In this document: piece after piece, positions 1 to 64,000 of the stretch
Layout: every line of letters starts with the position of its first letter
Numbering within the stretch: position 1 is the first letter of the stretch
Assembly (NCBI RefSeq): GCF_945882965.1
Contig: NZ_CAMCWY010000002.1
Coordinates: forward strand, 62,001 to 126,000
Source of the DNA: Sphingorhabdus sp. EL138
GTDB lineage: Bacteria > Pseudomonadota > Alphaproteobacteria > Sphingomonadales > Sphingomonadaceae
DNA: 64,000 nucleotides
Reading direction: 5' to 3'
The notes under the pieces: generated by a model
Seen by the model: the letters and a program-made list of their open reading frames with translations, nothing else
The model's database searches: none
What the model was told of the DNA's origin: nothing
Position numbers and translations under genes: made by a program

Positions 1-1251
1 ACGCCTGGTGACTGGAATTTGAAATCTATTTCATCCTATCACAAGTTTAAGCGCTTCAATCGCGACGATCTCGATGCTTCGGATGCTAACCTGTTTGGCC
101 AAAACAACTACGACGAAAACAGCAAAACTTTCAGCCAGGAATTTGTAGGTAGTTATTCGAGCGACAAGTTTGATGCGATTATCGGCGGAATGTATTTTAA
201 TGAAAAGCTGTTCGGTAGTGTACGGGTACCGCTTACCAATTTAGGCGTTCTGTTCGGCGTGCCTGCAAACACTTTTGACGAGGCTAATTATCTTCAACAG
301 GGCACCGTAACAATTGATGCCATCGGGCTCTATGCTCAAGGAAGCTACGCAGTAAGCGACAAGTTTAAAGTGACACTTGGCGGACGCTACAGCCACGAAA
401 ATCGGGATGGTGTAGGTAGTTTCGACTTCTTAGGATCGGTTTCGACTGACAAGAAGAAGGGGTGGAGTGCCTTTACTCCAACGCTTACATTAAACTATCA
501 GGCAACTGATAGCACGCTGCTTTATGGGTCGGTTACCCGAGGGTTCAAATCCGGTGTTATCAATGTTGGATCTCGCAATGATGTCATTAACCCCGAATTT
601 GTTTGGAGCTATGAGCTAGGTGTAAAGACTTCAGCATTGGACAATCGCCTGCAAGCAAACGTAGCTGGCTTCTACATGGACTATTCCGATCTTCAGGTCG
701 GATTTGTAGATGCCACCAGCGTCGTAACAACGGTAAATGCGGCATCTGCACGCAACTTTGGTCTCGAAGCCGAACTCCGCGCGAAGCCAGCGCCTGGCCT
801 GACAATCGAATTGTTTGGTACGTATCTAAATGCGAAATATAAACAGTTCGACAGCGGCGATTATCGCCAAGACTTTCAGGTAGTGAGCCTTGCCGGTAAC
901 CGTTTGTCTAATGCGCCGGAATGGTCTTTCCGGGCCGGTGCCGATTATGACATTCTGATAAATGGTTCGGGTAAATTAAACCTTCGCGCCGACATTAACT
1001 GGCAGGATCGAGTGTATTTCACGGAATTTAATAACGCTGATGCCACGCAAGCACCTTATGCCCTAATCAATGCTGGTGTAAAATACACACCTGATAACGG
1101 CATGTGGTCGATTGATTTATGGGGCCGAAATCTCTCAGACGAGCTGGTGGTTACCAATAACATTATAACAGCACCATTATTCAACAGCGTTCGAGTAGGT
1201 TCGGTAGCTCCGCCACAAACATATGGGGTAACGCTCGGCGTAAAATTCTAG
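1..1251 (+). CDS. TonB-dependent receptor, C-terminal part (5' cut by window edge)
   Basis: The reading frame is open from base 1, so the Met codon at 19 is internal and only about the last 416 residues of the barrel are present. Visible hallmarks are the alternating beta-strand pattern, the TRGFKSG strand typical of sphingomonad receptors, the LWGRNLSDE motif and a C-terminus ending in aromatic Phe (GVTLGVKF). Known role of the family: TonB/ExbBD-driven uptake of siderophores, vitamins or organic ligands across the outer membrane. Only 12 bases separate it from the P450 gene on the same strand, so the two are probably co-transcribed. Import of the substrate of the neighbouring catabolic genes is an inference. 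Signal peptide and plug domain lie outside the window. Confidence 0.9.
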   Translation, partial: TPGDWNLKSISSYHKFKRFNRDDLDASDANLFGQNNYDENSKTFSQEFVGSYSSDKFDAIIGGMYFNEKLFGSVRVPLTNLGVLFGVPANTFDEANYLQQGTVTIDAIGLYAQGSYAVSDKFKVTLGGRYSHENRDGVGSFDFLGSVSTDKKKGWSAFTPTLTLNYQATDSTLLYGSVTRGFKSGVINVGSRNDVINPEFVWSYELGVKTSALDNRLQANVAGFYMDYSDLQVGFVDATSVVTTVNAASARNFGLEAELRAKPAPGLTIELFGTYLNAKYKQFDSGDYRQDFQVVSLAGNRLSNAPEWSFRAGADYDILINGSGKLNLRADINWQDRVYFTEFNNADATQAPYALINAGVKYTPDNGMWSIDLWGRNLSDELVVTNNIITAPLFNSVRVGSVAPPQTYGVTLGVKF

Positions 1252-1263
1252 GGGCTAGCCTGA

Positions 1264-2508
1264 ATGGCAAACGATAGAGCCATATTTGATCCAACAGATC
1301 CTCAGCTTAAGCTGGATCCTTACCCGCTGTTTAAGGCTTTGCGTGAACAGGATCCGGTTCATTTTTCGGAGCTTGGGTTCTGGGTTGCCACAAGGTATGA
1401 TGATGTTCGCACGGTCCTGATGGACCGTGAGAATTTCGGGCAGGGTGATTTCATCCGCAATATCCAGCTCTTCTATGGGCCTGATTTTGATGTTCTGTCT
1501 CACTCCGCCTATCGCTGGTTATCCGAGATTTTTCTCTATCAGGATCCCCCAAGGCACACGCGCGTGCGCGGGCTTGTGACCCAAGCCCTGACGGCGCGGC
1601 GGGTGGCGGAAATGCGCCCCCGCGTGCAGGCAATTGCAGATCGCTTGCTTGACGCAGTGATCGGTAGTGGGGAGATGGAGGTGATTCACCAATTTGCCTA
1701 CCGCTTCCCCACACTCGTCATGTGTGACATGCTTGGTTTGTCCCCTCAGGAGGCTTCTGACGACGTCCTTGCCGCGCTTAATCAAGCGATCGCGGATTCT
1801 TTTATAGTTTTTGAAATGCGCGCTTTCGAACCTGACGTGCTGGCGCTGGCTAACAGCCAGATCGATTTCCTTGAAGAATTTTTTGGCAAGATTTTTGCAG
1901 CGCGCCGGATCGAACCCCGCGATGATCTGGCGACCGGACTGTGCAACGCCTGCGATGAGAATGGGCCGCTGACCGATCATGAGATGGCAACGGTCGCCAT
2001 CGGGCTTTTTGGAGCTGGATTTGAAACAACCGCACATATGATCGGGAATGGTCTGTTATCGCTTCACAAATTTCCGGATCAATGGGCCAAGCTGGTAGCG
2101 GACCCTACGCTTGCTGCTTCGGCCAGCGAAGAGATTCTGCGCTACGAGAGTTCACTGGTCGGAACAAACCGAACGGCTTTCAAGGATGTGACTCTAGGCG
2201 ACAAGACAATTCACGCAGGTGAGCGTGTGCTAACACTAGTTGCAGCGGGCAATCGCGATCCCGAAATATTCGACGCTCCGGATATTTTTGACATAGAGCG
2301 CAAGGGCCCTAGGCATCTCTCGTTCGGCGGAGGTATTCACTTTTGTGTTGGAGCAGAGTTGGCACGGTTGGAAGGCGAAATTGCCTTTACTACACTCGCA
2401 AAGCGTTTGCCCGGATTGAAAGTAGATGTCGCATCGGCGCGATGGCGGCAGGACGGCTTCATGTTCCGTGGCCTTACAGCGCTTAGCGCAAGTTGGCAGC
2501 CACTATAG
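1264..2508 (+). CDS. cytochrome P450
   Basis: A 414-residue soluble bacterial P450 (class I type, no membrane anchor). The I-helix oxygen-activation motif AGFETT lies near residue 250, the K-helix ExxR (EEILR) near 289, and the heme-binding loop FGGGIHFCVG places the thiolate ligand at Cys361. Length is normal for CYP families that hydroxylate small hydrophobic substrates with a separate ferredoxin and reductase; no redox partner is encoded nearby. It follows the TonB receptor closely on the same strand. Its last 6 bases overlap tail-to-tail with the CoA ligase gene on the other strand. A monooxygenation early in breakdown of the imported compound is inferred; the substrate cannot be read from sequence. 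Confidence 0.95.
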   Translation: MANDRAIFDPTDPQLKLDPYPLFKALREQDPVHFSELGFWVATRYDDVRTVLMDRENFGQGDFIRNIQLFYGPDFDVLSHSAYRWLSEIFLYQDPPRHTRVRGLVTQALTARRVAEMRPRVQAIADRLLDAVIGSGEMEVIHQFAYRFPTLVMCDMLGLSPQEASDDVLAALNQAIADSFIVFEMRAFEPDVLALANSQIDFLEEFFGKIFAARRIEPRDDLATGLCNACDENGPLTDHEMATVAIGLFGAGFETTAHMIGNGLLSLHKFPDQWAKLVADPTLAASASEEILRYESSLVGTNRTAFKDVTLGDKTIHAGERVLTLVAAGNRDPEIFDAPDIFDIERKGPRHLSFGGGIHFCVGAELARLEGEIAFTTLAKRLPGLKVDVASARWRQDGFMFRGLTALSASWQPL

Positions 2509-4128
2509 TTTTTCCTTGCGCAACTTGATGCCGCTTGCCTCACGGTCCCAACTGTCGGCAGTAATACCAGCGACGCGCAATTCGGCTTTCATAACCTTAG
2601 CTGTCGGTGTTTTTGGCAGGTCGTCCATCATTCTGATGTAACGCGGCACCATGAAATAGGGTAGGCGCGAAGTTAGAAACTCGATTAGCTCAACATAATC
2701 TACGGTTACACCCGGCACTGGCGCTATTACCGCCATCACTTCGTCCTCAGAATATTCACTAGGCACTGCAATTACGGCGGCCTCGCGTACGTGAGGATGA
2801 GCCATCACTTCACTCTCTACTTCGAAGGACGAGATATTCTCGCCGCGTCTTCGGATTGCATCCTTCACGCGGTCAACAAAGTAAAAGAAACCCTCATTGT
2901 CGCGGCGAAACGCATCGCCCGTATGAAACCAACCATTGCGCCATGCTATTGCTGTCGCTTGTGGGTTTTTGTGATAGCCACTATTCATTGCCCACGGTCG
3001 GTCCGTGCGCACAATCATTTCTCCAACGGACCCGATCGGCACTTCGCAATCATTGCTATCCACCAATCGCACTTCGACGCCCGCGCGCACTTTGCCGCAT
3101 GTACCAAGCTTATTTGGGTTGGCCTCTGACACAATCGGTGAAGAAATTTCGGTCATGTTGAATATCGTGAATACGTCAATTCCAAAGCGTTCGTGGAACG
3201 GCCCCGCGGCATCAGTCAACGGTACCATGAAAGCGACGCGTACATTGTTATCTCGGTCATCCGGAGCCGGGAGTCGTTTCATCAAGAAGGTTGCCATGAC
3301 GCCGAGCAAGAAGATAACCGTGCATTCAGTCTTCCGCACAAAATCCCAGAAGCTGTCGGTTGAGAAGTTCTCCATTAGGGCAATCGATCCGCCGCGCGCG
3401 AGCATCACGAAAGGAATACCAAGGCCTCCAATGTGGAAAATCGGCATGTTAACAAGATAACGGTCCTCACCAGTAACAAAGTGCCAGCTTTCAGGCCCGG
3501 CATTGGTGAAGAGATGAAGATAGGAGGACAGCACGCCCTTTGATGGGCCCGTTGTTCCTGACGTGTAAATGATAGACTGATTTTCCCAAGGTTCGATTGG
3601 GCTGGCAAGCGGTTGAAGTTCATCCTCGGTCCCGTTGACGTTAACAAAATCGATTGTTTCAAGTGCGGATGTTGTTGCGAGCTTGCCCAGTGTCACAATT
3701 TTTGAAATGGCGGCTGTGTTGATCCCGTCTAAGCGATCAAGAAGGCCTGCGTGGGCAATGAGAAGTTCGGCGTCCGAATTCGCAAGGACATGCTCCAATA
3801 TGGTCCCGCGATAGGCGGTGTTAAAGGGCACAAACACGGCACCTATGTAGTTGATTGCGTAGAAGGCGATCAACGCTTCTCTGCCATTCGCCATCCAGAC
3901 AGCAACATGGTTGCCGCGTTTTACGCCCAACTTCTGTAGTCCTGCCGCCTTGCTGATTACCAGCTCGCGCAACTCAGCATAGGTCCAGCAGCCACCATCT
4001 TCAAATATGGCATAGACTTTATCGGGCTGCTTTTGCGCCCAATCATCAATCAAGTAGCGCAACACGCAGGTATTACGGTCAAGGACGCGGGGATCGCTAT
4101 GGGTGGCAGCAGCCATCTGCTCAACCAC
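2503..4128 (-). CDS. acyl-CoA ligase (AMP-forming, CaiC-like)
   Basis: A 541-residue ANL-superfamily adenylating enzyme that activates a carboxylic acid to its CoA thioester through an acyl-AMP. The P-loop motif YTSGTTGPSKG is at residues 188-198, the hinge-side motif TGDAF lies in the later half, RRRGENIS follows, and the C-terminal catalytic Lys region reads LPKTPTAKVMK. The overall pattern, especially RRGENISSFEVE, resembles crotonobetaine/carnitine-CoA ligases and related ATP-dependent ligases. It overlaps the TetR gene upstream by 8 bases, so the two are translationally coupled behind the iron-ADH gene. It probably activates an acid intermediate of the surrounding pathway; the exact substrate is unknown. 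Confidence 0.93.
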   Translation of the reverse strand: MVEQMAAATHSDPRVLDRNTCVLRYLIDDWAQKQPDKVYAIFEDGGCWTYAELRELVISKAAGLQKLGVKRGNHVAVWMANGREALIAFYAINYIGAVFVPFNTAYRGTILEHVLANSDAELLIAHAGLLDRLDGINTAAISKIVTLGKLATTSALETIDFVNVNGTEDELQPLASPIEPWENQSIIYTSGTTGPSKGVLSSYLHLFTNAGPESWHFVTGEDRYLVNMPIFHIGGLGIPFVMLARGGSIALMENFSTDSFWDFVRKTECTVIFLLGVMATFLMKRLPAPDDRDNNVRVAFMVPLTDAAGPFHERFGIDVFTIFNMTEISSPIVSEANPNKLGTCGKVRAGVEVRLVDSNDCEVPIGSVGEMIVRTDRPWAMNSGYHKNPQATAIAWRNGWFHTGDAFRRDNEGFFYFVDRVKDAIRRRGENISSFEVESEVMAHPHVREAAVIAVPSEYSEDEVMAVIAPVPGVTVDYVELIEFLTSRLPYFMVPRYIRMMDDLPKTPTAKVMKAELRVAGITADSWDREASGIKLRKEKL

Positions 4129-4771
4129 GTTGGGCAGTCCCTGGGAGCACCATTTTCATGATCATGTTGATCGCGTCCATGACAACTTCAGTTGCCGACC
4201 AGCGCCCGCCGTCGTGATACCAAAGCGCAATCCATGTCAGTAGCCCGCTGACCCAAATCGCCGTCTGCGAAGGGTGTCGAATATCAAACTCGCCCGTCCG
4301 CTTTCCCTTTTCAAGTAGGTCGCTCAACTGAAGATCAAACTGGTGTCGCAAATCACGAATGCGCCTTGCATCCTCAACATCTAGGCTCTTTTCCTCTCTC
4401 AGATAAACACTGATGTACCGCTGATTTTCAATAATTATGCGGGCAACCCGCTCGGCCACCATTTTGAGCCGTTCAGTAGCGGTGCCTTCAATAGACAGCG
4501 CCTCTTCGAGAACATTAAGAGAGAGCTGGATACCTGTTTGGCAAATTTCGTAAAGCAACTCGCCTTTATTTTTGTAATAGGAGTAGATGAATGGTTTCGT
4601 CACATTCAGTTGTTCCGCCACAGCATCTAGGGTCGTCGTTTCATATCCGTATGTGTAAAACAAGTGGCTCGCTTCTTCAAGGATACGGCGCCTTTTATAG
4701 GCTGCGATCTCATCCTTTAATTGTGTCGATTTTCGAACTTTTAATACGGCTTCCGGCATCAGTTTTCCCAA
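4121..4771 (-). CDS. TetR/AcrR family transcriptional regulator
   Basis: 216 residues with the N-terminal TetR helix-turn-helix at about residues 26-75 (RRRILEEASHLFYTYGYETTTLDAVAEQL...KPFIYSYYKNKGEL), followed by an all-helical ligand-binding domain. Family members repress their own or adjacent operons and are released by a small molecule, often an acyl-CoA or a pathway substrate. It lies between the iron-ADH gene (7-base gap) and the CoA ligase gene (8-base overlap), so it is in the operon it probably controls. A short inverted repeat at 5987-5997, upstream of the operon, could be its operator, but that is a guess. Confidence 0.93.
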   Translation of the reverse strand: MGKLMPEAVLKVRKSTQLKDEIAAYKRRRILEEASHLFYTYGYETTTLDAVAEQLNVTKPFIYSYYKNKGELLYEICQTGIQLSLNVLEEALSIEGTATERLKMVAERVARIIIENQRYISVYLREEKSLDVEDARRIRDLRHQFDLQLSDLLEKGKRTGEFDIRHPSQTAIWVSGLLTWIALWYHDGGRWSATEVVMDAINMIMKMVLPGTAQRG

Positions 4772-4778
4772 CTTGCGA

Positions 4779-5954
4779 TTAACCCATCGCCGTCTGCAGG
4801 ATGCTCATTACATCCGCGGATTTGGTTATTGGACGAGGGTTTGTACGCCCCCAGATGTCTTCAAGAGTATAGTCAGCGATAAGTTGCAACTGGCTTTCGA
4901 CAACCCCCACTTCACGCAATGATCGCGGCATCCCGAGGCCTCGGATTAGCGTATCCAGTAACTCCGAGGCAGGCTTGCTTGCATCGCCCAAACAGGCGCT
5001 GATCCGCTTTTGTCTGTGCGCGTTCACTTCCAAGTTATAAGCCTGAACAAAAGGTGACATAACGCAGGAAGTATACCCATGGGGGACATCGCACGTCCCG
5101 CCCAGCACATGCCCGATAGCATGGCTTGCGCCCATCGGGACGCCTCCAATAATCGGGATCATCGACTGCCATGCCCCGATTTGGCATTTCAGACGCGCGT
5201 CAAGATTTGCGGGATTTGCTTTAACTTCCCGCAAACCCTCTGCAAGTAGGCGAAGCGCGCTGTCCGCCAGCCCATCACAGAAATCGTTAGAAAGCAGTGA
5301 CGCCAGCGTTTCCGTGGCATGATCCACCGAACGAACGCCGGTCGATAACCATAGCCATTCAGGCGTATGCACAGTAATTGCCGGATCAAGCACGACGCAA
5401 ACAGGAACCATGTCGCGTTGGGCATAAGCCTGCTTTTGCTTTATTTTTTCATCGGTTGCGCCGGAAAGCGGGTTAAACTCTCCGCCCGACAGGGTTGTCG
5501 GGACACAAATCGCGCGAACGTCCGGGGCATCAAATGCCGGGTTCGTAACAGTTCCGTCCTCTTCCACACGAGTGCGAAAATTATCAAACTGTTCTACCGT
5601 GGTGATATTGTGCTTGAGGCAGATGAGCATGATTTTTCCTGCATCCGTCACCGAACCACCACCAACTGTAATAATTAGATCGGCGCCCACCGACCGCGCA
5701 TGTTCCGCTGCTTTGAGGACGTCGCCGCGAGGTGCGTGCGGCTGGATGCCGTCATGGGTCGCAACATGGCGCGTGCCTAATGCGGCCTCGATCCGACGGA
5801 TCTCGTCCGTTTTCTGGTTAAGATGTGAACTGGCCAAGATGAAAACCTTGCGGGCACCGCGATTGGACGACTCTTCGGCAACAGCCTCTGCTGCGGGTAC
5901 TCCCAGTGTGACGCGTTCTGTCGCCGTCAAAACGACCTGTGATGCAGCTACCAT
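4779..5954 (-). CDS. iron-containing alcohol dehydrogenase / maleylacetate reductase-like
   Basis: A 391-residue member of the Fe-ADH/maleylacetate reductase superfamily. The NAD(P)-binding GGGSVTDAGK motif lies near residue 100, and the His/Asp-rich C-terminal half contains RSVDHATET and GASHAIGHVLGGTCDVPHG, the metal-site region of Fe-ADHs. The start at 5954 was chosen because GGGAG lies 6-7 bases upstream; an in-frame ATG 57 bases further upstream lacks such a site. First gene of a three-gene unit with the TetR regulator and CoA ligase. It may reduce an oxo-acid or oxidise an alcohol of the pathway. Maleylacetate reductase itself is one possibility, but no ring-cleavage dioxygenase is seen nearby. 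Confidence 0.85.
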   Translation of the reverse strand: MVAASQVVLTATERVTLGVPAAEAVAEESSNRGARKVFILASSHLNQKTDEIRRIEAALGTRHVATHDGIQPHAPRGDVLKAAEHARSVGADLIITVGGGSVTDAGKIMLICLKHNITTVEQFDNFRTRVEEDGTVTNPAFDAPDVRAICVPTTLSGGEFNPLSGATDEKIKQKQAYAQRDMVPVCVVLDPAITVHTPEWLWLSTGVRSVDHATETLASLLSNDFCDGLADSALRLLAEGLREVKANPANLDARLKCQIGAWQSMIPIIGGVPMGASHAIGHVLGGTCDVPHGYTSCVMSPFVQAYNLEVNAHRQKRISACLGDASKPASELLDTLIRGLGMPRSLREVGVVESQLQLIADYTLEDIWGRTNPRPITKSADVMSILQTAMG

Positions 5955-5981
5955 AAAAAACTCCCATCGTTTTGCTGGAAC

Positions 5982-5997
5982 GTATACTACAAAGTAG
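5982..5997. promoter_or_regulatory. possible operator region upstream of the Fe-ADH operon
   Basis: The hexamer GTATAC (5982-5987), the core of the two palindromes found near gntR, overlaps a separate inverted repeat CTACAAAGTAG (5987-5997). It lies about 28 bases upstream of the Fe-ADH start. Binding by the GntR or the TetR regulator is inferred. GTATAC also occurs by chance inside coding regions here, so confidence is low. Confidence 0.3.
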
Positions 5998-6218
5998 CAT
6001 GTTTTTCCCATGGGTCAATTTCTAAGGTTAGGAATTAAAGGCGAGTATGCTGTTGCACTACAAGTCCGAAAGCTATGATTTTTTGCTTCGGCTTAACCCG
6101 AACCAAGGCTGACTTCGCTATTTGGAGCATATACCACTTCGGTTTTTGTGCGTGTCGCCGGGTTTATGTTTAGTGGAGAGTTTAGATGGCCCATATCCAC
6201 CTTCTTTCTCTAATTTAG

Positions 6219-6860
6219 TTATAGCCCCACGCTCGCAGATATAAGAGCACAAGCTTCACGTTCCGAAACGACTTCTGCATATTTGGCCTGTAGGTCGAAC
6301 AGATTAGCTTCATGTGGTGCCGAATGCCGATCGCCACAGGCTTCACGCACGACGAAAGGTGCAAAGCCGGACTGCAATGCGTCCAGCGCCGTTGCGCGCA
6401 CACATCCTGAAGTCGAAAGCCCTGTTATGAGCAATGTGTCTATCCCTTCGTCAGAAAGCGTCTCTGCAAGTGATGTCCCAAAAAATGCCGACGCGAACTG
6501 TTTTGAAATGACGCGCTCGCCGTCCACCGGTTGAAGCGACGGGGGAAATGCGCCTAATGGCGACCCTTCCAAAAACACCCGAAGCGACGGGATTTTCTTG
6601 TAGAACAAACCGCCGTCTGCGCCATCTGCCTGATACACGACATTCGTAAAGAAGACCGGGATTCCGGCAGCCCGCGCAGCCGCCAGCAGGCGTTCGTTGC
6701 TGGCCAACGCATCCTCAACCTGCGCGTACAAAGGCGATGCAGGGTCCAGGTACGCCATAACAAAATCGACGATGAGAAGCGCAGGGCGTTTACCAAAAGA
6801 AAGACGGCCGTCGAACGCGCCGACATAATTTGCGGTCAGTTCGTCATTCTGTTGCGGCAT
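6219..6860 (-). CDS. isochorismatase-family amidohydrolase (N-carbamoylsarcosine amidase-like)
   Basis: 213 residues with a complete cysteine-hydrolase triad: Asp32 (LLIVDF), Lys120 (VISKQFASAFFGT) and Cys153 (STSGCVRATALD), the latter in the SGCVRAT nucleophile motif. The stretch FGKRPALLIVDF and the SAFFGTSL...ITGLSTSGCVR region resemble N-carbamoylsarcosine amidase and maleamate amidase more than true isochorismatases. These enzymes hydrolyse a linear amide or ureido group, releasing ammonia (and CO2 from carbamoyl groups). Its first base is the last base of the CoA transferase stop codon, and it is the last gene of the HMGL-HyuAB-CaiB operon. It fits a step after ATP-dependent ring opening by HyuAB. 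Confidence 0.88.
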   Translation of the reverse strand: MPQQNDELTANYVGAFDGRLSFGKRPALLIVDFVMAYLDPASPLYAQVEDALASNERLLAAARAAGIPVFFTNVVYQADGADGGLFYKKIPSLRVFLEGSPLGAFPPSLQPVDGERVISKQFASAFFGTSLAETLSDEGIDTLLITGLSTSGCVRATALDALQSGFAPFVVREACGDRHSAPHEANLFDLQAKYAEVVSEREACALISASVGL

Positions 6861-8041
6861 CAGATTGCGCCAGCCGCCTTCAGCCTATCCAACTCCGCAG
6901 TATCCATCCCAAGTAAGCCGCCATATATTTCGGCATTATGTTGGCCTACAATTGATGGTGCGGGGGAGCGAACGCTGCTAGGAGTGGCCGACATCTTCGG
7001 AAACGCACCCTGCATTTTCAGCTTGCCGTACCGCTCTGTCTCGACTTCGATAATTGCTTCCCGCGCTTGAAAATGCGGATCCTCGAGCATCTCCGGCGCG
7101 CGGTATACCCGGCCTGCGGGGATTGAATATGCAATCATCAACGCGTCGACTTCATCAACGGTAAGTGTGGCCGTCCAGGCATTGATAATTTCATCAAGTT
7201 CCAACTGGTTGTGGCCGCGCGCAAGATGCGTTGCGAACCGAGGGTCCGTCCCAAGGTCGGGCACGCCCATAGCTTCTGCCAATCTTTGCCACAGCGAGTC
7301 TTTGTTCGCGCCAATCATATATTCGCCATCCTTGCAAACATAGACGTTGGATGGCGCAATGCCGGGTAGAATTGAACCGGAGCGTTCCCGAATAAAGCCG
7401 CTATGGTCATATTCGGGGACCAGCCCCTCCATGACTTGCAATACACTTTCATAAAGCGCGGCATCGATAACTTGCCCCTGACCAGTGACGTTGCGATGGT
7501 GCAATGCTGCAAGCACGCCCATGCAACCATAAGTGGCGGTCAACGTGTCGCCGATGGAAATGCCCATGCGGCTTGGTGATCGATCAGGCTCACCCACAAT
7601 ATAGCGCCAGCCGCCCATTGCTTCGCCAATGCCACCAAAGCCTGCGCGGTCTGAATAGGGCCCCGTCTGGCCATAGCCCGACATGCGTGCAATGATCAGG
7701 CTCGGATGTTCAGCCAAAAGCGCTTCTGGAGAAAAGCCCCATTTTTCCATCGTGCCGGGCTTGAAATTCTCGACCAAGATATCGGCTATGCCAATCAATT
7801 GGCGGACCAGCGCCTGCCCTTCTGGAATCCGCAAATTGGCCGAAACAGATTTCTTGTTTCGTGCAATGACTTCCCATTGCACCTTTTCTTCGCCTTGGCC
7901 CCACACGCGCATTGGGTCGCCCGCGCCCGGGGGCTCGACCTTGATAACTTCTGCGCCCATATCGCCCAGTAGTTGTCCGCAAAACGGTCCAGCGAGCAGC
8001 TGTCCGAGTTCAACAACACGTAAACCCTTAAGTGCACTCAC
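6860..8041 (-). CDS. CaiB/BaiF (family III) CoA transferase
   Basis: A 393-residue CoA transferase with the family's start LKGLRVVELGQLLAGPFCGQLLGDMGAEVIKVE, followed by NKKSVSANLR, the LVENFKPG motif, and SGYGQTGPYSDRAGF. The family moves CoA between two carboxylic acids (formyl-CoA transferase, CaiB, succinyl-CoA:citramalate or itaconate transferases). It overlaps hyuB by 4 bases (ATGA) and abuts the amidase gene by 1 base, showing tight operon structure. Next to an HMG-CoA-lyase-family gene, it would plausibly form the CoA ester that the lyase splits; this coupling is inferred from known CoA-transferase/lyase pairs. Confidence 0.93.
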   Translation of the reverse strand: MSALKGLRVVELGQLLAGPFCGQLLGDMGAEVIKVEPPGAGDPMRVWGQGEEKVQWEVIARNKKSVSANLRIPEGQALVRQLIGIADILVENFKPGTMEKWGFSPEALLAEHPSLIIARMSGYGQTGPYSDRAGFGGIGEAMGGWRYIVGEPDRSPSRMGISIGDTLTATYGCMGVLAALHHRNVTGQGQVIDAALYESVLQVMEGLVPEYDHSGFIRERSGSILPGIAPSNVYVCKDGEYMIGANKDSLWQRLAEAMGVPDLGTDPRFATHLARGHNQLELDEIINAWTATLTVDEVDALMIAYSIPAGRVYRAPEMLEDPHFQAREAIIEVETERYGKLKMQGAFPKMSATPSSVRSPAPSIVGQHNAEIYGGLLGMDTAELDRLKAAGAI

Positions 8042-9912
8042 TCAGCAGCCTCCAGCGCTGTCCAGACAGGCTGAACAGGAGCCTTCAGGCCTGTTTCCGC
8101 CTCGCAATTGGCTCGCAGCGTTTCAATACCCGGCCCGTAATTGAACAATGGAAGTTCGCCGCGCTCTTGCCGCAAACGGCTGCGCAAGGCCTCAGTGGCA
8201 TCGACATCTACTACGCCATGTGCGTTGGCAATTACGCCATAAGCTTTTGCGCCTTCGACAGTAACAAGCCCTTGGATGATTTCTTTGCCAACCAATGCCG
8301 GATCACGGTCAAGTGCGTCGCCCCAACCGCCACCACCCCACGTGATAAAGTGCAATTGATCGCCCTCTTCGACATGGATGTCCTCGACCTTATTGCCGAT
8401 AATCTGCGAAGTGCCGTCAGCTTTTTCGAGAATTTTGCGTGCGCGCTTGCCAGGCTCACCGCCATTGACGCCCCACGGAGGCACGAACCAACGGTCATCG
8501 TGGATCGAGATCGTGCCTGTCGCCAAGAAACGGTAGGTCATGTGGATACCATTGCCGCCACGATGCAGACCAGCCCCACCGCTGTCGGGCTCGGTTTCAT
8601 AACGTTCGATTATCAATGGGAAATACCGCTCCAAAAATTCATTGGGTACATTGGTAAAGCCCGGCCATAGCGAGTGGCCGTCTGGCCCGTCGCCCATTGG
8701 ACGTCCGGGAATTCCACCAAAGCCTATCTGGAACAGCTGGAACCAGTCACCCTTTTTATCATTGCCAGAATAGAAGACATGGGGGCTTGAGGAAAAACCA
8801 GCAGCATTTAGGAATTCGGGTGTTTTCTGCCCCAAGAGACCACCTAAAATATCGAAAATGCGGCCCAGCGCGTGGGTGCGACCCGAGAGCGCTGCTGGAA
8901 ATTTCGGCTTGAGAAGAGAGCCGTCCGGAATGCGGACATCGATCAGATCATAAAAGCCATCGTTAAAGAGAATTTGGGGATCGAAGACCATGATCATGTA
9001 AATGCCAAAGAACATTTTGAACATGTTTTCGTTAAGCAGAAAGTTGATTGAAGCCTGACTTTGCGGGTCCGTGCCGGCAAAATCGAGCACAACCTTTTCG
9101 CCGTCGCGCCACATGGTGCACTTAATTTTATACGGGCCAGCGCCCATGCCGTCGTCGCAGATATAATCTTCGAAGCTGACCGGTTCTTCGCCAATGGCCA
9201 TAGCAATAAGCGATTTCATGGCGCGGTGGTTTCGCGCCAGCAACTCTTGTGTTGCCGAGATGTAGACATCATCACCAAAGCGCGCGGCCATTTCGACAAC
9301 ACGGCGCGCTGCAACCCGGCAGGAAGCGATAAGTGCGTTCAAATCCGCCTGACACCAATCGGGCTTGCGGGTCTGGTGCATGACGAGCTTCATCAGATCG
9401 TCATTATATTCGCCCTTTTTCCAGATTTTGACGGGCGGAATGCGAACGCCCTCCTCAAAAATTGAACGGGCGTTAATTGGCATCGAGCCGACAACTTTTC
9501 CGCCAATGTCGGACTGGTGGCCAAACATTGACGTAAAAGCGATCAGACGTCCGTCTTTGAAAACAGGCAAGAGCACGAGCCAGTCATTCGAATGGCTAAC
9601 CGCGCCGGCGCAAGAATAGGGGTCGGACAAGAAAATCATATCGCCGTCTTCGAGTGTTCCGTCGAAGTTATCGAGGAAACCACCGATAAAACTGCCAAAC
9701 TGGCCAACAATCATTTTGCCGGTGTGATCCGCTATCAACGGGAATGCATCCCCCTGTTCACGAATACCTGGCGACATGGCTGTGCGCACCAACGTCGCAT
9801 CCATTTCGATGCGGGCATTACGCAGCGCGTTTTCGATGATGTCTAGCGTAACCGGATCGATAGCGATTTTGTTGAAGGGGGTGTTGTTCGTTTGAATGAT
9901 TTGGGCGGGCAT
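8038..9912 (-). CDS. hyuB: hydantoinase B/oxoprolinase family subunit
   Basis: 624 residues, full length for HyuB/5-oxoprolinase beta. Recognisable blocks are PVTLDIIENALRNARIEMDATLVRTAMSPGIREQGD near the N-terminus, GQFGSFIGG, DGDMIFLSDPY, and the C-terminal Gly-rich ITWGGGGWGDALDRDP. HyuA and HyuB together form ATP-dependent amidohydrolases that open hydantoin, oxoproline or other cyclic imide and lactam rings; some relatives are acetone or acetophenone carboxylases. It lies 13 bases downstream of hyuA and overlaps the CoA transferase by 4 bases. The amidase-like gene in the same operon favours ring hydrolysis over carboxylation, though both remain possible. Confidence 0.93.
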   Translation of the reverse strand: MPAQIIQTNNTPFNKIAIDPVTLDIIENALRNARIEMDATLVRTAMSPGIREQGDAFPLIADHTGKMIVGQFGSFIGGFLDNFDGTLEDGDMIFLSDPYSCAGAVSHSNDWLVLLPVFKDGRLIAFTSMFGHQSDIGGKVVGSMPINARSIFEEGVRIPPVKIWKKGEYNDDLMKLVMHQTRKPDWCQADLNALIASCRVAARRVVEMAARFGDDVYISATQELLARNHRAMKSLIAMAIGEEPVSFEDYICDDGMGAGPYKIKCTMWRDGEKVVLDFAGTDPQSQASINFLLNENMFKMFFGIYMIMVFDPQILFNDGFYDLIDVRIPDGSLLKPKFPAALSGRTHALGRIFDILGGLLGQKTPEFLNAAGFSSSPHVFYSGNDKKGDWFQLFQIGFGGIPGRPMGDGPDGHSLWPGFTNVPNEFLERYFPLIIERYETEPDSGGAGLHRGGNGIHMTYRFLATGTISIHDDRWFVPPWGVNGGEPGKRARKILEKADGTSQIIGNKVEDIHVEEGDQLHFITWGGGGWGDALDRDPALVGKEIIQGLVTVEGAKAYGVIANAHGVVDVDATEALRSRLRQERGELPLFNYGPGIETLRANCEAETGLKAPVQPVWTALEAAE

Positions 9913-9925
9913 GTCGTTCGCCTCC

Positions 9926-11974
9926 TCAAGCCAGATTGATCAGGATATTGCCGACCTTGTCGACGATTGCGACGCAGCCAGTTTCGATAAGTGTCGTCGA
10001 ATCCATTTCGACCACAATGGCCGGACCAGGAATGACATCCCCCTGTCGCAGCTTTGATCGGTCATAGATGACTGCAGCCTGTTCTTTGCCATCCATCCAC
10101 AAAACATGGTCGCGCATTTTGGCCGCTGCGGGGCTTCCATCACCCTTTGGCAATTCCGCAGCTGGCAAGTCGAGCGGTTGCCCCAAGGCAACGGCGCGCA
10201 AGTTCACGATTTCGTGCGGCGTATCCATGTTGAAGGTGAACAACCGCAGATGCTCTTCGTCGAAACGCGCCAGAATTCCAGCAACGCCATCACGTTCCAA
10301 AACGTCGGGTGTGATCGTCAACGGCACTTCGAACGCTTGCCCCGCATAGCGGACGTCAATTTCGAACTCGCTGGTGATGTCGGCATCGTTGATGCCATCT
10401 GACTGCAGCTGCGCACGCGTCTGCTCTGCCATCTCTTTCAAAATAGCGATGAGTTCGGCCGCATCGGTTGTTGTCGCCAGCCGTGAAAAGCTGCGCGCTG
10501 TCTCTGTACGCATCCGCGTCGTGGCATCGCCCAATGCGCACAATACGCCTGGCGAAACGGGTGACACGGCAGGCCAGCTGCCCATCAGTCTTGCAACGGC
10601 GTTTACGTGCAATGGTCCAGCGCCGCCAAAGCCCATCAGAGCAAAATGCCGTGGGTCATACCCCTGCTGCACCGAAATCATGCGCAGCGCGCCGAACATA
10701 TTTTCGTTCACAATATCAATGATACCGCGCGCAGCGGCCATTAGGTCAATGCCGAGCGCGTCAGCGATAGTTTGCACCGCTTTTTTCGCGCCCTCGCGGT
10801 CAAGCTGGAACGTTCCGCCCAAAAGATTTTCAGGAAGATACCCCAATACCACATTGGCGTCGGTTACGGTTGGCGCTTCCCCGCCCTTACCATAAGCGAC
10901 TGGTCCGGGAACAGCGCCAGCTGACTGCGGGCCAACACGCAACGCCTTGGTCAATTCAGGTACATAGGCAATCGAACCGCCGCCTGCACCAACGGTTTTG
11001 ACATCAAGCGAAGATGCACGCACCGCCAAATGGCCGACCTCCGTCGTGCGCACGCGCCGGGGTTCAAGGTTTTCGATCAGGGCGACATCGGTGGATGTGC
11101 CACCAACATCAAGCGTCAGGATATTCTTGATGCCTGCATTTTTACCCACCCAAAGCGCGCCTGTTACACCGCCCGCTGGGCCGGACATCAAGATGTCGAC
11201 AGGATGCTCCTGCGCTTTTTGCGCCGACATCAATCCACCATCGGACCGCAACAATGACAGCTTGCCGGTGAAGCCAGCGTCAGCCAACTTGCTCCGCAGA
11301 TTGGAGATGTATTTCCCGACTACTGGACGCACGGCGGCGTTCGCAACGGTTGTTAGCGTCCGCTCATATTCCTGCATTTCAGGCAGAACTTCATGGCTGA
11401 GTGACACCGGAACATTCGGCATCATTTCACGAGCGAGATCGCCCACATGCTTTTCATGCGCGCCATTGGTGTATGCGTTCATGAAGCTGACGGTGATCGC
11501 TTCGACACCCTGCTCCTTCAGATAAGTGAGAGCCGTTTTTGCCGAGGCTATATCCAGCGGACGAACTTCTTCGCCTTGGGCATTCATCCGTCCACCGACA
11601 GTGACAGTATCTTCCAAGGCAGCCAACGGTGTCGGCTTTGGCCAGATAATCCACGCGGCAAGACCACCAGGCACATAAGACCGTGCGATCTGCATGATGT
11701 CGCGATATCCCTCAGTGACGATCAGGCCAACGCGCGCGCCTTTGCCTTCAAGCACGGCATTCGTCGCCACCGTGGTTCCGTGGAGGAAATATTCAATGCC
11801 TGCCGCATCTACGCCAGCGTTTGCGCAAATCGCGTTGACGCCGTTTAATATGCCCTCGCTGCTGTCATGCGGCGTCGACGGCGTTTTGTGCCTCCAAAAC
11901 GCGCCAGTCTCTGCATTGAACAGCAACAGGTCGGTAAAAGTCCCGCCGACATCCACGCCCAAACGATACCCCAT
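9926..11974 (-). CDS. hyuA: hydantoinase A/oxoprolinase family subunit (ATPase)
   Basis: 682 residues beginning MGYRLGVDVGGTFTDLL, the phosphate-1 motif of the ASKHA fold; LTLDVGGTSTDVAL in the middle is the second ATP-binding block. The start at 11974 is supported by GAGGAG just upstream (about 6 bases), whereas the open frame continues 33 codons further without one. HyuA binds ATP and the cyclic substrate and works with HyuB next door. Hydantoinase-type A subunits are usually about 690 residues, so this is complete. It starts 10 bases after the HMGL-family gene. Acetone/acetophenone-carboxylase-like activity is the alternative. Confidence 0.93.
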   Translation of the reverse strand: MGYRLGVDVGGTFTDLLLFNAETGAFWRHKTPSTPHDSSEGILNGVNAICANAGVDAAGIEYFLHGTTVATNAVLEGKGARVGLIVTEGYRDIMQIARSYVPGGLAAWIIWPKPTPLAALEDTVTVGGRMNAQGEEVRPLDIASAKTALTYLKEQGVEAITVSFMNAYTNGAHEKHVGDLAREMMPNVPVSLSHEVLPEMQEYERTLTTVANAAVRPVVGKYISNLRSKLADAGFTGKLSLLRSDGGLMSAQKAQEHPVDILMSGPAGGVTGALWVGKNAGIKNILTLDVGGTSTDVALIENLEPRRVRTTEVGHLAVRASSLDVKTVGAGGGSIAYVPELTKALRVGPQSAGAVPGPVAYGKGGEAPTVTDANVVLGYLPENLLGGTFQLDREGAKKAVQTIADALGIDLMAAARGIIDIVNENMFGALRMISVQQGYDPRHFALMGFGGAGPLHVNAVARLMGSWPAVSPVSPGVLCALGDATTRMRTETARSFSRLATTTDAAELIAILKEMAEQTRAQLQSDGINDADITSEFEIDVRYAGQAFEVPLTITPDVLERDGVAGILARFDEEHLRLFTFNMDTPHEIVNLRAVALGQPLDLPAAELPKGDGSPAAAKMRDHVLWMDGKEQAAVIYDRSKLRQGDVIPGPAIVVEMDSTTLIETGCVAIVDKVGNILINLA

Positions 11975-11984
11975 TAAACTCTCC

Positions 11985-12896
11985 TCACGCTGCTTTTGGA
12001 AATGATGGCGATTGCGCCACCATGCCGGGTAGTTTTCTGCCCATAATTTCTGAAAGCCAGTTGCTCGCCTCAATCAGGCTATGCAAATTCATTCCGGTAC
12101 GCACGCCAGCACGTTCAAGCATGTAGACGACGTCTTCACTAGGCACATTACCCGCTGCGCCCGGCGCAAATGGACATCCGCCAAGCCCACCAAGCGATGC
12201 ATCGACGACGCTGGCGCCTGCGCCAACAGCGGCCCACACGTTCGCGAGGCCCGTGTTGCGGGTGTTATGGAAATGCACCCGAACAGGAAGAGGGTGAACC
12301 TCTTTACGAATTTGCGTCACGAGGCGCGCAACATGGGCTGGGTTTCCAACCCCAATAGTGTCCGCCAATGCAATTTCTACGGGACCAGCCTCTGCTATCG
12401 CTACAGCCATTTCGATAACGCGCCTGTCGGCCACTTCACCTTCGAATGGACAACCAAAGGATGCTGCAATTGTGCATTGTGCTGTATGCCCTTCGGCGTG
12501 CGCAAGGACGATAATGGCCTTCGCCGCTTCGACCGATTCGTTGCTGCTTTGCCCTTGATTGGCCATGGCGAAGGTATCGGTTGCGACCGCTACCGCACCC
12601 AGCTGATTGATATTTCCTGCGGCAATGGCGCGCTCTGCACCACGTAAATTCATAACCAGTCCAATAAACGTGACGTCGTCGCGATCGGGCAGACCCGCGC
12701 ACACATCCTCTGCATCCGCCATTTGCGGGACGCGCTTTGGATTTACAAAACTCGTAACCTCAATACGGCGCGCACCAGCATCGATGGCCCTGTTTATCAG
12801 CGCCAACTTATTCTCAGTCGAAACCAATACAGCCTCATTTTGGAGGCCGTCGCGGGGGCCGACTTCGACAAACTCGATGTGGTCAGAAACATTCAT
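11985..12896 (-). CDS. hydroxymethylglutaryl-CoA lyase family protein
   Basis: 303 residues of the HMGL-like TIM barrel. The N-terminal metal/substrate block IEFVEVGPRDGLQNE is clear, VEIALADTIGVGNP and VHFHNTRNTGLANV form the middle, and GLGGCPFAPGAAGN is the HMG-CoA lyase signature with its catalytic Cys. The family cleaves 3-hydroxy-3-methyl acyl-CoAs to acetyl-CoA and a keto acid. The start at 12896 gives the canonical N-terminus; the open frame reaches back into gntR. It is the first gene of the HMGL-hyuA-hyuB-CoA transferase-amidase operon and has a TTGTATACAA palindrome 20 bases upstream of its start codon. The true substrate may be another hydroxyacyl-CoA. Confidence 0.92.
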   Translation of the reverse strand: MNVSDHIEFVEVGPRDGLQNEAVLVSTENKLALINRAIDAGARRIEVTSFVNPKRVPQMADAEDVCAGLPDRDDVTFIGLVMNLRGAERAIAAGNINQLGAVAVATDTFAMANQGQSSNESVEAAKAIIVLAHAEGHTAQCTIAASFGCPFEGEVADRRVIEMAVAIAEAGPVEIALADTIGVGNPAHVARLVTQIRKEVHPLPVRVHFHNTRNTGLANVWAAVGAGASVVDASLGGLGGCPFAPGAAGNVPSEDVVYMLERAGVRTGMNLHSLIEASNWLSEIMGRKLPGMVAQSPSFPKAA

Positions 12897-12915
12897 CGCC
12901 TCGTAAATGGCATAA

Positions 12916-12925
12916 TTGTATACAA
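12916..12925. promoter_or_regulatory. perfect palindrome TTGTATACAA upstream of the HMGL operon (putative GntR operator)
   Basis: A 10-bp perfect palindrome between the gntR stop codon and the HMGL start. An identical copy lies at 13643-13652. GTATAC-centred palindromes are typical operators of FCD-type GntR regulators such as the one encoded next to it. The function is inferred from this match and from the two placements. Confidence 0.65.
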
Positions 12926-12937
12926 AATAAAATAGGA

Positions 12938-13612
12938 TTATGCCGCCCAACTGGACTTTCGAATTTCGGTGTCGGTCGAATGCGCTTCGGCATAAGCGTG
13001 AAAGGCGCGTCGGATATGACCGGTCATTACGGCAGCGGCCCATTCACCATCGCGCTTGTCAAATGCGATAAGCAATTCGTCATGCTCGCTGTGCGAACGG
13101 CGCAGATTTTCTAAGTCATATTGTCGCGCTGTGCGAAGGATGACAGGTTGTTCGGTAACCTGCCCAAGCATGTTGGCAAGGCGCTCCGATGCGGCCGCCG
13201 CAAGGATAATCGCATGGAATTGCCGGTTGTGATCCAAAAATTTTGGTACATCGGGATTTGGCAATCCGATAGCCTGTTTTAGTTGCGCGTTGTGGAAGCG
13301 CAGCAGGGCCAGTTGCTCACGGGTAATGCGGCTCGCTGCGCGTTTTGCAGCACGTGATTCTAGCATAGCGCGCAACTGGAAAGCGTCTTCAAGGTCGTCG
13401 AGCGACCAATCCGCAACGAAGCTACGCTGTGAATCATTGCGCCGAATGAACATTTCCGCCTCAAGTCGCCGAAGAGAATCACGTACGGGCGTGCGTGAGA
13501 CTCCGCATAATTCAGCAAGCGCTTCCTCACGAATTTGCGAACCCGGCTGTAATTCGCCGGACAAAATCATGCTGCGTATGTGATTATATGCTCGTTCCGA
13601 TGCCCGGGACAT
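12938..13612 (-). CDS. GntR family transcriptional regulator (FCD domain)
   Basis: 224 residues. An N-terminal winged helix (AYNHIRSMILSGELQPGSQIREEALAELCGVSRTPVRDSLRRLEAE, about residues 8-57) is followed by an all-helical FCD effector domain. FCD metal ligands are expected at the DHNRQFH and later His positions, which are present. The start at 13612 was chosen for GAGGAG about 10 bases upstream. It is divergent from the 837-residue TonB receptor, with a TTGTATACAA palindrome between them and another just past its own stop, in front of the HMGL operon. It probably represses the receptor, itself and the operon until a pathway acid binds. Confidence 0.94.
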   Translation of the reverse strand: MSRASERAYNHIRSMILSGELQPGSQIREEALAELCGVSRTPVRDSLRRLEAEMFIRRNDSQRSFVADWSLDDLEDAFQLRAMLESRAAKRAASRITREQLALLRFHNAQLKQAIGLPNPDVPKFLDHNRQFHAIILAAAASERLANMLGQVTEQPVILRTARQYDLENLRRSHSEHDELLIAFDKRDGEWAAAVMTGHIRRAFHAYAEAHSTDTEIRKSSWAA

Positions 13613-13642
13613 TACTGTAACGCTCCTCTTGACTAATGCTAT

Positions 13643-13652
13643 TTGTATACAA
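13643..13652. promoter_or_regulatory. perfect palindrome TTGTATACAA between gntR and the TonB receptor (putative operator)
   Basis: The same 10-bp palindrome as at 12916-12925, flanked by T on each side. It is 31 bases from the gntR start and 49 bases from the receptor start, so one bound regulator could cover both divergent promoters. The identity of the two sites is read directly; the binding protein is inferred. Confidence 0.7.
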
Positions 13653-13700
13653 TAAGCTGTCACCAAATCAATAATTGGTAAATCAAGGGAGTAAGGTTAC

Positions 13701-16214
13701 ATGCGTATTGGGAAAAGTGCACTCCTATCATCGATAGCAGCCAGTGTTTTAGTTCCGACCATGGCGTTCGCGCAAAATGCCGAAGAGAGCGTTGAAGCTG
13801 AAGAAATCATTGTAACCGCGCGTCGCCAGAATGAGCGGCTTGTTGACGTTCCTGCTTCTGTATCCGTCATTGACGCCGACGCGCTTGCAAAAACCGGTGC
13901 AGACAATGCGCAAGGCTTTGCCCAACTTACACCCGGGGTAACCATCGTAACGGGAACCGCCGAAGCCGGTGATACCCAGATAAACATCCGCGGCATTAAC
14001 GGTGCGCGTGACGCTGAAAGCTCAGTCGCGTTGGTCGTTGACGGCATTTTGAAGACGAACACGGCGCAGCTCAATCAAACACAAGGTACGCTGCGCCAGA
14101 TCGAAATATTGAAGGGCCCACAAGGCGCAATCTATGGTCGCAACGCTGCGGCCGGCGCGATTGTCGTATCGACAGTGAAGCCTGGTGATGTTCTGGAAGG
14201 CGCTGTTAAACTCAGCTACGCCAACGAACAAACGATTGAGGGAACTGCCTACATCTCATCGCCCTTGGGTGATAATGCAGGCTTTGTATTGTCGGGCAAC
14301 TACCGCAGCACGGACGGTTTTTACCGGAACCTGTATCTCGATCAAAAGGTGGTCGATGACCAAGAGGTTTACTCCATCGACGGCCGCTTTATGGCGCAAC
14401 TGGGCGATGCGACTGAACTTGACGTAAAAGCTCGCTATTCCAAGTTCTCCGGTGCATCCATCAACTTCAACTCAGTGTTTCATATCGAAGCACTTGGTGG
14501 CGCGTTCTTCGAAGACGTCGACGCGCACGAACTGCGTTACTATAGCAACATCCGGCCGACGAACGACCAACGGTCAATCGATCTCTCTGCAAAAATAGAT
14601 CATGACTTTGGTTCAACGCGTTTAACCGCATGGGCTTTGTATTCCGACGTTGACCAAAGCCTGACCGCAGACGGGACATCGGCAGATTTCGCGCGTTATA
14701 TTTCACCAGCCCTCGGCGCGCCTGCGAACCCAACAAACATTGCCGTTGAGAACGAGTGCTTTGCAACGACTGCTGATTTGACTGGGTTCCCGCTGAACCC
14801 TCCTGGTTTTGTCGGACAAGTTCCGGTGCCGTTTATTTTTGCACCTGCGACAGGCTCAACCTTTGGTGCGTACAGCCCAACAACCTGCGACGGCACGCAG
14901 CTGCAAATTCGCAATCAAAAGGACATAAGCGGTGAAATCCGTCTCGCGTCTAATAATGATAGCGCGCTGAATTGGCAATTGGGTGTCTATGGACTGCACA
15001 TCGACCGCACTGTGGGCGTCAGCCTCGGCGCGGACTTAGGTCAAGGTGTCAGCCGGTCGCTGTACAACGCACCGGGCAGCAGCAACCCGACTTCGCAGTT
15101 GTTCAACGACACGTTCAAGACCGATGTTTATGCTGCATTTGGTTCGCTCGACTATAAAATGTCCGATCAATTCAAAGCTGGCGTCGCATTGCGTTATGAC
15201 GTCGAGGATCGGACAACGTCCAACCTCGTGCCAAATGTGTTCGACCCAATTACTGGTACGAAGATCAATCCCGGCCTTCCTGCAACAGGCGTAATTGCGG
15301 ATAAATCCGCTAGCTTCAAGCAAGTGCAGCCAAAGGTAACACTTAGCTATACGCCCAATAGCTCGACAAACATCTATGCTAACTGGGGCATCGGATTTAA
15401 ATCGGGCGGCTTCAACAACACCGGTTCGTCGGCTCTCGTGAACGAAAACTTCAACATTCCTGCGATCGGTGCAGGCGTGACGATCAATGACCAGTTCCGC
15501 AAAGAACGGTCTAGCTCGTTTGAAGCGGGTATCAAGGGATCGTTGCTCGACAACCGCGTCACGTTTGATCTTGCTGGGTATTACACCCGGATCACAGACA
15601 TGCAGTTTTTCGAATTCTTCGTCGGCTCCTTTGGTCTGCTTCGTGTTGTTTCCAACATCGACCAGGTCGATGTTAAGGGCGTCGAGCTGAACACGACCGC
15701 AAAAATTTTGGATGGTTGGAAGGTTTTCGGTTCAGTCAACCTGACGGACAGCGAAATTAAGGAAAATGCTTCGCGGCCCTACACCGTTGGCAACAAATCG
15801 CCTTATACTGCAGACTACACAATCAACCTCGGTACCCAGATTGATGCGCCGCTTAACGACAGCATTGATCTGGTGTTGCGTGCCGATTATCGGATTACCG
15901 GCGCAACTTGGTTCCACACCGTTCAGGACCAAACACGGGCGACTATTTTCAGCCAGCTGCTGCCAATTTCCGCGCTCGCACTGCCCGGGGCTGTCGGAAA
16001 CGCCAATTACAGCGTCGCCAAGCGTGATCCTTTTGGTGTCTTGAACCTGCGAGTTGGCCTTGAAGGTGATAACTGGAATGTCACGGCATTCGCTGACAAT
16101 TTGCTCAACCGCAAATATATCAACGAAGCCATTCCGGCGATCGAATTTGGCGGTTCATTCATCTCGCCAGGCGCACGTCGCCTGATGGGTGTCGAAGTGG
16201 GCTACAAATTTTAG
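13701..16214 (+). CDS. TonB-dependent receptor
   Basis: 837 residues, full length. It has a signal peptide (MRIGKSALLSSIAASVLVPTMAFA, cut near residue 24), a TonB-box-like EEIIVTARR near residue 36, a plug domain (ASVSVIDADAL...LVVDGIL...RQIEILKGPQGAIYGRNAAAGAI) and a 22-strand-type barrel ending in Phe (GVEVGYKF). This subclass is expanded in sphingomonads and takes up aromatic, steroid-like, plant-derived or other organic ligands. GGGAG precedes the ATG. It is divergent from gntR and shares the palindrome at 13643-13652. Import of the substrate of the adjacent HyuAB operon is the likely role, by co-regulation. Confidence 0.95.
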   Translation: MRIGKSALLSSIAASVLVPTMAFAQNAEESVEAEEIIVTARRQNERLVDVPASVSVIDADALAKTGADNAQGFAQLTPGVTIVTGTAEAGDTQINIRGINGARDAESSVALVVDGILKTNTAQLNQTQGTLRQIEILKGPQGAIYGRNAAAGAIVVSTVKPGDVLEGAVKLSYANEQTIEGTAYISSPLGDNAGFVLSGNYRSTDGFYRNLYLDQKVVDDQEVYSIDGRFMAQLGDATELDVKARYSKFSGASINFNSVFHIEALGGAFFEDVDAHELRYYSNIRPTNDQRSIDLSAKIDHDFGSTRLTAWALYSDVDQSLTADGTSADFARYISPALGAPANPTNIAVENECFATTADLTGFPLNPPGFVGQVPVPFIFAPATGSTFGAYSPTTCDGTQLQIRNQKDISGEIRLASNNDSALNWQLGVYGLHIDRTVGVSLGADLGQGVSRSLYNAPGSSNPTSQLFNDTFKTDVYAAFGSLDYKMSDQFKAGVALRYDVEDRTTSNLVPNVFDPITGTKINPGLPATGVIADKSASFKQVQPKVTLSYTPNSSTNIYANWGIGFKSGGFNNTGSSALVNENFNIPAIGAGVTINDQFRKERSSSFEAGIKGSLLDNRVTFDLAGYYTRITDMQFFEFFVGSFGLLRVVSNIDQVDVKGVELNTTAKILDGWKVFGSVNLTDSEIKENASRPYTVGNKSPYTADYTINLGTQIDAPLNDSIDLVLRADYRITGATWFHTVQDQTRATIFSQLLPISALALPGAVGNANYSVAKRDPFGVLNLRVGLEGDNWNVTAFADNLLNRKYINEAIPAIEFGGSFISPGARRLMGVEVGYKF

Positions 16215-16565
16215 TTAGACCGTTCACGCGCTCTATCAGAAGTTAGTGGTTGAATTCCATTCTCGCACTTTGGGTAGGTGCGTAGGACAAAGGTCCCGGT
16301 AGGATGGCATCGCGAATAATTTTCGTGGTGCCATTTCGCTAAATCTAATGGCATTTGGGCGCAAAGCTGCCGATCCACACTTGTCTGGAAACCCAAACAA
16401 AGGATTACGAGTGGCGGGCGCGTTTTAAGGTGGCGGCTTCCACTAAAACATTGAACAAAAAGCCTTCTGAGTAAATCGCGCTGAAAATGTTCGGATCGCG
16501 TTCGGATTTTTCACAGTATTTATAAAAATATGTTTTAGAGCATAAATGTAATAGAGCCGAATTTG
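16215..16565. other. non-coding flank at the end of the accessory region
   Basis: No credible gene on either strand: codons are short and unlike the neighbours, and frames are broken. The stretch becomes AT-rich toward its right end, up to the tRNA fragment. No clear terminator hairpin follows the receptor gene. Confidence 0.6.
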
Positions 16566-16608
16566 GCCAAGGTTGGGGTCGAGGGTTCGAATCCCTTCGC
16601 CCGCTCCA
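16566..16608 (+). repeat. 3' fragment of tRNA-Gly(GCC), likely integration (att) site
   Basis: 43 bases match tRNA positions 34 to 76 with no gap: anticodon GCC with AA (16566-16570), the 3' half of the anticodon stem GGTTG, a five-base variable loop, T stem-loop GAGGG-TTCGAAT-CCCTT (16581-16597), acceptor 3' strand CGCCCGC, discriminator T and encoded CCA (16606-16608). The base before the anticodon is G instead of the invariant U33, and no D-arm or 5' acceptor strand exists upstream, so this is a fragment and not a gene. Duplicated tRNA 3' ends are left by integrases that recombine in the anticodon loop. Confidence 0.85.
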
Positions 16609-16671
16609 GTATTTCGATAGTTTTGATGACTGCCGTCGCGACCCTTTTGGCTCTGCGATGAACCTTGCGGT

Positions 16672-17829
16672 TTACGCGCCGCGCACGAACGTGCTGCGCG
16701 TGAGGCGTGTCACTAATCCGGCCAAACCATCGTAATTTGCGCGGTGATAGGCGGAGTCGGGGTCCAATTGTGCCGTCAGTCGGCGGTGGGCTTCGCCCAA
16801 GGCATGATAGGGCACGCTGGGGAGCAAATGATGCAGCGCGTGGTAACGCAGTCCTACGGGCGCCCAGATCGATGCCAGCATACCGGGCGGCGGCACGTTG
16901 ACGCTGTCGAGGAACTGCGCAGTAACGCTTAACGGTTCGCCGTCATTTTCCCATAAATGAGCGACAAGCGTGCGGACTTGATTCAGCACGGCAACGCTGG
17001 AGACGATGGCCAAAAATATCAGAAAGGCTTTCATCGGAATATAGCCAGTTAACACGCCGCCCAGAAGGACAATCGACCAAATACTCGCGGCAGTTTCTTG
17101 TATGATCCAGTTGCGCTGTGCTTCGTCCTCGGCCGGACGGCGGCGAAAGGCGGGATTGATTGCAAGGCCCGAATATCGTTCCACCACAATCTGGCGAAGC
17201 GCCGGAATAAATAGCGAAATCGGCGCAAGCACGGCGTTGCGAAATAGCAAAGCAAAGGGTGCGAACAATGAGACGAAGATGAACAACGGTAAGGTCCAAG
17301 GCTTCATCAACGCCAGCGGCAGATATTCAGGATCCTGATCCGTACCATAGCGCGTGCGCGCATGGTGGAGATTGTGAATGCCTTCATACATGTATGACGG
17401 CACGAGTAGAGGCACACCGATCACTGCGTTAAAGCCAAAGCGGAAACCGGGTAGGGCCGAGTGCTTTACATGGCTGACTTCATGGATGAAGCTGCCGGCG
17501 CGATATAGCGCAAGCACCGATAGCAGAGCCGCCACGCATTGAAGCCAAAGATTGCCGGACAGGATTGCCACGGCAAGGCCAGCATAGCCCAAAAAGGCAG
17601 AAGCGAGAAAGTCGGACCAGAAAATGCGGGGATTGGGTGTGCCCAAGTCGCGCGTCAATTCCGCCACAGCGCGCAGCATCGCCTTATCATCGGGCACGCG
17701 CTTGAGCGCAGCCGCGCGCATTGCAACATCGGTATCCGGCTGGACATCGGTTGCAGGGGTATGCGCGGTCAGATTGCTGTTACGCATAGGCGAATCAATG
17801 GGGCCAGCTATTGTCATGCCGTGCGGCAT
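16672..17829 (-). CDS. membrane fatty acid desaturase
   Basis: 385 residues with the three histidine boxes of di-iron membrane desaturases: HEVSHVKH (about 116-123), HNLHH (152-156) and HALHH (about 330). Hydrophobic membrane segments lie between the boxes. The family removes two hydrogens from an acyl chain or related lipid with O2 and ferredoxin or cytochrome b5. The N-terminus is uncertain: in-frame Met codons lie at residues 1, 5 and 15, without a convincing ribosome binding site. It stands alone and is divergent from the GH42 gene. First gene inside the core segment after the tRNA-Gly fragment. Confidence 0.9.
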   Translation of the reverse strand: MPHGMTIAGPIDSPMRNSNLTAHTPATDVQPDTDVAMRAAALKRVPDDKAMLRAVAELTRDLGTPNPRIFWSDFLASAFLGYAGLAVAILSGNLWLQCVAALLSVLALYRAGSFIHEVSHVKHSALPGFRFGFNAVIGVPLLVPSYMYEGIHNLHHARTRYGTDQDPEYLPLALMKPWTLPLFIFVSLFAPFALLFRNAVLAPISLFIPALRQIVVERYSGLAINPAFRRRPAEDEAQRNWIIQETAASIWSIVLLGGVLTGYIPMKAFLIFLAIVSSVAVLNQVRTLVAHLWENDGEPLSVTAQFLDSVNVPPPGMLASIWAPVGLRYHALHHLLPSVPYHALGEAHRRLTAQLDPDSAYHRANYDGLAGLVTRLTRSTFVRGA

Positions 17830-17957
17830 AACCGCCAGTCATGGCAAGAAAATGGCAGAATGCAGAAATTGTGGCGCTAGTGTATATCTTTTGCGCATTC
17901 CCAAAGGCACAATTTCTACAGGCTTGTCAGGGGCCCGGCGTCCGCTAAACATGCTGT

Positions 17958-19916
17958 ATGTTAGGTGTCTGCTATTATCCCGAACATTGGCCGGAAGAAT
18001 TTTGGGCGCGTGACGCCCGTCGGATGCGTGCGCTTGGGCTGACCTATGTTCGGATTGGCGAATTTGCATGGGGGCGGATCGAAAAAAGCGAAGGCGTTTT
18101 TGATTGGGCGTGGATGGACCGCGCGATCGAAACCCTGGGCGCTGCGGGCCTAAAGGTTGTTTTGGGCACGCCAACCGCGACACCGCCCAAATATTTATGC
18201 GTGAAATATCCTGATATTCTGCCAGTTGATATTCACACGGGCCAGGTCCGCGGGTTCGGGTCGCGGCGGCATTATGATTTTTCGAGCGAAACTTATGTAA
18301 TGCAGGCGCAGCGCATTACGGACGCAATGGCGCGGCGATATGGCGGCCACCCCCATGTTGCGGGTTGGCAGACGGACAATGAATTGTGCTGCCACGACAC
18401 GATGATGAGCGCGTCGCCAGCTGCGTTGGAAAAATTCAGGGCATATTGTGCGCAGCGTTACGGTGATATTGAAACGTTGAATGCGGCATGGGGCAATGTG
18501 TTCTGGTCCATGGAATATGATGGTTTTGACCAGATTGAACTTCCGTTTTTCACGGTGTGTGAGACGAACCCGGCGCACCGTTTGGCCTATCGCCGTTTTG
18601 CATCGGAACAAGTTGTGCGGTTTCATGACGTCATGATAGCGGCCATTCGCCGTCATGCCGGGCCTGAGCAATGGGTCACGCACAACATCATTCCGCCAGC
18701 GACTACGGGCGTCGATAATGCGGCCTTAACGCAGGCGCTCGATTTTGTGAGCTATGACAATTATCCGCTCGGCTTTTCGGATCAATTGATGGCGAAGGCG
18801 TCGGCGGAGGAATGGAAGCCGTTTATGCGCACCGGACATCCTGACCTTGCCGCGCTGAATTTCGATTCGGTACGCGGCCTGTCCAAGGGTGCATGGTGGG
18901 TGATGGAGCAGCAGCCGGGCCCGGTTAATTGGGCACCGCATAATCCGCGCCCTGCACTCGGTATGGTGCGCCATTGGACGCTTCAGGCCTTTGCCCATGG
19001 CGCAGGCTGCGTTGCGTATTTCCGGTGGCGGCAAGTGCCATTTGCGCAGGAACAAATGCATGCCGGGCTATTGCGGCCTGACGATATGCCAGCCTCGGCA
19101 TGGGCAGAGGTGGAGCAGGTGGCAGCAGAGATGCAGCTGCTGGGCGACGTGTCGGTGGTGGCGCCTAAGGCCCCTGTGGCGATTATCATAGATCCGGTGT
19201 CGGGCTGGGTGGATGATATTGAACGCCAAGGCGCGGGCTATCGGTATGATGCGGTCATATTCCAATATTATTGCGCCTTGCGCAGCCTTGGCGTCGATGT
19301 AGACTTTGTGTCGGCAGGCGACGCGCGGTTGGATGGTTACAAATTGATTGTCGTGCCAACGCTTGCGGTTGTTGATGATGCTGCGTTTGATGCGTTGAAC
19401 GCGAGCGAGGGCTTGCTACTATTTGGTCCGCGCTGCGGCGCAAAGACGGCGGAGTTTTCGATTGTTGAGGGCCTGCCGCCGGGACGATTGCGCGCATTTG
19501 TGCCGATCAAGGTGACGTCGGTAGAAACGCTGCGTCCGGATTGTAGTGGCACGATCAGATACAAGAACGCGGTGTATGAAAGCGGACGCTGGCGCGAAAC
19601 GATTGAGGTCGGCGCGGCGGATATCATCGCCACTTATGAAGATGGCGCACCCGCCGCTGTCCGGTCGGGGCGCAGCGTGTATCTCGCGACGTTGACGGAC
19701 GACGCCTGTATCAAGAACATGCTGGTTGATCTGTGCGCTGAGGCTGGGGTCGCGATAACGCCGCTGCCGCCGACCTTGCGCTTGCGCCGCCGGGGTGATC
19801 TGACCTTCGCGTTCAATCTCGCTGAAACGCATGCGCCTGCCCCTGCACCAGACGGCGCAGTATTCGTCATCGGTAGCCCCGAAATCGAACCCTTTGGCGT
19901 TGCTGTCTGGCGTTAG
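17958..19916 (+). CDS. beta-galactosidase, glycoside hydrolase family 42
   Basis: 652 residues. The GH42 barrel starts at once with LGVCYYPEHWPEEFWARDARRMRALGLTYVRIGEFAWGRIE. The acid/base is Glu142 in GWQTDNELCCHD and the nucleophile is Glu317 in WWVMEQQPGPVNW. A trimerisation domain (about 380-590) and a small C-terminal beta domain follow. The family releases terminal beta-linked galactose (or arabinose) from oligosaccharides; no signal peptide is seen, so it is cytoplasmic. Its stop overlaps the end of prfC by 4 bases, tail to tail. Confidence 0.95.
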   Translation: MLGVCYYPEHWPEEFWARDARRMRALGLTYVRIGEFAWGRIEKSEGVFDWAWMDRAIETLGAAGLKVVLGTPTATPPKYLCVKYPDILPVDIHTGQVRGFGSRRHYDFSSETYVMQAQRITDAMARRYGGHPHVAGWQTDNELCCHDTMMSASPAALEKFRAYCAQRYGDIETLNAAWGNVFWSMEYDGFDQIELPFFTVCETNPAHRLAYRRFASEQVVRFHDVMIAAIRRHAGPEQWVTHNIIPPATTGVDNAALTQALDFVSYDNYPLGFSDQLMAKASAEEWKPFMRTGHPDLAALNFDSVRGLSKGAWWVMEQQPGPVNWAPHNPRPALGMVRHWTLQAFAHGAGCVAYFRWRQVPFAQEQMHAGLLRPDDMPASAWAEVEQVAAEMQLLGDVSVVAPKAPVAIIIDPVSGWVDDIERQGAGYRYDAVIFQYYCALRSLGVDVDFVSAGDARLDGYKLIVVPTLAVVDDAAFDALNASEGLLLFGPRCGAKTAEFSIVEGLPPGRLRAFVPIKVTSVETLRPDCSGTIRYKNAVYESGRWRETIEVGAADIIATYEDGAPAAVRSGRSVYLATLTDDACIKNMLVDLCAEAGVAITPLPPTLRLRRRGDLTFAFNLAETHAPAPAPDGAVFVIGSPEIEPFGVAVWR

Positions 19917-21475
19917 CGCTCTTTGGTTGCGCTAAATTTCAGGTCCGGATGCTTTTCCTGCTGATACCCCACATCCCATGACGAGCGGGCCATAAACACA
20001 GGGTGGCCATCGCGATCCTTGGCCATATTGCCGCCGTTGAACGACACAAATTGAGCCAATGCGCTTTCCGAACCGATCAACCAGCGCGCAGTGTCGTAAG
20101 GCGCAGCTTCCAAGAAAGCATCGACCTTATACTCCGCCTCAAGCCGGGAGATCAGCACGTCCAATTGTAATTGCCCGACAACGCCAATGACCCAGTTGGA
20201 ACCGATTTCAGGGTAGAATACCTGAATGACGCCCTCTTCGCTCAAATCATCAAGCGCCTTGCGCAACTGCTTGGTCTTGGTGGGGTCGCGCAACACGACA
20301 CGGCGCAAGATTTCCGGCGCAAAATTCGGCAGGCCTGTAAAGCGCACCTCATTGCGTTCCGACAAGGTGTCGCCAACACGCAGCGTGCCATGGTTGGGAA
20401 TACCGATGATGTCGCCGGGTTCGGCGCTGTCGGCAATTTCGCGGTCTTGGGCAAAAAACAGGATTGGCGAATGTATCGCAACCGGCTTTCCAAGCCCGGA
20501 TGGCGTCAGCTTCATGCCGCGCTTAAACGTGCCTGAGCATAGTCGCATGAATGCGATACGGTCACGGTGTTGCGGGTCCATATTGGCCTGCACCTTAAAA
20601 ATAAAGCCAGTGACTTCCTTTTCCGACGGATCGATATTGCCCTTTGAACTGGGCTGTGGCCGGGGTGGGGGGGCGTAGGCCGCAATGGCGTTAATCAGCT
20701 CGATCACGCCAAATTCTTTCAACGCAGACCCGAAATATACAGGCGTTAGGTCGCCGTTCTGGAACGCAGTCAGGTCAAAGTCTGAATATCCCGCTTGCGC
20801 AAGTTCCGCTTCTTCGCGCAGCCGGTTTACGCCCGCTGGCGTCAACACCTGTTCCAGCGTGGCCGCGTCAAGCCCGCTATGATCACTCATTTTGCCTTCA
20901 AATGCCTTACTGTCGCCCGACGGTTGGCTGAGGCGGCCGCTATGGAAATCATACAGGCCTTCAAACTCGCCGCCCATGCCAACGGGCCAATTCATTGGGC
21001 AGACATCAAGTGCAAGCGCGTCGGCGACCTCATCGATCGTTTCAAACGCGGCGCGGCCTTCGCGGTCGACCTTATTGACGAAGGTGATGATCGGCACGCT
21101 GCGCAGGCGGCAGACTTCAAACAGCTTGCGGGTTTGCGGCTCAATACCCTTGGCCGCATCAATGACCATGATGGCGGAATCGACCGCCGTCAGCGTCCGG
21201 TAGGTATCTTCCGAAAAATCCTCATGCCCCGGCGTATCGAGCAGGTTGAAAACAATGCCATCTTTCTGGAACGTCATCACCGATGATGTCACCGAAATGC
21301 CGCGTTGTTGTTCGATTTTCATCCAGTCCGAACGCGCGCGCCGCGCTTGCCCGCGTGCCTTGACTTCACCGGCCAAGTGAATCGCGCCACCTTGCAGCAG
21401 CAATTTCTCCGTCAGCGTGGTCTTGCCAGCATCAGGGTGAGAAATAATGGCAAAGGTCCGGCGGTTGAGCGTCAT
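19913..21475 (-). CDS. prfC: peptide chain release factor 3 (RF3)
   Basis: 520 residues of the translational GTPase RF3. The G-domain motifs are SHPDAGKTT (P-loop), DTPGHEDFSEDTYR (G3) and FVNKVDREGR (G4), with the RF3-specific ARSDWMKIEQQRGISVTSSVM switch region. RF3 recycles RF1/RF2 from the ribosome after termination and acts in post-peptidyl-transfer quality control. Length is normal (about 525). Monocistronic; it ends tail-to-tail with the GH42 gene. Confidence 0.97.
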   Translation of the reverse strand: MTLNRRTFAIISHPDAGKTTLTEKLLLQGGAIHLAGEVKARGQARRARSDWMKIEQQRGISVTSSVMTFQKDGIVFNLLDTPGHEDFSEDTYRTLTAVDSAIMVIDAAKGIEPQTRKLFEVCRLRSVPIITFVNKVDREGRAAFETIDEVADALALDVCPMNWPVGMGGEFEGLYDFHSGRLSQPSGDSKAFEGKMSDHSGLDAATLEQVLTPAGVNRLREEAELAQAGYSDFDLTAFQNGDLTPVYFGSALKEFGVIELINAIAAYAPPPRPQPSSKGNIDPSEKEVTGFIFKVQANMDPQHRDRIAFMRLCSGTFKRGMKLTPSGLGKPVAIHSPILFFAQDREIADSAEPGDIIGIPNHGTLRVGDTLSERNEVRFTGLPNFAPEILRRVVLRDPTKTKQLRKALDDLSEEGVIQVFYPEIGSNWVIGVVGQLQLDVLISRLEAEYKVDAFLEAAPYDTARWLIGSESALAQFVSFNGGNMAKDRDGHPVFMARSSWDVGYQQEKHPDLKFSATKER

Positions 21476-21551
21476 GCCGCGCGGCTTAGGGGTGAATGAT
21501 TAACGCTTCAACCCGTTTGTCAGCAGATCAGCGGCAATCCCCCGGCCTTTT

Positions 21552-23951
21552 TCATCCGCGCAGCGCAGCGCCCAATTTTGTCGCCGCGGCTATGACCTTG
21601 TCCGAAATGGCTTTCAGCTCGTCATCGCTATAGCTTTTTTCGGTGGGTTGGAGCGTTACCTCAACCGCAAGGCTTAATTGTCCTTCAGGTACGCCTTGTC
21701 CGGCGAAGCGGTCGAACAGGCGGACCGCCACGATGTTGTCCTTGTCACATCCCTTTATGGCGCGAACCAGATCATTGGCAGGCATGTCTGCTGCGACCAG
21801 AAACGCAAAATCGCGTGTTACCGCTTGTAACGCTGGCGGTGTGAAGGCTGGCCGCATGAAGCCGCTCGCTTTCTTCAACGGTATGGCATCCAAAAAGATT
21901 TCCGCGGCAACGACATTGCCATCAAGGTCGAATGTTTTTGTAGTTGCCGGGTGTAAAGTGCCAAAGGCCGCCAAAATGGTCTTGGGCCCCATACGCAAGG
22001 TCGCCGACTGTCCTGGATGATAATGCGCGCCGGCATCGTCCATCACCAGCAGATTATCTGTGGCGACGCCTGCGGCCTTGAGCAAGGCAATCGCTTCTGC
22101 CTTTGCGTCAAAGGCATCAAAGCGTGCGGCCTTACCCGCAGCCCAGTTTCGCGCGGAACGTTCACCCGCCAGCAATATGCCCGCCGTAACCCGCTCGTCG
22201 CTCGCACCGTCAGCGGCGGTCAGATAGCGCCGTCCAATTTCGAATAATCGAACGGATGATGCGCCGCGGTCCATGTTGCGCTGCGCGGCGGAAAGTAGCC
22301 CGGGTAGCAAGGAAGGTCGCATGACCTTCATGTCCTCGGAAATCGGGTTCGCAAGGCTCCAATTGCCGCCGCCAAAGGCGTCGGCGGCCTTTTGCGGCAG
22401 AAAGGACCAGTTGATCGCTTCATTCAGCCCACGTGCCGCAGCCGCGCGGCGGACTTTGCGTTCTAATGATTGTGCGGGCGTCGCGGTGGGCTTGGCCACG
22501 CCATCGGCGCGGGGCAATGGGACCGACACGACATTGTCGAGGCCAACCATGCGCACTACTTCTTCCACAATATCGGCCGGTCCATCGACGTCACGACGCC
22601 ATGACGGCACAATTATGCGCCAGTCTGATGTGACCGAAAAGCCAAGTCTTTCAAGAATGTTGCGCTGTTCCTCTGGCGCAACATCCACCCCGCCGAGGCG
22701 GTCGCAATAATCGGTATCATAAGAAAATATGCGTGGCGCAACGGGCGCTTGGCCAGCGCGCGTGATGGCACTGGCGGTGCCGCCGGCCAGGTCAAGAACA
22801 AGCTTTGTGGCAATTGCCAGCCCGTCGTCGAGAAAGGCGGGATCAACGCCGCGTTCAAAACGCTGGCGCGCATCGCTGGTCAGGCCAAGCTTCTGTCCCG
22901 TGCGGGCAATATGTTCAGGATCGAAAAAGGCGCATTCGATGAGAACATTCACAGTGTCTTCCGAAACACCGCTATGTTCGCCGCCCATGATGCCGCCAAT
23001 ATCATGCACCAACGCGTCGTCGGCGATGACTGTCATACTGGCATCCAACGTGTAAGTTTTGCCGTTGAGCGCAACTATCTGTTCGCCGTCCACGGCTTTG
23101 CGCGCTACCAGCGCACCGTTGAGCTTATCTTGGTCATAGACGTGTAGGGGGCGGCCAAGGTCAATCGACAGGAAATTGGTGATGTCGACCAAGGCAGAAA
23201 TTGGCTTTTGGCCAATCGCTTTCAACTTGGCGCGCATCCATTCAGGCGAACCACCATTGCGCACGCCGGAGACTGATTGCGCATAAAAAGCCGGACAACC
23301 GGCTGCGTCGTCGGTGCGGACGTTCGGCGCAGTGTCGCGACCTTCCAAAGGCGCAGACAAGTCAATTTTATACACCTCGCCCAGCGGCTTTAGCGTGCCC
23401 AGCCCTGCCGCCGCCAGATCGCGCGCAATGCCACGCACGCCCATGCAATCCTGACGATTGGGGGTAATGCTGACATCGATGACTGGGTCGTCAAGGCCAG
23501 CCCAATCGGCATACACAACGCCGACGGGTGCATCGTCTGGAAGCTCGATTATACCATCATGTTCATCGCCAAGTTCAAGCTCAGCAATGGAACACATCAT
23601 GCCATTCGATTCGACGCCGCGTATGGCCGCTACCTTCAGTACCATGCCATTGGCGGGTACGACTGCGCCAGCCGGGCCAAAGACGCCAAGCATGCCGGCA
23701 CGTGCGTTAGGCGCGCCGCAGACGACCTGAAGCGGCTCCCCGCCTGCGTCAACCGACAGGACTTGCAATTTGTCAGCCTGGGGGTGCGGGGCGGCGCTTA
23801 TGACCTTTGCAATGCGGAAGGCAGACAATGCGTCAGCCGGGTTTTCAATGCCTTCGACTTCCAAACCAATGCGGTTCAGGCAGTCAGCGACGGCTTGAAT
23901 ATCCGCGTCGGTGTCGAGATGCTCTTTTAACCATGAAAGGGAGAATTTCAT
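21552..23951 (-). CDS. pheT: phenylalanyl-tRNA synthetase beta subunit
   Basis: 799 residues, full length. The N-terminal [36 protein letters not shown] is followed by an EMAP-II-like tRNA-binding domain ([12 protein letters not shown]...[11 protein letters not shown]), the B3/B4 editing region, B5, the catalytic-like fold and a C-terminal anticodon-binding FDX-ACB domain ([17 protein letters not shown]). The alpha2-beta2 enzyme charges tRNA-Phe and edits Tyr-tRNA-Phe. It overlaps pheS by 4 bases, so the subunits are translationally coupled. Confidence 0.98.
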
Positions 23952-25027
23952 GCGCCTACGCCTCCGCTTAGCGTCGGGACATCGAGCGCATTGAACCCAT
24001 AATGTTGCAGCCAGCGATTATCGCCATCGAAAAAGGCGCGCAGATCATCCATACCATATTTCAGCATCGCGAGACGATCGACACCTGTGCCAAAGGCAAA
24101 GCCCTGCCACACATCGGGATCAAGGCCGCAGGCCTCAATAACCTTACGGTGCACCATGCCCGAACCAAGCACCTCCATCCAGCCTTCGGCCCCGCCAATA
24201 ACGCGTTTGCCGTTAATGACGGAATAGCCGACATCAACCTCCACCGATGGTTCTGTGAACGGGAAATAGCTTGGGCGCAAACGCAGGACAACATCCTCGC
24301 GTTCAAAATAGGCCTTTAAAAATGTCTCCAGCGTCCATTTCAGATGGCCAAGGTGAATACCCTTGTCGATGACAAGGCCTTCAATCTGATGGAACATCGG
24401 CGTGTGCGTCGCATCGCTGTCGCTGCGGTACACACGGCCCGGCGCGATGATGCGGATGGGTGGTTCCTGTGACGTCATGGTGCGGATTTGCACGGGCGAT
24501 GTGTGCGTGCGTAGCACCATTTTTTGGCCGTCGCGGGCCATATCGTCGGGGAAATAAAATGTGTCGTGCATGGCGCGGGCCGGATGCGTTTCGGGGATAT
24601 TGAGCGCGGTGAAATTGTGCCAGTCATCCTCAATTTCCGGCCCCTCGGCCACGGCAAAGCCCATATCGGCGAAAATCTCAGCCAGCTCGTCCATGACTTG
24701 GCTCACGGGGTGGACTGTGCCACGCGGGACATCTGACGCAGGCAGCGTCATATCGACACGCTCGGTAGCAAGGCGGCGGTTTAGCTCTGCCGTTTCAAGA
24801 TCTGCCTTCTTTGCGGTGAGCGCCGTTGTGATGCTTTCACGCAAGCCGTTGATGATTGGCCCTTGGGTTTGCCGTTCCTCGGGCGACATGCCGCCCATCG
24901 TCTTCAGCAAAGCCGAGACGCTTCCCTGTTTGCCAAGCGCAGAAACGCGGACAGCCTCCAACGCCTCCAGCGTGTCCGCTGAGCCAATAGCCGCCATCAG
25001 GTCGGTTTGAAGGGTTTCAATATCCAT
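23948..25027 (-). CDS. pheS: phenylalanyl-tRNA synthetase alpha subunit
   Basis: 359 residues with a coiled-coil N-terminus and the class II core: motif 2 ([13 protein letters not shown]-like, here [13 protein letters not shown]), [24 protein letters not shown] and the motif 3 region [17 protein letters not shown]. The start at 25027 (MDIETLQ) matches usual PheS N-termini. An ATG four codons upstream (25039) is also possible, but it sits inside the arm of a REP-like palindrome. It forms an operon with pheT. The rplT-rpmI genes lie upstream on the same strand beyond a terminator. Confidence 0.96.
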
Positions 25028-25037
25028 AATCTTCGTC

Positions 25038-25057
25038 ATTCCCGCGAAGGCGGGAAT
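25038..25057. repeat. REP-like palindrome at the pheS start
   Basis: A perfect inverted repeat with 8-base arms ATTCCCGC and GCGGGAAT around GAAG. This motif is common as a dispersed intergenic repeat in sphingomonads and other proteobacteria (known from experience; copy number cannot be checked here). It lies directly upstream of, and partly over, the alternative pheS start codon, so it would form a hairpin in the pheS leader. Confidence 0.6.
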
Positions 25058-25101
25058 CTAACTCCCGCGCGTTCCTAAAATTCACTGCCTGAACTGCATA
25101 A

Positions 25102-25143
25102 GCAAAAGGGCGCGAACGGCAAGTGCCGCCCGCGCCCTTTTGC
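25102..25143 (-). terminator. rho-independent-like terminator after rplT
   Basis: An outer stem GCAAAAGGGCGCG / CGCGCCCTTTTGC encloses a second small stem GGCA/TGCC. On the minus strand it ends in a T run and lies 22 bases past the rplT stop, separating rpmI-rplT from pheST. Confidence 0.75.
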
Positions 25144-25164
25144 GCATTCTTGGAAGGGAGGAGC

Positions 25165-25530
25165 TTAGGCTGCTTCAGCCAATGCCGCTTTCGACTGCGC
25201 AATGATGGTGCTAAACATCGCCGCCTCGTTCATTGCCAGGTCGGCAAGAACCTTGCGGTCGAGTTCAACATTCGCCAGCTTCAGGCCGTGCATGAACACG
25301 CCATAGGTCATACCTTCGGCGCGGACTGCGGCGTTGATACGCTGGATCCACAATGCGCGGAAGTTCCGCTTGTTTACTTTACGGTCACGATATGCATATT
25401 GGCCGGCCTTTTCGACGGCCTGGCGTGCAACGCGGATCGTATTTTTGCGACGGCCATAATAGCCCTTCGCCTGCTCTAAAATTCTTTTATGTTTGGCTTT
25501 GGTGGTCACACCACGTTTGACGCGTGCCAT
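25165..25530 (-). CDS. rplT: 50S ribosomal protein L20
   Basis: 121 residues, normal length, with the basic N-terminus [39 protein letters not shown] and the conserved [14 protein letters not shown] block that binds 23S rRNA. L20 is needed early in large-subunit assembly. AAAGGA precedes the ATG. It follows rpmI by 98 bases in the usual order; infC is not adjacent. Confidence 0.98.
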
Positions 25531-25628
25531 AATCTATATCCTTTAATTTTTACGTGGTCGCGTGGTTTAACCGAAAAACCGGTTGCCACTTTTCGCACCA
25601 CGCTTCGTCTGAAAACGTACGCTTGGTC

Positions 25629-25829
25629 TTACAGACCGTAGGGCGCCCATTTCTTGATTGTCTTGGCATCGGGATCAGAGATCACGCTGGTGCCACGGTT
25701 TTGCCGGATATATTTGGCATTATGGCTGCTCAAACGGTGCCGTTTTCCAACGACGCCATGCTTGATCTTGCCGGTTGCGGTGATTTTGAAGCGCTTCTTC
25801 ACACCGCTCTTGGTCTTGAGCTTGGGCAT
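25629..25829 (-). CDS. rpmI: 50S ribosomal protein L35
   Basis: 66 residues, [37 protein letters not shown], the full signature of L35. An AAAGGAG site precedes the start. First gene of the rpmI-rplT pair. The roughly 200 bases upstream hold no gene and would contain the promoter and a leader; no clear regulatory hairpin could be assigned by eye. Confidence 0.98.
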
Positions 25830-26035
25830 TTTGGTCTCCTTTGTTGAGTCCGTATCAAGCCGACATGGCAGCCCTATTGGCCAGCCTGCTTATTCGGAAG
25901 GCGCGCGACTAGCGGGATTCGCTGGCGAATGCAAGTCTATTGCCTGCTCAAAGGCCCCGGATGCTGGAATGCTTGACGTTATCGTCGGTCAGTTATCCGC
26001 AGAGGGTCGAACGGACCCCATGGAATACGCTTTCG

Positions 26036-26818
26036 TTAATGATGGCATGCAAGTGCCTCAAGCACATCGTCAAGGCGCGCCGGGTCGCCCACCGCAATGA
26101 CATGTCCATCCGAGGCCCCGTGAAGCGGATCTCCCGACCAGTCGCTCATCATGCCCCCCGCGCCCGTTATCACCGGGACCAACGCCGCAAAGTCATGAAG
26201 TTTCAAGCCTGCTTCCACAACAATGTCGATATGGCCGCTGGCGAGCAATGCATAATTATAACAATCACCGCCAAACAGCATTTTTTTATGCGCCGTTCGG
26301 GCGGCAAGCGCCATAAAATGGTCGCCATCATGCTGACTGAAATATTGCGGTCCAGACGTGGCCAGGGTCGCTTCGGCAAGCGCCCTGCACGATCGGGTTT
26401 GCACCGGCGCACCGTTCAGCGTTGTCGGATAGCCCGCCGCGCCAACCCAGCGTTCGCCGCTTATGCATTGGTCAATGACGCCAAGCACTGGCCAATTATC
26501 CTCCATCAACGCAATCAGCGTTCCGAATATGGGCCGCCCGGCCATGAAGCTTATTGTGCCGTCGATTGGATCGATAATCCATCTGCGGCCAGAGGTGCCG
26601 CTTTTTTCGCCAAATTCTTCGCCAATGATACCGTCGCGCGGGCATTCAGCATCCAATATCCGGCGGATGGCGTTTTCGCCCGCGCGGTCGGCCTCGGTCA
26701 CGGGCGAGGCATCTGCCTTTGTTTCCTGTGCGAAGGTTGACCGGAAAAATGGCCGGATTGCCTGCCCAGCGGCATCCGCCAAGCGATTGGCAAGGAGAAT
26801 ATCGGCGGGTGTCATCAA
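26036..26818 (-). CDS. hisN: histidinol-phosphatase, inositol-monophosphatase fold
   Basis: 260 residues of the Mg-dependent IMPase superfamily: [28 protein letters not shown] (metal site) and [40 protein letters not shown]. The C-terminal block, KLHDFAAL in place of the WDxAA of inositol monophosphatases, is the pattern of HisN histidinol-phosphate phosphatases, the eighth step of histidine synthesis in many alphaproteobacteria and actinobacteria. Its start overlaps the prs stop (ATGA), so it is co-expressed with the PRPP-producing enzyme, which also supplies the histidine pathway. Confidence 0.85.
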
Positions 26819-27750
26819 TCGAACAAGGAGCTAACTGAGCTTTCGTCCGTAATCCGCTTGATCGCCTCACCCAACAAGGGCGCAATCGGAAGTTGGCGGA
26901 TTTTGGCGCTCGCTTTGGCTGCATCCGACGCCATAATCGAATCGGTGATGACCAACTTTCGCAACGACGATGCGTTGACGCGGTTGACGGCCTCACCAGA
27001 CAATACGCCATGCGTGATATAGGCAACAACGTCGGACGCGCCGGCCGCTTTTAAGGCGTCGGCGGCATTGCACAATGTACCGGCGCTGTCGGCAATGTCG
27101 TCGATCAGGATGCAGAAGCGGTCTTTTACGTCGCCAATGATGTTCATAACTTCGGACACACCTGCTTTTTCGCGTCGCTTATCGACGATTGCAAGCGGCG
27201 CGTCGTCGAGGCGCTTGGCGAGCGCGCGGGCGCGGACAACGCCGCCAACATCGGGGGATACGACGGTGATATTCTTGTCGCCATGCCGCTCCAATATGTC
27301 CGCGCTCATGACGGGCGCGCCATAGAGATTGTCGGTGGGAATATCAAAAAAGCCCTGAATCTGCCCAGCGTGCAAATCAACGGTCAACACCCGGTCGGCG
27401 CCAGCTTCGGTAATCAAATTGGCAACAAGCTTGGCAGAAATAGGCGTGCGCGGGCCGGGTTTCCGGTCCTGACGCGCATAGCCGAAATAGGGCAAAACGG
27501 CCGTAATGCGCCTAGCTGACGCCCGGCGTAACGCGTCAATCATGATCAGCAGTTCCATCAAATTGTCATTTGCCGGATGGCTGGTGGATTGAATCACAAA
27601 CATATCTTCGCCGCGGACATTTTCGTGAATTTCTACGAAAATTTCATTGTCGGCGAAACGCCGGACGCTGGCGTTGGTCAGCGGCAATTTCATATAATCG
27701 GCAATACCCTGCGCCAGCGGCAGGTTGCTGTTGCCTGTCATTAATTTCAT
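26815..27750 (-). CDS. prs: ribose-phosphate pyrophosphokinase
   Basis: 311 residues, class I PRPP synthase: [55 protein letters not shown] (catalytic loop), [18 protein letters not shown] and the PRPP-binding [17 protein letters not shown]. It makes PRPP from ribose-5-phosphate and ATP for nucleotide, NAD and histidine synthesis. It overlaps hisN by 4 bases and is divergent from nadE. Confidence 0.98.
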
Positions 27751-27847
27751 ACACGTGTCCCCGAAAACTCTTGCGACGCTCTAGCGATCCGCGGCTGGCC
27801 TGACAATCGGCTTGCTCCGCTAGTTTGTGGACAATAAGGGTGGTGAC

Positions 27848-29506
27848 ATGACAAATCAGCTTAATATTGCGATGGCGCAGGTAAATCAGCGCGTTGGCGA
27901 CCTTGCAGGGAACGCGACCACAATGCTGGAGTGGCGCGTCAAGGCGGGGCAAGCTGATCTGATCGTGTTTCCTGAACAGCAATTGATTGGTTACCCGGCT
28001 GAAGATCTGGTGCTGAAGCCCGTATTTGCGGCGCGTGCCGCCGAAGAATTGGCCAAGCTCGCAGCCGCAACCGGTGACGGCGGACCAGCGATGCTCGTTG
28101 GCTCGATTTTTGTGGATGGTGGCGCGCTTTATAACGGTATTGCCTTGCTGGATGGCGGGCGGATTGCCGCCGTGCGATACAAGCATGAATTGCCCAATTA
28201 CGGGACTTTTGACGAAAAGCGTATTTTTGCGGCGGGTCCGTTGCCAGAGCCTGTTGAATTTCGCGGTGTGCGCCTTGGTGTGCCCATTTGCGAAGATGGC
28301 TGGTTGGCGCCCGTCAGCCTGCACTTACAGCAACGCGGCGCGGAACTGCTGATTTCTACCAATGGCAGCCCTTATGAAATCGACAAGGATGACCGGCGGC
28401 TGGAGGAAGTGTTTGCCGCGCGGGTTCGCGAAACCGGATTGCCATTAATGTTCCTGAACCGGGTAGGCGGACAAGATGAGCTGGTCTTTGACGGCAGCTC
28501 CTTCGTGCTGAACGCCAATGGCGCAATTGCGCACCGCCTGCCTGACTGGGAAGAACATCTGCGTATGACCCATTGGCACCGCAGCGCGAGAGGCTGGGAA
28601 TGTGCAGATGGCCCCAAGGCGCTTTGGGAGGAGCATCCCGCCGATATCTATAGCGCAATGGTCGTTGGCTTGCGCGATTATGTCGACACCAATCGCTTTC
28701 TGGGCGTGGTGCTCGGCATGTCGGGCGGTATCGACAGCGCATTATGTGCCGCGATCGCAGCGGACGCGCTTGGACCGGATCGCGTCTGGTGCGTCATGTT
28801 GCCCAGTCGCTATACCAGCCAATCGAGCCTAGATGACGCTGCGGCGTGCGCCGCGATGATCGGGTGTAAAATTGACACTATCCCCATTTCGCCAGCGGTC
28901 GAGGCGTTTGATGACATGCTGTCGGACAGTTTCGTCAGCCGCGATGCCGACATTACTGAGGAAAATATTCAGTCGCGTATCCGTGGGCTTACGCTCATGG
29001 CGTTGTCCAACAAATTTGGCCACATGCTGCTAACGACAGGCAACAAGAGCGAGATGAGCGTTGGTTATGCGACGATCTATGGCGACATGGCGGGTGGATA
29101 TAATCCGTTGAAGGACGCGTATAAGATGACCGTCTTTGCCATTTCAAAATGGCGGAACGGCCATAAGCCAAGATTTGCCCTTGGCCGTGATGGGCCAGTG
29201 ATCCCGGAAAACATTATCACCAAGCCACCAAGCGCAGAATTGCGGCCGGACCAGAAAGATAGCGATTCGCTGCCGGATTATCCCATTCTCGACAAGATGC
29301 TGCATGCATTGGTGGAGGAGGAGCGGTCCGTGGATGAGGTTGTCGCGCTTGGCTTTGCCAGGGAAGCGGTAACGCGGATCGAACGTTTGCTATATCTCGC
29401 CGAGTATAAACGGCGGCAGGCACCGCCGGGCGTAAAGCTTGGGGCCCGCAATTTTGGCCGCGACCGGCGTTACCCGATCACCAATGCCTTCCGCAGCGGC
29501 GGATAA
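27848..29506 (+). CDS. nadE: glutamine-dependent NAD+ synthetase
   Basis: 552 residues with two domains. An N-terminal nitrilase-like glutaminase has its triad in FPEQQLIGYPAEDL (Glu), RYKHELPNYGTFDEKR (Lys) and GVPICEDGW (Cys); the C-terminal NAD synthetase has the PP-loop LGMSGGIDSALCAAIA and TTGNKSEMSVGYATIYGDMAGGYNP. It converts NaAD to NAD using glutamine-derived ammonia. The start at 27848 follows an AGGGTGG site; seven more in-frame codons upstream look non-conserved. It is next to prs, another gene of NAD precursor supply. Confidence 0.97.
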   Translation: MTNQLNIAMAQVNQRVGDLAGNATTMLEWRVKAGQADLIVFPEQQLIGYPAEDLVLKPVFAARAAEELAKLAAATGDGGPAMLVGSIFVDGGALYNGIALLDGGRIAAVRYKHELPNYGTFDEKRIFAAGPLPEPVEFRGVRLGVPICEDGWLAPVSLHLQQRGAELLISTNGSPYEIDKDDRRLEEVFAARVRETGLPLMFLNRVGGQDELVFDGSSFVLNANGAIAHRLPDWEEHLRMTHWHRSARGWECADGPKALWEEHPADIYSAMVVGLRDYVDTNRFLGVVLGMSGGIDSALCAAIAADALGPDRVWCVMLPSRYTSQSSLDDAAACAAMIGCKIDTIPISPAVEAFDDMLSDSFVSRDADITEENIQSRIRGLTLMALSNKFGHMLLTTGNKSEMSVGYATIYGDMAGGYNPLKDAYKMTVFAISKWRNGHKPRFALGRDGPVIPENIITKPPSAELRPDQKDSDSLPDYPILDKMLHALVEEERSVDEVVALGFAREAVTRIERLLYLAEYKRRQAPPGVKLGARNFGRDRRYPITNAFRSGG

Positions 29507-29565
29507 TCTGCGCGTCGTGTAAGTGGACACTGGAAATCGCGCAGCGTGCGCCTTATTGGAGTGGC

Positions 29566-29973
29566 ATGGCGTTTTTCAAAGATGTATCGTTCGGCAACGC
29601 AGGCCGTGACCTAGTGGGGTTTCTGCGCACGTCAGGCCATCACAGCCCTTGGCTGTTTTTGGCGGCCTGCGTGCCGACGGCGATCATAATGTACACATTT
29701 TATCTCGATTCCATCGAGAAGGCTACTCCACCGCCGCGTGAAATAATCTATATTGAAAGCTGGCCCGCCACACGCTCGCTTGAAGAAACTAAGGCCGCAA
29801 TTACCGAGCGCCAAAAGTACAAAGACGAAATGCGCGCCCGTGAGAAGGAAGCGTATAAGGCATTTGGGCGGGCCGTCGGGATGGACGTCGACAAGATAGA
29901 TCGCGAAGCACAAAGCGAGGAAGAGGCAAAGAAAGCCGATGCGGCTCCGCCTTCTGTAGGAGCGGGGCAATAG
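29566..29973 (+). CDS. hypothetical membrane protein with charged C-terminal tail
   Basis: 135 residues, not recognised as a named family. A single hydrophobic segment (about residues 28-46, PWLFLAACVPTAIIMYTFYL) is followed by a soluble, strongly charged helical tail (TERQKYKDEMRAREKEAYKAFGRAVGMDVDKIDREAQSEEEAKK) with coiled-coil character. Probably anchored in the inner membrane with the tail in the periplasm or cytoplasm. It lies between nadE (59 bases) and ribD (23 bases), all on the same strand, so it may be co-transcribed with the riboflavin genes. No function is assigned. Confidence 0.8.
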   Translation: MAFFKDVSFGNAGRDLVGFLRTSGHHSPWLFLAACVPTAIIMYTFYLDSIEKATPPPREIIYIESWPATRSLEETKAAITERQKYKDEMRAREKEAYKAFGRAVGMDVDKIDREAQSEEEAKKADAAPPSVGAGQ

Positions 29974-29996
29974 CTATCGAAGGCGACCTTCGGTTC

Positions 29997-30941
29997 ATGG
30001 CGGCCGCTTTGTCGCTTGCTGAACGCGGTGTTGGGCGAACCGGTCAAAATCCTTCTATCGGCTGTATCATCGTGAAAGACGGACAAGTCATTGGACGCGG
30101 GTGGACGCAGCCCGGTGGCCGTCCACATGCAGAGGCCATGGCACTGGCGCAAGCTGGAGAAGCGGCGCGCGGCGGTACAATCTACGTCACGCTTGAACCC
30201 TGCGCACATATGTCACGCCGCGGTCCGGCTTGTGCCCAATTAGTCGCCGAAGCAATGCCCGCGAGAGTTGTCATTGCATTGCAGGACCCCGATCCACGCA
30301 CTGCCGGCCAAGGCATGGCTGCACTCAAAGCCGCTGGTATCACGGTTGTGACAGATGTCATGGCATCCCAAGCGCGGCAAAGTCTGGCTGGCTTTATAAG
30401 CCGGATAGATCGCGGCCGCCCGTTTGTAACCTTGAAGATCGCAAGCTCGCTAGACGGCCCAATTGCGATGGCGGATGGCAGCAGCCGGTGGATCACTGGC
30501 GACGTTGCGCGCGCGCACAGCCATGTTGAACGGGCACGCACCGACGCAATATTGGTGGGGGCAGGGACCGTGGTTGCCGATGCACCGCAATTGAACGTCC
30601 GGCTGGCGGGGCTGGGTGCATATCAACCCCGCAGGATCATGCTTGGCAGCGCCGATGCGCCGCAGGGTTGGGAGGTTATGCGCACGCCGCACGATATTGC
30701 AAAATTGGACTGCAACACTTTGTTGGTTGAAGGCGGCGCTGCGACAGCGACAGCTTTCTTGCGTGAGGGCCTCGTCGACAGGCTCATGTTGTACCGCGCG
30801 CCCATATTGCTTGGCGCTGGCAAGGCATGTTTGAACGACATCGGGCTTACCCAACTTCGCGATGCCCATGGAATCTGGCAGCTTTCGGATGCGCGCAGTC
30901 TTGGCAAGGACCGTCTCGAAGTCTACGAAAAAGCGAATTAG
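29997..30941 (+). CDS. ribD: bifunctional diaminohydroxyphosphoribosylaminopyrimidine deaminase / reductase
   Basis: 314 residues. The N-terminal zinc deaminase domain shows GRPHAEAMAL and TLEPCAHMSRRGPACAQ (His/Cys/Cys zinc ligands); the C-terminal reductase domain shows TLKIASSLDGPIAMADGSSRWITG and LLVEGGAATATAFL. It carries out the second and third steps of riboflavin synthesis. The N-terminus is short: the conserved DLRF-M-AAALSLAERG starts in the codons before this ATG, but no upstream start codon is in frame before a stop-free limit I could use, so ATG 29997 is kept. It is followed by ribE. Confidence 0.95.
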   Translation: MAAALSLAERGVGRTGQNPSIGCIIVKDGQVIGRGWTQPGGRPHAEAMALAQAGEAARGGTIYVTLEPCAHMSRRGPACAQLVAEAMPARVVIALQDPDPRTAGQGMAALKAAGITVVTDVMASQARQSLAGFISRIDRGRPFVTLKIASSLDGPIAMADGSSRWITGDVARAHSHVERARTDAILVGAGTVVADAPQLNVRLAGLGAYQPRRIMLGSADAPQGWEVMRTPHDIAKLDCNTLLVEGGAATATAFLREGLVDRLMLYRAPILLGAGKACLNDIGLTQLRDAHGIWQLSDARSLGKDRLEVYEKAN

Positions 30942-30959
30942 GAAAAGGGTGCAGCATAT

Positions 30960-31568
30960 ATGTTTACAGGTATCATCACGGACGTCGGCAGCATTCGGAC
31001 ATCCGAACAGCGCGGTGACCTGCGCCTCGTCATATCCTGCGCTTATGATATGGATACGGTTGCCATTGGCGCCTCGATTGCCTGTTCGGGTGTATGCCTG
31101 ACGGTCGTTGATAAAGGCGATGGATGGTTTGCGATTGACGCATCGGCAGAGACCGTTTCGTGCACAGCGGCCGGCATGTGGGAACAAGGCACCCGACTGA
31201 ACCTTGAACGTGCCTTAAAAGTCGGCGATGAACTGGGCGGGCATATTGTGACCGGCCATGTCGATGGCGTAGGACAAATCGTCGCCAGCGAGACCATTGG
31301 GGACAGTTGGAAAGTCACGGTTGCGGCTCCGTCCGCCCTTGCGGCTTATATCGCGGCAAAGGGTTCGATTACCGTTGACGGCGTATCACTCACCGTCAAC
31401 GACATTGCAGATCAAGCCGATGGTTCAGCGCATTTCATGCTGAATATCATTCCGCACACGGGGCAGATGACGACCTTAGACACGCTCGCTGTCGGGCGGC
31501 AGGTCAATTTGGAAATTGACGTGCTTGCCCGCTATCTCAAACGGATGGAAGATATCCGCGCGCGTTAA
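30960..31568 (+). CDS. ribE: riboflavin synthase alpha subunit
   Basis: 202 residues made of two repeated lumazine-binding barrels: MFTGIITDVGSI at the start, SGVCLTVVDKG in repeat 1, GGHIVTGHVDGVGQI opening repeat 2, and VDGVSLTVNDI in repeat 2. It dismutates two 6,7-dimethyl-8-ribityllumazine molecules to riboflavin. It starts 18 bases after ribD and overlaps the EipA-like gene tail-to-tail by 4 bases. ribBA and ribH are not in the window. Confidence 0.97.
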   Translation: MFTGIITDVGSIRTSEQRGDLRLVISCAYDMDTVAIGASIACSGVCLTVVDKGDGWFAIDASAETVSCTAAGMWEQGTRLNLERALKVGDELGGHIVTGHVDGVGQIVASETIGDSWKVTVAAPSALAAYIAAKGSITVDGVSLTVNDIADQADGSAHFMLNIIPHTGQMTTLDTLAVGRQVNLEIDVLARYLKRMEDIRAR

Positions 31569-32344
31569 AAGGGTAACCACCGCTGCTTTTTGGAAAAGCG
31601 CATATAGCCCACATTTGCGCCCAGTCGAAGTCCTGCACCGACACGGATCGGGATCAATACTACATCGCCGCGACGCAGGTAGCTGGCGTTAAAACCGCCA
31701 CCCAGATAGGCAGCGCCTTCTGCTGCGGGGAAGCGTCCGTAGATGTCTTCGGTATCGTACAAATTATAAACCAAAATAAAGGTGTTTCCTCCATTGGCCC
31801 CCGCGTCAGGACCAATGGAGGGGCCCGTCCAATAGACCGGTTTTTCGCCCTCCACCCGGTGATTTAATGTGCCGGACCCATAACGAATGCCGACTAAAAA
31901 AGCTCCGCCGCCTTCACGTCCCACAATATATCCATTGGGGCGGCCCTGTTTTTTGAGGATGTCCTCAATCAGCAAAGCAAGACCTTGCGCGCCCTTTCCA
32001 AACACGCCTTCAGCAGCGCCAATGAGGTCGTCGCCTTGATATGTATCGCCCGTCGGCACGGCCACGCGCGCCGCTTCAGGCCCGACTTGGGTGTCCGAGC
32101 CATCTGCGGGCATTGCGTCGGTTGGCGCACCATCTTGCATAAACGTTTCGTCTTGGGCCATTGGCGCAGATTGTGTGCTGATATCTGGGCCAGCGGGCGG
32201 GTTGCCAAGGTCTGCGTCAATCGCGTAATTCGGATCAACATTACTAATCTGTGCATTTGCGGGCGAGACGACAAGCGTGCCTGCCGCCAGCAGTACCAAA
32301 AGGTAATGTATCGGTTTCTGTAATCCCATTTTCGCCAACAACAT
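31565..32344 (-). CDS. eipA: DUF1134 / EipA-like envelope protein
   Basis: 259 residues. An N-terminal hydrophobic signal (about residues 12-31, ending VVSPANAQ) is followed by a low-complexity acidic linker (about 35-105), then the DUF1134 domain with GRPNGYIVGREGGGAFLVGIRYGSGTLNHR, KPVYWTGPSIGPDAGANG and IPIRVGAGLRLGANVGYMRFS. DUF1134 proteins of alphaproteobacteria include Brucella EipA, a periplasmic protein needed for envelope integrity. The start is uncertain: MGLQK five codons downstream is equally possible. Confidence 0.85.
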   Translation of the reverse strand: MLLAKMGLQKPIHYLLVLLAAGTLVVSPANAQISNVDPNYAIDADLGNPPAGPDISTQSAPMAQDETFMQDGAPTDAMPADGSDTQVGPEAARVAVPTGDTYQGDDLIGAAEGVFGKGAQGLALLIEDILKKQGRPNGYIVGREGGGAFLVGIRYGSGTLNHRVEGEKPVYWTGPSIGPDAGANGGNTFILVYNLYDTEDIYGRFPAAEGAAYLGGGFNASYLRRGDVVLIPIRVGAGLRLGANVGYMRFSKKQRWLPF

Positions 32345-32539
32345 GCGGTCCCGCCTTAAAAGTTACGCGTCTCAAGCTATGTACTATTTGGATGACCGCA
32401 TGATGAACAGGCCACCATGCGGGACCAAAATGAGCCACATTTCACCTGCGACCTTAATTTCTTCTTATCCGGCGTCTGTGTCAATAACCATTGCAGCCAG
32501 ATGCTTGGGCCGCTATAGGCGAGTGATGCCAAGCGCGCA

Positions 32540-32632
32540 GGAGACGTGGGTGAGTGGCTGAAACCAACGGTTTGCTAAACCGTCGTACTGGTAAATCCGG
32601 TACCGAGGGTTCGAATCCCTCCGTCTCCGCCA
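32540..32632 (+). tRNA. tRNA-Ser (anticodon GCT)
   Basis: 93 bases. The acceptor stem GGAGACG (32540-32546) pairs with CGTCTCC (32622-32628), with discriminator G and encoded CCA. The anticodon loop TTGCTAA carries GCT at 32574-32576, followed by a long class II variable arm (TACTGGTAAATCCGGTA) and T arm GAGGGTTCGAATCCCTC. Serine tRNA genes are frequent integration targets, and the sequence immediately downstream is accessory in character. Confidence 0.97.
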
Positions 32633-33048
32633 CGCATTCAATTATATCAAAGACTTGCGTGGAAACTGTGGGATTACCCACCTTTCTACCCACCTTTAAG
32701 TGCGGGCTTACCGCCGACTGCTTCGCACCAAGAAAACACCCCCCCACCCCTTTAAAAACCTGCCCAACCGAGACCCCACCGGGGTGGCACCCCCCTATTC
32801 TGGCGGATGGGACCCACAGTTCCTTCTTACATACTATTCTGCGCGTCTGGTTAGCTAGGTTTCATTCACAACTTAAGGCGTCACATCCAGGTGACGTCCA
32901 TGCGTCGGCTGGCGAGCTCGAACATTAGGAGCGACTGCGGCGATTGTGTTTCGACATTGCAGCGGGCCGGTTTGTGATAGCCATGCATGGGGTTAAATTC
33001 AGGAACGGCTTAGCTCCGACTATCAGGCATACCGCCACTCTTAGCTAG
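32633..33048. other. non-coding stretch downstream of tRNA-Ser
   Basis: No recognisable gene. It contains a tandem-like CCCACCTTTCTACCCACCTT, a run of nine C residues near 32745 and short broken frames. This is the usual place for an integrase next to a tRNA, but none is left. Confidence 0.5.
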
Positions 33049-33210
33049 ACCAGAACACTCCTTAAATCACAACATCAAATCTGTGCCATTGGTGCTGACG
33101 GGGAACAATTGCGGGACACCGCCGCTGGATTGGCAGTTGGGTTTCACAAATATGTCATTATAGATAGTTATGGCAACGTGGCACTCAGCGCCGAACCGGG
33201 GGGCGATTGA
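33049..33210 (+). pseudogene. possible C-terminal remnant of an unknown gene
   Basis: A 53-codon open stretch that ends with a proper stop just inside the alternative SulP start. Its last 35 residues (IGADGEQLRDTAAGL... YVIIDSYGNVALSAEP) look like real protein: good hydrophobic periodicity and GC-rich third positions. There is no start codon of its own and the upstream part is closed by a stop, so it would be the end of a truncated gene. The family is not recognised. Confidence 0.3.
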
Positions 33211-33242
33211 CGCTGGAAACCACCTTTCGGGGCATCGAACTC

Positions 33243-35489
33243 ATGGGTGAATCGGTCAGCGTAACAGATGAAATCGGCGCACCAGCAACCGGCGCGCGCG
33301 AACGGCCCATCGGCGAGCGGATTATGGGCTGGCTGACCGATGTTTTTTCCGGCTCGATCTGTGGCTTGCTGTCGATTCTCTTCGGTATTTCCTATGCCGC
33401 GCTGATTTTTGCCGGGCCGCTCGCGCCTGGTCTCTCAATTGGCCTTGCCGCAACCTTTCTGACCACGGCGGTGGCCGCTCTGGTGGTCGCGCTGCGCAGT
33501 TCGATGCCGTTCATGATCGCAGGCCCTGATTCATCGACCTCGGCGGTGACGGCCGCCTTATCTGCTGCACTGGCGCACCGGATGATCACGGATGGCGCGG
33601 GCGGTGACGCGCTCATTGGCCCGGCACTGATGATCATCGCCTTGGGGAGCGGGATTTCTGGCCTGTTCCTGTGTCTGCTGGGGCTGGCGCGCGCCGGTCG
33701 CGCGATCCGCTTTATTCCTTATCCGGTGATCGGCGGGTTTCTGGGAGCGACTGGCGTCCTGATCGTCACCGGATCGGTACAGGTGATGACCGATCACAAA
33801 TTTTCGTTCGCCAATATTGAAGCGCTGACCACGCCGCAAAGCATGGCGAAGATCCTCGCGGGCATCGCGATTGCCGCCACATTGCTGGTGGTACGGGCGC
33901 GGTTCAAAAGCGCATTCACGCTGCCTATAGTGCTCGCTGGGGCGGTGGCGCTGTTTTACGTTCTGCTTGCCGCGGCTTCGGTACCGATTGCGGATGCGCA
34001 AGCAGCGGGCTGGACATTTGCACGCCAATCGCCGGTCGCGATCTCGACCCCCTGGACTGCCGATGCGCTGATGCGCTTTCCTTGGACGGCGATGCCATCA
34101 TTGTTGGGCGATCTTCTGGCGGTCATGTTCGTCACCACGATCAGCGCGCTGCTGAATACAGCGGGCATCGAACTCGCTACCGAACGCGAGGCGAATCTGA
34201 ACCGCGAGCTCAATGCGCTCGGCGCCGCCAATCTCGTGTCCGCGGTTTTCGGCGGCTACGTTAGCTGCATGTCGCTCAGTCGGTCGACGCTGGCGCATGC
34301 GGCGGGGGCGACTGGTCGGTTGGCGGGGATCACCGTTGCGGTGATTGCCGCCCTGATGCTGGTGGTCGATCCGGCCTTCCTCGCCTTTGTGCCCAAAAGT
34401 GTTTTGGGCGGCCTGCTGCTCTATATTGGGCTTGATCTGCTCTACCGCTGGCTGGTGCAATCAGCGCGGCGGCTGATGCTCACTGATTATCTGTCGCTGC
34501 TGGCGATCGTCGCGATTATCTTTTTCTGGGGATTTGTTTTCGGGGTGATTTTCGGGATCATCACGGGCTGCGCGACCTTCGCGCTGAGCGCCAGCCGGGT
34601 CAACGCGATCAAGTTCAGCTTCGATGGCAGCAGCTATCGTTCGTCGCTTGATCGCGGCGGGCGTGATCTCGCCATTTTGAACGAAAATGGACCCGAGCTG
34701 CAGGGCATGGCGCTGCAAAGCTATCTGTTCTTTGGTTCCGCCAATGGATTATACCAGCATATCAAGGGGCTGATCGCGACGACTACCCAGTGCCGCTTCC
34801 TGTTGTTCGATTTCCGGCTGGTCACGGGGATCGATTCGTCGGCAACGCACAGCTTCAATCAGATCAAGCTGCTCGCCGGGCGAAATTGCGTTTCGCTCGT
34901 GCTCGTCAATATGAGCGCTGATGTTCACTGCGCGTTTCAGATTGGCGGCTTGCTGGGTGACGATGTGATCCTTGGCGATGATCTGGATCATGCGATGGAG
35001 CATTGTGAAAACATCATCATTCAGCGCCACCGTGCGGCGGCTGACGAGCATGAAACCTTTATCGACTGGCTGGGCGGCGCATTGCGCGATCGCGGCTTTG
35101 CTGAAATGCTCGCCCAGCATTGCCGCCGGATCGAAGTGCCCGCAAACGCGCTGATCGCGACCCAGGGTGCGCCGTCGGACAGCATGCATTTTGTTCTGGA
35201 AGGCCGGATCGGCGTGGTCGTCAATATCGGCCAGCACCGGCAGGTGCGGGTGCGCAGCCTGGGCGAACATACCACGATCGGCGAGATGGGGTTACTGACC
35301 CGCCAGCCGCGCAGCGCCAATATCGTCGCCGAGGCCAACAGCGTGCTTTACGAACTCAGCGCCGATTCCTATGCCACGCTGATGGCCGATCATCCGGCGC
35401 TGACACAGGCCTTGTTGACCTATGTGATCACGGTGATGGCCGAAAGACTGCGCTTTGCCAGCCAAGCGATCGGCATTTTGCAGAACTGA
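33243..35489 (+). CDS. SulP-family transporter with STAS and cyclic-nucleotide-binding domains
   Basis: About 748 residues. N-terminal SulP/SLC26 transporter core (residues about 30-460) with FMIAGPDSSTSAVTAALSAALAH, VIGGFLGATGVLIVTGSVQV and a dozen or more hydrophobic segments; then a STAS domain (about 490-600; FLLFDFRLVTGIDSSATHSFNQI); then a C-terminal cNMP-binding/Crp-like domain (about 635-740; LIATQGAPSDSMHFVLEGRIGVVV... GEHTTIGEMGLLTRQPRSANIVAEANSVLYEL). SulP proteins carry sulfate, bicarbonate or other anions. Fusion to a cNMP-binding domain suggests gating by a nucleotide. A TTG start at 33207 would add 12 residues. GC content exceeds that of the preceding core genes. Confidence 0.92.
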   Translation: MGESVSVTDEIGAPATGARERPIGERIMGWLTDVFSGSICGLLSILFGISYAALIFAGPLAPGLSIGLAATFLTTAVAALVVALRSSMPFMIAGPDSSTSAVTAALSAALAHRMITDGAGGDALIGPALMIIALGSGISGLFLCLLGLARAGRAIRFIPYPVIGGFLGATGVLIVTGSVQVMTDHKFSFANIEALTTPQSMAKILAGIAIAATLLVVRARFKSAFTLPIVLAGAVALFYVLLAAASVPIADAQAAGWTFARQSPVAISTPWTADALMRFPWTAMPSLLGDLLAVMFVTTISALLNTAGIELATEREANLNRELNALGAANLVSAVFGGYVSCMSLSRSTLAHAAGATGRLAGITVAVIAALMLVVDPAFLAFVPKSVLGGLLLYIGLDLLYRWLVQSARRLMLTDYLSLLAIVAIIFFWGFVFGVIFGIITGCATFALSASRVNAIKFSFDGSSYRSSLDRGGRDLAILNENGPELQGMALQSYLFFGSANGLYQHIKGLIATTTQCRFLLFDFRLVTGIDSSATHSFNQIKLLAGRNCVSLVLVNMSADVHCAFQIGGLLGDDVILGDDLDHAMEHCENIIIQRHRAAADEHETFIDWLGGALRDRGFAEMLAQHCRRIEVPANALIATQGAPSDSMHFVLEGRIGVVVNIGQHRQVRVRSLGEHTTIGEMGLLTRQPRSANIVAEANSVLYELSADSYATLMADHPALTQALLTYVITVMAERLRFASQAIGILQN

Positions 35490-35492
35490 CCT

Positions 35493-36545
35493 TTGCCCGA
35501 GGAGTGCTGCATTATCCGTGCTGATCGCCCGTTGCATTTGGCCGCGGCTTTGAGCTGCCTGGCGCTGTGGTGTGCGCCTGGCATCGCTCAAACCGTGCCG
35601 CCGTTGCCTGTCGAAGACATTGTCGTCATCGATAGCGATCTGCCGCTGCCACCGGGTGCGCCGGCCTATGGATCGGTCGTGATCGAGCGGGAACGATTGG
35701 CGGGTGATGCCTCGGGTCGGGTCGAAAATGTGCTCCGCGATGTCGCCGGGTTTCAGCAATTTCGCCGATCGGACAGCCGATCCGCCAACCCAACAGCGCA
35801 GGGTGTGACGCTGCGGTCGCTGGGCGGCAATGCCTCCAGCCGGGCGCTGGTGCTGCTCGACGGGGTGCCGGTGGCCGAACCGTTTTTCGGGCATATTCCC
35901 TTCACCGCGATCGTCGGTGACCGGCTGTCGGCGGTGCGGGTGACGCGCGGCGGCGGCGCGGGGGCGTTCGGCGCAGGCGCAGTGGCGGGGACGATCGAAC
36001 TGGTCAGCGCGACGCGGCGCGACCTGCCGGGGGTGGACGGCAGTGCCTTTTACGGCAGCAACGATGCGCAAGAGATCACCGCGAGCCTTTCGCCCGATCT
36101 CGGCGGCGGTTTTGCGACCCTTTCCGGCCGGTTCGAGCGCGGTGATGGTTTCTTCACGACGCCACTCGCCCAGCGCGTGCCCGCAACGGCCAGGGCTGGC
36201 TATCGCGACTGGTCGGTCGGGATTCGGGCAGTCGCGCCGCTCGATGATCTGACGGAGCTGCAGGTGCGCGGGCTCGTGTTCGGCGATAACCGAACGCTGC
36301 GTTTTCGCGGGGCGAACAGCAGCACCGGGGGGCAGAATGCGAGCGTCCGGCTGGTGCATCGCGGGCCGCGGGCGGTGGATGCGATCGCTTATCTGCAGGC
36401 GCGCAACTTCACCAACACGGTCATCAGCGCGACCAGTTTCCGCCGCACGCTCGATCAACGTGCCACACCCGCCAGCGTTCCCAGCGACAAGGCGGTGCAT
36501 GTAGGACTGTACGGACTCGTGGGACATCTTTCATATTGCCGATAG
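35493..36545 (+). pseudogene. TonB-dependent receptor, 3'-truncated
   Basis: It encodes a signal peptide (LAAALSCLALWCAPGIAQ), a TonB-box-like VEDIVVIDS and a full plug domain (NVLRDVAGFQQFRRSDSR... LVLLDGVPVAEPFFG... VRVTRGGGAGAFGAGAVAGTIEL). The barrel then stops: after about residue 335 (TPASVPSDK) the frame runs into unrelated sequence and ends within 15 codons, where 600-700 residues are expected. The breakpoint near 36495-36500 coincides with a GC drop. The annotated start is TTG; a GAGGAG lies 6 bases before an in-frame ATT at 35511, so the start is unclear. Probably non-functional. Confidence 0.8.
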
Positions 36546-36622
36546 GCGGCTAAAGAACATTGTGAAACTCGCAAATTCAACTTACAATTGAGCAGCGCCA
36601 GTCGGTAATATATTGGAAGTCT

Positions 36623-38509
36623 ATGGATTTTTCTCCGCCAATTATCTCAGCTAATAAATTGAATCTACATGTTTTTTCTGGAAAATCGCGGTTCGAATCC
36701 GGCTACTGGCGCGGCATGCGCCAGGCAGCCTATGTTGTCGAACTACATACTGAGCATAGACCCGTCCCTGCCACAGTGCTCCAGACCCATGATGCCATCT
36801 GCCGTGCTCTCGGTTCACAATTGTCTTCCGGACACCATGGACCAACAATCAAAATCCTACCCGAGGATGATAATGTGATCCGGCATGTCCTACAATTGGC
36901 AACCACGATTCTGGCGGGCCTGGGAATGCCGGATTTTGGAGGAAGCACGGCCATAAGAGTAGGGGTAACGGCGGGCCAAACAAAATGGCTTGCCGGGTTG
37001 CCAGCGATCAACCCTGACAATCCGGCTCCACAGATCGCTCTGCAGATTTCCATCAATCTCTTTAATGCACTGTTGGCTGGAGCCTCTGTCGCACAAGACA
37101 CTGTGCGGGCGCAAATTGATCAAATTGCCCTTCAGCTGCGGTCCAAGGCCCCAGGAGGCATCAACACGATACGCTTCCTGGCTGCGGCTAACGCGCTCGA
37201 TATTCCCTGGCGCCATGTGGGAGGAAACATCTACCAGTTCGGTTGGGGGAGCAGATCGCGCTGGTTGGATAGTTCCTTCACCGACCAGACCCCGCAACTC
37301 AGCGCGATGGCCGCCCGTGATAAACGGCTTTGCGCCAAGATCCTCCGAGACTTTGGTCTGCCTGTTCCAAACCAGATGTCTGTTGGCACAGCCGATCAAG
37401 CCGTGGCCGCTGCGCGAAAGATTGGATACCCGGTTGTGGTTAAGCCGGCTGACCTTGATGGGGGCCTGGGTGTTCATGCCGGCCTCACCAATGACCAACA
37501 TGTAAAGAATGCGTTCGCAGACGCCGGCAAGCTAAGCAAGCGCATTCTCGTCGAGCAGTTTCTAACTGGCGGTGACTTCAGGTTTCAGGTTTTCGATGGC
37601 AAGGTGTTTTGGGCTGTTCGCCGAAGACCCGCCTGCGTGATTGGAGATGGACGACAGTCTATTACGCAGTTGGTTACTGCCCTTAACGCTAGACGTGCCG
37701 AACGAAAAACACTGCAGGGCGCGGATCATATGGCCGAACAGGGCCGCGAAGCCATCGTTCTGGACGCCGAGGCAGACATCTGGCTGGCAGCGCAGGGCTT
37801 GGGTATGGACCGCGTGCCAGTAGAGGGCCAGCGCGTCCGGCTCGCTGGCGCCGCAAACGTGTCGCGGGGCGGCACCCGCCAAGGCATTGAACTGCACCAC
37901 ATCCATCCCGACAATGCAGCACTGGCCATTGATGCGACGCGTCTTCTGAAGCTCGATCTGGCGGGCGTTGATCTAATCTTGCCCGACGTCACACAGTCCT
38001 GGCGCGAGACGGGCGGCGGGATCTGCGAGGTCAACGGTCAGCCGCAACTGGCTCCCCACCTTCCCCGTCAACTACTGCCACAGATTGTGCCCGGCCAAGG
38101 GCGGATACCCGTCTTTGCGCTGCTACTGTCGCCAGAAAGCTGGATCAACCTAACCGCGCTTTGTCAGATGCTGGCCAAGGACTATCCCAGCTTCGCCTTC
38201 GCGCAGGATTCCGCCAGCTGGCTCAGGGCAAGCAATACGCGCCACGTCGAAGCCATTGTCTACGGTGTGGGTGCTGCAGATCTCCAGAGAATGTCATTCC
38301 CGTTCGATCGCGCTGATGTGCTGATCACATCCAAGGACAGGGTCGATCCCAGCGCCGTCTCGAAACTCAAGGTGTTACTGCAGCCGGCACAACACTGGCT
38401 TGCGCAGCCGGGGTCCGGCGACGCTTCAAGCGAGATTTGCCGCAAACTACTCAGCCGGGCTGCGCACGTCGTTGAACATCACCGAGCCCACCCGACCCTT
38501 CCGATCTAA
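36623..38509 (+). CDS. cyanophycin-synthetase-like ATP-grasp ligase
   Basis: 628 residues. An N-terminal CphA-like region (SGYWRGMRQAAYVVEL) is followed by a motif close to the pre-grasp of cyanophycin synthetases, IYQFGWGSRSRWLDSSFTD (about 204-222). The ATP-grasp fold follows (ILRDFGLPVPNQ; IGYPVVVKPADLDGGLGVHAG with Lys near 274; RILVEQFLTGGDFRFQVFDGK; DLAGVDLILPD; GGGICEVNGQP as the metal-binding end). It lacks the Mur-ligase half of true cyanophycin synthetase; a 130-residue C-terminal extension of unknown fold takes its place. Expected chemistry: acyl-phosphate activation of a carboxylate and amide bond formation with an amine. First gene of a three-gene cassette. A relative starts at 63129. 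Confidence 0.88.
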   Translation: MDFSPPIISANKLNLHVFSGKSRFESGYWRGMRQAAYVVELHTEHRPVPATVLQTHDAICRALGSQLSSGHHGPTIKILPEDDNVIRHVLQLATTILAGLGMPDFGGSTAIRVGVTAGQTKWLAGLPAINPDNPAPQIALQISINLFNALLAGASVAQDTVRAQIDQIALQLRSKAPGGINTIRFLAAANALDIPWRHVGGNIYQFGWGSRSRWLDSSFTDQTPQLSAMAARDKRLCAKILRDFGLPVPNQMSVGTADQAVAAARKIGYPVVVKPADLDGGLGVHAGLTNDQHVKNAFADAGKLSKRILVEQFLTGGDFRFQVFDGKVFWAVRRRPACVIGDGRQSITQLVTALNARRAERKTLQGADHMAEQGREAIVLDAEADIWLAAQGLGMDRVPVEGQRVRLAGAANVSRGGTRQGIELHHIHPDNAALAIDATRLLKLDLAGVDLILPDVTQSWRETGGGICEVNGQPQLAPHLPRQLLPQIVPGQGRIPVFALLLSPESWINLTALCQMLAKDYPSFAFAQDSASWLRASNTRHVEAIVYGVGAADLQRMSFPFDRADVLITSKDRVDPSAVSKLKVLLQPAQHWLAQPGSGDASSEICRKLLSRAAHVVEHHRAHPTLPI

Positions 38510-38529
38510 TCCTGAATGGAGCAGCCGCT

Positions 38530-39006
38530 ATGACTACGGGCACCCGAGTTGCACCCGCCCGATATGAACCACTCATGTCGGACTACCTGGCAAAGCAAAA
38601 AGCCAACGAGCGCTGGACAATAAACACGATTGATTGGGATGGAACAACATTAAAAGCAGATGTGTCTCTAATTGGGTGGACCAATTCTGAGACTGATAAC
38701 AATCTTTTTCACGTGTCCATTTTCTCGATACGCGAGATCGATGCACAGCTCGGTATCATTGGTCTTCATTTGAAGCTCGGTTTAGAACGAAAGACGGCCG
38801 AGGTTTGGTTGCTAAAGTGCGTTGAGGAGTGCCGACGGGCCATAAGAGATCCTAACAATATCATGGTTTCCATAACCTTCGATATCCGACCCACGAAGAG
38901 CGGGAAACTCTTGAGCGAACGGCAGTCGACCATCACCGATCCGCACGGTGGCCTCATAGACCTCTCAATCACCAACTACCTTCCACACGATTTTCCCAAA
39001 GTCTGA
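38530..39006 (+). CDS. small protein, possibly hot-dog/FcoT-like thioesterase
   Basis: 158 residues, soluble. The predicted pattern is an N-terminal beta hairpin (WTINTIDWDGTTLKADVSLIG), a long central helix region (REIDAQLGIIGLHLKLGLERKTAEVWLLKCVEECRR) and a C-terminal beta sheet ending GGLIDLSITNYLP. This beta-helix-beta order with a Gln in the central helix recalls hot-dog thioesterase-like proteins such as FcoT, but the match is from pattern only and no catalytic residue can be named. It lies 20 bases after the ATP-grasp gene and 4 bases before the oxygenase gene, so all three are one operon. Confidence 0.55.
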   Translation: MTTGTRVAPARYEPLMSDYLAKQKANERWTINTIDWDGTTLKADVSLIGWTNSETDNNLFHVSIFSIREIDAQLGIIGLHLKLGLERKTAEVWLLKCVEECRRAIRDPNNIMVSITFDIRPTKSGKLLSERQSTITDPHGGLIDLSITNYLPHDFPKV

Positions 39007-39010
39007 GCAC

Positions 39011-39904
39011 ATGAAGCCCATGGTGAATAATGTGCTTACTCTCCGAGAACTCCCGAACCCATCGGACCTGAAGGAAAAGCTTGACGCCCAAGGCTGGCTT
39101 ATCATCAGAGACGAAGTGTGCAGTGTCGAGCAGTTTGAACAGGTTTCAAAACTTTGGTTCTCGCAGTTTCATACGTCAGCAACCCGCCATGATCGCAACC
39201 AATCAAGCCCCGACGGCCTCTCCTTACAGGTACGCTCATCGGGGCATTTGTTAGCACATGCAGAAGGCTACTACAGGCCCTGCCTACCGCCACCTGATGT
39301 TGGCCTACTGTGGTGTAAGACCGCGCCCCAAGGTGCAGGCGGAGAAACCTCTTTGTTTGACGGCGCCGCTTTCTTTGATGCCCTCCCAACAGCTATCGCA
39401 GAGCGACTTGAAAAAGAGAAGGTCATCTATGAATTATCTTGGCCGAAGGATCGATGTAACCTAGAGTTTTCAACATCATCTGTTAAACGGCTAGTAAAGA
39501 TGTTTGAGGTAAATAAGAGTATATCTTTCAATTTTAATATAGATGAGCATCTACACCTTCACTATCATGCGAAAGCAGTGACGGAAGATACTCTTGGAAG
39601 ACGGCGATTTATAAATGGCTTTCTTGCCCACCTTCCATTGGTGACCCATCCGAGCTACGCTGGAAACGTCTTTACTCGCCCGCATAATGGGGTGTATTGG
39701 CAGGACATGTCACCGTGGGACTCCATTGATATCGATCCCATCATTGATGCCCACGACCATGTAATGCAACGTCATCGTTGGCAGGAAGGGGACTTGCTCA
39801 TAATAAACAACCACACTCATCTTCATGGTCGTGTCGCACTTGCAGCACCAGAAGCGCGAGAGATCTTCAGCCGCTTCGCCTACTGGTCACACGGAGAGGT
39901 GTAG
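39011..39904 (+). CDS. Fe(II)/2-oxoglutarate-dependent oxygenase, TauD/clavaminate-synthase-like
   Basis: 297 residues of the TauD/TfdA superfamily. The iron triad reads H83-x-E85 (LAHAEGYY) and His272 (NNHTHLHGR); the 2-oxoglutarate-binding Arg is likely Arg288 (FSRFAYW). PPPDVGLLWCKTAPQGAGGETSLFDG after the first motif is typical of the SyrP/clavaminate synthase branch, which uses H-x-E rather than H-x-D and acts on amino-acid-derived intermediates in natural product pathways. Last gene of the ATP-grasp cassette; the coding end is more AT-rich than the ATP-grasp gene. Hydroxylation, desaturation or cyclisation of the ligase product is inferred. Confidence 0.85.
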   Translation: MKPMVNNVLTLRELPNPSDLKEKLDAQGWLIIRDEVCSVEQFEQVSKLWFSQFHTSATRHDRNQSSPDGLSLQVRSSGHLLAHAEGYYRPCLPPPDVGLLWCKTAPQGAGGETSLFDGAAFFDALPTAIAERLEKEKVIYELSWPKDRCNLEFSTSSVKRLVKMFEVNKSISFNFNIDEHLHLHYHAKAVTEDTLGRRRFINGFLAHLPLVTHPSYAGNVFTRPHNGVYWQDMSPWDSIDIDPIIDAHDHVMQRHRWQEGDLLIINNHTHLHGRVALAAPEAREIFSRFAYWSHGEV

Positions 39905-39980
39905 TGTCCGTCGTCAGATGATTTGAGACTGTTTGCAGTTTAAAACAGGTGAGTGTTTAGGTTCATCAGTTGGGTTGATA

Positions 39981-40090
39981 TTAGGCAGCGAGCTTGCGGT
40001 GTTGCAAGCGCCGATATTCGATAGTCTGTTGTTTGATCCTTTCGCGTTGTTTGATGATGGATTGCGCCCTGCCGAAGTAGGTGACCGGCC
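39981..40090 (-). mobile_element. C-terminal remnant of an IS3-like transposase
   Basis: The last 33 codons of a transposase read VTYFGRAQSIIKQRERIKQQ then TIEYRRLQHRKLAA and a stop, resembling the C-terminus of integrase-core transposases that end in YFGR...RR..L.HR. Nothing upstream in the same frame continues it; a second, different IS remnant follows. Non-functional. Confidence 0.5.
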
Positions 40091-40115
40091 CCCATTGAGT
40101 GGTCCGGTTTGATTG

Positions 40116-40495
40116 TTAGTGCATGATTGCCTCCTTGGCCAGTGTTGACCGTAGGTGGAGCGAGGCGGAACCGGAGGACGGCACTGGCCAAGGGATGGTC
40201 TGTGGTGCGGGTGGGCGATAACCAAGCGAGCTATGTGGTCTGACAGTATTGTAATGCCGCCGCCATGCTTCGATCAGGATTTGGGCTTCGGCAAGTCTGT
40301 AGAAGATTTCGCCATTAAGCAACTCGTCACGCAAGCTGCCGTTGAAGGTTCCACAATAGCCGTTCTCCCGCGGGCTAACCGGTGTGATGTAAGGCGTCTG
40401 CGCCACGATCTGTCCCCACATTCACGGCAGTGGCAATCAACTCGGGGCCATTTTCAGACTTGACGCCCAAGTTGGTGACAGCATTGTTGACCTTC
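40116..40495 (-). pseudogene. IS3-family OrfB transposase remnant (frameshifted, 5'-truncated)
   Basis: The DDE integrase-core C-terminus is clear: SENGPELIA, then YITPVSPRENGYCGTFNGSLRDE, ILIEAWRRHYNTVRPHSSLGYRPPAP, and a stop at 40116. Compared with intact relatives there is a frameshift near 40405-40410, between SENGPELIATAVN and WGQIVAQTPYIT, and the first two catalytic Asp regions are missing. Non-functional. It separates the oxygenase cassette from the exopolysaccharide-side genes. Confidence 0.8.
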
Positions 40496-40767
40496 TTTGG
40501 CGTGAGCTTTACCCCCACTCACAGCTTCAATTGGGGACCGGAGGCTGTGCGTGTCCGATTGCATTTCTGTTCCCTATTCCATTCCATCAAAATGGCACGG
40601 TTTCGGGAGTAGCGTAAGCGAACAATAATGATCGGTACTTGAAGTAAAGTACATATAAAAGTATATAAACTAGATATATTGTCCAAAATTTGGGCCACAT
40701 AGTACTATAATTTGTAGTAGTCCGTCTTCACCAATAAGTGGCCTTCTAAGAGGAAACGTGCGAACCC
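40496..40767. other. AT-rich intergenic region before the 421-residue protein
   Basis: No gene is seen. After residual IS sequence the segment from about 40615 is strongly AT-rich and should hold the promoter of the gene at 40768, which has GAGGAAA upstream of its ATG. Confidence 0.5.
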
Positions 40768-42033
40768 ATGTCGAGAGAGCTAAATGGCCCCACGCGTTTT
40801 TCGGCCTTGCGCGAGAAATCACCTTTTTTTTGGATCAAAATCACCCTCATATTGTTTGTCACGGGCTATCTCGCCCGGCTCTCATTCACTCACGCGGTGG
40901 CAAGCATTACTTGGGATCGTAATCCCGATGTTGCGTTACGATATGTGCCGGACCATCCCTCGGCATTGTCGCGCAAAGCCGACGAAATGTTTGCCGAAAG
41001 GCAGGACCCTGCAACCGTGGCCAAGGTGGAGGCAATGGCCAAGCAATCGCTGCGCGGCGGTGCGTTAAATCCGGTGGCCATCCGTTTGCTTGGCTATGTC
41101 GCTGACGTGCGGGGCGACACCAAAAAAGCACGCGAGTTGATGTTGCTGTCACACAAAGTATCCCGCCGAGACATCGGCACCCAATTGTGGCTGATTGAGG
41201 ATGCCGTGGCGCGCGGCGACAAGAAACGGGCGCTCTATCATTACGACATCGCGATGCGCACAACACCCAGCAGCTTCCCGATATTGTTCCCGACACTGAC
41301 CGGCGCGCTCAATGACCCTGAAGTGCGCGTTGCATTGGCGCCCATTGTGCGGCAAGCGCCCAACTGGCTGCCATCCTACCTCAGCGAAGCCATCAATACC
41401 GTGGGAAACCCAGCGAATTTGGCCGATGTTTTGGTGAAGGCCGGCGGCCTGCCCGAAGAGGAAGTCTATCAAAATTTGTCCAATGCCTTGCTCGGGAAAT
41501 TGGCGGCTAAGAATATGTTTCCGGCCTTCCGGCAATATTACCTCACCCTCAAGGGCAGCAAGTCTGCCGCCTTCCAGTCGGGGGCGCTCACCAAAGACAC
41601 GGTTAATGTCCGTTATCCGGCCATGGGCTGGCAGGTCGTCGAAAATGTCGGCGTTGGCGGATCATTTTCGCAACCCGACCGTAAGGGACGGGTTTCGCTT
41701 GCCGCCTTTGCAGGGTCGGGGGAGCGCGGCGAAGTTATGCGGAAATTGCTGTTTCTTGAGCCTGGGAATTATCGCTTTCAGGCGGATTACTTGGCGCTTG
41801 AGGCTGTGTCAGATGCTGAAATTCGTTGGGAATTGCAGTGTGTGACGTCTGCCGGAACCGTCGGCCAATGGATTGTCGATACCGACATACGCGGGGGCAA
41901 TTTTGCGCAAATGCAAGATTTCAATATCGGCAATGATTGTCGCGCGCAGCTCCTGATTTTGCAGGCGGCGGGCGGAAGCAATCAGCTCGGCGCCGAGTTT
42001 AGCTTACGCTCGGTGGACGTAACGCCCAGGTGA
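40768..42033 (+). CDS. hypothetical protein with N-terminal anchor, TPR-like helices and C-terminal beta domain
   Basis: 421 residues. One N-terminal hydrophobic segment (about 22-40, FFWIKITLILFVTGYLARL) leads to a periplasmic part. Residues about 55-230 are helical and TPR-like (ALSRKADEMFAERQDP, NPVAIRLLGYVADVRGDTKKARELMLLSHKVSR); residues about 280-420 look like a beta-sandwich carbohydrate-binding-type domain (FLEPGNYRFQADYLAL...WELQC). No named family is recognised. Codon use fits the host. The position just outside the exopolysaccharide locus suggests a role in polymer export or assembly, as an inference. Confidence 0.75.
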   Translation: MSRELNGPTRFSALREKSPFFWIKITLILFVTGYLARLSFTHAVASITWDRNPDVALRYVPDHPSALSRKADEMFAERQDPATVAKVEAMAKQSLRGGALNPVAIRLLGYVADVRGDTKKARELMLLSHKVSRRDIGTQLWLIEDAVARGDKKRALYHYDIAMRTTPSSFPILFPTLTGALNDPEVRVALAPIVRQAPNWLPSYLSEAINTVGNPANLADVLVKAGGLPEEEVYQNLSNALLGKLAAKNMFPAFRQYYLTLKGSKSAAFQSGALTKDTVNVRYPAMGWQVVENVGVGGSFSQPDRKGRVSLAAFAGSGERGEVMRKLLFLEPGNYRFQADYLALEAVSDAEIRWELQCVTSAGTVGQWIVDTDIRGGNFAQMQDFNIGNDCRAQLLILQAAGGSNQLGAEFSLRSVDVTPR

Positions 42034-42581
42034 TCGAAAGAGAAGATTGGCCGCAATACCGATCACGCCTCACCCCCCCACACAGCCTCAGCCGCCCCGC
42101 CCGTGTATCTTGTCGGACACGCAATGTCGTCTATTTCTGCGCCCACCCACGCGAAACTTCCTGGAGAAATTGCTCTCCGCGCCGCCGCCGCGTGCGACTG
42201 GAAACAGAGGCGGGCCGCGCGCATCCCATTGGGTAGCCAAGAGGGCCTGTGTCTGAAGTCGCGCGGGGGTGAGGCCGTCCTTCGCCAATTCATGCGCTTC
42301 GCCCGAAGGGAGACCTCACCTCCCCCTGCGTCACGCGCGACGAGTATTTGAAGGCGACGTTCGGGGAGTTGCAGGGTGCCACGGCGGCGGCCATCCCGCC
42401 CGAAGATCTCGAGGCCTTGAGGACATGATCGTCATTGGCGGCTATGTATTTGCGCGCGCCGGCCTTGCGTCCGTCAACCGTCGGCCTTCAATAGCAAGGC
42501 TGACCGTCAGCAGTCGGCGGTGCATCTCGCTGTGTGGTTTAGCTTGTCTCCTAGCTGCGCACTCAGATGCGGCTCAATCAC
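42034..42581. other. degenerate region without an intact gene
   Basis: Frames are short and unlike neighbouring codon use. One piece at about 42302-42423 on the plus strand (GDLTSPCVTRDEYLKATFGE, then ending PPEDLEALRT and a stop) looks like the end of a lost gene. Confidence 0.45.
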
Positions 42582-42605
42582 AAAAAAGGCGGCCGAAAGG
42601 CCGCC
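42582..42605 (-). terminator. rho-independent terminator
   Basis: Perfect 7-bp stem GGCGGCC/GGCCGCC with a GAAA tetraloop (TTTC on the minus strand), followed on the minus strand by six T residues. It lies 26 bases past the stop of the small gene at 42632-42883 and must serve it. Confidence 0.9.
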
Positions 42606-42631
42606 CCTGTGGATTTGAGAGGTGCGCGCGC

Positions 42632-42883
42632 TTAGGGGCTCGCTGGACTATCATTTGATGACGATGACAGTGCGACAATGGCGCCAATGAGTGCCGCGAC
42701 CCCAATTGCGCCATACACCACGCCCGAGCGTCGCTTTCTTTCACCCTCAGCCTTCACAGCGACGCGCTTAACGTTTTCATTTCCGACGGCATTTGTCGAA
42801 GGTGAGAGCGTCTGCGCCAATACTGGCGATCCAATGAGAGACGCCGCGGCTAAGGCTGCCAGGCAGATTTTGAAACTTTTCAT
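42632..42883 (-). CDS. small exported protein with C-terminal membrane segment
   Basis: 83 residues: a signal peptide (MKSFKICLAALAAASLIGSPVLAQ), a short basic linker (VKAEGERKRRSG) and one hydrophobic segment (VVYGAIGVAALIGAIVALS) with a Ser-rich end. AAAGGG precedes the start and a strong terminator follows. No family is recognised. Next to the exopolysaccharide genes and a winged-helix regulator; function unknown. Confidence 0.75.
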   Translation of the reverse strand: MKSFKICLAALAAASLIGSPVLAQTLSPSTNAVGNENVKRVAVKAEGERKRRSGVVYGAIGVAALIGAIVALSSSSNDSPASP

Positions 42884-42953
42884 GGCGAAGCCCTTTCTGA
42901 GTATTCACAAAAACGAATGAAAGATAAAATTAACGATTAAAAAGCCCGATTTT

Positions 42954-43268
42954 CTAAATCTCTGCGTGCGTACCGGACAGGCTCGAATATAACTTTTCCC
43001 GATTCACTCTAACAATGTGTCTCCGCTTGTCAAGTGGGTCAAGGGTTTTTTCTATGACGCCGATCTGCTCCAGAAAGCGCAACTGTTGGAAACATGTCCG
43101 AAACGAAACGCCGGCAAGGTGTGGGATGTCCTTCACCGTGAGTTCGTTGTGTTGCAGCATTGTCGCCAAAATTTTCCCCTTAGACGACAGTAAATCCAGC
43201 CCCGTACCGCCTGAGTTGCGCCCACGCAGCTCAAGGAAGCTCTCTAACAGCGCGTCTCTCTTCTCCAT
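42954..43268 (-). CDS. winged-helix (MarR-like) transcriptional regulator
   Basis: 104 residues forming a compact winged helix: LLSSKGKILATMLQHNELTVKDIPHLAGVSFRTCFQQLRFLEQIGVIEKTLDPLDKRRHIVRVN. The recognition helix is about residues 52-67, and the wing carries the DKRRH motif typical of MarR/DUF-like regulators. It lacks the long dimerisation helices of full MarR proteins (about 140 residues). It is divergent from the exopolysaccharide genes across a 700-base AT-rich region, so it may control them. Confidence 0.8.
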   Translation of the reverse strand: MEKRDALLESFLELRGRNSGGTGLDLLSSKGKILATMLQHNELTVKDIPHLAGVSFRTCFQQLRFLEQIGVIEKTLDPLDKRRHIVRVNREKLYSSLSGTHAEI

Positions 43269-43975
43269 CCCGTTACTTCTTTTTGTTCAATTAATTGATG
43301 GCGTACAAAATACCGCGACCTCTTAGGTAAGTTTTGTTGACTTTTCAATGTTTCATAAATGGAAGTTTACCAAGAACATTTGCCGGCACTATCTGCCGGC
43401 CTGATTCGCCCCCCCATTGTCATAAATTCGCGAACATCACCTGCGTCCCGCGCACGAGGCGCCATCATTGAAGGCCTCGATCGTGCCCCAATGTGCCCCC
43501 GCGTCCCTCGCGCGGCGCCCCTGCCACTGCTAGCTTAGCTCAGTTCCGCCGCGATCTCCGCCGCACTTCCCGATCACCGTCGCGTGTGAGCTACGCCGCC
43601 AGCAGGCAAGATATCTTCTAAACTCCCAACATTAAATGCACGCTTGGCCGGAAATCCGAACGGAAAATTCCCGTTCAACAAAGCTATTTACTTTCAATAT
43701 TGACTGCATTCGGTGCGGGGGTACTAGAGCGGCGTTCGCATTAGAGATTTTCAACTACGTTTTATGGCATTTTTTGTTGGAAAGATGTTGGCAAAGCGCT
43801 ACTATCATTTTGGCCAAGAAATCAGAAAAATTATGAATAATTTATGAAAATTTTAGAGTTTTTTAACAAAATATCCGACACAAAGACTTAATTTTAAATA
43901 TACAATTTTATTCCTATAATATGATCGAATATATTTTTAGAATTGAACGCATCACTGCTCTCGGAAATTTGAAAA
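43269..43975. other. 700-base non-coding leader upstream of the exopolysaccharide locus
   Basis: No convincing gene. The second half (43640-43975) is very AT-rich; TATAAT at 43915-43920 is a possible -10 element, without a good -35 at 17 bases. I saw no GGCGGTAG ops element. The length fits a long untranslated leader where an antiterminator could be recruited. Confidence 0.5.
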
Positions 43976-44623
43976 ATGAATAAAAAACAATATATCAGTG
44001 TCGGCGCAGTCTCAAAAATAGAAAAAATATTTGTTAAATCTCGTGGCTCAGGGGTTGGAAATTTAAATCCCCTGCACCCTGTTCGGTCGCCTTTGCCTCG
44101 GACAACAAACGCGACTGGCGCCAGCTGGTACGTGGCGCAGGTTCTGACGCAAAAGGAGGCCTACGCTGCGCTGCACTTGGCGCGGCAGGGCTTTGAAACG
44201 TTCTACCCACGCTTCCAACGCACCCGCAGCCACGCGCGCAAGCGGGACACCGTCTTATTTCCCCTGTTCCCAGGATATATCTTCGTAAAATTCGACATCA
44301 AAGTCGACCGCTGGCTGGCGGTCAATTCCACGCAGGGCGTCATCCGCCTCGTGGGGCCGAGGCTGAGCGCGCCGTCCGCCGTCAGCCAAGAATTGATCGA
44401 CCTCTTAATGTCTCGCTGCAGCGACGGCGTCATCGTTAGGCTGCCGGAGTATATCCGGACAGGGGAGCGCATCCTAATTACTGCAGGCGCACTCGCCGGC
44501 CAAATTGCGACCATTGAGGCCCTCGATGACCGCGGCCGCGTCAGCGTATTGCTGAGCCTCCTCGGGACCGAGCACAGCGTCTCGGTCCGCGCCGACCAAC
44601 TCGCCCCTATGGCTGCCACGTGA
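43976..44623 (+). CDS. NusG/RfaH-like transcription antiterminator
   Basis: 215 residues. The NGN domain is at about 50-150 (ASWYVAQVLTQKEAYAALHLARQGFETFYPRF... LFPGYIFVKFDI...VNSTQGVIRLVG) and the KOW domain at about 160-210 (IRTGERILITAGALAGQIATIEALDDRGRVSVLLSLLG). Specialised NusG paralogues (RfaH, UpxY, LoaP) let RNA polymerase read through long polysaccharide operons, and this one is the first gene of such a locus. The first 48 residues are AT-rich in coding and not NusG-like, so translation may start later (for example TTG 44093). Its stop overlaps the next GTG start. Confidence 0.88.
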   Translation: MNKKQYISVGAVSKIEKIFVKSRGSGVGNLNPLHPVRSPLPRTTNATGASWYVAQVLTQKEAYAALHLARQGFETFYPRFQRTRSHARKRDTVLFPLFPGYIFVKFDIKVDRWLAVNSTQGVIRLVGPRLSAPSAVSQELIDLLMSRCSDGVIVRLPEYIRTGERILITAGALAGQIATIEALDDRGRVSVLLSLLGTEHSVSVRADQLAPMAAT

Positions 44624-45714
44624 AGGGGTTTAGTGAATTGCCACTGCCTGACGCCAGCTTTCTCGCGTACCTGACCGCGGCCGGACTTCTCACCCTGATT
44701 TTGTGCCGCCGCGCCCCCGTGATTGGCGCACGCCTCGGGCTCATCGACGACCCGAGGGCCAAGGCGCACAGCCTCCACGAGAGGAGCACGCCCCTCGTCG
44801 GCGGCATTGCCGTCATTCTGCCGTCACTGCTGCTGACTGGCGCCGACGCAATGCTGCGTGGGTTCTCTGGTGGTTGGGATAGTGCACCGACCGCCGCCGC
44901 GGGCTTCTCTCTCCTCGTCGTCACCCTCATGCTCCTCGGCGCCCTTGACGACCGCGTCCACCTGTCGGCACGCCTTCGGCTCGCAGTCACTGCGACGATG
45001 TTTACCCTGTTTACGTATCTATATCCCGCCTTCAGCGTCGCGTCGCTGGCCGCGCCCGGCTTCGGCGTCTCCGTCTCCTTGGGATACATGGCCGCGCCAT
45101 TCTCCGCCCTGTGCCTCCTCGCGTTTACCAATGCCGTGAACATGGCCGACGGGCGCAATGGACTGGTCATCGGCCTCAGTCTAATCTGGTGCCTGACACT
45201 GAGCCTCTACGTGCCGACGCATCTGCAGGTGCCGCTATACGGGGTCGCGGTCTCGTTGCTAGTCACAGGATACTACAACCTCAGGGGAAAACTGTTTTTG
45301 GGTGACGGCGGCACATACGGCCTCGCGGCATTGATTGGCTTGACGGGCCTATACGCGCACGGCCTCTCGCCGCAGCCGGGCGGGATTTCATCGACCCAAC
45401 TGGCGGCGCTCTTTGCCATACCCGGCCTCGACATGTTCAGGCTCATTGCCGAGCGCAGCGAGCGCGGCGCCTCGCCATTTACGAGTGACCACGACCACCT
45501 CCACCACAGGCTAGATCGCTACATCGGCTGGCGTGCGGGGCTGCCGGTGTATCTTGCGCTGGCGGGCGGACCAATTCTGGTCGCATGCAGCGCGCCCGAT
45601 ATGGGCACGCCAGGCCTCATTGCCGCCGCGGTGTTGTATGGCGCGGCGTGGCTTGTGACACGCAGGCACCGCCAACAGTGGGGCGACGGGCCCGCGGACG
45701 GTAAGGGCACCTGA
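44620..45714 (+). CDS. WecA/MraY-family undecaprenyl-phosphate sugar-1-phosphate transferase
   Basis: 364 residues with about ten hydrophobic segments and the family motifs: IDDPRAKAHSLHERSTPLVGG, LLGALDDRVHLSARLRL (Mg site), NAVNMADGRNGL (catalytic), FLGDGGTYGL and DHDHLHHRL (sugar recognition). It attaches the first sugar-1-phosphate (often GlcNAc-1-P) to undecaprenyl phosphate and so starts repeat-unit assembly. GTG start overlapping the antiterminator stop (GTGA). Confidence 0.93.
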   Translation: MKGFSELPLPDASFLAYLTAAGLLTLILCRRAPVIGARLGLIDDPRAKAHSLHERSTPLVGGIAVILPSLLLTGADAMLRGFSGGWDSAPTAAAGFSLLVVTLMLLGALDDRVHLSARLRLAVTATMFTLFTYLYPAFSVASLAAPGFGVSVSLGYMAAPFSALCLLAFTNAVNMADGRNGLVIGLSLIWCLTLSLYVPTHLQVPLYGVAVSLLVTGYYNLRGKLFLGDGGTYGLAALIGLTGLYAHGLSPQPGGISSTQLAALFAIPGLDMFRLIAERSERGASPFTSDHDHLHHRLDRYIGWRAGLPVYLALAGGPILVACSAPDMGTPGLIAAAVLYGAAWLVTRRHRQQWGDGPADGKGT

Positions 45715-46030
45715 CGGGGGAAGATTTTAAAAAATTGACGGTATTAATTGCCGGCGATATGCACCGACAAATTTTATGAGGCTTTGGTAACGCCTCAGCC
45801 TCGGTTTAGGTATAGTTGCCACGTGGCGGCGCCCCGCGCGCGCCAATGCTCCTCAGCGGTGGGCTTTCACCCGCCGTGCGGTAGCCGTTCTGGATGCCAC
45901 TAGAATTCGCGGCCGCGCTTTTAGATACCCCCAACACGCCCAACGCATCGGGGTGTGTTGGCCCGAGGCCCGCAACACAATGGCGCCGGCGTTGCAAAAT
46001 ACCGCGCCGAACTTTTAAACACTATCTGAC
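45715..46030. other. intergenic region with a possible promoter
   Basis: TTGACG (45735-45740) and TATGCA (45758-45763) are separated by 17 bases and could be a sigma-70-type promoter for the gene at 46031. A TGAGGC/GCCTCA inverted repeat lies just downstream (about 45779-45799). No gene is seen. Confidence 0.4.
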
Positions 46031-47500
46031 ATGCAATCACCCCCAAACACACACACGCAACGCGGCGCCCCTGCATTGGCCGACCGGCGCACCGGCCCCT
46101 CGCACTCGCCTGGCACGCTTGGCCTTGCCTGCCTACTCCTCGCCAGCGCCTTCGCGCTTGGCGGCAGTGCGCGGCCCGAAGTCGCGTCCCTCGAAGTTCT
46201 GCGCCCACTGGCCGTGGTCGGGCTGGGCGTCGCCCTGCTTAACGTCCGTCGCGCGCACATCCGCCACTACCGCGTCCCACTCGCCATCGCATTACTCTGC
46301 GCCGCACTGCTGGCCCTCCAACTCGCGCCGCTGCCCGCTGGCGCGGCGAGTGCCCTGCACGGGCGCGGCCTCGTGAGCGAAATCGACGCCTCCACAGGCC
46401 TCGGATCGGCGTGGCGCCCACTGTCACTGTGGGCGCCCGCGACGCAAAATTCACTCTGGGCCCTGCTTGTGCCCCTGTCACTCCTCGCCACCTGCATCCA
46501 GTTGGGGGCGCGCGACCTGTCAAGGCTACTACTCTTGGCCCTCGCGGCGGGCGCCTCCAGCGCCATCATCGCCCTCCTCCAGACTATTGGCGACCCGCAA
46601 GGTCCGCTCTACTTCTACGACGTCACAAATTTTGGATCGGCCGTCGGCCTATTTGCCAACCGCAACCACCAGGCCGCGCTCCTCGCCTGCCTCATACCCC
46701 TGACATTTGCCGCGGTGCGTCTACGAAAAAGCAATGCGGGCGCCTCCAGCCACGTCGGCGGCAAGTTTGACCCGTGGCTCGTCGCCGCAATTGTCGCCAC
46801 CGCATTTCTCGTGCCACTCATCCTAGTCACCGGCTCCCGCACGGGCCTCCTAATGGGCGCCATCGCCCTCCTCAGTGTCGCCGCCGTCACAAACGCCGGC
46901 AGTAAGCCCGTGGCCCCCGACGGCGTTTGGACTTCGCGCAAGGCCAAGATCGCCCTCGCTGCGCTCGCCACCGCCGCCCTCGTCTCAGTCACCATTTACG
47001 TCCAGCGCGACCTCGCCATCGACCGCCTAATGGAGGCCGAGGCGGGTGAGGGCATGCGCGCACGCATTTTACCGACAATGGTCGACATGATCACGCTCCA
47101 CCAGCCGTGGGGTATCGGCCTCGGCGCATTCAGGGAAGTCTACGAGGCCAATGAGCCGACGTCGCTGCTGATGGGAGTTTACATGAACCAGGCACACAAT
47201 GACTGGCTCGACGTCGCACTCACGGGCGGCCTGCCTGGACTGGCCATCGCCGCGGTGGCTATTTGCGCGTGGCTCGCACGCGCGGCGATAGTCTTCAAGG
47301 GCGAGGCGCCAGATGACTTTCAGGCCCTGCGCGCGGCGGGCCTCACTGTGCTGCTGATACTGGCCCTCGCCTCCCTCTCCGACTACCCCGCGCGCACGCC
47401 GGCCCTGGCTTGTCTCATCGCACTCGCATCAGTATGGGCGGCCCTGCCGGCACAGCCCCGCCCCGCCGCACCTCAATATTTTGACGCCCAAGGAGCCTGA
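46031..47500 (+). CDS. O-antigen ligase/polymerase (Wzy-like) membrane protein
   Basis: 489 residues, about 11 hydrophobic segments. The central O-antigen ligase domain carries GSRTGLLMGAIALLS (about 278-292) and the large periplasmic loop has WGIGLGAFREVY...MNQAHNDWLDVALTGGLPGL (about 358-398), the H-N-D-[WL] motif common to Wzy/WaaL proteins. It polymerises or ligates lipid-linked repeat units in the periplasm. Very GC-rich with strongly C-ending codons. A second polymerase-like gene lies at 53798. Wza and Wzc genes follow directly. Confidence 0.85.
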   Translation: MQSPPNTHTQRGAPALADRRTGPSHSPGTLGLACLLLASAFALGGSARPEVASLEVLRPLAVVGLGVALLNVRRAHIRHYRVPLAIALLCAALLALQLAPLPAGAASALHGRGLVSEIDASTGLGSAWRPLSLWAPATQNSLWALLVPLSLLATCIQLGARDLSRLLLLALAAGASSAIIALLQTIGDPQGPLYFYDVTNFGSAVGLFANRNHQAALLACLIPLTFAAVRLRKSNAGASSHVGGKFDPWLVAAIVATAFLVPLILVTGSRTGLLMGAIALLSVAAVTNAGSKPVAPDGVWTSRKAKIALAALATAALVSVTIYVQRDLAIDRLMEAEAGEGMRARILPTMVDMITLHQPWGIGLGAFREVYEANEPTSLLMGVYMNQAHNDWLDVALTGGLPGLAIAAVAICAWLARAAIVFKGEAPDDFQALRAAGLTVLLILALASLSDYPARTPALACLIALASVWAALPAQPRPAAPQYFDAQGA

Positions 47501-47507
47501 CGCCCCA

Positions 47508-48245
47508 ATGAATACCAAATCTCTAGCCAAGCTGACAATCATTGCAGGCGGCGCCCTGCTAATGAGTGCCTGCGCCACGACGCCACCCGTCGGCGGCGAC
47601 CCGGGCCTGACTGTAATGCCCACGCGCGACCTGCCCACGCCCGACGCCTCTGACTACAAGCCAAATACCCGCCCCTACTTGGTGGGACCGCTGGACCGCC
47701 TCACCGTCGACGTCTTCAACGTCACCGGCCTCACGGACCGCGAAATCCAGGTCGACGCCGCCGGCAAAATGTCATTCCCCCTCGCGGGCATCATCGACGT
47801 CGCCGGACGCACGCCGGGGGAGGTGGAGGCCCTAATTGCCCAACGACTGCGCGCCACCTACATCAAAAACCCACAGGTGACGGTAAACCTCAAGGAGGCC
47901 GTCAGCCAAATCGTCACGGTCGAGGGCCAGGTTAAGAAGCCAGGCCTCTACCCCGTCACCGGCCGCATGACGCTCCTCCAAGTCATGGCCGTCGCGGAAG
48001 GGCCCGGCGACTTTGCCAACCTCGAGAATGTCATCATCTACCGCACGGTGAAGGGCCAGCGCTTCGCCGCCGTCCACGACGTCGACTACATTCGCCAGGG
48101 CGCATACCCCGACCCCGAGATTTACCCCAACGACCTCGTCATGGTCGGCGACGACGCCTCGGCGCGCCTCGTCAAGGACTTGCTGACGACCTTCTCCCTC
48201 GTGAGTGGGCCCCTCGTCATTGCCATCGACCGCCTCGCGCGGTAA
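47508..48245 (+). CDS. polysaccharide export lipoprotein (Wza/GumB-like)
   Basis: 245 residues. Lipoprotein signal with lipobox LMSAC, then a Poly_export (PES) domain (RPYLVGPLDRLTVDVFNVTGLTDREIQVDAAGKMSFPLAGIIDVAGRT) and a SLBB domain (QIVTVEGQVKKPGLYPVTGRMTLLQVMAVAEGP). It forms the outer-membrane or periplasmic channel for polymer export with the Wzc partner downstream. The start was set at 47508 so that the signal begins MNTKSLAKL; AAGGAG lies 12 bases before it. Confidence 0.93.
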   Translation: MNTKSLAKLTIIAGGALLMSACATTPPVGGDPGLTVMPTRDLPTPDASDYKPNTRPYLVGPLDRLTVDVFNVTGLTDREIQVDAAGKMSFPLAGIIDVAGRTPGEVEALIAQRLRATYIKNPQVTVNLKEAVSQIVTVEGQVKKPGLYPVTGRMTLLQVMAVAEGPGDFANLENVIIYRTVKGQRFAAVHDVDYIRQGAYPDPEIYPNDLVMVGDDASARLVKDLLTTFSLVSGPLVIAIDRLAR

Positions 48246-48304
48246 CAAAAAAGCCCGCCTCGCGCGTTAACAAAAGACACCCGCCCCGCGCGGTGCATAA
48301 AATG
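48230..48304 (+). repeat. three imperfect tandem repeats of about 25 bp between the Wza and Wzc genes
   Basis: Copies start at about 48230, 48255 and 48280. Each begins CCGCCTCGCGCG (third: CCGCCCCGCGCG) followed by a TTAACAAAA-like A-rich segment. The first covers the end and stop codon of the Wza gene; the last runs into the Wzc start codon. Confidence 0.8.
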
Positions 48305-50551
48305 AGTACACCCATGAACACACGCGACAATCCAGACAATATGCAGGCCGACCCCCGCGACGCGCGCGCGGCACTCTCGCCGCAGAAGACGCGCCTGCAG
48401 TTGGCGCAGGGAGACGACGACCGCCTCCTGCCGCCCGAGATACTGCAATACTGGCAGGTCGTGCTGCGCTGGCGCTGGGTCATTGCCGGCATCATCGCCG
48501 CCAGCCTCGCCATTGGATTGATCGTGACTTTGCTCATGTCACCGCAATACACCGCACGATCGCAGATTGAGATTTCGCGCGAGCAGAAGAACGTCACCAA
48601 CGTCGAGGGCATCGACCGCGCCTCTGAGAGCAGAGACCTAGAATTTTACGACACGCAGTACGCCCTCCTCAAGGCAGAATCACTGGCCGAGCGGGTAGGC
48701 GTCTCCCTCAAGCTGCACGAGCAGGAGGCCTTCTTTGACAGCCACGGCGTCGACGGCTCCGACCGCCCCGAGGCCCGCAGGCGCCAGGTTATGAAACTAC
48801 TGCTTGAAAACGTCACCATCGAGCCCGTCAAAAAGTCAAAGCTCGTCAACGTCAAATACACCAGCCGATCGCCCGAACTCGCCTCAAGGATTGCCGACGC
48901 GTGGGTGCGCGAGTTTATCGGCGCCAGCATGGACCGCCAATACGCCTCCAACGCAGACGCGCGACGCTTCCTAGAGCAGCGCCTGAGCGACCTGCGCGCG
49001 CGGCTGGAGAAGTCCGAGCGCGAAATGGTCACCTACGCCAGCGAGAGGGGCATCGTGGAACTCAGCACGACCCGCGACGCCGAGGGCAAGACGCAGACGC
49101 AGCAGACCCTCACCTCGGCAGACCTCGAGGGCTTCAACGCCGCACTGATCGCCGCCCGCACCGACCGCATTGCCGCGCAGAGTAAGACAACCTCCGGCGC
49201 CTCCGACACGTCCGCCGAGGCACTGGCAAACAGCACGATCTCGAGCCTGCGCCAGCGCCGCGGCGAACTTAACGCAGACTACGCCCGCCTCCTCGTGCAA
49301 TTTGAACCCGAATATCCCGAGGCGCTGGCGATCAAGGAACAGATCGACGCGCTCGACGCGTCGATCGCCCGCGAGGCGTCGCGCGTCGGCGCCAGCCAGC
49401 GCCAAGGCTACGCCGAGGCCCGCGCCCGCGAGCGGGCCCTCGAGGGTCAAGTGGGCGGCCTCAAGTCGCAGCTAGACCGCCAGCAGCGCGACAGCATTCA
49501 GCATCAGGTCCTCGTGCGCGACGCCGACACCAACCGCCAACTCTATGACGCGCTCCTCCAGCGCTACAAGGAAATCGGCATCGCCGGCGCCATCGGCACC
49601 AGCAACATTTCTGTCGTCGACAAGGCCAAAATTCCGCGCACGCCCTCCGCGCCGAGCATTCCGCTGAACCTAGCCGTCGCGCTGCTGGTGGGCCTCGGCG
49701 GCTCCCTCCTCGCCCTATTCGCGCTGGAGCAGATGAACCAGGGCATCCACGCGCCCGAGGACGTCCCCAACCTGCTGGGCTTGCCCCTGCTGGGCAATGT
49801 GCCGCTCGCGCACGGCGACCCAGCCGAGGCGCTGCGGGACCCCAAGTCGCATCTGTCGGAGGCCTACTTCTCCATCCGCTCGGCTCTGGCCTTTGCGACC
49901 ACGCACGGCGTCCCACATTCTTTGGGCCTTACGAGTACGAAGCCGAGCGAGGGCAAGTCCACCTCCGCACTCGCACTGGCGCAGATCATTGCCCGCACGG
50001 GGAAGACAGTCCTGCTGGTCGACGCCGACCTGCGCTCGCCGTCGGTGCACCAGATGTTCGGGCTCAAGAACGTGCGCGGCTTCAGCAACATGCTGACCGG
50101 AGCCGATGACGTAGGCGCCCTCGCCCTCGAGACAGACTTGGCGGGCCTGAGCGTCATGACCTCGGGCCCCAAGCCGCCCAACCCGTCCGAGTTGCTGAGC
50201 GGTGACCGCCTGAGCCAGGTACTGCGCATGCTCGAGGGCCGCTACGACCACGTCATCGTCGACTGCCCGCCCGTGCTTGGCCTGTCGGACGCGCCGCTGC
50301 TGAGCCAGGCCGTCGAGGGCCTCGTATATGTGGTGGAGCCGGAGGGCGCGCCGGTGCGGGGCATTCGCGCGTCGATCCACCGCGTGGCGATGCTGGGCGG
50401 CAACATACTGGGCGCCATTGTGACGAAGATTGACCCGAGCAAGAATAGCTACGGCTACGGCTACGGCTACGGCTACGGCTATGGCTATGGCGCCTATGGC
50501 TACGGCAGCGAGGGCGAGGCGGACGCGCCGGCGGTTGGCCGGCGTGCCTGA
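48302..50551 (+). CDS. Wzc/GumC-type chain-length determinant and tyrosine autokinase
   Basis: 749 residues. N-terminal Wzz domain with two transmembrane segments (WRWVIAGIIAASLAIGLIVTLLM near residue 55; VALLVGLGGSLLALFAL near 460) and a long coiled-coil periplasmic part. The cytoplasmic BY-kinase has Walker A STKPSEGKST (about 545), A' TVLLVDADLRSP and B HVIVDCPPVLGLSDAP. The C-terminus is a tyrosine cluster of alternating Tyr-Gly, the autophosphorylation tail. It controls polymer length and export with Wza. The start is ambiguous: GTG 48293, ATG 48302 or ATG 48314. Confidence 0.93.
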   Translation: MSTPMNTRDNPDNMQADPRDARAALSPQKTRLQLAQGDDDRLLPPEILQYWQVVLRWRWVIAGIIAASLAIGLIVTLLMSPQYTARSQIEISREQKNVTNVEGIDRASESRDLEFYDTQYALLKAESLAERVGVSLKLHEQEAFFDSHGVDGSDRPEARRRQVMKLLLENVTIEPVKKSKLVNVKYTSRSPELASRIADAWVREFIGASMDRQYASNADARRFLEQRLSDLRARLEKSEREMVTYASERGIVELSTTRDAEGKTQTQQTLTSADLEGFNAALIAARTDRIAAQSKTTSGASDTSAEALANSTISSLRQRRGELNADYARLLVQFEPEYPEALAIKEQIDALDASIAREASRVGASQRQGYAEARARERALEGQVGGLKSQLDRQQRDSIQHQVLVRDADTNRQLYDALLQRYKEIGIAGAIGTSNISVVDKAKIPRTPSAPSIPLNLAVALLVGLGGSLLALFALEQMNQGIHAPEDVPNLLGLPLLGNVPLAHGDPAEALRDPKSHLSEAYFSIRSALAFATTHGVPHSLGLTSTKPSEGKSTSALALAQIIARTGKTVLLVDADLRSPSVHQMFGLKNVRGFSNMLTGADDVGALALETDLAGLSVMTSGPKPPNPSELLSGDRLSQVLRMLEGRYDHVIVDCPPVLGLSDAPLLSQAVEGLVYVVEPEGAPVRGIRASIHRVAMLGGNILGAIVTKIDPSKNSYGYGYGYGYGYGYGAYGYGSEGEADAPAVGRRA
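50448..50510 (+). repeat. hexanucleotide repeat GGCTAC/GGCTAT coding the Tyr-Gly tail
   Basis: About eight near-identical GGCTAC or GGCTAT units in a row, one interruption (GGCGCC), then two more. They encode the alternating Tyr-Gly tail of the Wzc kinase. Six-base units keep frame if copies are gained or lost. Confidence 0.85.
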
Positions 50552-50669
50552 CGCGCGCACTGCGGCGCGCTTGAGGACCGCTTGCGTTATCGGCAGTTTG
50601 GTGTGGAGGCTCAAAAATTTTCAAATCTCCAAAATTTCTGCTCACAAAAACATAAAAATTGGATTTAAA

Positions 50670-51530
50670 ATGAATGAAGCCGATTTAAATAAAAATTCAA
50701 TCAATCGATTTACTTTAGTTTATCAGAAAAACTATTGGAGAGGATTTGCCTGCACCGTTTCGTCTATTTCAAAAAGATCTGATTCAATAATAAAAATAGA
50801 CGTAATAACAGATAGTCATTCATATTCACATTTTGAAAAAATAAAAAACAAATACCTTTCCCCCGTTTTGAAAAATATTTCATTTGAATGCAAATCTTTG
50901 TCAAAAAATGATATGAATTTTTTACAGAAATTTTCATTTAAGACTCATTTTCATCCATCAGTCTGCTATCGACTGTTTTATATGGATTTATTTGAGTGCA
51001 ATGAACCTGTCTGTTATCTCGACACTGACATAGTGTTTAAAACAAATACTTTAGATATAGGCCAATTCGTTTCTGAAGATTTTCCAATCTCAGCACGTTG
51101 CGAAACAAAAAAAGACGTAACCGGAAAGCCCTACTTTAACGCTGGCGTCATTATAATGAATTGTCGAGAAAAAAAGGAAGAGTTATTTACTCTTTTAACC
51201 GAAGCCAAAAGACTACTACCAGTGCTTTCCAAGAGTTCCATTTATCTAGATCAGGATGCGTTAAATATCGCCTTTGAAAACAGATGGAAAGAACTGCCAA
51301 TCCGCCTAAACCGCACGCCGTCGGATAACGGAGTTGCCTTGGACAGATGCATTGCGCACGCTACAGGCTCGAGGAAGCCCTGGATGCTGGGCGCTGGACA
51401 CGCCTACAACACCTTATACGAGAGAGAAATCGAACAGCTAAAGCTACCAGTTTATATACGGTACGATGTCATTTGGCCGCTTAAAGCATTAAAGCGGCGA
51501 GTAAATTCTCTGATGCGATCAAATAGGTGA
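50670..51530 (+). CDS. glycosyltransferase, family 8-like
   Basis: 286 residues, soluble, GT-A fold. FTLVYQKNYWRGFACTVSSI at the start, YRLFYMDLFECNEPVCYLDTDIVFKT with the D-x-D metal motif, FNAGVIIMN, and YLDQDALNIAF near the end are the GT8 pattern (galactosyl- or glucosyltransferases). Much more AT-rich than the preceding Wzc gene; the start at 50670 was chosen because the open frame upstream only runs through the Wzc repeat tail. Probably adds a hexose to the lipid-linked repeat unit. Confidence 0.85.
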   Translation: MNEADLNKNSINRFTLVYQKNYWRGFACTVSSISKRSDSIIKIDVITDSHSYSHFEKIKNKYLSPVLKNISFECKSLSKNDMNFLQKFSFKTHFHPSVCYRLFYMDLFECNEPVCYLDTDIVFKTNTLDIGQFVSEDFPISARCETKKDVTGKPYFNAGVIIMNCREKKEELFTLLTEAKRLLPVLSKSSIYLDQDALNIAFENRWKELPIRLNRTPSDNGVALDRCIAHATGSRKPWMLGAGHAYNTLYEREIEQLKLPVYIRYDVIWPLKALKRRVNSLMRSNR

Positions 51531-51597
51531 TGAATTCAAATTTTGCTAAGGTGCGCGAAAACGTATCAAACTTTGGTTTTTTGAGACTGCCGTAAAA

Positions 51598-52368
51598 ATG
51601 GCACGGATGATCCTTTCTAGAATAGGATATCGGTCACTATTAACACGCGAAAAAATCAGGATCGGAACTCGGTTGAGCGCCGAGCTAAATCATACCGTTG
51701 CATACGGTCCATTTAAGGGTTTGATTTTAAAACCTAAGTCATCGTGGAGCAGAGCCGATAGAGGCTCTATGCTTTTGGGCATTTACGAAAGAGAAGTAAG
51801 TGACTTACTGCCGCAGGTATTTTTCAAACGTTCTGTATTTGTTAATTTCGGAGCTGCTGATGGCTTTTATGCACTCGGCGTTTTGACGAGTGGGTTAGCA
51901 GAACGGGTAATCGCCTTCGAACAATGTGAAAAATCTAGAAATATTTTAGTCAGCTCGGCGACATTAAACTCAGTGTCCGAAAAATTAACGGTACGGGGCA
52001 AGGCAGACGAACTTTGTATAATAAAATTGGCGTCACACCTGCCTCTTAATAAGAGTGTTGTCTTATTTGATGTTGAGGGCGCAGAATATACACTGTTATC
52101 TGAAGCTGTCTTTTCAGCTCTTAATGGTGCCATTATAATTGTAGAAATTCATCGGCTTCGCGATATCGGCTCCCAGGTGGTTTTATCGACGCTAATAAAA
52201 CGGTCCGGCAGAGCCTACAAGGTAAAGATAATAAAGCAGGCATCGCGGGACCCACTGTCGCTCCCATTTACAACTATGCTGTCAGATGACGAAGCTTGGC
52301 TCCTCTGCTCCGAGGGACGAGGGTATAGACAAGTTTGGGCCGTCTTTGAACCTTCTGTCATAATGTAG
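51598..52368 (+). CDS. FkbM-like SAM-dependent methyltransferase
   Basis: 256 residues. The Rossmann motif I is FVNFGAADGFYALGV (about 81-95), followed by AFEQCEKSRNILVSSATLN and LFDVEGAEYTLLSEAV, matching the EP...N and D-V-EG-E pattern of FkbM methyltransferases, which O-methylate sugars in surface polysaccharides. Low GC, in line with its neighbours. No clear ribosome binding site, so the start is tentative. Methylation of an exopolysaccharide sugar is inferred from context. Confidence 0.75.
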   Translation: MARMILSRIGYRSLLTREKIRIGTRLSAELNHTVAYGPFKGLILKPKSSWSRADRGSMLLGIYEREVSDLLPQVFFKRSVFVNFGAADGFYALGVLTSGLAERVIAFEQCEKSRNILVSSATLNSVSEKLTVRGKADELCIIKLASHLPLNKSVVLFDVEGAEYTLLSEAVFSALNGAIIIVEIHRLRDIGSQVVLSTLIKRSGRAYKVKIIKQASRDPLSLPFTTMLSDDEAWLLCSEGRGYRQVWAVFEPSVIM

Positions 52369-52373
52369 AATTT

Positions 52374-53639
52374 ATGAGAGCGAATATCCCAACCGCTCTA
52401 GTAAGCGCTGTGGTAAGTGCCTGCGCTTCGATATTGTACTCAATTTTTGCAATCGGAATGGTTGCAAGAGAGATAACCTCCAACGAACTTACTACGATCA
52501 TTTCATCGACCGGGTTTTTACTGCCGCTGGGTTTTGCTCAATCGGGATTATCAGGAGTAGTGGTTCGAGAGATTATTGAACTAAGAAATAACGGCCAAAT
52601 AATTTCAGATTCTCAAAAGATCGGCACCGCATTTATTTTCTGCGCCGCTTTTTCGATTATAATTTTTATAATTATGCTGATAAATTCTATTTTTAATGGA
52701 ACATTTTATATAATTCCAGTATCTTTATTAATAACTTGTGGATTAATTTGCTCGATATCACAAAGCGTCGCCGTTGCTGAAAGCAAAAATATATCAAATA
52801 ACATTTTCCAAATATCAAGTTTAATTATTTGCTCAACAATGTTATTCATATCTCTTTATTTCAATATTAAAAATATAGATATTTTACTGATCATAATATT
52901 AGGGGTGCCTTCCACCTCTTCAATATTGGGCTTTTTATATTTCATTATGCGGCGGGATTTTCGGGCTATGATATCTAGTTTTAAGGTGCGCCGATTGCCC
53001 TTTATTTGGCGAGAGGTATTGCCCTTTTCTATAAATGGAGGCTTGGCCTCGTTACTGGTGGCGGCTCCCACCCTAAATATCCCAGCATTTGTGATCCCAG
53101 AGTTGTCGGCGGACGAATCGCTATTTTGGCGGTTCGGTCTATTTTCATCAAATTTAACAGTAACCCTAGCTGCTGCTATTTTACCCCATCTTATACTAAG
53201 TGCTCGATTAATCGAAAATCATGGTCCAGAGCGAGAGGTAAGGAATTACGCACTTTTCATGCTAATGTTATTATTTCTGGTCACTTTAAGTGCAAGCTTG
53301 GTTTTTATTTTTTCACCCATCGTTATAGATATGTGGTTGAATCGCGATGTTTACAATTCTCCGTATCGATTGGGATGGTCTTTCGTCATTGCTGCTTGGT
53401 GTTTGGTGAGCTTCCTTGGCAGTGCTGCGTTAATGTCAGTACCAACTAACAAGATCATAGTTTGTACGGCTGTAGCTCTTATTGCTCTTATTCTCACGAC
53501 TATGTTGGCATACCCGAAGCATCAGCTTAGCCTCACATGGGGGTACTTGGTTGCCATGGCAGCTTATGCCTGCTGCTTAATTGCCGTGATTTGTAACGAG
53601 TTCAGGACATCCAATAGTCCTTCTGCCTCCAGAATTTAA
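52374..53639 (+). CDS. oligosaccharide flippase (Wzx-like)
   Basis: 421 residues with about 12 hydrophobic segments and few charges; the N-terminal SAVVSACASILYSIFAIGMVAREITSNELTTII and the Gly/Pro-rich first helices fit the MOP/MATE polysaccharide flippase superfamily. It would turn the undecaprenyl-linked repeat unit to the periplasmic side, between the transferases and the polymerase. It starts 5 bases after the FkbM-like gene. AT-rich. Confidence 0.8.
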   Translation: MRANIPTALVSAVVSACASILYSIFAIGMVAREITSNELTTIISSTGFLLPLGFAQSGLSGVVVREIIELRNNGQIISDSQKIGTAFIFCAAFSIIIFIIMLINSIFNGTFYIIPVSLLITCGLICSISQSVAVAESKNISNNIFQISSLIICSTMLFISLYFNIKNIDILLIIILGVPSTSSILGFLYFIMRRDFRAMISSFKVRRLPFIWREVLPFSINGGLASLLVAAPTLNIPAFVIPELSADESLFWRFGLFSSNLTVTLAAAILPHLILSARLIENHGPEREVRNYALFMLMLLFLVTLSASLVFIFSPIVIDMWLNRDVYNSPYRLGWSFVIAAWCLVSFLGSAALMSVPTNKIIVCTAVALIALILTTMLAYPKHQLSLTWGYLVAMAAYACCLIAVICNEFRTSNSPSASRI

Positions 53640-53797
53640 CTGTAGGGGCAATATAGGGCCCCTTTGTACGACCGTCCCAGCACATTTCAAAGCCCGATAC
53701 CATGTTGGATTATCTGCTCAGCGCTCCTAATACTTCAGGATCAAAAAATCTGAAAATAACAAATGCTGTTCACTAGACAAAAAACCTTCATTAAAAA

Positions 53798-54982
53798 ATG
53801 ATCAAAATTGAAACAAAACATGAAAAAGATAAATTCGGCTTTTTATTGCTGGCTATCTATGCATTTGGCGGCTTGGGTTTAGAATTGTTACGTAGACTAG
53901 ACAGCAGATTTGACAATTCGTTTTTTTCGGAAAGATTAATTGTAACAAATGATGCTTTAAATATATTATATATTCAAACTTTTGTCATGTTATTTGTTTT
54001 TCTTTTAGCCAGAAACTTATTTCTATTTCCCATAATTGCAAAATCCCGCAGCATGGTTAGCCTCAGCCCATACATAATATACTTTGGAGTACTGTGTTTA
54101 CTTTTATTATTTTCAATTTATCACTTAGAATATATTTGGCTTCAAATGCCGGATCGTTTCGAAGGCGCTTTCTACGTCAATGCGTTAATCACTATTGGAT
54201 CCTCTGCTCTGATACTTGCCTACAATGTAGAGAAATTTAGACCACTTTCAGTAATTAGCGTTCTATTATTTTTCTTTGCGTTAACATACGCGGCGGCGAC
54301 TGGCTCCAGGGCTGCGGCGCTTCCGTTCTTGGCGTTCGCGGCCTGCGCCTTTGTGAACCGCAATAAAATAGCCGCGCTGGCGCTTGCCCTGCTATCGCTC
54401 AAAGCACTGTTAACGGCGCTCGCAATCCGAGCAGAACCGAGCTTTGCTAACTTTGCGGCCAACTTTTTCACATTTGACGCGTCGGAACTTTTTAACAACT
54501 TTACTTCAATAGTCGCGCTCTCCTTTCCAGCGGGATATACTGTTCAGGTAGCTTTAGATGCCCACAGTTCACCAGATAGTTTATGGGAAAATATTTTATA
54601 TCTTTCTCCCATACCTTCCGGCTGGTTACCCGAAGCACTATTTGTAAAATCAACTTTATCCGACGCACTTGGATTTGATTCAAACGTTCTTGGCATCAAC
54701 ACTGATATATACTCCGATCCTATATATAGGGGAGGAATAGTAGGAGCTTTTACCTATCCAGTGTTTCTTTTTGGATTGTATTTCCTGTCAATGTTTTTCG
54801 CTTTTCGAATGCCACAGCGCTGGCAATATTCTGCTGCGATGATGTCAAAAACCCTTGCTGCATATGGTCTTATAGGAGGCATGGTGTTCAGCTATCGGTC
54901 TGCCACCCGATGGCAGTTGGTTTTTATTTTAATTCTAGCAATCTATATTAGATTAATTAAAGGAAGAAATTCAAATATATGA
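53798..54982 (+). CDS. polysaccharide polymerase-like membrane protein (Wzy candidate)
   Basis: 394 residues with about 11 hydrophobic segments and a periplasmic loop near residues 235-300 (PAGYTVQVALDAHSSPDSLWENILYLSPIPSGWLP). The weak sequence conservation, loop position and neighbours (Wzx before, transferases after) are what is expected of a serotype-specific Wzy; there is no decisive motif. A central stretch (about 54290-54490) is GC-richer than the rest. Its stop overlaps the next start (ATGA). Confidence 0.65.
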   Translation: MIKIETKHEKDKFGFLLLAIYAFGGLGLELLRRLDSRFDNSFFSERLIVTNDALNILYIQTFVMLFVFLLARNLFLFPIIAKSRSMVSLSPYIIYFGVLCLLLLFSIYHLEYIWLQMPDRFEGAFYVNALITIGSSALILAYNVEKFRPLSVISVLLFFFALTYAAATGSRAAALPFLAFAACAFVNRNKIAALALALLSLKALLTALAIRAEPSFANFAANFFTFDASELFNNFTSIVALSFPAGYTVQVALDAHSSPDSLWENILYLSPIPSGWLPEALFVKSTLSDALGFDSNVLGINTDIYSDPIYRGGIVGAFTYPVFLFGLYFLSMFFAFRMPQRWQYSAAMMSKTLAAYGLIGGMVFSYRSATRWQLVFILILAIYIRLIKGRNSNI

Positions 54983-56139
54983 ATACATTAATCATGCACA
55001 ACACTTTGTGGTCAAAATATAAAGCTGCAGTATTTACACAATTGGAAATTATTGCATTTGAAAGTTTTATCGATTTTAATTTCGTACACATTGCGGAAAC
55101 GGAGGATGACAGAGTTTCACTTTCTTCTGTAGATTACGAATCCCATAAATATAATTATGAGCTTTTGTGTTCAGGAACAATAGAGAGCAATTGGTGGCCG
55201 AAAAGATCGTTCAGACTCATTAAATACTTAAATTCTAAAAAATGGAATTTGGTACTAATACCAGGATATTATAGGCCTGAATATTGGATTGCGCTGGTCT
55301 ATTGCTTGATAAAAAAAATAAAAATTGGCCTTTTTTGTGACAGTACAAAATTTGATAGCCACTCATCCAGCGCAAGATTATTTTTGAAACGTATTTTTGT
55401 TTTCTTTTGTGACGGTTATTTTGCGTATGGTCGCCGAAGTTCCGATTACCTCCGCTTTTTAGGCGCTGACTCTAAAGTTATTTTTGAACGCTGCCAGGCT
55501 GCAGCTTTACCAGGCGATTACAGCGCCAAGAATATAATTCGAAGGCGGCAGAACATACGCAATTCGACATCAGTTTTTAAAGTTATTTACGTGGGTCGTT
55601 TGTCGCCTGAGAAAGATCTTCTTACGTTGCTCAAGGCTTGGGCAGTAGTTTCCGATAAATGGCCATCTGCTCAGCTTGATTTATTTGGTTCTGGTCCGCA
55701 AGATCGAGAGCTTAAACGCTCGGTTGAGAGCATGGGACTTAGTGCTCAAGTACGCTTTCTTGGTGCCAAGGAAATTGCCGACATTTATGACGCCTACATC
55801 GCCGCTGATTTGTTAGTGTTGCCAAGCATGAGAGAGCCCTGGGGGCTTGTCGTAAACGAGGCGCTGAGTTTTGGTTGCCCCGTTGTTGTTTCTGACCGAT
55901 GCGGGTGTGTTCCAGAATTAGTTCTTGATGGACAAACAGGCTTTCAGTTTCGCGGCGGCGACCCTGTTGACCTGGCGGTTAAAATTGACCGAGCGCTTGA
56001 ACGGTTCTATAAAAATGGCGAGGCTTCGCGTCATTGTACCGAGCACATGGAAAAGTTCACGTCGGTTATTGCAGCACAACAAATTTTAGACGGGTGCCAA
56101 AAATTGTTGGCTGGACCGACGCCCGCAACTAATCGTTAG
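54979..56139 (+). CDS. glycosyltransferase family 4
   Basis: 386 residues, GT-B fold. The C-terminal nucleotide-sugar domain shows FKVIYVGRLSPEKDLLTLLKAW, LDLFGSGPQDRELK, VRFLGAKEIADIYDAYIAADLLVLPSMREPWGLVVNEALSFGCPVVVSDRCG with the E-x7-E motif, and ELVLDGQTGFQF. It transfers a retaining sugar to the growing repeat unit at the inner membrane face. AGGAAG precedes the ATG, which overlaps the Wzy-candidate stop. Confidence 0.92.
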   Translation: MNTLIMHNTLWSKYKAAVFTQLEIIAFESFIDFNFVHIAETEDDRVSLSSVDYESHKYNYELLCSGTIESNWWPKRSFRLIKYLNSKKWNLVLIPGYYRPEYWIALVYCLIKKIKIGLFCDSTKFDSHSSSARLFLKRIFVFFCDGYFAYGRRSSDYLRFLGADSKVIFERCQAAALPGDYSAKNIIRRRQNIRNSTSVFKVIYVGRLSPEKDLLTLLKAWAVVSDKWPSAQLDLFGSGPQDRELKRSVESMGLSAQVRFLGAKEIADIYDAYIAADLLVLPSMREPWGLVVNEALSFGCPVVVSDRCGCVPELVLDGQTGFQFRGGDPVDLAVKIDRALERFYKNGEASRHCTEHMEKFTSVIAAQQILDGCQKLLAGPTPATNR

Positions 56140-56165
56140 TCACCCGTCACCATTAAGGGTTTTTT

Positions 56166-57293
56166 ATGCGCTTGCTGCATACAGTTGGTTCGATAGATAG
56201 CGATCATTCCGGCGTTGCTGTTTGCGTGAAAAACTTGGCGCGGTCCCAGGCGCGGCTTGGCGAGAAACCAAATATTTATACAATGACGGAACCTAATTCA
56301 ATTGAGGATCAAGGTGTCGTTACAAGACGGTTCTCTCCTGGATTTTTCAACAATAATTTGATACTTAACCTAGGTTGGTCACGCGCACTTCGCAAATCTA
56401 TAACAGCCGAACAGTTTCATGTGGTTCACACCCACGGCCTCTGGCTAGGACTAAACTCATACCAATCTAAAAGTACAAAATTTGTTATTTCTCCTCATGG
56501 AATGCTGAGCTCCGTAGCCCTTGAGTTTTCCAAATTTAAAAAAGCTGCTGCCTTGGCGTTTTACCAGAGAGGTGCGCTAAATTCTGCCCATTTGTTGATG
56601 GCAAGCGCGATGAGCGAGTATAACGACATCCGTTCATTTGGCCTAAGACAACCAGTTGCGATTATCCCACATGGTATCGATGTTGGGCCAGTGAAAAAAA
56701 TCAATACTAAAAACGATGAACTGGTAGTCATATCATTGGGAAGAATTCACCCGAAAAAGGGACTTATAAACCTAGTCAATGCGTGGGCACAACTGACAGA
56801 TCGGTATCCCAATTGGATCCTGAAAATTGTAGGTCCGGATGAGGACAACCATACTCAAGAATTGAAGGGTCTTGTTCGTAATTTAAATCTGAAAAGAGTA
56901 GAAATTCTGCCTGCAGTATACGGAACTGAAAAAGTTGCCCTGATGGAAGCGGCCAGCCTTTTTGTTTTACCATCATTCAGCGAAAATTTTGCGCTTACGG
57001 TGGCAGAGAGTTTAGCTTTAGGGGTGCCAGTGATAGCGACAAATGGCACGCCTTGGGAAGGCTTGGAGCTTGAGAATTGCGGATGGTGGATAGATGTTGG
57101 AATAAAACCGCTGGTACAGGCTCTCGATACCGCAATGGCCTTGCCGGAAACGTCAAGGCACGAGCTTGGGCAGCGAGGACGAAATTGGATGTTACGTGAC
57201 TTCACGTGGCTAAATGCTGCCAGCCAGTCTATTGAGGTTTATAATTGGCTCATCCATGGCGGTGAAGTTCCGCCGAGCATACATTTGGACTGA
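56166..57293 (+). CDS. glycosyltransferase family 4
   Basis: 375 residues, GT-B fold. HTVGSIDSDHSGVAVCVKNLARSQARLGE at the N-terminus, VVHTHGLWLGLNSY, KFVISPHGMLSSVAL, then VISLGRIHPKKGLINLVNAWAQL, KIVGPDEDNHTQEL and LFVLPSFSENFALTVAESLALGVPVIATNGTPWEGL. The HPKKG and SENFALTVAES motifs are typical of GT4 enzymes in capsule and exopolysaccharide loci. Separated by 26 bases from the previous transferase. Last gene of the AT-rich block. Confidence 0.92.
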   Translation: MRLLHTVGSIDSDHSGVAVCVKNLARSQARLGEKPNIYTMTEPNSIEDQGVVTRRFSPGFFNNNLILNLGWSRALRKSITAEQFHVVHTHGLWLGLNSYQSKSTKFVISPHGMLSSVALEFSKFKKAAALAFYQRGALNSAHLLMASAMSEYNDIRSFGLRQPVAIIPHGIDVGPVKKINTKNDELVVISLGRIHPKKGLINLVNAWAQLTDRYPNWILKIVGPDEDNHTQELKGLVRNLNLKRVEILPAVYGTEKVALMEAASLFVLPSFSENFALTVAESLALGVPVIATNGTPWEGLELENCGWWIDVGIKPLVQALDTAMALPETSRHELGQRGRNWMLRDFTWLNAASQSIEVYNWLIHGGEVPPSIHLD

Positions 57294-57806
57294 CAAGGGT
57301 CTGAGATGAATGACCTTTGGGCTAATGGTACCTGGAAGTATCCCGCTTAGATCTGCATTGTGACGATTGTTTTTAGATCTTTTACAACTTGCCTTACAAA
57401 CTATTGCCGACTGTGGCCTAGGCATTGAGAACTCTAGTTTTGACGAGTTTCGGTGCTAGAATTTTGGAAATGTCGGCACCCTATCCGGTTGATATGATCT
57501 GGCCTCCTGGGACCTAGCAATAGAAGAAAGTTGTTGCGTCGGATCTAGTTTAAATTGCCTAGATGTTGCTCGCGTTAAAGGGTGATGATACGTAGCGGTC
57601 AGTCATTGGGGTCATTTACCGTCCACGACTTTGACTACACTCCGTTTCTTTTAATGCAGCGCAACATAGCGGTTTATTGATAAACGGCGACTTTGCTTAG
57701 AATTGTGCATGAAAGCAGATGCCAGCTGTCCGGTATGTTGTACTTGGCGCGGCGGCCCGGAACGTGACATTATTTTTTTGGTTAATCCGAAAGGGAGGTG
57801 GGATCT
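57294..57806. other. 500-base intergenic region at a composition boundary
   Basis: No gene or clear remnant is seen. It separates the AT-rich block from the GC-richer sugar-modification block, and it should contain a promoter for the downstream genes. A good ribosome binding site AAGGGAGG is at its end. Confidence 0.5.
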
Positions 57807-58352
57807 GTGATTGAAATAGACGTTAACAGCAATCGTAGAGTCCCGAAATGGACGCGCCCTCAACAGGCCGGAAGGGTTTTGTGGACGTTGTTTCATCCGG
57901 TGTTCCGTTTTTCGCCTCGGCCGATGTGGGGTTTCCGGCGAAGTATATTGCGGATGTTCGGCGCTCAAGTCGGTAGCGGCGCGCATGTTTATCCAACTGT
58001 CAAAATTGCTATCCCGTGGAACATCCGTTTAGGTCAGGATTGTGCGGTAGGTGATTGTGCTATTTTGTACTCCTTGGGGTTAATTAGTATCGGACACCGC
58101 TGCACGATTTCGCAGGGTGCACATTTGTGTGCCGGAACGCACGATATCGCCGACCCCGCACGTCGATTGTTAAAGCTACCGATTTGCGTTGGGAACGACG
58201 CATGGGTGTGTGCCGATGCATTTATCGGACCGGGCGTGAATATAGGAAACGGTGCAATCGTCGGGGCCCGCGCAGTGGTAATGCGAGATGTTCAGGCATC
58301 GGTCATCATGGTCGGCAACCCCGCTCAACAGATTAGGAGTGTAACAGAGTGA
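57807..58352 (+). CDS. WcaF-like acetyltransferase (left-handed beta-helix)
   Basis: 181 residues. Hexapeptide-repeat fold: VGSGAHVYPTVKIAIPWNIRLGQDCAVGDCAILYSLGLISIGHRCTISQGAHLCAGTHD, then IGPGVNIGNGAIVGARAVVMRDV. The N-terminal MWGFRRSILRMFGAQVG and the CAGTHD motif match colanic acid WcaF-type O-acetyltransferases. GTG at 57807 was taken because AAGGGAGG lies 8 bases upstream; a GTG at 57798 lies inside that site. It overlaps the next gene (GTGA). Confidence 0.88.
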   Translation: MIEIDVNSNRRVPKWTRPQQAGRVLWTLFHPVFRFSPRPMWGFRRSILRMFGAQVGSGAHVYPTVKIAIPWNIRLGQDCAVGDCAILYSLGLISIGHRCTISQGAHLCAGTHDIADPARRLLKLPICVGNDAWVCADAFIGPGVNIGNGAIVGARAVVMRDVQASVIMVGNPAQQIRSVTE

Positions 58353-58993
58353 TAGCCCAGCATTCAATTTCGGGATATATTTATGATGCGCCTGACCAAA
58401 ATGAATCGCACGCTTATTTGTTACCCATGCTTAAGGCCGAATTGAAAAGCGTTGAATTGAAGCTGTCGGGCAAAAAGCGGGTTTTTGATCTTGGGTGTGG
58501 CAATGGAAGTATTGCAGCAATTGTTGCTGCGGAAGGATGGGGCGTGACTGGCGTGGACCCATCGGACCAGGGTATTGATCAGGGACGGCGAGCCTACTCC
58601 CATTTGCGCCTCGATCGGGGGTCGGCCTATGACGATCTGGCAGAAAAATACGGCCGTTTCCCAGTTGCGTACAGTTTAGAGGTGATAGAGCATTGTTATG
58701 CGCCACGTGATTATGCGCGCAGAATGTTCGATTTGCTCGAGCCAGGTGGAACGGCAATTATCTCTACGCCATACCATGGTTATGTTAAAAACCTTGCAAT
58801 GGCTATTACTGGTAAAATGGACTCTCATTTTACCGCGCTGTGGGATCATGGTCACATCAAGTTTTGGTCGTTCAATACCTTGCGAATCCTCCTAAAAGAT
58901 GCTGGCTTTGAGGATATCCGATTTAGGCGCGTAGGCCGCATCGCACCTTTAGCGAAATCAATGTTCGCCATAGCGCGAAAGCCGTCAGCTTAG
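58349..58993 (+). CDS. class I SAM-dependent methyltransferase
   Basis: 214 residues. Motif I RVFDLGCGNGSIAAIVAAEGWGVTGVDPSDQGI, followed by YSLEVIEHCYAPRDYARRMFDLLEPGGTAIISTPYHGY, is the UbiG/Methyltransf_11-type core. The central GYVKNLAMAITGKMDSH region recalls methyltransferases in surface polysaccharide loci. The start GTG overlaps the acetyltransferase stop, so it is translationally coupled. It probably methylates the polymer or a sugar precursor. Confidence 0.88.
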   Translation: MIAQHSISGYIYDAPDQNESHAYLLPMLKAELKSVELKLSGKKRVFDLGCGNGSIAAIVAAEGWGVTGVDPSDQGIDQGRRAYSHLRLDRGSAYDDLAEKYGRFPVAYSLEVIEHCYAPRDYARRMFDLLEPGGTAIISTPYHGYVKNLAMAITGKMDSHFTALWDHGHIKFWSFNTLRILLKDAGFEDIRFRRVGRIAPLAKSMFAIARKPSA

Positions 58994-59021
58994 TCTGCCA
59001 GAAGGCTATTTAATTCCTAAC

Positions 59022-59921
59022 ATGACCCTTACCGTGATTATCCTGACCAAGAACGAGCAGTTGCACATAGAGCGTGCGATGGCTTCGGTGGCAGGAGTCG
59101 CCGATCGCTGTGTAGTGGTGGACAGCGGTTCGACCGATGCTACGCTGACATTAGCCAAGTCGGCTGGTGCGGAAATCCTCAGCAACCCATGGACCAATCA
59201 TGCGACCCAATTTAACTGGGCGCTTGACCAGTTGGGTACAGAAACACAGTGGATATTACGCCTTGATGCCGATGAGATCGTTACAGCCAAACTGGCGGAA
59301 GAAATAAAATCGGTGCTGCCTACCTTGGGAACGGATATCACGGGTGTTTTCGTTTCCCGACACATGGCATTTTGGGGCAGACGGATAAGATGGGGTGGCC
59401 TATTTCCGCTTCGTGTCATGCGGCTTTTTCGACACGGGCAAGGCCGATGCGAAAACCGTTGGATGGACGAGCACATCATCACGTCTGGACCCGCGGCAAA
59501 TTTTGTTGGCGAGATTATCGATGATAACCACAACTCGCTTAGCTGGTGGACTGAGAAACATAACGCTTACGCGTCGCGCGAGGTCGTTGATTTGTTAAGT
59601 GTGGAATATGGTTTTGCTCAAGCTGACTCTGTGACCAATATGGGGCAGCGTAGCGAGGCGAGCGTAAAACGATGGATCAAGGAAAATGTTTACGCCCGGC
59701 TACCCTCGGGATTACGTGCATTTGCATACTTCTTTTATCGCTACATTGTGCGGCTAGGCTTTTTGGATGGGAAAGAAGGCGCGGCCTTTCATATTCTACA
59801 GGGCCTTTGGTACAGATATTTAGTGGATATGAAGCTTCATGAAGTAAAATCCTTCATGAAGAAGACGGGTGCTGGGCCGAAGGACGCAATCCGTTCTGTT
59901 TTGGGCATCGACCTGACTTGA
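59022..59921 (+). CDS. glycosyltransferase family 2 (WaaE/KdtX-like)
   Basis: 299 residues, GT-A fold. MTLTVIILTKNEQLHIERAMASVAGVADRCVVVDSGSTDATL, then WILRLDADEIV with the D-x-D motif and FWGRRIRWGGLFPLRVMRLFRHGQGRCENRWMDEHI. This is the WaaE-type beta-1,4-glucosyltransferase pattern of lipopolysaccharide and exopolysaccharide clusters. It begins 28 bases after the methyltransferase and ends 4 bases before the next GT2 gene. Confidence 0.92.
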   Translation: MTLTVIILTKNEQLHIERAMASVAGVADRCVVVDSGSTDATLTLAKSAGAEILSNPWTNHATQFNWALDQLGTETQWILRLDADEIVTAKLAEEIKSVLPTLGTDITGVFVSRHMAFWGRRIRWGGLFPLRVMRLFRHGQGRCENRWMDEHIITSGPAANFVGEIIDDNHNSLSWWTEKHNAYASREVVDLLSVEYGFAQADSVTNMGQRSEASVKRWIKENVYARLPSGLRAFAYFFYRYIVRLGFLDGKEGAAFHILQGLWYRYLVDMKLHEVKSFMKKTGAGPKDAIRSVLGIDLT

Positions 59922-59925
59922 GTTT

Positions 59926-60699
59926 GTGCGGTTAAAGCAAGTTTTTCCTGATTTGAAAATTTCTGTTGTCACTGCGGTTTATAACCGGGTTGCGACTGTG
60001 GGGCATGCCATGGCGTCTCTTCAGGCGCAGACCCACCCCCATGTCGAACATATTGTTCAAGACGGCGGCTCCACGGACGGAACACTGGCTGCTCTAACGC
60101 AGCTTGCTATCCCGTCCACCTTCGTCCGCTCTGAACCTGACAAAGGCATTTACGATGCTATAAATCTTGGCATTGCGCGCGCCACGGGCGATATCATCGG
60201 GCTCATGCACTCAGATGACTTTTACGCTGACGATCGCGCGTTGGAACGGATTGCCGAGGCATTCGCCAGTCCCGAAGTTGACGGTGTCTACGGCGACCTT
60301 CAATACGTTGCTGGAGAAAGGCCACATGGTGTCGTGCGTCATTGGCGCTCCGGCGAATATAGTCGCTCGAAATTAGAGCGAGGTTGGATGCCGCCGCATC
60401 CTACACTTTATTTACGCCGCAAAGTTTTCGATCAGTGGGGTCTTTACGATACCAATTTTCGGATAGCTGCCGATTACGATGCGATGCTGCGTTATCTGGT
60501 GAAGGGCCAGATCAAGCTTGCCTACATTCCAGAGGTCTTGGTGAAGATGCGGATCGGCGGCGAAAGCAACCGATCGCTCAGTCGAATTCTCCTTAAAAGC
60601 CGCGAGGACCTCCAGGCTATCCGCCGGAACGGCGTCGGCGGGCTGGGAACCCTTGCGTGCAAAAACCTCCGTAAGTTACCGCAGTTCTTTCAAAGGTGA
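59926..60699 (+). CDS. glycosyltransferase family 2
   Basis: 257 residues. [82 protein letters not shown] with the metal-binding motif, and [21 protein letters not shown] are characteristic of GT2 enzymes near gmd in colanic-acid-like loci (WcaE type). The start is GTG 59926, 4 bases after the previous stop. Confidence 0.92.
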
Positions 60700-60709
60700 A
60701 AAACCAACA

Positions 60710-61831
60710 ATGACCAAACGTGCATTAATTACGGGCATCACAGGGCAGGACGGAAGCTACCTTGCCGAGTTTCTTCTTGAGAAGGGCTATGAGGTTCACG
60801 GTATCAAGCGTCGGGCGTCGTCGTTCAACACGCAGCGCATTGACCACATTTACCAAGATGTCCACGCGCCGGCCCCTCAACTTAAACTCCATTACGGCGA
60901 CCTCACCGACACCTCGAACCTGACGAGGATCTTACGTGAAGTAGAACCCGACGAGATTTACAATCTAGGCGCGCAGAGCCATGTGGCGGTTAGCTTCGAG
61001 GCGCCCGAATATACTGCAGATGTTGATGCCATGGGAACGCTACGTCTCTTGGAGGCTTTACGCTTTTTAGGTTTTGAGAAAAAATCTCGTTTCTATCAGG
61101 CCTCGACCTCGGAGCTCTATGGGCTGGTTCAAGAGACACCGCAGCGCGAGACTACACCTTTTTATCCTCGCTCCCCCTATGCCGTTGCCAAGCTTTATGC
61201 ATATTGGATGACGGTAAATTACCGTGAGGCGTATGGCATCTATGCTTGCAACGGCATCCTCTTCAATCACGAGAGCCCCCGTCGCGGCGAAACCTTCGTG
61301 ACCCGCAAAATCACTCGCGGATTGGCAAACATCAGCCAGGGCCTTGAAGGCTGCCTTTACATGGGTAACATTGATGCCCTTCGAGACTGGGGCCACGCGA
61401 AGGATTATGTCCGCATGCAGTGGATGATGCTACAGCAGGACACGCCGGATGATTTTGTCATCGCAACTGGCACCCAGCACTCGGTTCGACAATTCATAAG
61501 CTGGGCTGCCGAAGACTTGGGTATCTCCATTAAGTTCGAAGGCGAGGGCGTTGATGAGATCGGCGTTGTAGAAGGCGTGTCCGGTAATATCGCGACCGGC
61601 GTCAAGGACGGTGATATCATCGTGCGCATCGACCCACGCTACTTCCGACCGGCTGAGGTAGAGACGCTGCTGGGCGATCCCACCAAAGCCCGCGATAAGC
61701 TCGGCTGGGTGCCGGAGATCACTGCGCGCGAAATGTGCGCCGAGATGGTCGCCTCCGATCTGAACGACGCGCGCCGTCACGCGCTTTTGAAGGCGAACGG
61801 CTTTGATACGCCGATCTCGCACGAGGATTGA
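60710..61831 (+). CDS. gmd: GDP-mannose 4,6-dehydratase
   Basis: 373 residues, extended SDR. The NAD(P) motif [76 protein letters not shown] and catalytic YxxxK in [16 protein letters not shown] are all present, followed by [23 protein letters not shown]. It converts GDP-mannose to GDP-4-keto-6-deoxymannose. The start at 60710 is preceded by AAAGGTGAAA. It is directly followed by fcl. Confidence 0.97.
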
Positions 61832-61836
61832 GACAG

Positions 61837-62793
61837 ATGCGCGCCTATGTAGCCGGTCATCGCGGCATGGTGGGCAGTGCGATAGCGCGCAGCCTCGAAG
61901 CCGACGGGGCGGAGATCGTAACCGCCGCGCGGTCGGAATTGGATCTGGCCGACCAATCCGCAGTCAGGAGCTTTTTGGCAAAGGAACGCCCCGATACAGT
62001 AATCGTGGCGGCGGCAAAGGTCGGCGGCATCCATGCCAATAACACGCTGCCGGCCGAGTTCATTTACGAAAACCTGATGATCGAGTGCAATCTCATCGAC
62101 AGCGCCTTTCGTGCAGGGGTCGAGCGGCTACTCTTTTTAGGTTCGTCCTGCATTTATCCCCGCAATGCGCCGCAGCCGATGCCCGAGGAGGCTCTCCTTA
62201 CAGGCACCCTCGAGCCCACCAACGAGCCTTACGCCATTGCCAAGATTGCGGGCATCAAGCTGTGCGAGAGTTATAACAGGCAGTATGGGGTCGACTATCG
62301 CTCGGCGATGCCTACGAACCTGTATGGACCCGGCGACAATTTCCACGAGACTAAATCGCACGTCCTTCCGGCTCTGCTGCGGCGCTTCCATGAGGCCAAG
62401 CAAGCCGGTTCGGAAGAGGTCGTCATCTGGGGTACCGGAACCCCTAAGCGCGAGTTCCTGCACGTTGATGACATGGCAGCGGCTTGTGTATTTCTATTGA
62501 ACCTTCCTAAAGACATTTACGCAGCCAATACCCAGCCCATGCTGAGCCACATCAACGTTGGGACCGGCAGCGATGTCTCGATCGCGGATCTTGCGGGCGT
62601 CATTGCACAGGTCACGGGGTTTGAGGGGCGCATTTCGTTTGATACGACAAAACCCGATGGGACGCCGCGCAAGCTTCTGGATGTCACGCGCCTCACGAAT
62701 ATGGGCTGGACGGCGAGCATTCAGCTTGAGGAAGGCATCCGCCAGACCTATGACTGGTATCTGGCGAACCAGGGTTATCTGCGAGCAGCGTAA
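61837..62793 (+). CDS. fcl: GDP-L-fucose synthase
   Basis: 318 residues. [21 protein letters not shown] (NADP motif GxxGxxG), [59 protein letters not shown], the catalytic YAIAK, and [12 protein letters not shown] are the GDP-fucose synthetase signature. It epimerises and reduces the Gmd product to GDP-L-fucose. ATG 61837 lies 5 bases after the gmd stop; an upstream TTG at 61828 is less likely. Confidence 0.97.
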
Positions 62794-62882
62794 GGCCGTG
62801 AGAAGCTAAATCTTGGACCCAGTTTGTGCACTGCTGCGCCCCTGGCGCAACACACCAAATGTCTAAACCGAGGAAAATATTA

Positions 62883-63116
62883 ATGGCATCCAATCCACGT
62901 GTTGTCCCAGTAATTCTGTGCGGTGGCGCAGGGACCCGTCTGTGGCCTGTTTCCAGAAAGTCTTCGCCCAAGGAATTCAAGCCGCTTTTGGGCGAGACTA
63001 GCCTGCTGCAAGATGCGGCCATGCGTGTGCGAGGCGATGGCTTTGACAGTCCACTCGTCGTCACGGCAGAGCCATTTCGCTTCATCGTCTCCGAGCAGTT
63101 ATCGCAAACTTGTTAA
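62883..63116 (+). pseudogene. manC: mannose-1-phosphate guanylyltransferase, truncated N-terminal fragment
   Basis: The frame codes for the perfect start of ManC: RVVPVILCGGAGTRLWPVSRKSSPKEFKPLLGETSLLQDAAMRV (nucleotide-binding GGAGTRLWP loop) and PLVVTAEPFRFIVSEQL, then SQTC and a stop after 77 codons, where about 470 are expected. The conserved continuation of RFIVSEQL is lost at about 63100, and AT-rich foreign sequence follows. It cannot make GDP-mannose, so the gmd substrate must come from another guanylyltransferase elsewhere, or the fragment is a recombination scar. Confidence 0.9.
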
Positions 63117-63128
63117 ATAAAATTAGGA

Positions 63129-64000
63129 ATGGTTAATATTGTGATTGATTCAAATAATGAATATACAAATCTAAACATCTATTTGGAATTATCTTTTATT
63201 ATTCCAAAAACTTCTAATGAATATGATAAGTGGGCTGATATTTTCGTCGGGCGAGAAAACTGGGTCGACAATCTGCAGTTGAAAAATTTTAATGCATCAC
63301 CAGTTTTTCATTCGATATATATAGAATCAATACTTCATTCCTATAGACTACTTTGCGAGTTAGCTCGGCTGCCTATTTTTGACACTCCAAAGTTAGTATC
63401 TTTATCGGAGGATAAAATTGATGCTAATAGATACACAATAAAAATCGGAACATATTTAGATACTAAGGTGTCACAATCTGTCTATAAAAAACTTATAAAC
63501 ACCGCTTTAAAAATTTGTGAATGGATGGCCCAACATAGCCCCACACCAGACAATAAGCACAAGCTATTTAGCACCATTACCGAAAAAGTGATTAAACCGC
63601 TTCATCAAATTATTCCAGCTGGGAAATCCACTATTCCGGTACTTCGAGTTGCGCATGCCTTGGGAATTCCTTTCATTCATTTGGGCTTGGGCGTGTATCA
63701 GCTAGGTTGGGGTAGCAAAGCCAGAAGACTTGACAGAAGCATCTGTGAATTTGATTCAGCGATTGGGACAAGGCTAGCACAAAACAAGGTTTCAACTGCA
63801 AACATTCTGCGTGAAGTTGGGCTGCCGGCTCCAGTACATGGGGTAACTACAACAGAAACCGATGCTCTCGCAATTGCTACAAAAATTGGGTTTCCGGTGG
63901 TAGTTAAGCCAGCTGACGGCGACAGAGGCGAAGGGGTAACTGTAGATATTTTTGAGGAGACGCAGCTTACGGCGGCCTTTGCTCCTGCCCACAAATTGTC
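63129..64000 (+). CDS. cyanophycin-synthetase-like ATP-grasp ligase, second copy (3' cut by window edge)
   Basis: Open from ATG 63129 to the window end, 290 codons so far, with AGGA just before the start. A divergent AT-rich N-terminus (SFIIPKTSNEYDKWADIFVG) is followed by VYQLGWGSKARRLDRSI, NILREVGLPAPVHG and IGFPVVVKPADGDRGEGVTV, collinear with IYQFGWGSRSRWLDSSF, ILRDFGLPVPNQ and IGYPVVVKPADLDGGLGV in the gene at 36623. Both therefore belong to the same ATP-grasp group, closest in pattern to the ATP-grasp half of cyanophycin synthetases. It follows the broken manC after 12 bases. Substrate unknown; whether an oxygenase gene follows cannot be seen. Confidence 0.88.
   Translation, partial: MVNIVIDSNNEYTNLNIYLELSFIIPKTSNEYDKWADIFVGRENWVDNLQLKNFNASPVFHSIYIESILHSYRLLCELARLPIFDTPKLVSLSEDKIDANRYTIKIGTYLDTKVSQSVYKKLINTALKICEWMAQHSPTPDNKHKLFSTITEKVIKPLHQIIPAGKSTIPVLRVAHALGIPFIHLGLGVYQLGWGSKARRLDRSICEFDSAIGTRLAQNKVSTANILREVGLPAPVHGVTTTETDALAIATKIGFPVVVKPADGDRGEGVTVDIFEETQLTAAFAPAHKL

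Follow-up and report, generated by a model that had tools for sequence, protein, structure and literature searches.

Cyanophycin synthetases and the ATP-grasp ligases of the E-64 and dapdiamide pathways are the described systems closest to the gene considered here. The roles of individual residues of the cyanophycin synthetase CphA1 have been assigned for TeCphA1 in passages of PMC9427784, and the passages of PMC10206079 on CphA2 present it as a cyanobacterial enzyme that repolymerises β-Asp-Arg. In the formation of E-64 and dapdiamide, as described in PMC12568646, an ATP-grasp ligase works together with an ANL amide synthetase, and the E-64 system adds an Fe(II)/α-ketoglutarate oxygenase.

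In this work we have analyzed the right end of a 64,000-nucleotide stretch of Sphingorhabdus sp. EL138 DNA (the window), where gmd and fcl are followed by the 5′ stump of manC and by a stand-alone CphA-type ATP-grasp ligase, designated ligase B. With a probability of about three in four we read the locus as the scar of recombination within an island of exopolysaccharide genes, holding a complete and laterally acquired ligase B among remnants of an IS3-family element, the enzyme being a putative CphA-derived amide ligase.

Methods

The window spans contig C2 (156,725 bases) from 62001 to 126000; the genome comprises 2.36 Mb in 38 contigs. A further 30.7 kb to the right of the window edge were added (L007; L007 coordinate + 62000 = window position), chiefly the first 12 kb of which were analyzed, and the genes right of ligase B were annotated from frames of at least 150 codons in L007. 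A contig scan of genomes with ligase B alone as the query gave no relative; a second scan (alignment A2) was followed for the best 80 of 113 loci, seven of which (L116-L120, L128 and L161) were studied closely. The named ligase relatives were retrieved via two peptide patterns and represent a thin sampling. In the order, 45 genomes had a match, the own genome included, and stretches were taken from eight, plus two same-genus genomes. The tree comprises 36 rows, among whose sources are 16 loci of the second scan, 13 ligases of seven genomes and three CphA rows; the ligases in L077 (genome G258), L085 (G043) and L087 (G141) were left out of it. TeCphA1 residue positions were matched to the alignment by eye.

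Results

The manC stump and its junction with ligase B

The initial annotation had manC ending after 77 codons and a ligase beginning 12 bases later, which is the arrangement found (Table 1); the ligase frame that it saw running off the window closes in L007 as an intact gene. The stump covers profile positions 2-68 of 245 in Pfam NTP_transferase and only positions 2-71 of 467 in the GMP_PMI model (79.5 bits against a cut-off of 372.95), well short of a full ManC guanylyltransferase domain. Of 199 genomes of the family searched with it, nine gave a match at E <= 1e-18, its own genome being one; the other eight manC homologues have open frames of 340-485 residues, the starts of which are 48-64% identical to the stump. 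Since the GMP_PMI search of the genome detects just one other gene, on contig C7 (a 421-codon frame matching positions 1-349), the manC remainder was not detected elsewhere in the genome at E <= 0.01, and the expectation that manC would resume to the right did not hold. The C7 gene could serve as the source of GDP-mannose.

Table 1 Features of the manC/ligase B and ligase A regions and two further ligase genes. Positions refer to the window unless a contig (C2, C23) is named.
Feature	Position	Strand	Basis or remark
IS3 left end, 61 bp	33047..33107	-	outer terminus toward ligase A segment
TonB-receptor gene, 3′-truncated, before ligase A	35493..36545	+	Plug domain only
Ligase A, paralogue of a different clade	36623..38509	+	Pfam, pairwise comparison, tree
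158-aa protein	38530..39006	+	no family match
TauD-type Fe(II)/α-ketoglutarate oxygenase	39011..39904	+	Pfam TauD 2.8e-20
IS3 right end	39905..40081	-	first base directly follows the TauD stop
gmd (GDP-mannose 4,6-dehydratase), upstream neighbour	60713..61831	+	inside ORF 60653-61831
fcl/wcaG (GDP-L-fucose synthase), intact neighbour	61828..62793	+	ORF
manC 5′ stump, 77 codons + TAA	62883..63116	+	ORF, Pfam, GMP_PMI, homologues
12-base junction	63117..63128	+	manC stump and ligase B in the same frame
Ligase B, stand-alone CphA-type ATP-grasp ligase	63129..64000, on to 64787	+	complete, 552 aa; ATG at 63129; L007:1129-2787
Ligase C	C23:291-1892		stand-alone CphA-type
Ligase D	C2:14102-15931		stand-alone CphA-type

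In two same-genus genomes gmd (84% identical) is likewise followed by fcl (69-70% identical). manC is absent from the examined stretches of three relatives with adjoining gmd and fcl, and is therefore no fixed neighbour of the pair. The present arrangement probably arose from a host-like manC, of which the first 77 codons remained after gmd-fcl and the rest was lost. That the ligase "broke into" manC, as had been suggested, finds no backing at the junction: manC lacks its distal side, and neither an IS3 terminal repeat nor another IS end occurs there, which leaves the joining of the stump and ligase B unexplained.

Composition changes sharply at this point, from 58% GC in fcl and 56% in the stump to 33% in the first 500 bp of ligase B (42% over the whole gene), so the ligase is indeed AT-rich as first described. 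Such a step could be produced by an assembly chimera at 63110-63130; we consider this very unlikely, since the junction lies inside a contig of 156,725 bases, positions 62400-64000 match the genome at a single place, and the junction region shares just a 16-bp chance match with the stretches compared.

The junction also bears an exact GTTRRRY motif, the core-like site GTTAAAT just before the ligase B ATG, and an inverse-core-like GCCTAGC with one mismatch comes right after the ligase B stop, as if an integron-type cassette had entered a secondary site in manC; the ligase of L079 has a GTTRRRY shortly before its start as well. The motif is common, however, at about 1.6 per kb on both strands of C2, and it occurs within 120 bp upstream of only two of the 12 ligases shown, being absent for A, C, D and the ligase of L116; no exact inverse core follows ligase B. 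No integron integrase scores above the cut-off in the genome, where two frames of about 310 codons reach up to 67 bits against 265, and sub-cut-off matches to the same model were given by all 14 of 14 control genomes. The combination of attC and integrase that defines an integron cassette was thus not found, and an origin of this kind, extremely improbable in our estimate, was set aside on the commonness of the motif and the sub-cut-off integrase scores. An Rfam search over L007:600-6000 at E <= 1 gave no match.

Affinity and composition of ligase B

The genome holds four stand-alone CphA-type ligases, A to D. Over whole proteins, ligase B is 27% identical to A, 31% to D and 24% to C; the relationship first noted between B and the ligase at 36623 is real, amounting to 42% over 139 aa for the piece of B visible in the window. 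In the tree ligase B pairs with a protein from an Alcaligenaceae MAG (L116; support 100/99), and the pair falls inside a Burkholderiales clade with Ramlibacter, Caenimonas and Quisquiliibacterium (98/96). Ligase D is basal in the larger clade (100/100). For ligase A the partners are four ligases from its own taxonomic family (87/76), joined at 99/97 by a Ramlibacter paralogue. A constrained grouping of A with B was rejected (p-AU 0.0002, at a cost of 174 log-likelihood units), a test that allows only in part for the long branches of seven rows, A, C and D among them, which places the two ligases in different clades.

The L116 protein is the closest relative of ligase B. It had been suspected that ligase B is a truncated relic, A, C, D and other relatives being longer at their N- or C-termini; this reading was dropped, as the L116 protein also has 552 aa with the same alignment end and the proteins of L117 and L128 have nearly the same C-terminal end. 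In GC content at the three codon positions ligase B (0.53/0.37/0.37) is near the L116 gene (0.56/0.36/0.37) and unlike fcl (0.61/0.45/0.69) and ligase A (0.67/0.46/0.61), the latter being close to the host. Ligase B would accordingly be a lateral acquisition, with a low-GC relative of the Burkholderiales as the most likely donor. The donor group is represented by one MAG contig at about 50% identity to ligase B; the transfer would therefore be old, or the true donor is unsampled.

A four-ligase profile gave more than 40 bits in only two of the 44 other genomes of the genus, G054 (356 bits; a ligase within the ligase A clade) and G043 (149 bits; a ligase outside the tree sampling), although all 44 give at least weak ATP-grasp matches. 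Ligase B is therefore no housekeeping ligase in conserved order, in agreement with the initial annotation. Carriage by a plasmid or phage was rejected: 125 plasmid records match, all below 60% identity and none over 80% of the query (19 of 20 among the matches listed are annotated as cyanophycin synthetase), and three phage records match weakly.

Ligases of this type also occur in other arrangements. Genome G065 carries four different ones in tandem (L083:2430-9648), with cupin and vitamin-transporter genes near, two further tandem ligases in L082 and one in L084, at least seven in total. In genome G087 a lone ligase gene lies between mnmE and mnmG (L078:4094-9337).

IS3 remnants and the ligase A segment

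From 12 bp past the ligase B stop to window position 65219 lies an IS3 element that keeps both its ends and lacks its middle. Rightward of it come a gene for an outer-membrane beta-barrel, a right IS3 end, a gene assigned by eye as SOUL-like, two right IS3 ends, genes for a sulfotransferase and a glycosyltransferase, an IS5 transposase fragment, genes for an AMP-ligase and an SDR, a gene of MipZ type on the opposite strand and, last, a left IS3 end. The two right ends stand in tandem at L007:5091-5165, as from nested insertion.

A copy with both orfA and orfB transposase frames, as expected of the IS3 family, is present on C7. Its orfB scores 192.7 bits with the IS3 model (cut-off 160) and its orfA 46 bits with the same model; orfB scores higher with the IS481 model (214.6), yet below the cut-off of the latter (224). 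No left terminus of the C7 copy was located. Several places have right termini, and left termini were seen at C2:136090 and 95107 (28-base matches); the left terminus behind ligase B is degenerate, and the copy there is the only one showing both ends.

IS3 sequence occurs in 13 places of the genome, four of them within 10 kb right of ligase B (expected 0.055; Poisson 3.7e-7), and three of the four ligase genes lie at most 1.5 kb from such a place (rough P 8e-5; two of four at 700 bp, P 0.002), the 10 kb and 1.5 kb limits having been set post hoc and islands gathering IS and ligase genes alike. Ligase C is 608 bp from an IS3 fragment. Immediately upstream of ligase C (L010:2192-2473) are fragments of a XerC-like tyrosine recombinase and of an IS3 orfB, and a 51-bp piece on its downstream side is identical to window positions 40082-40132.

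The other ligase of the window lies in a segment (33108-39904) flanked on one side by a left and on the other by a right IS3 end, equally oriented and both fragments only. Between these ends, at 33047-40081, are a sulfate permease gene, the truncated TonB-receptor gene, ligase A, the gene of a 158-aa protein and the TauD gene, an arrangement that resembles a decayed composite transposon. The TonB-receptor gene matches only positions 28-245 of 614 of the BtuB model, so that ligase A, too, stands beside a truncated gene, as had been claimed for both ligases. The label "hot-dog-like" given to the 158-aa protein could not be upheld: no Pfam or NCBIfam model matches it. A 33% identical relative of it is encoded, with a TauD relative, near a 910-codon ATP-grasp frame in a cyanobacterial MAG (L157:682-4816), and the trio at the ligase A locus may therefore be an older gene set. 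Further right, window positions 44001-50000 have 62-68% GC and a mostly strong negative GC skew, unlike their flanks, and exopolysaccharide genes of 39-44% GC come directly after them.

It had been proposed that such ligase cassettes move as units, A and B being copies of one, each of which broke the gene it landed behind. That both stand behind 3′-truncated genes speaks for this, as do the same IS3 remnants near both (12 bp from B; for A a left end at 33107 and a right one at 39905, each on the minus strand) and the position of ligase C close to IS3 and XerC-like fragments. The proposal is nevertheless largely refuted by the placement of A and B in different clades; ligase A is near-host in composition, the companions of A and B differ, the compared flanks of the ligases share IS sequence only, and ligase D has no IS3 remnant within 79 kb on its own contig. 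Companions like those of A were not found on the right of B, where an oxygenase and a hot-dog-like gene had been anticipated: Pfam detects no oxygenase among seven genes there, and tblastn with the TauD and 158-aa proteins of the ligase A locus gave no match in L007 or L008. We judge a common cassette very improbable.

The IS3 copies themselves, rather than the ligases, may have moved segments of mixed cargo, the ligases being over-represented because the island collects accessory genes. The IS3 ends set between the outer-membrane, SOUL-like and sulfotransferase genes and the framed five-gene segment of ligase A favour this possibility, to which we give somewhat less than even odds; no IS end lies left of B, and the remnants could be later insertions. 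Returning to the scar reading, the differences in clade, composition and neighbours, together with the IS3 sequence right of ligase B, make B look laterally acquired in an IS3-scarred island that IS3 activity would have shaped. Of the earlier interpretation, an accessory, foreign-looking gene at a scarred spot is thus supported, and the identity of A and B as copies of one moving cassette finds no support.

Domains and predicted chemistry

The best families for ligase B are two cyanophycin synthetase models, at 211.4 and 233.5 bits against cut-offs of 850 and 877; it thus stays below the NCBIfam curated cut-off for CphA1. The match ends at position 453 of ligase B, equivalent to 446-447 of models that have 862 and 871 positions, and covers their N and G parts only. 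No Mur domain was detected by Pfam in the 552 aa, in keeping with the early end of the family match. Ligase B would descend from the N and G (ATP-grasp) domains of a cyanophycin synthetase and act as a free-standing enzyme.

A G domain with the ATP/Mg residues and Arg309 of CphA1, with roles as given in the passages of PMC9427784 on TeCphA1, is kept throughout: K220, K261, R309, D431 and E450 (TeCphA1 numbering) are present in all 36 rows. Four residues assigned to recognition in CphA1 by the same passages, E215, H267, N394 and R458, are replaced by R, R, S and G in ligase B. The pattern R/K, R, S, G is shared by ligase B and six rows of its clade above D; ligase D has N, R, L and G, and ligase A keeps Asn394 with M, G and A at the sites of E215, H267 and R458. 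Among nine CphA-sized rows (L052, L053, L059, L121, L123, L126, L129, L134 and L141) six have E, H, N and R, and the other three have D at 215, two of them with Q at 267 as well. The retention of Arg309 and of the residues for ATP, Mg and the acyl phosphate, the replaced recognition residues and the missing Mur domain point to amide ligation through an acyl phosphate as the likely reaction and make cyanophycin synthesis unlikely: ATP would phosphorylate a carboxylate, and attack by an amine on the acyl phosphate would yield the amide.

The structure was modelled for the relative L116 from eight sequences (pLDDT 77.8, pTM 0.61, domain placement unreliable). In Foldseek this model aligned nearly full-length with the CphA2 structures 7ta5 and 8fxh/8fxi, a type of about 630-640 aa with N and G domains and a reduced M region, but at an rmsd of 17.5-18.6 Å and a TM-score (by query) of 0.35-0.43.

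Of four Burkholderiales relatives of ligase B, three have an AMP-binding enzyme next to the ligase or fused to it. The AMP-binding gene lies directly upstream in Ramlibacter and Caenimonas, and Quisquiliibacterium transsilvanicum has one 1125-codon open frame with AMP-binding and CphA-type ATP-grasp parts (L128:5144-8521). L116 has no adjacent AMP-binding gene; the neighbours of its ligase, UPF0149 and VWA genes, lie on the opposite strand. A Sulfurimonas MAG carries an OCD-family gene and a TauD gene after the ligase, and in a Deltaproteobacteria MAG a BKACE-GNAT fusion lies just upstream. The AMP-ligase of the window genome, 5.7 kb from ligase B, resembles the AMP-binding enzymes that accompany the relatives at only 26-28%. 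Ligase D is convergent, with a slight overlap, with a gene for an aKG-HExxH-type peptide beta-hydroxylase (L009:8036-9121, equal to C2:13036-14121; TIGR04267, 99 bits), which is a lead that some such ligases act on peptides.

The placement of ligase B between exopolysaccharide genes would suit an enzyme that couples amino acids as amides to the uronic acids of the exopolysaccharide, a role for which it would have been selected in the island. Its relatives occur in unrelated settings, next to UPF0149 and VWA genes, in the interval from mnmE to mnmG, or beside AMP-binding enzymes, and we think such a role improbable.

Discussion

As a scar, the locus represents no more than ordinary genome plasticity. 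The interest lies in the enzymes, cyanophycin-synthetase-like ligases that appear to keep the chemistry without the features of cyanophycin synthesis, and whose neighbours, AMP-binding enzymes, TauD oxygenases and the aKG-HExxH peptide hydroxylase, hint at the assembly of small molecules or peptides. Tentatively, and with more doubt than confidence, we propose that the clade of ligase B, marked by the R/K-R-S-G signature and often by an AMP-binding partner, is an undescribed family of amide ligases that make a small molecule independently of NRPS and have spread between bacterial classes, partly via IS3-scarred islands. We found no description of such a CphA-like group in the open-access literature searched.

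Compared with known systems, ligase B shares an ATP-grasp stretch with N-acetylglutaminylglutamine synthetase (TIGR03103), at 117 bits against a cut-off of 569, and is no member of that family. CphA1 (TIGR02068/PRK14016; PDB 7wac, 7lg5) is the best family and structure match, having the same order of N and G and the ATP-grasp core; it differs in its Mur-ligase domain and its four recognition residues, and ligase B reaches 211 bits against 850. CphA2 (PDB 7ta5, 8fxh/8fxi) is similar in size (629 and 642 aa) and has no working Mur site, whereas the fold alignments, made with the relative L116, give 17-20% identity. In its working, the predicted enzyme may be closest to the logic of E-64 and dapdiamide (PMC12568646), the likeness lying in the AMP-binding enzymes beside the relatives of ligase B and the OCD-family and TauD genes in Sulfurimonas; by this analogy with Cp1B and DdaF, which concerns operation only, ligase B would form amide bonds on a small molecule.
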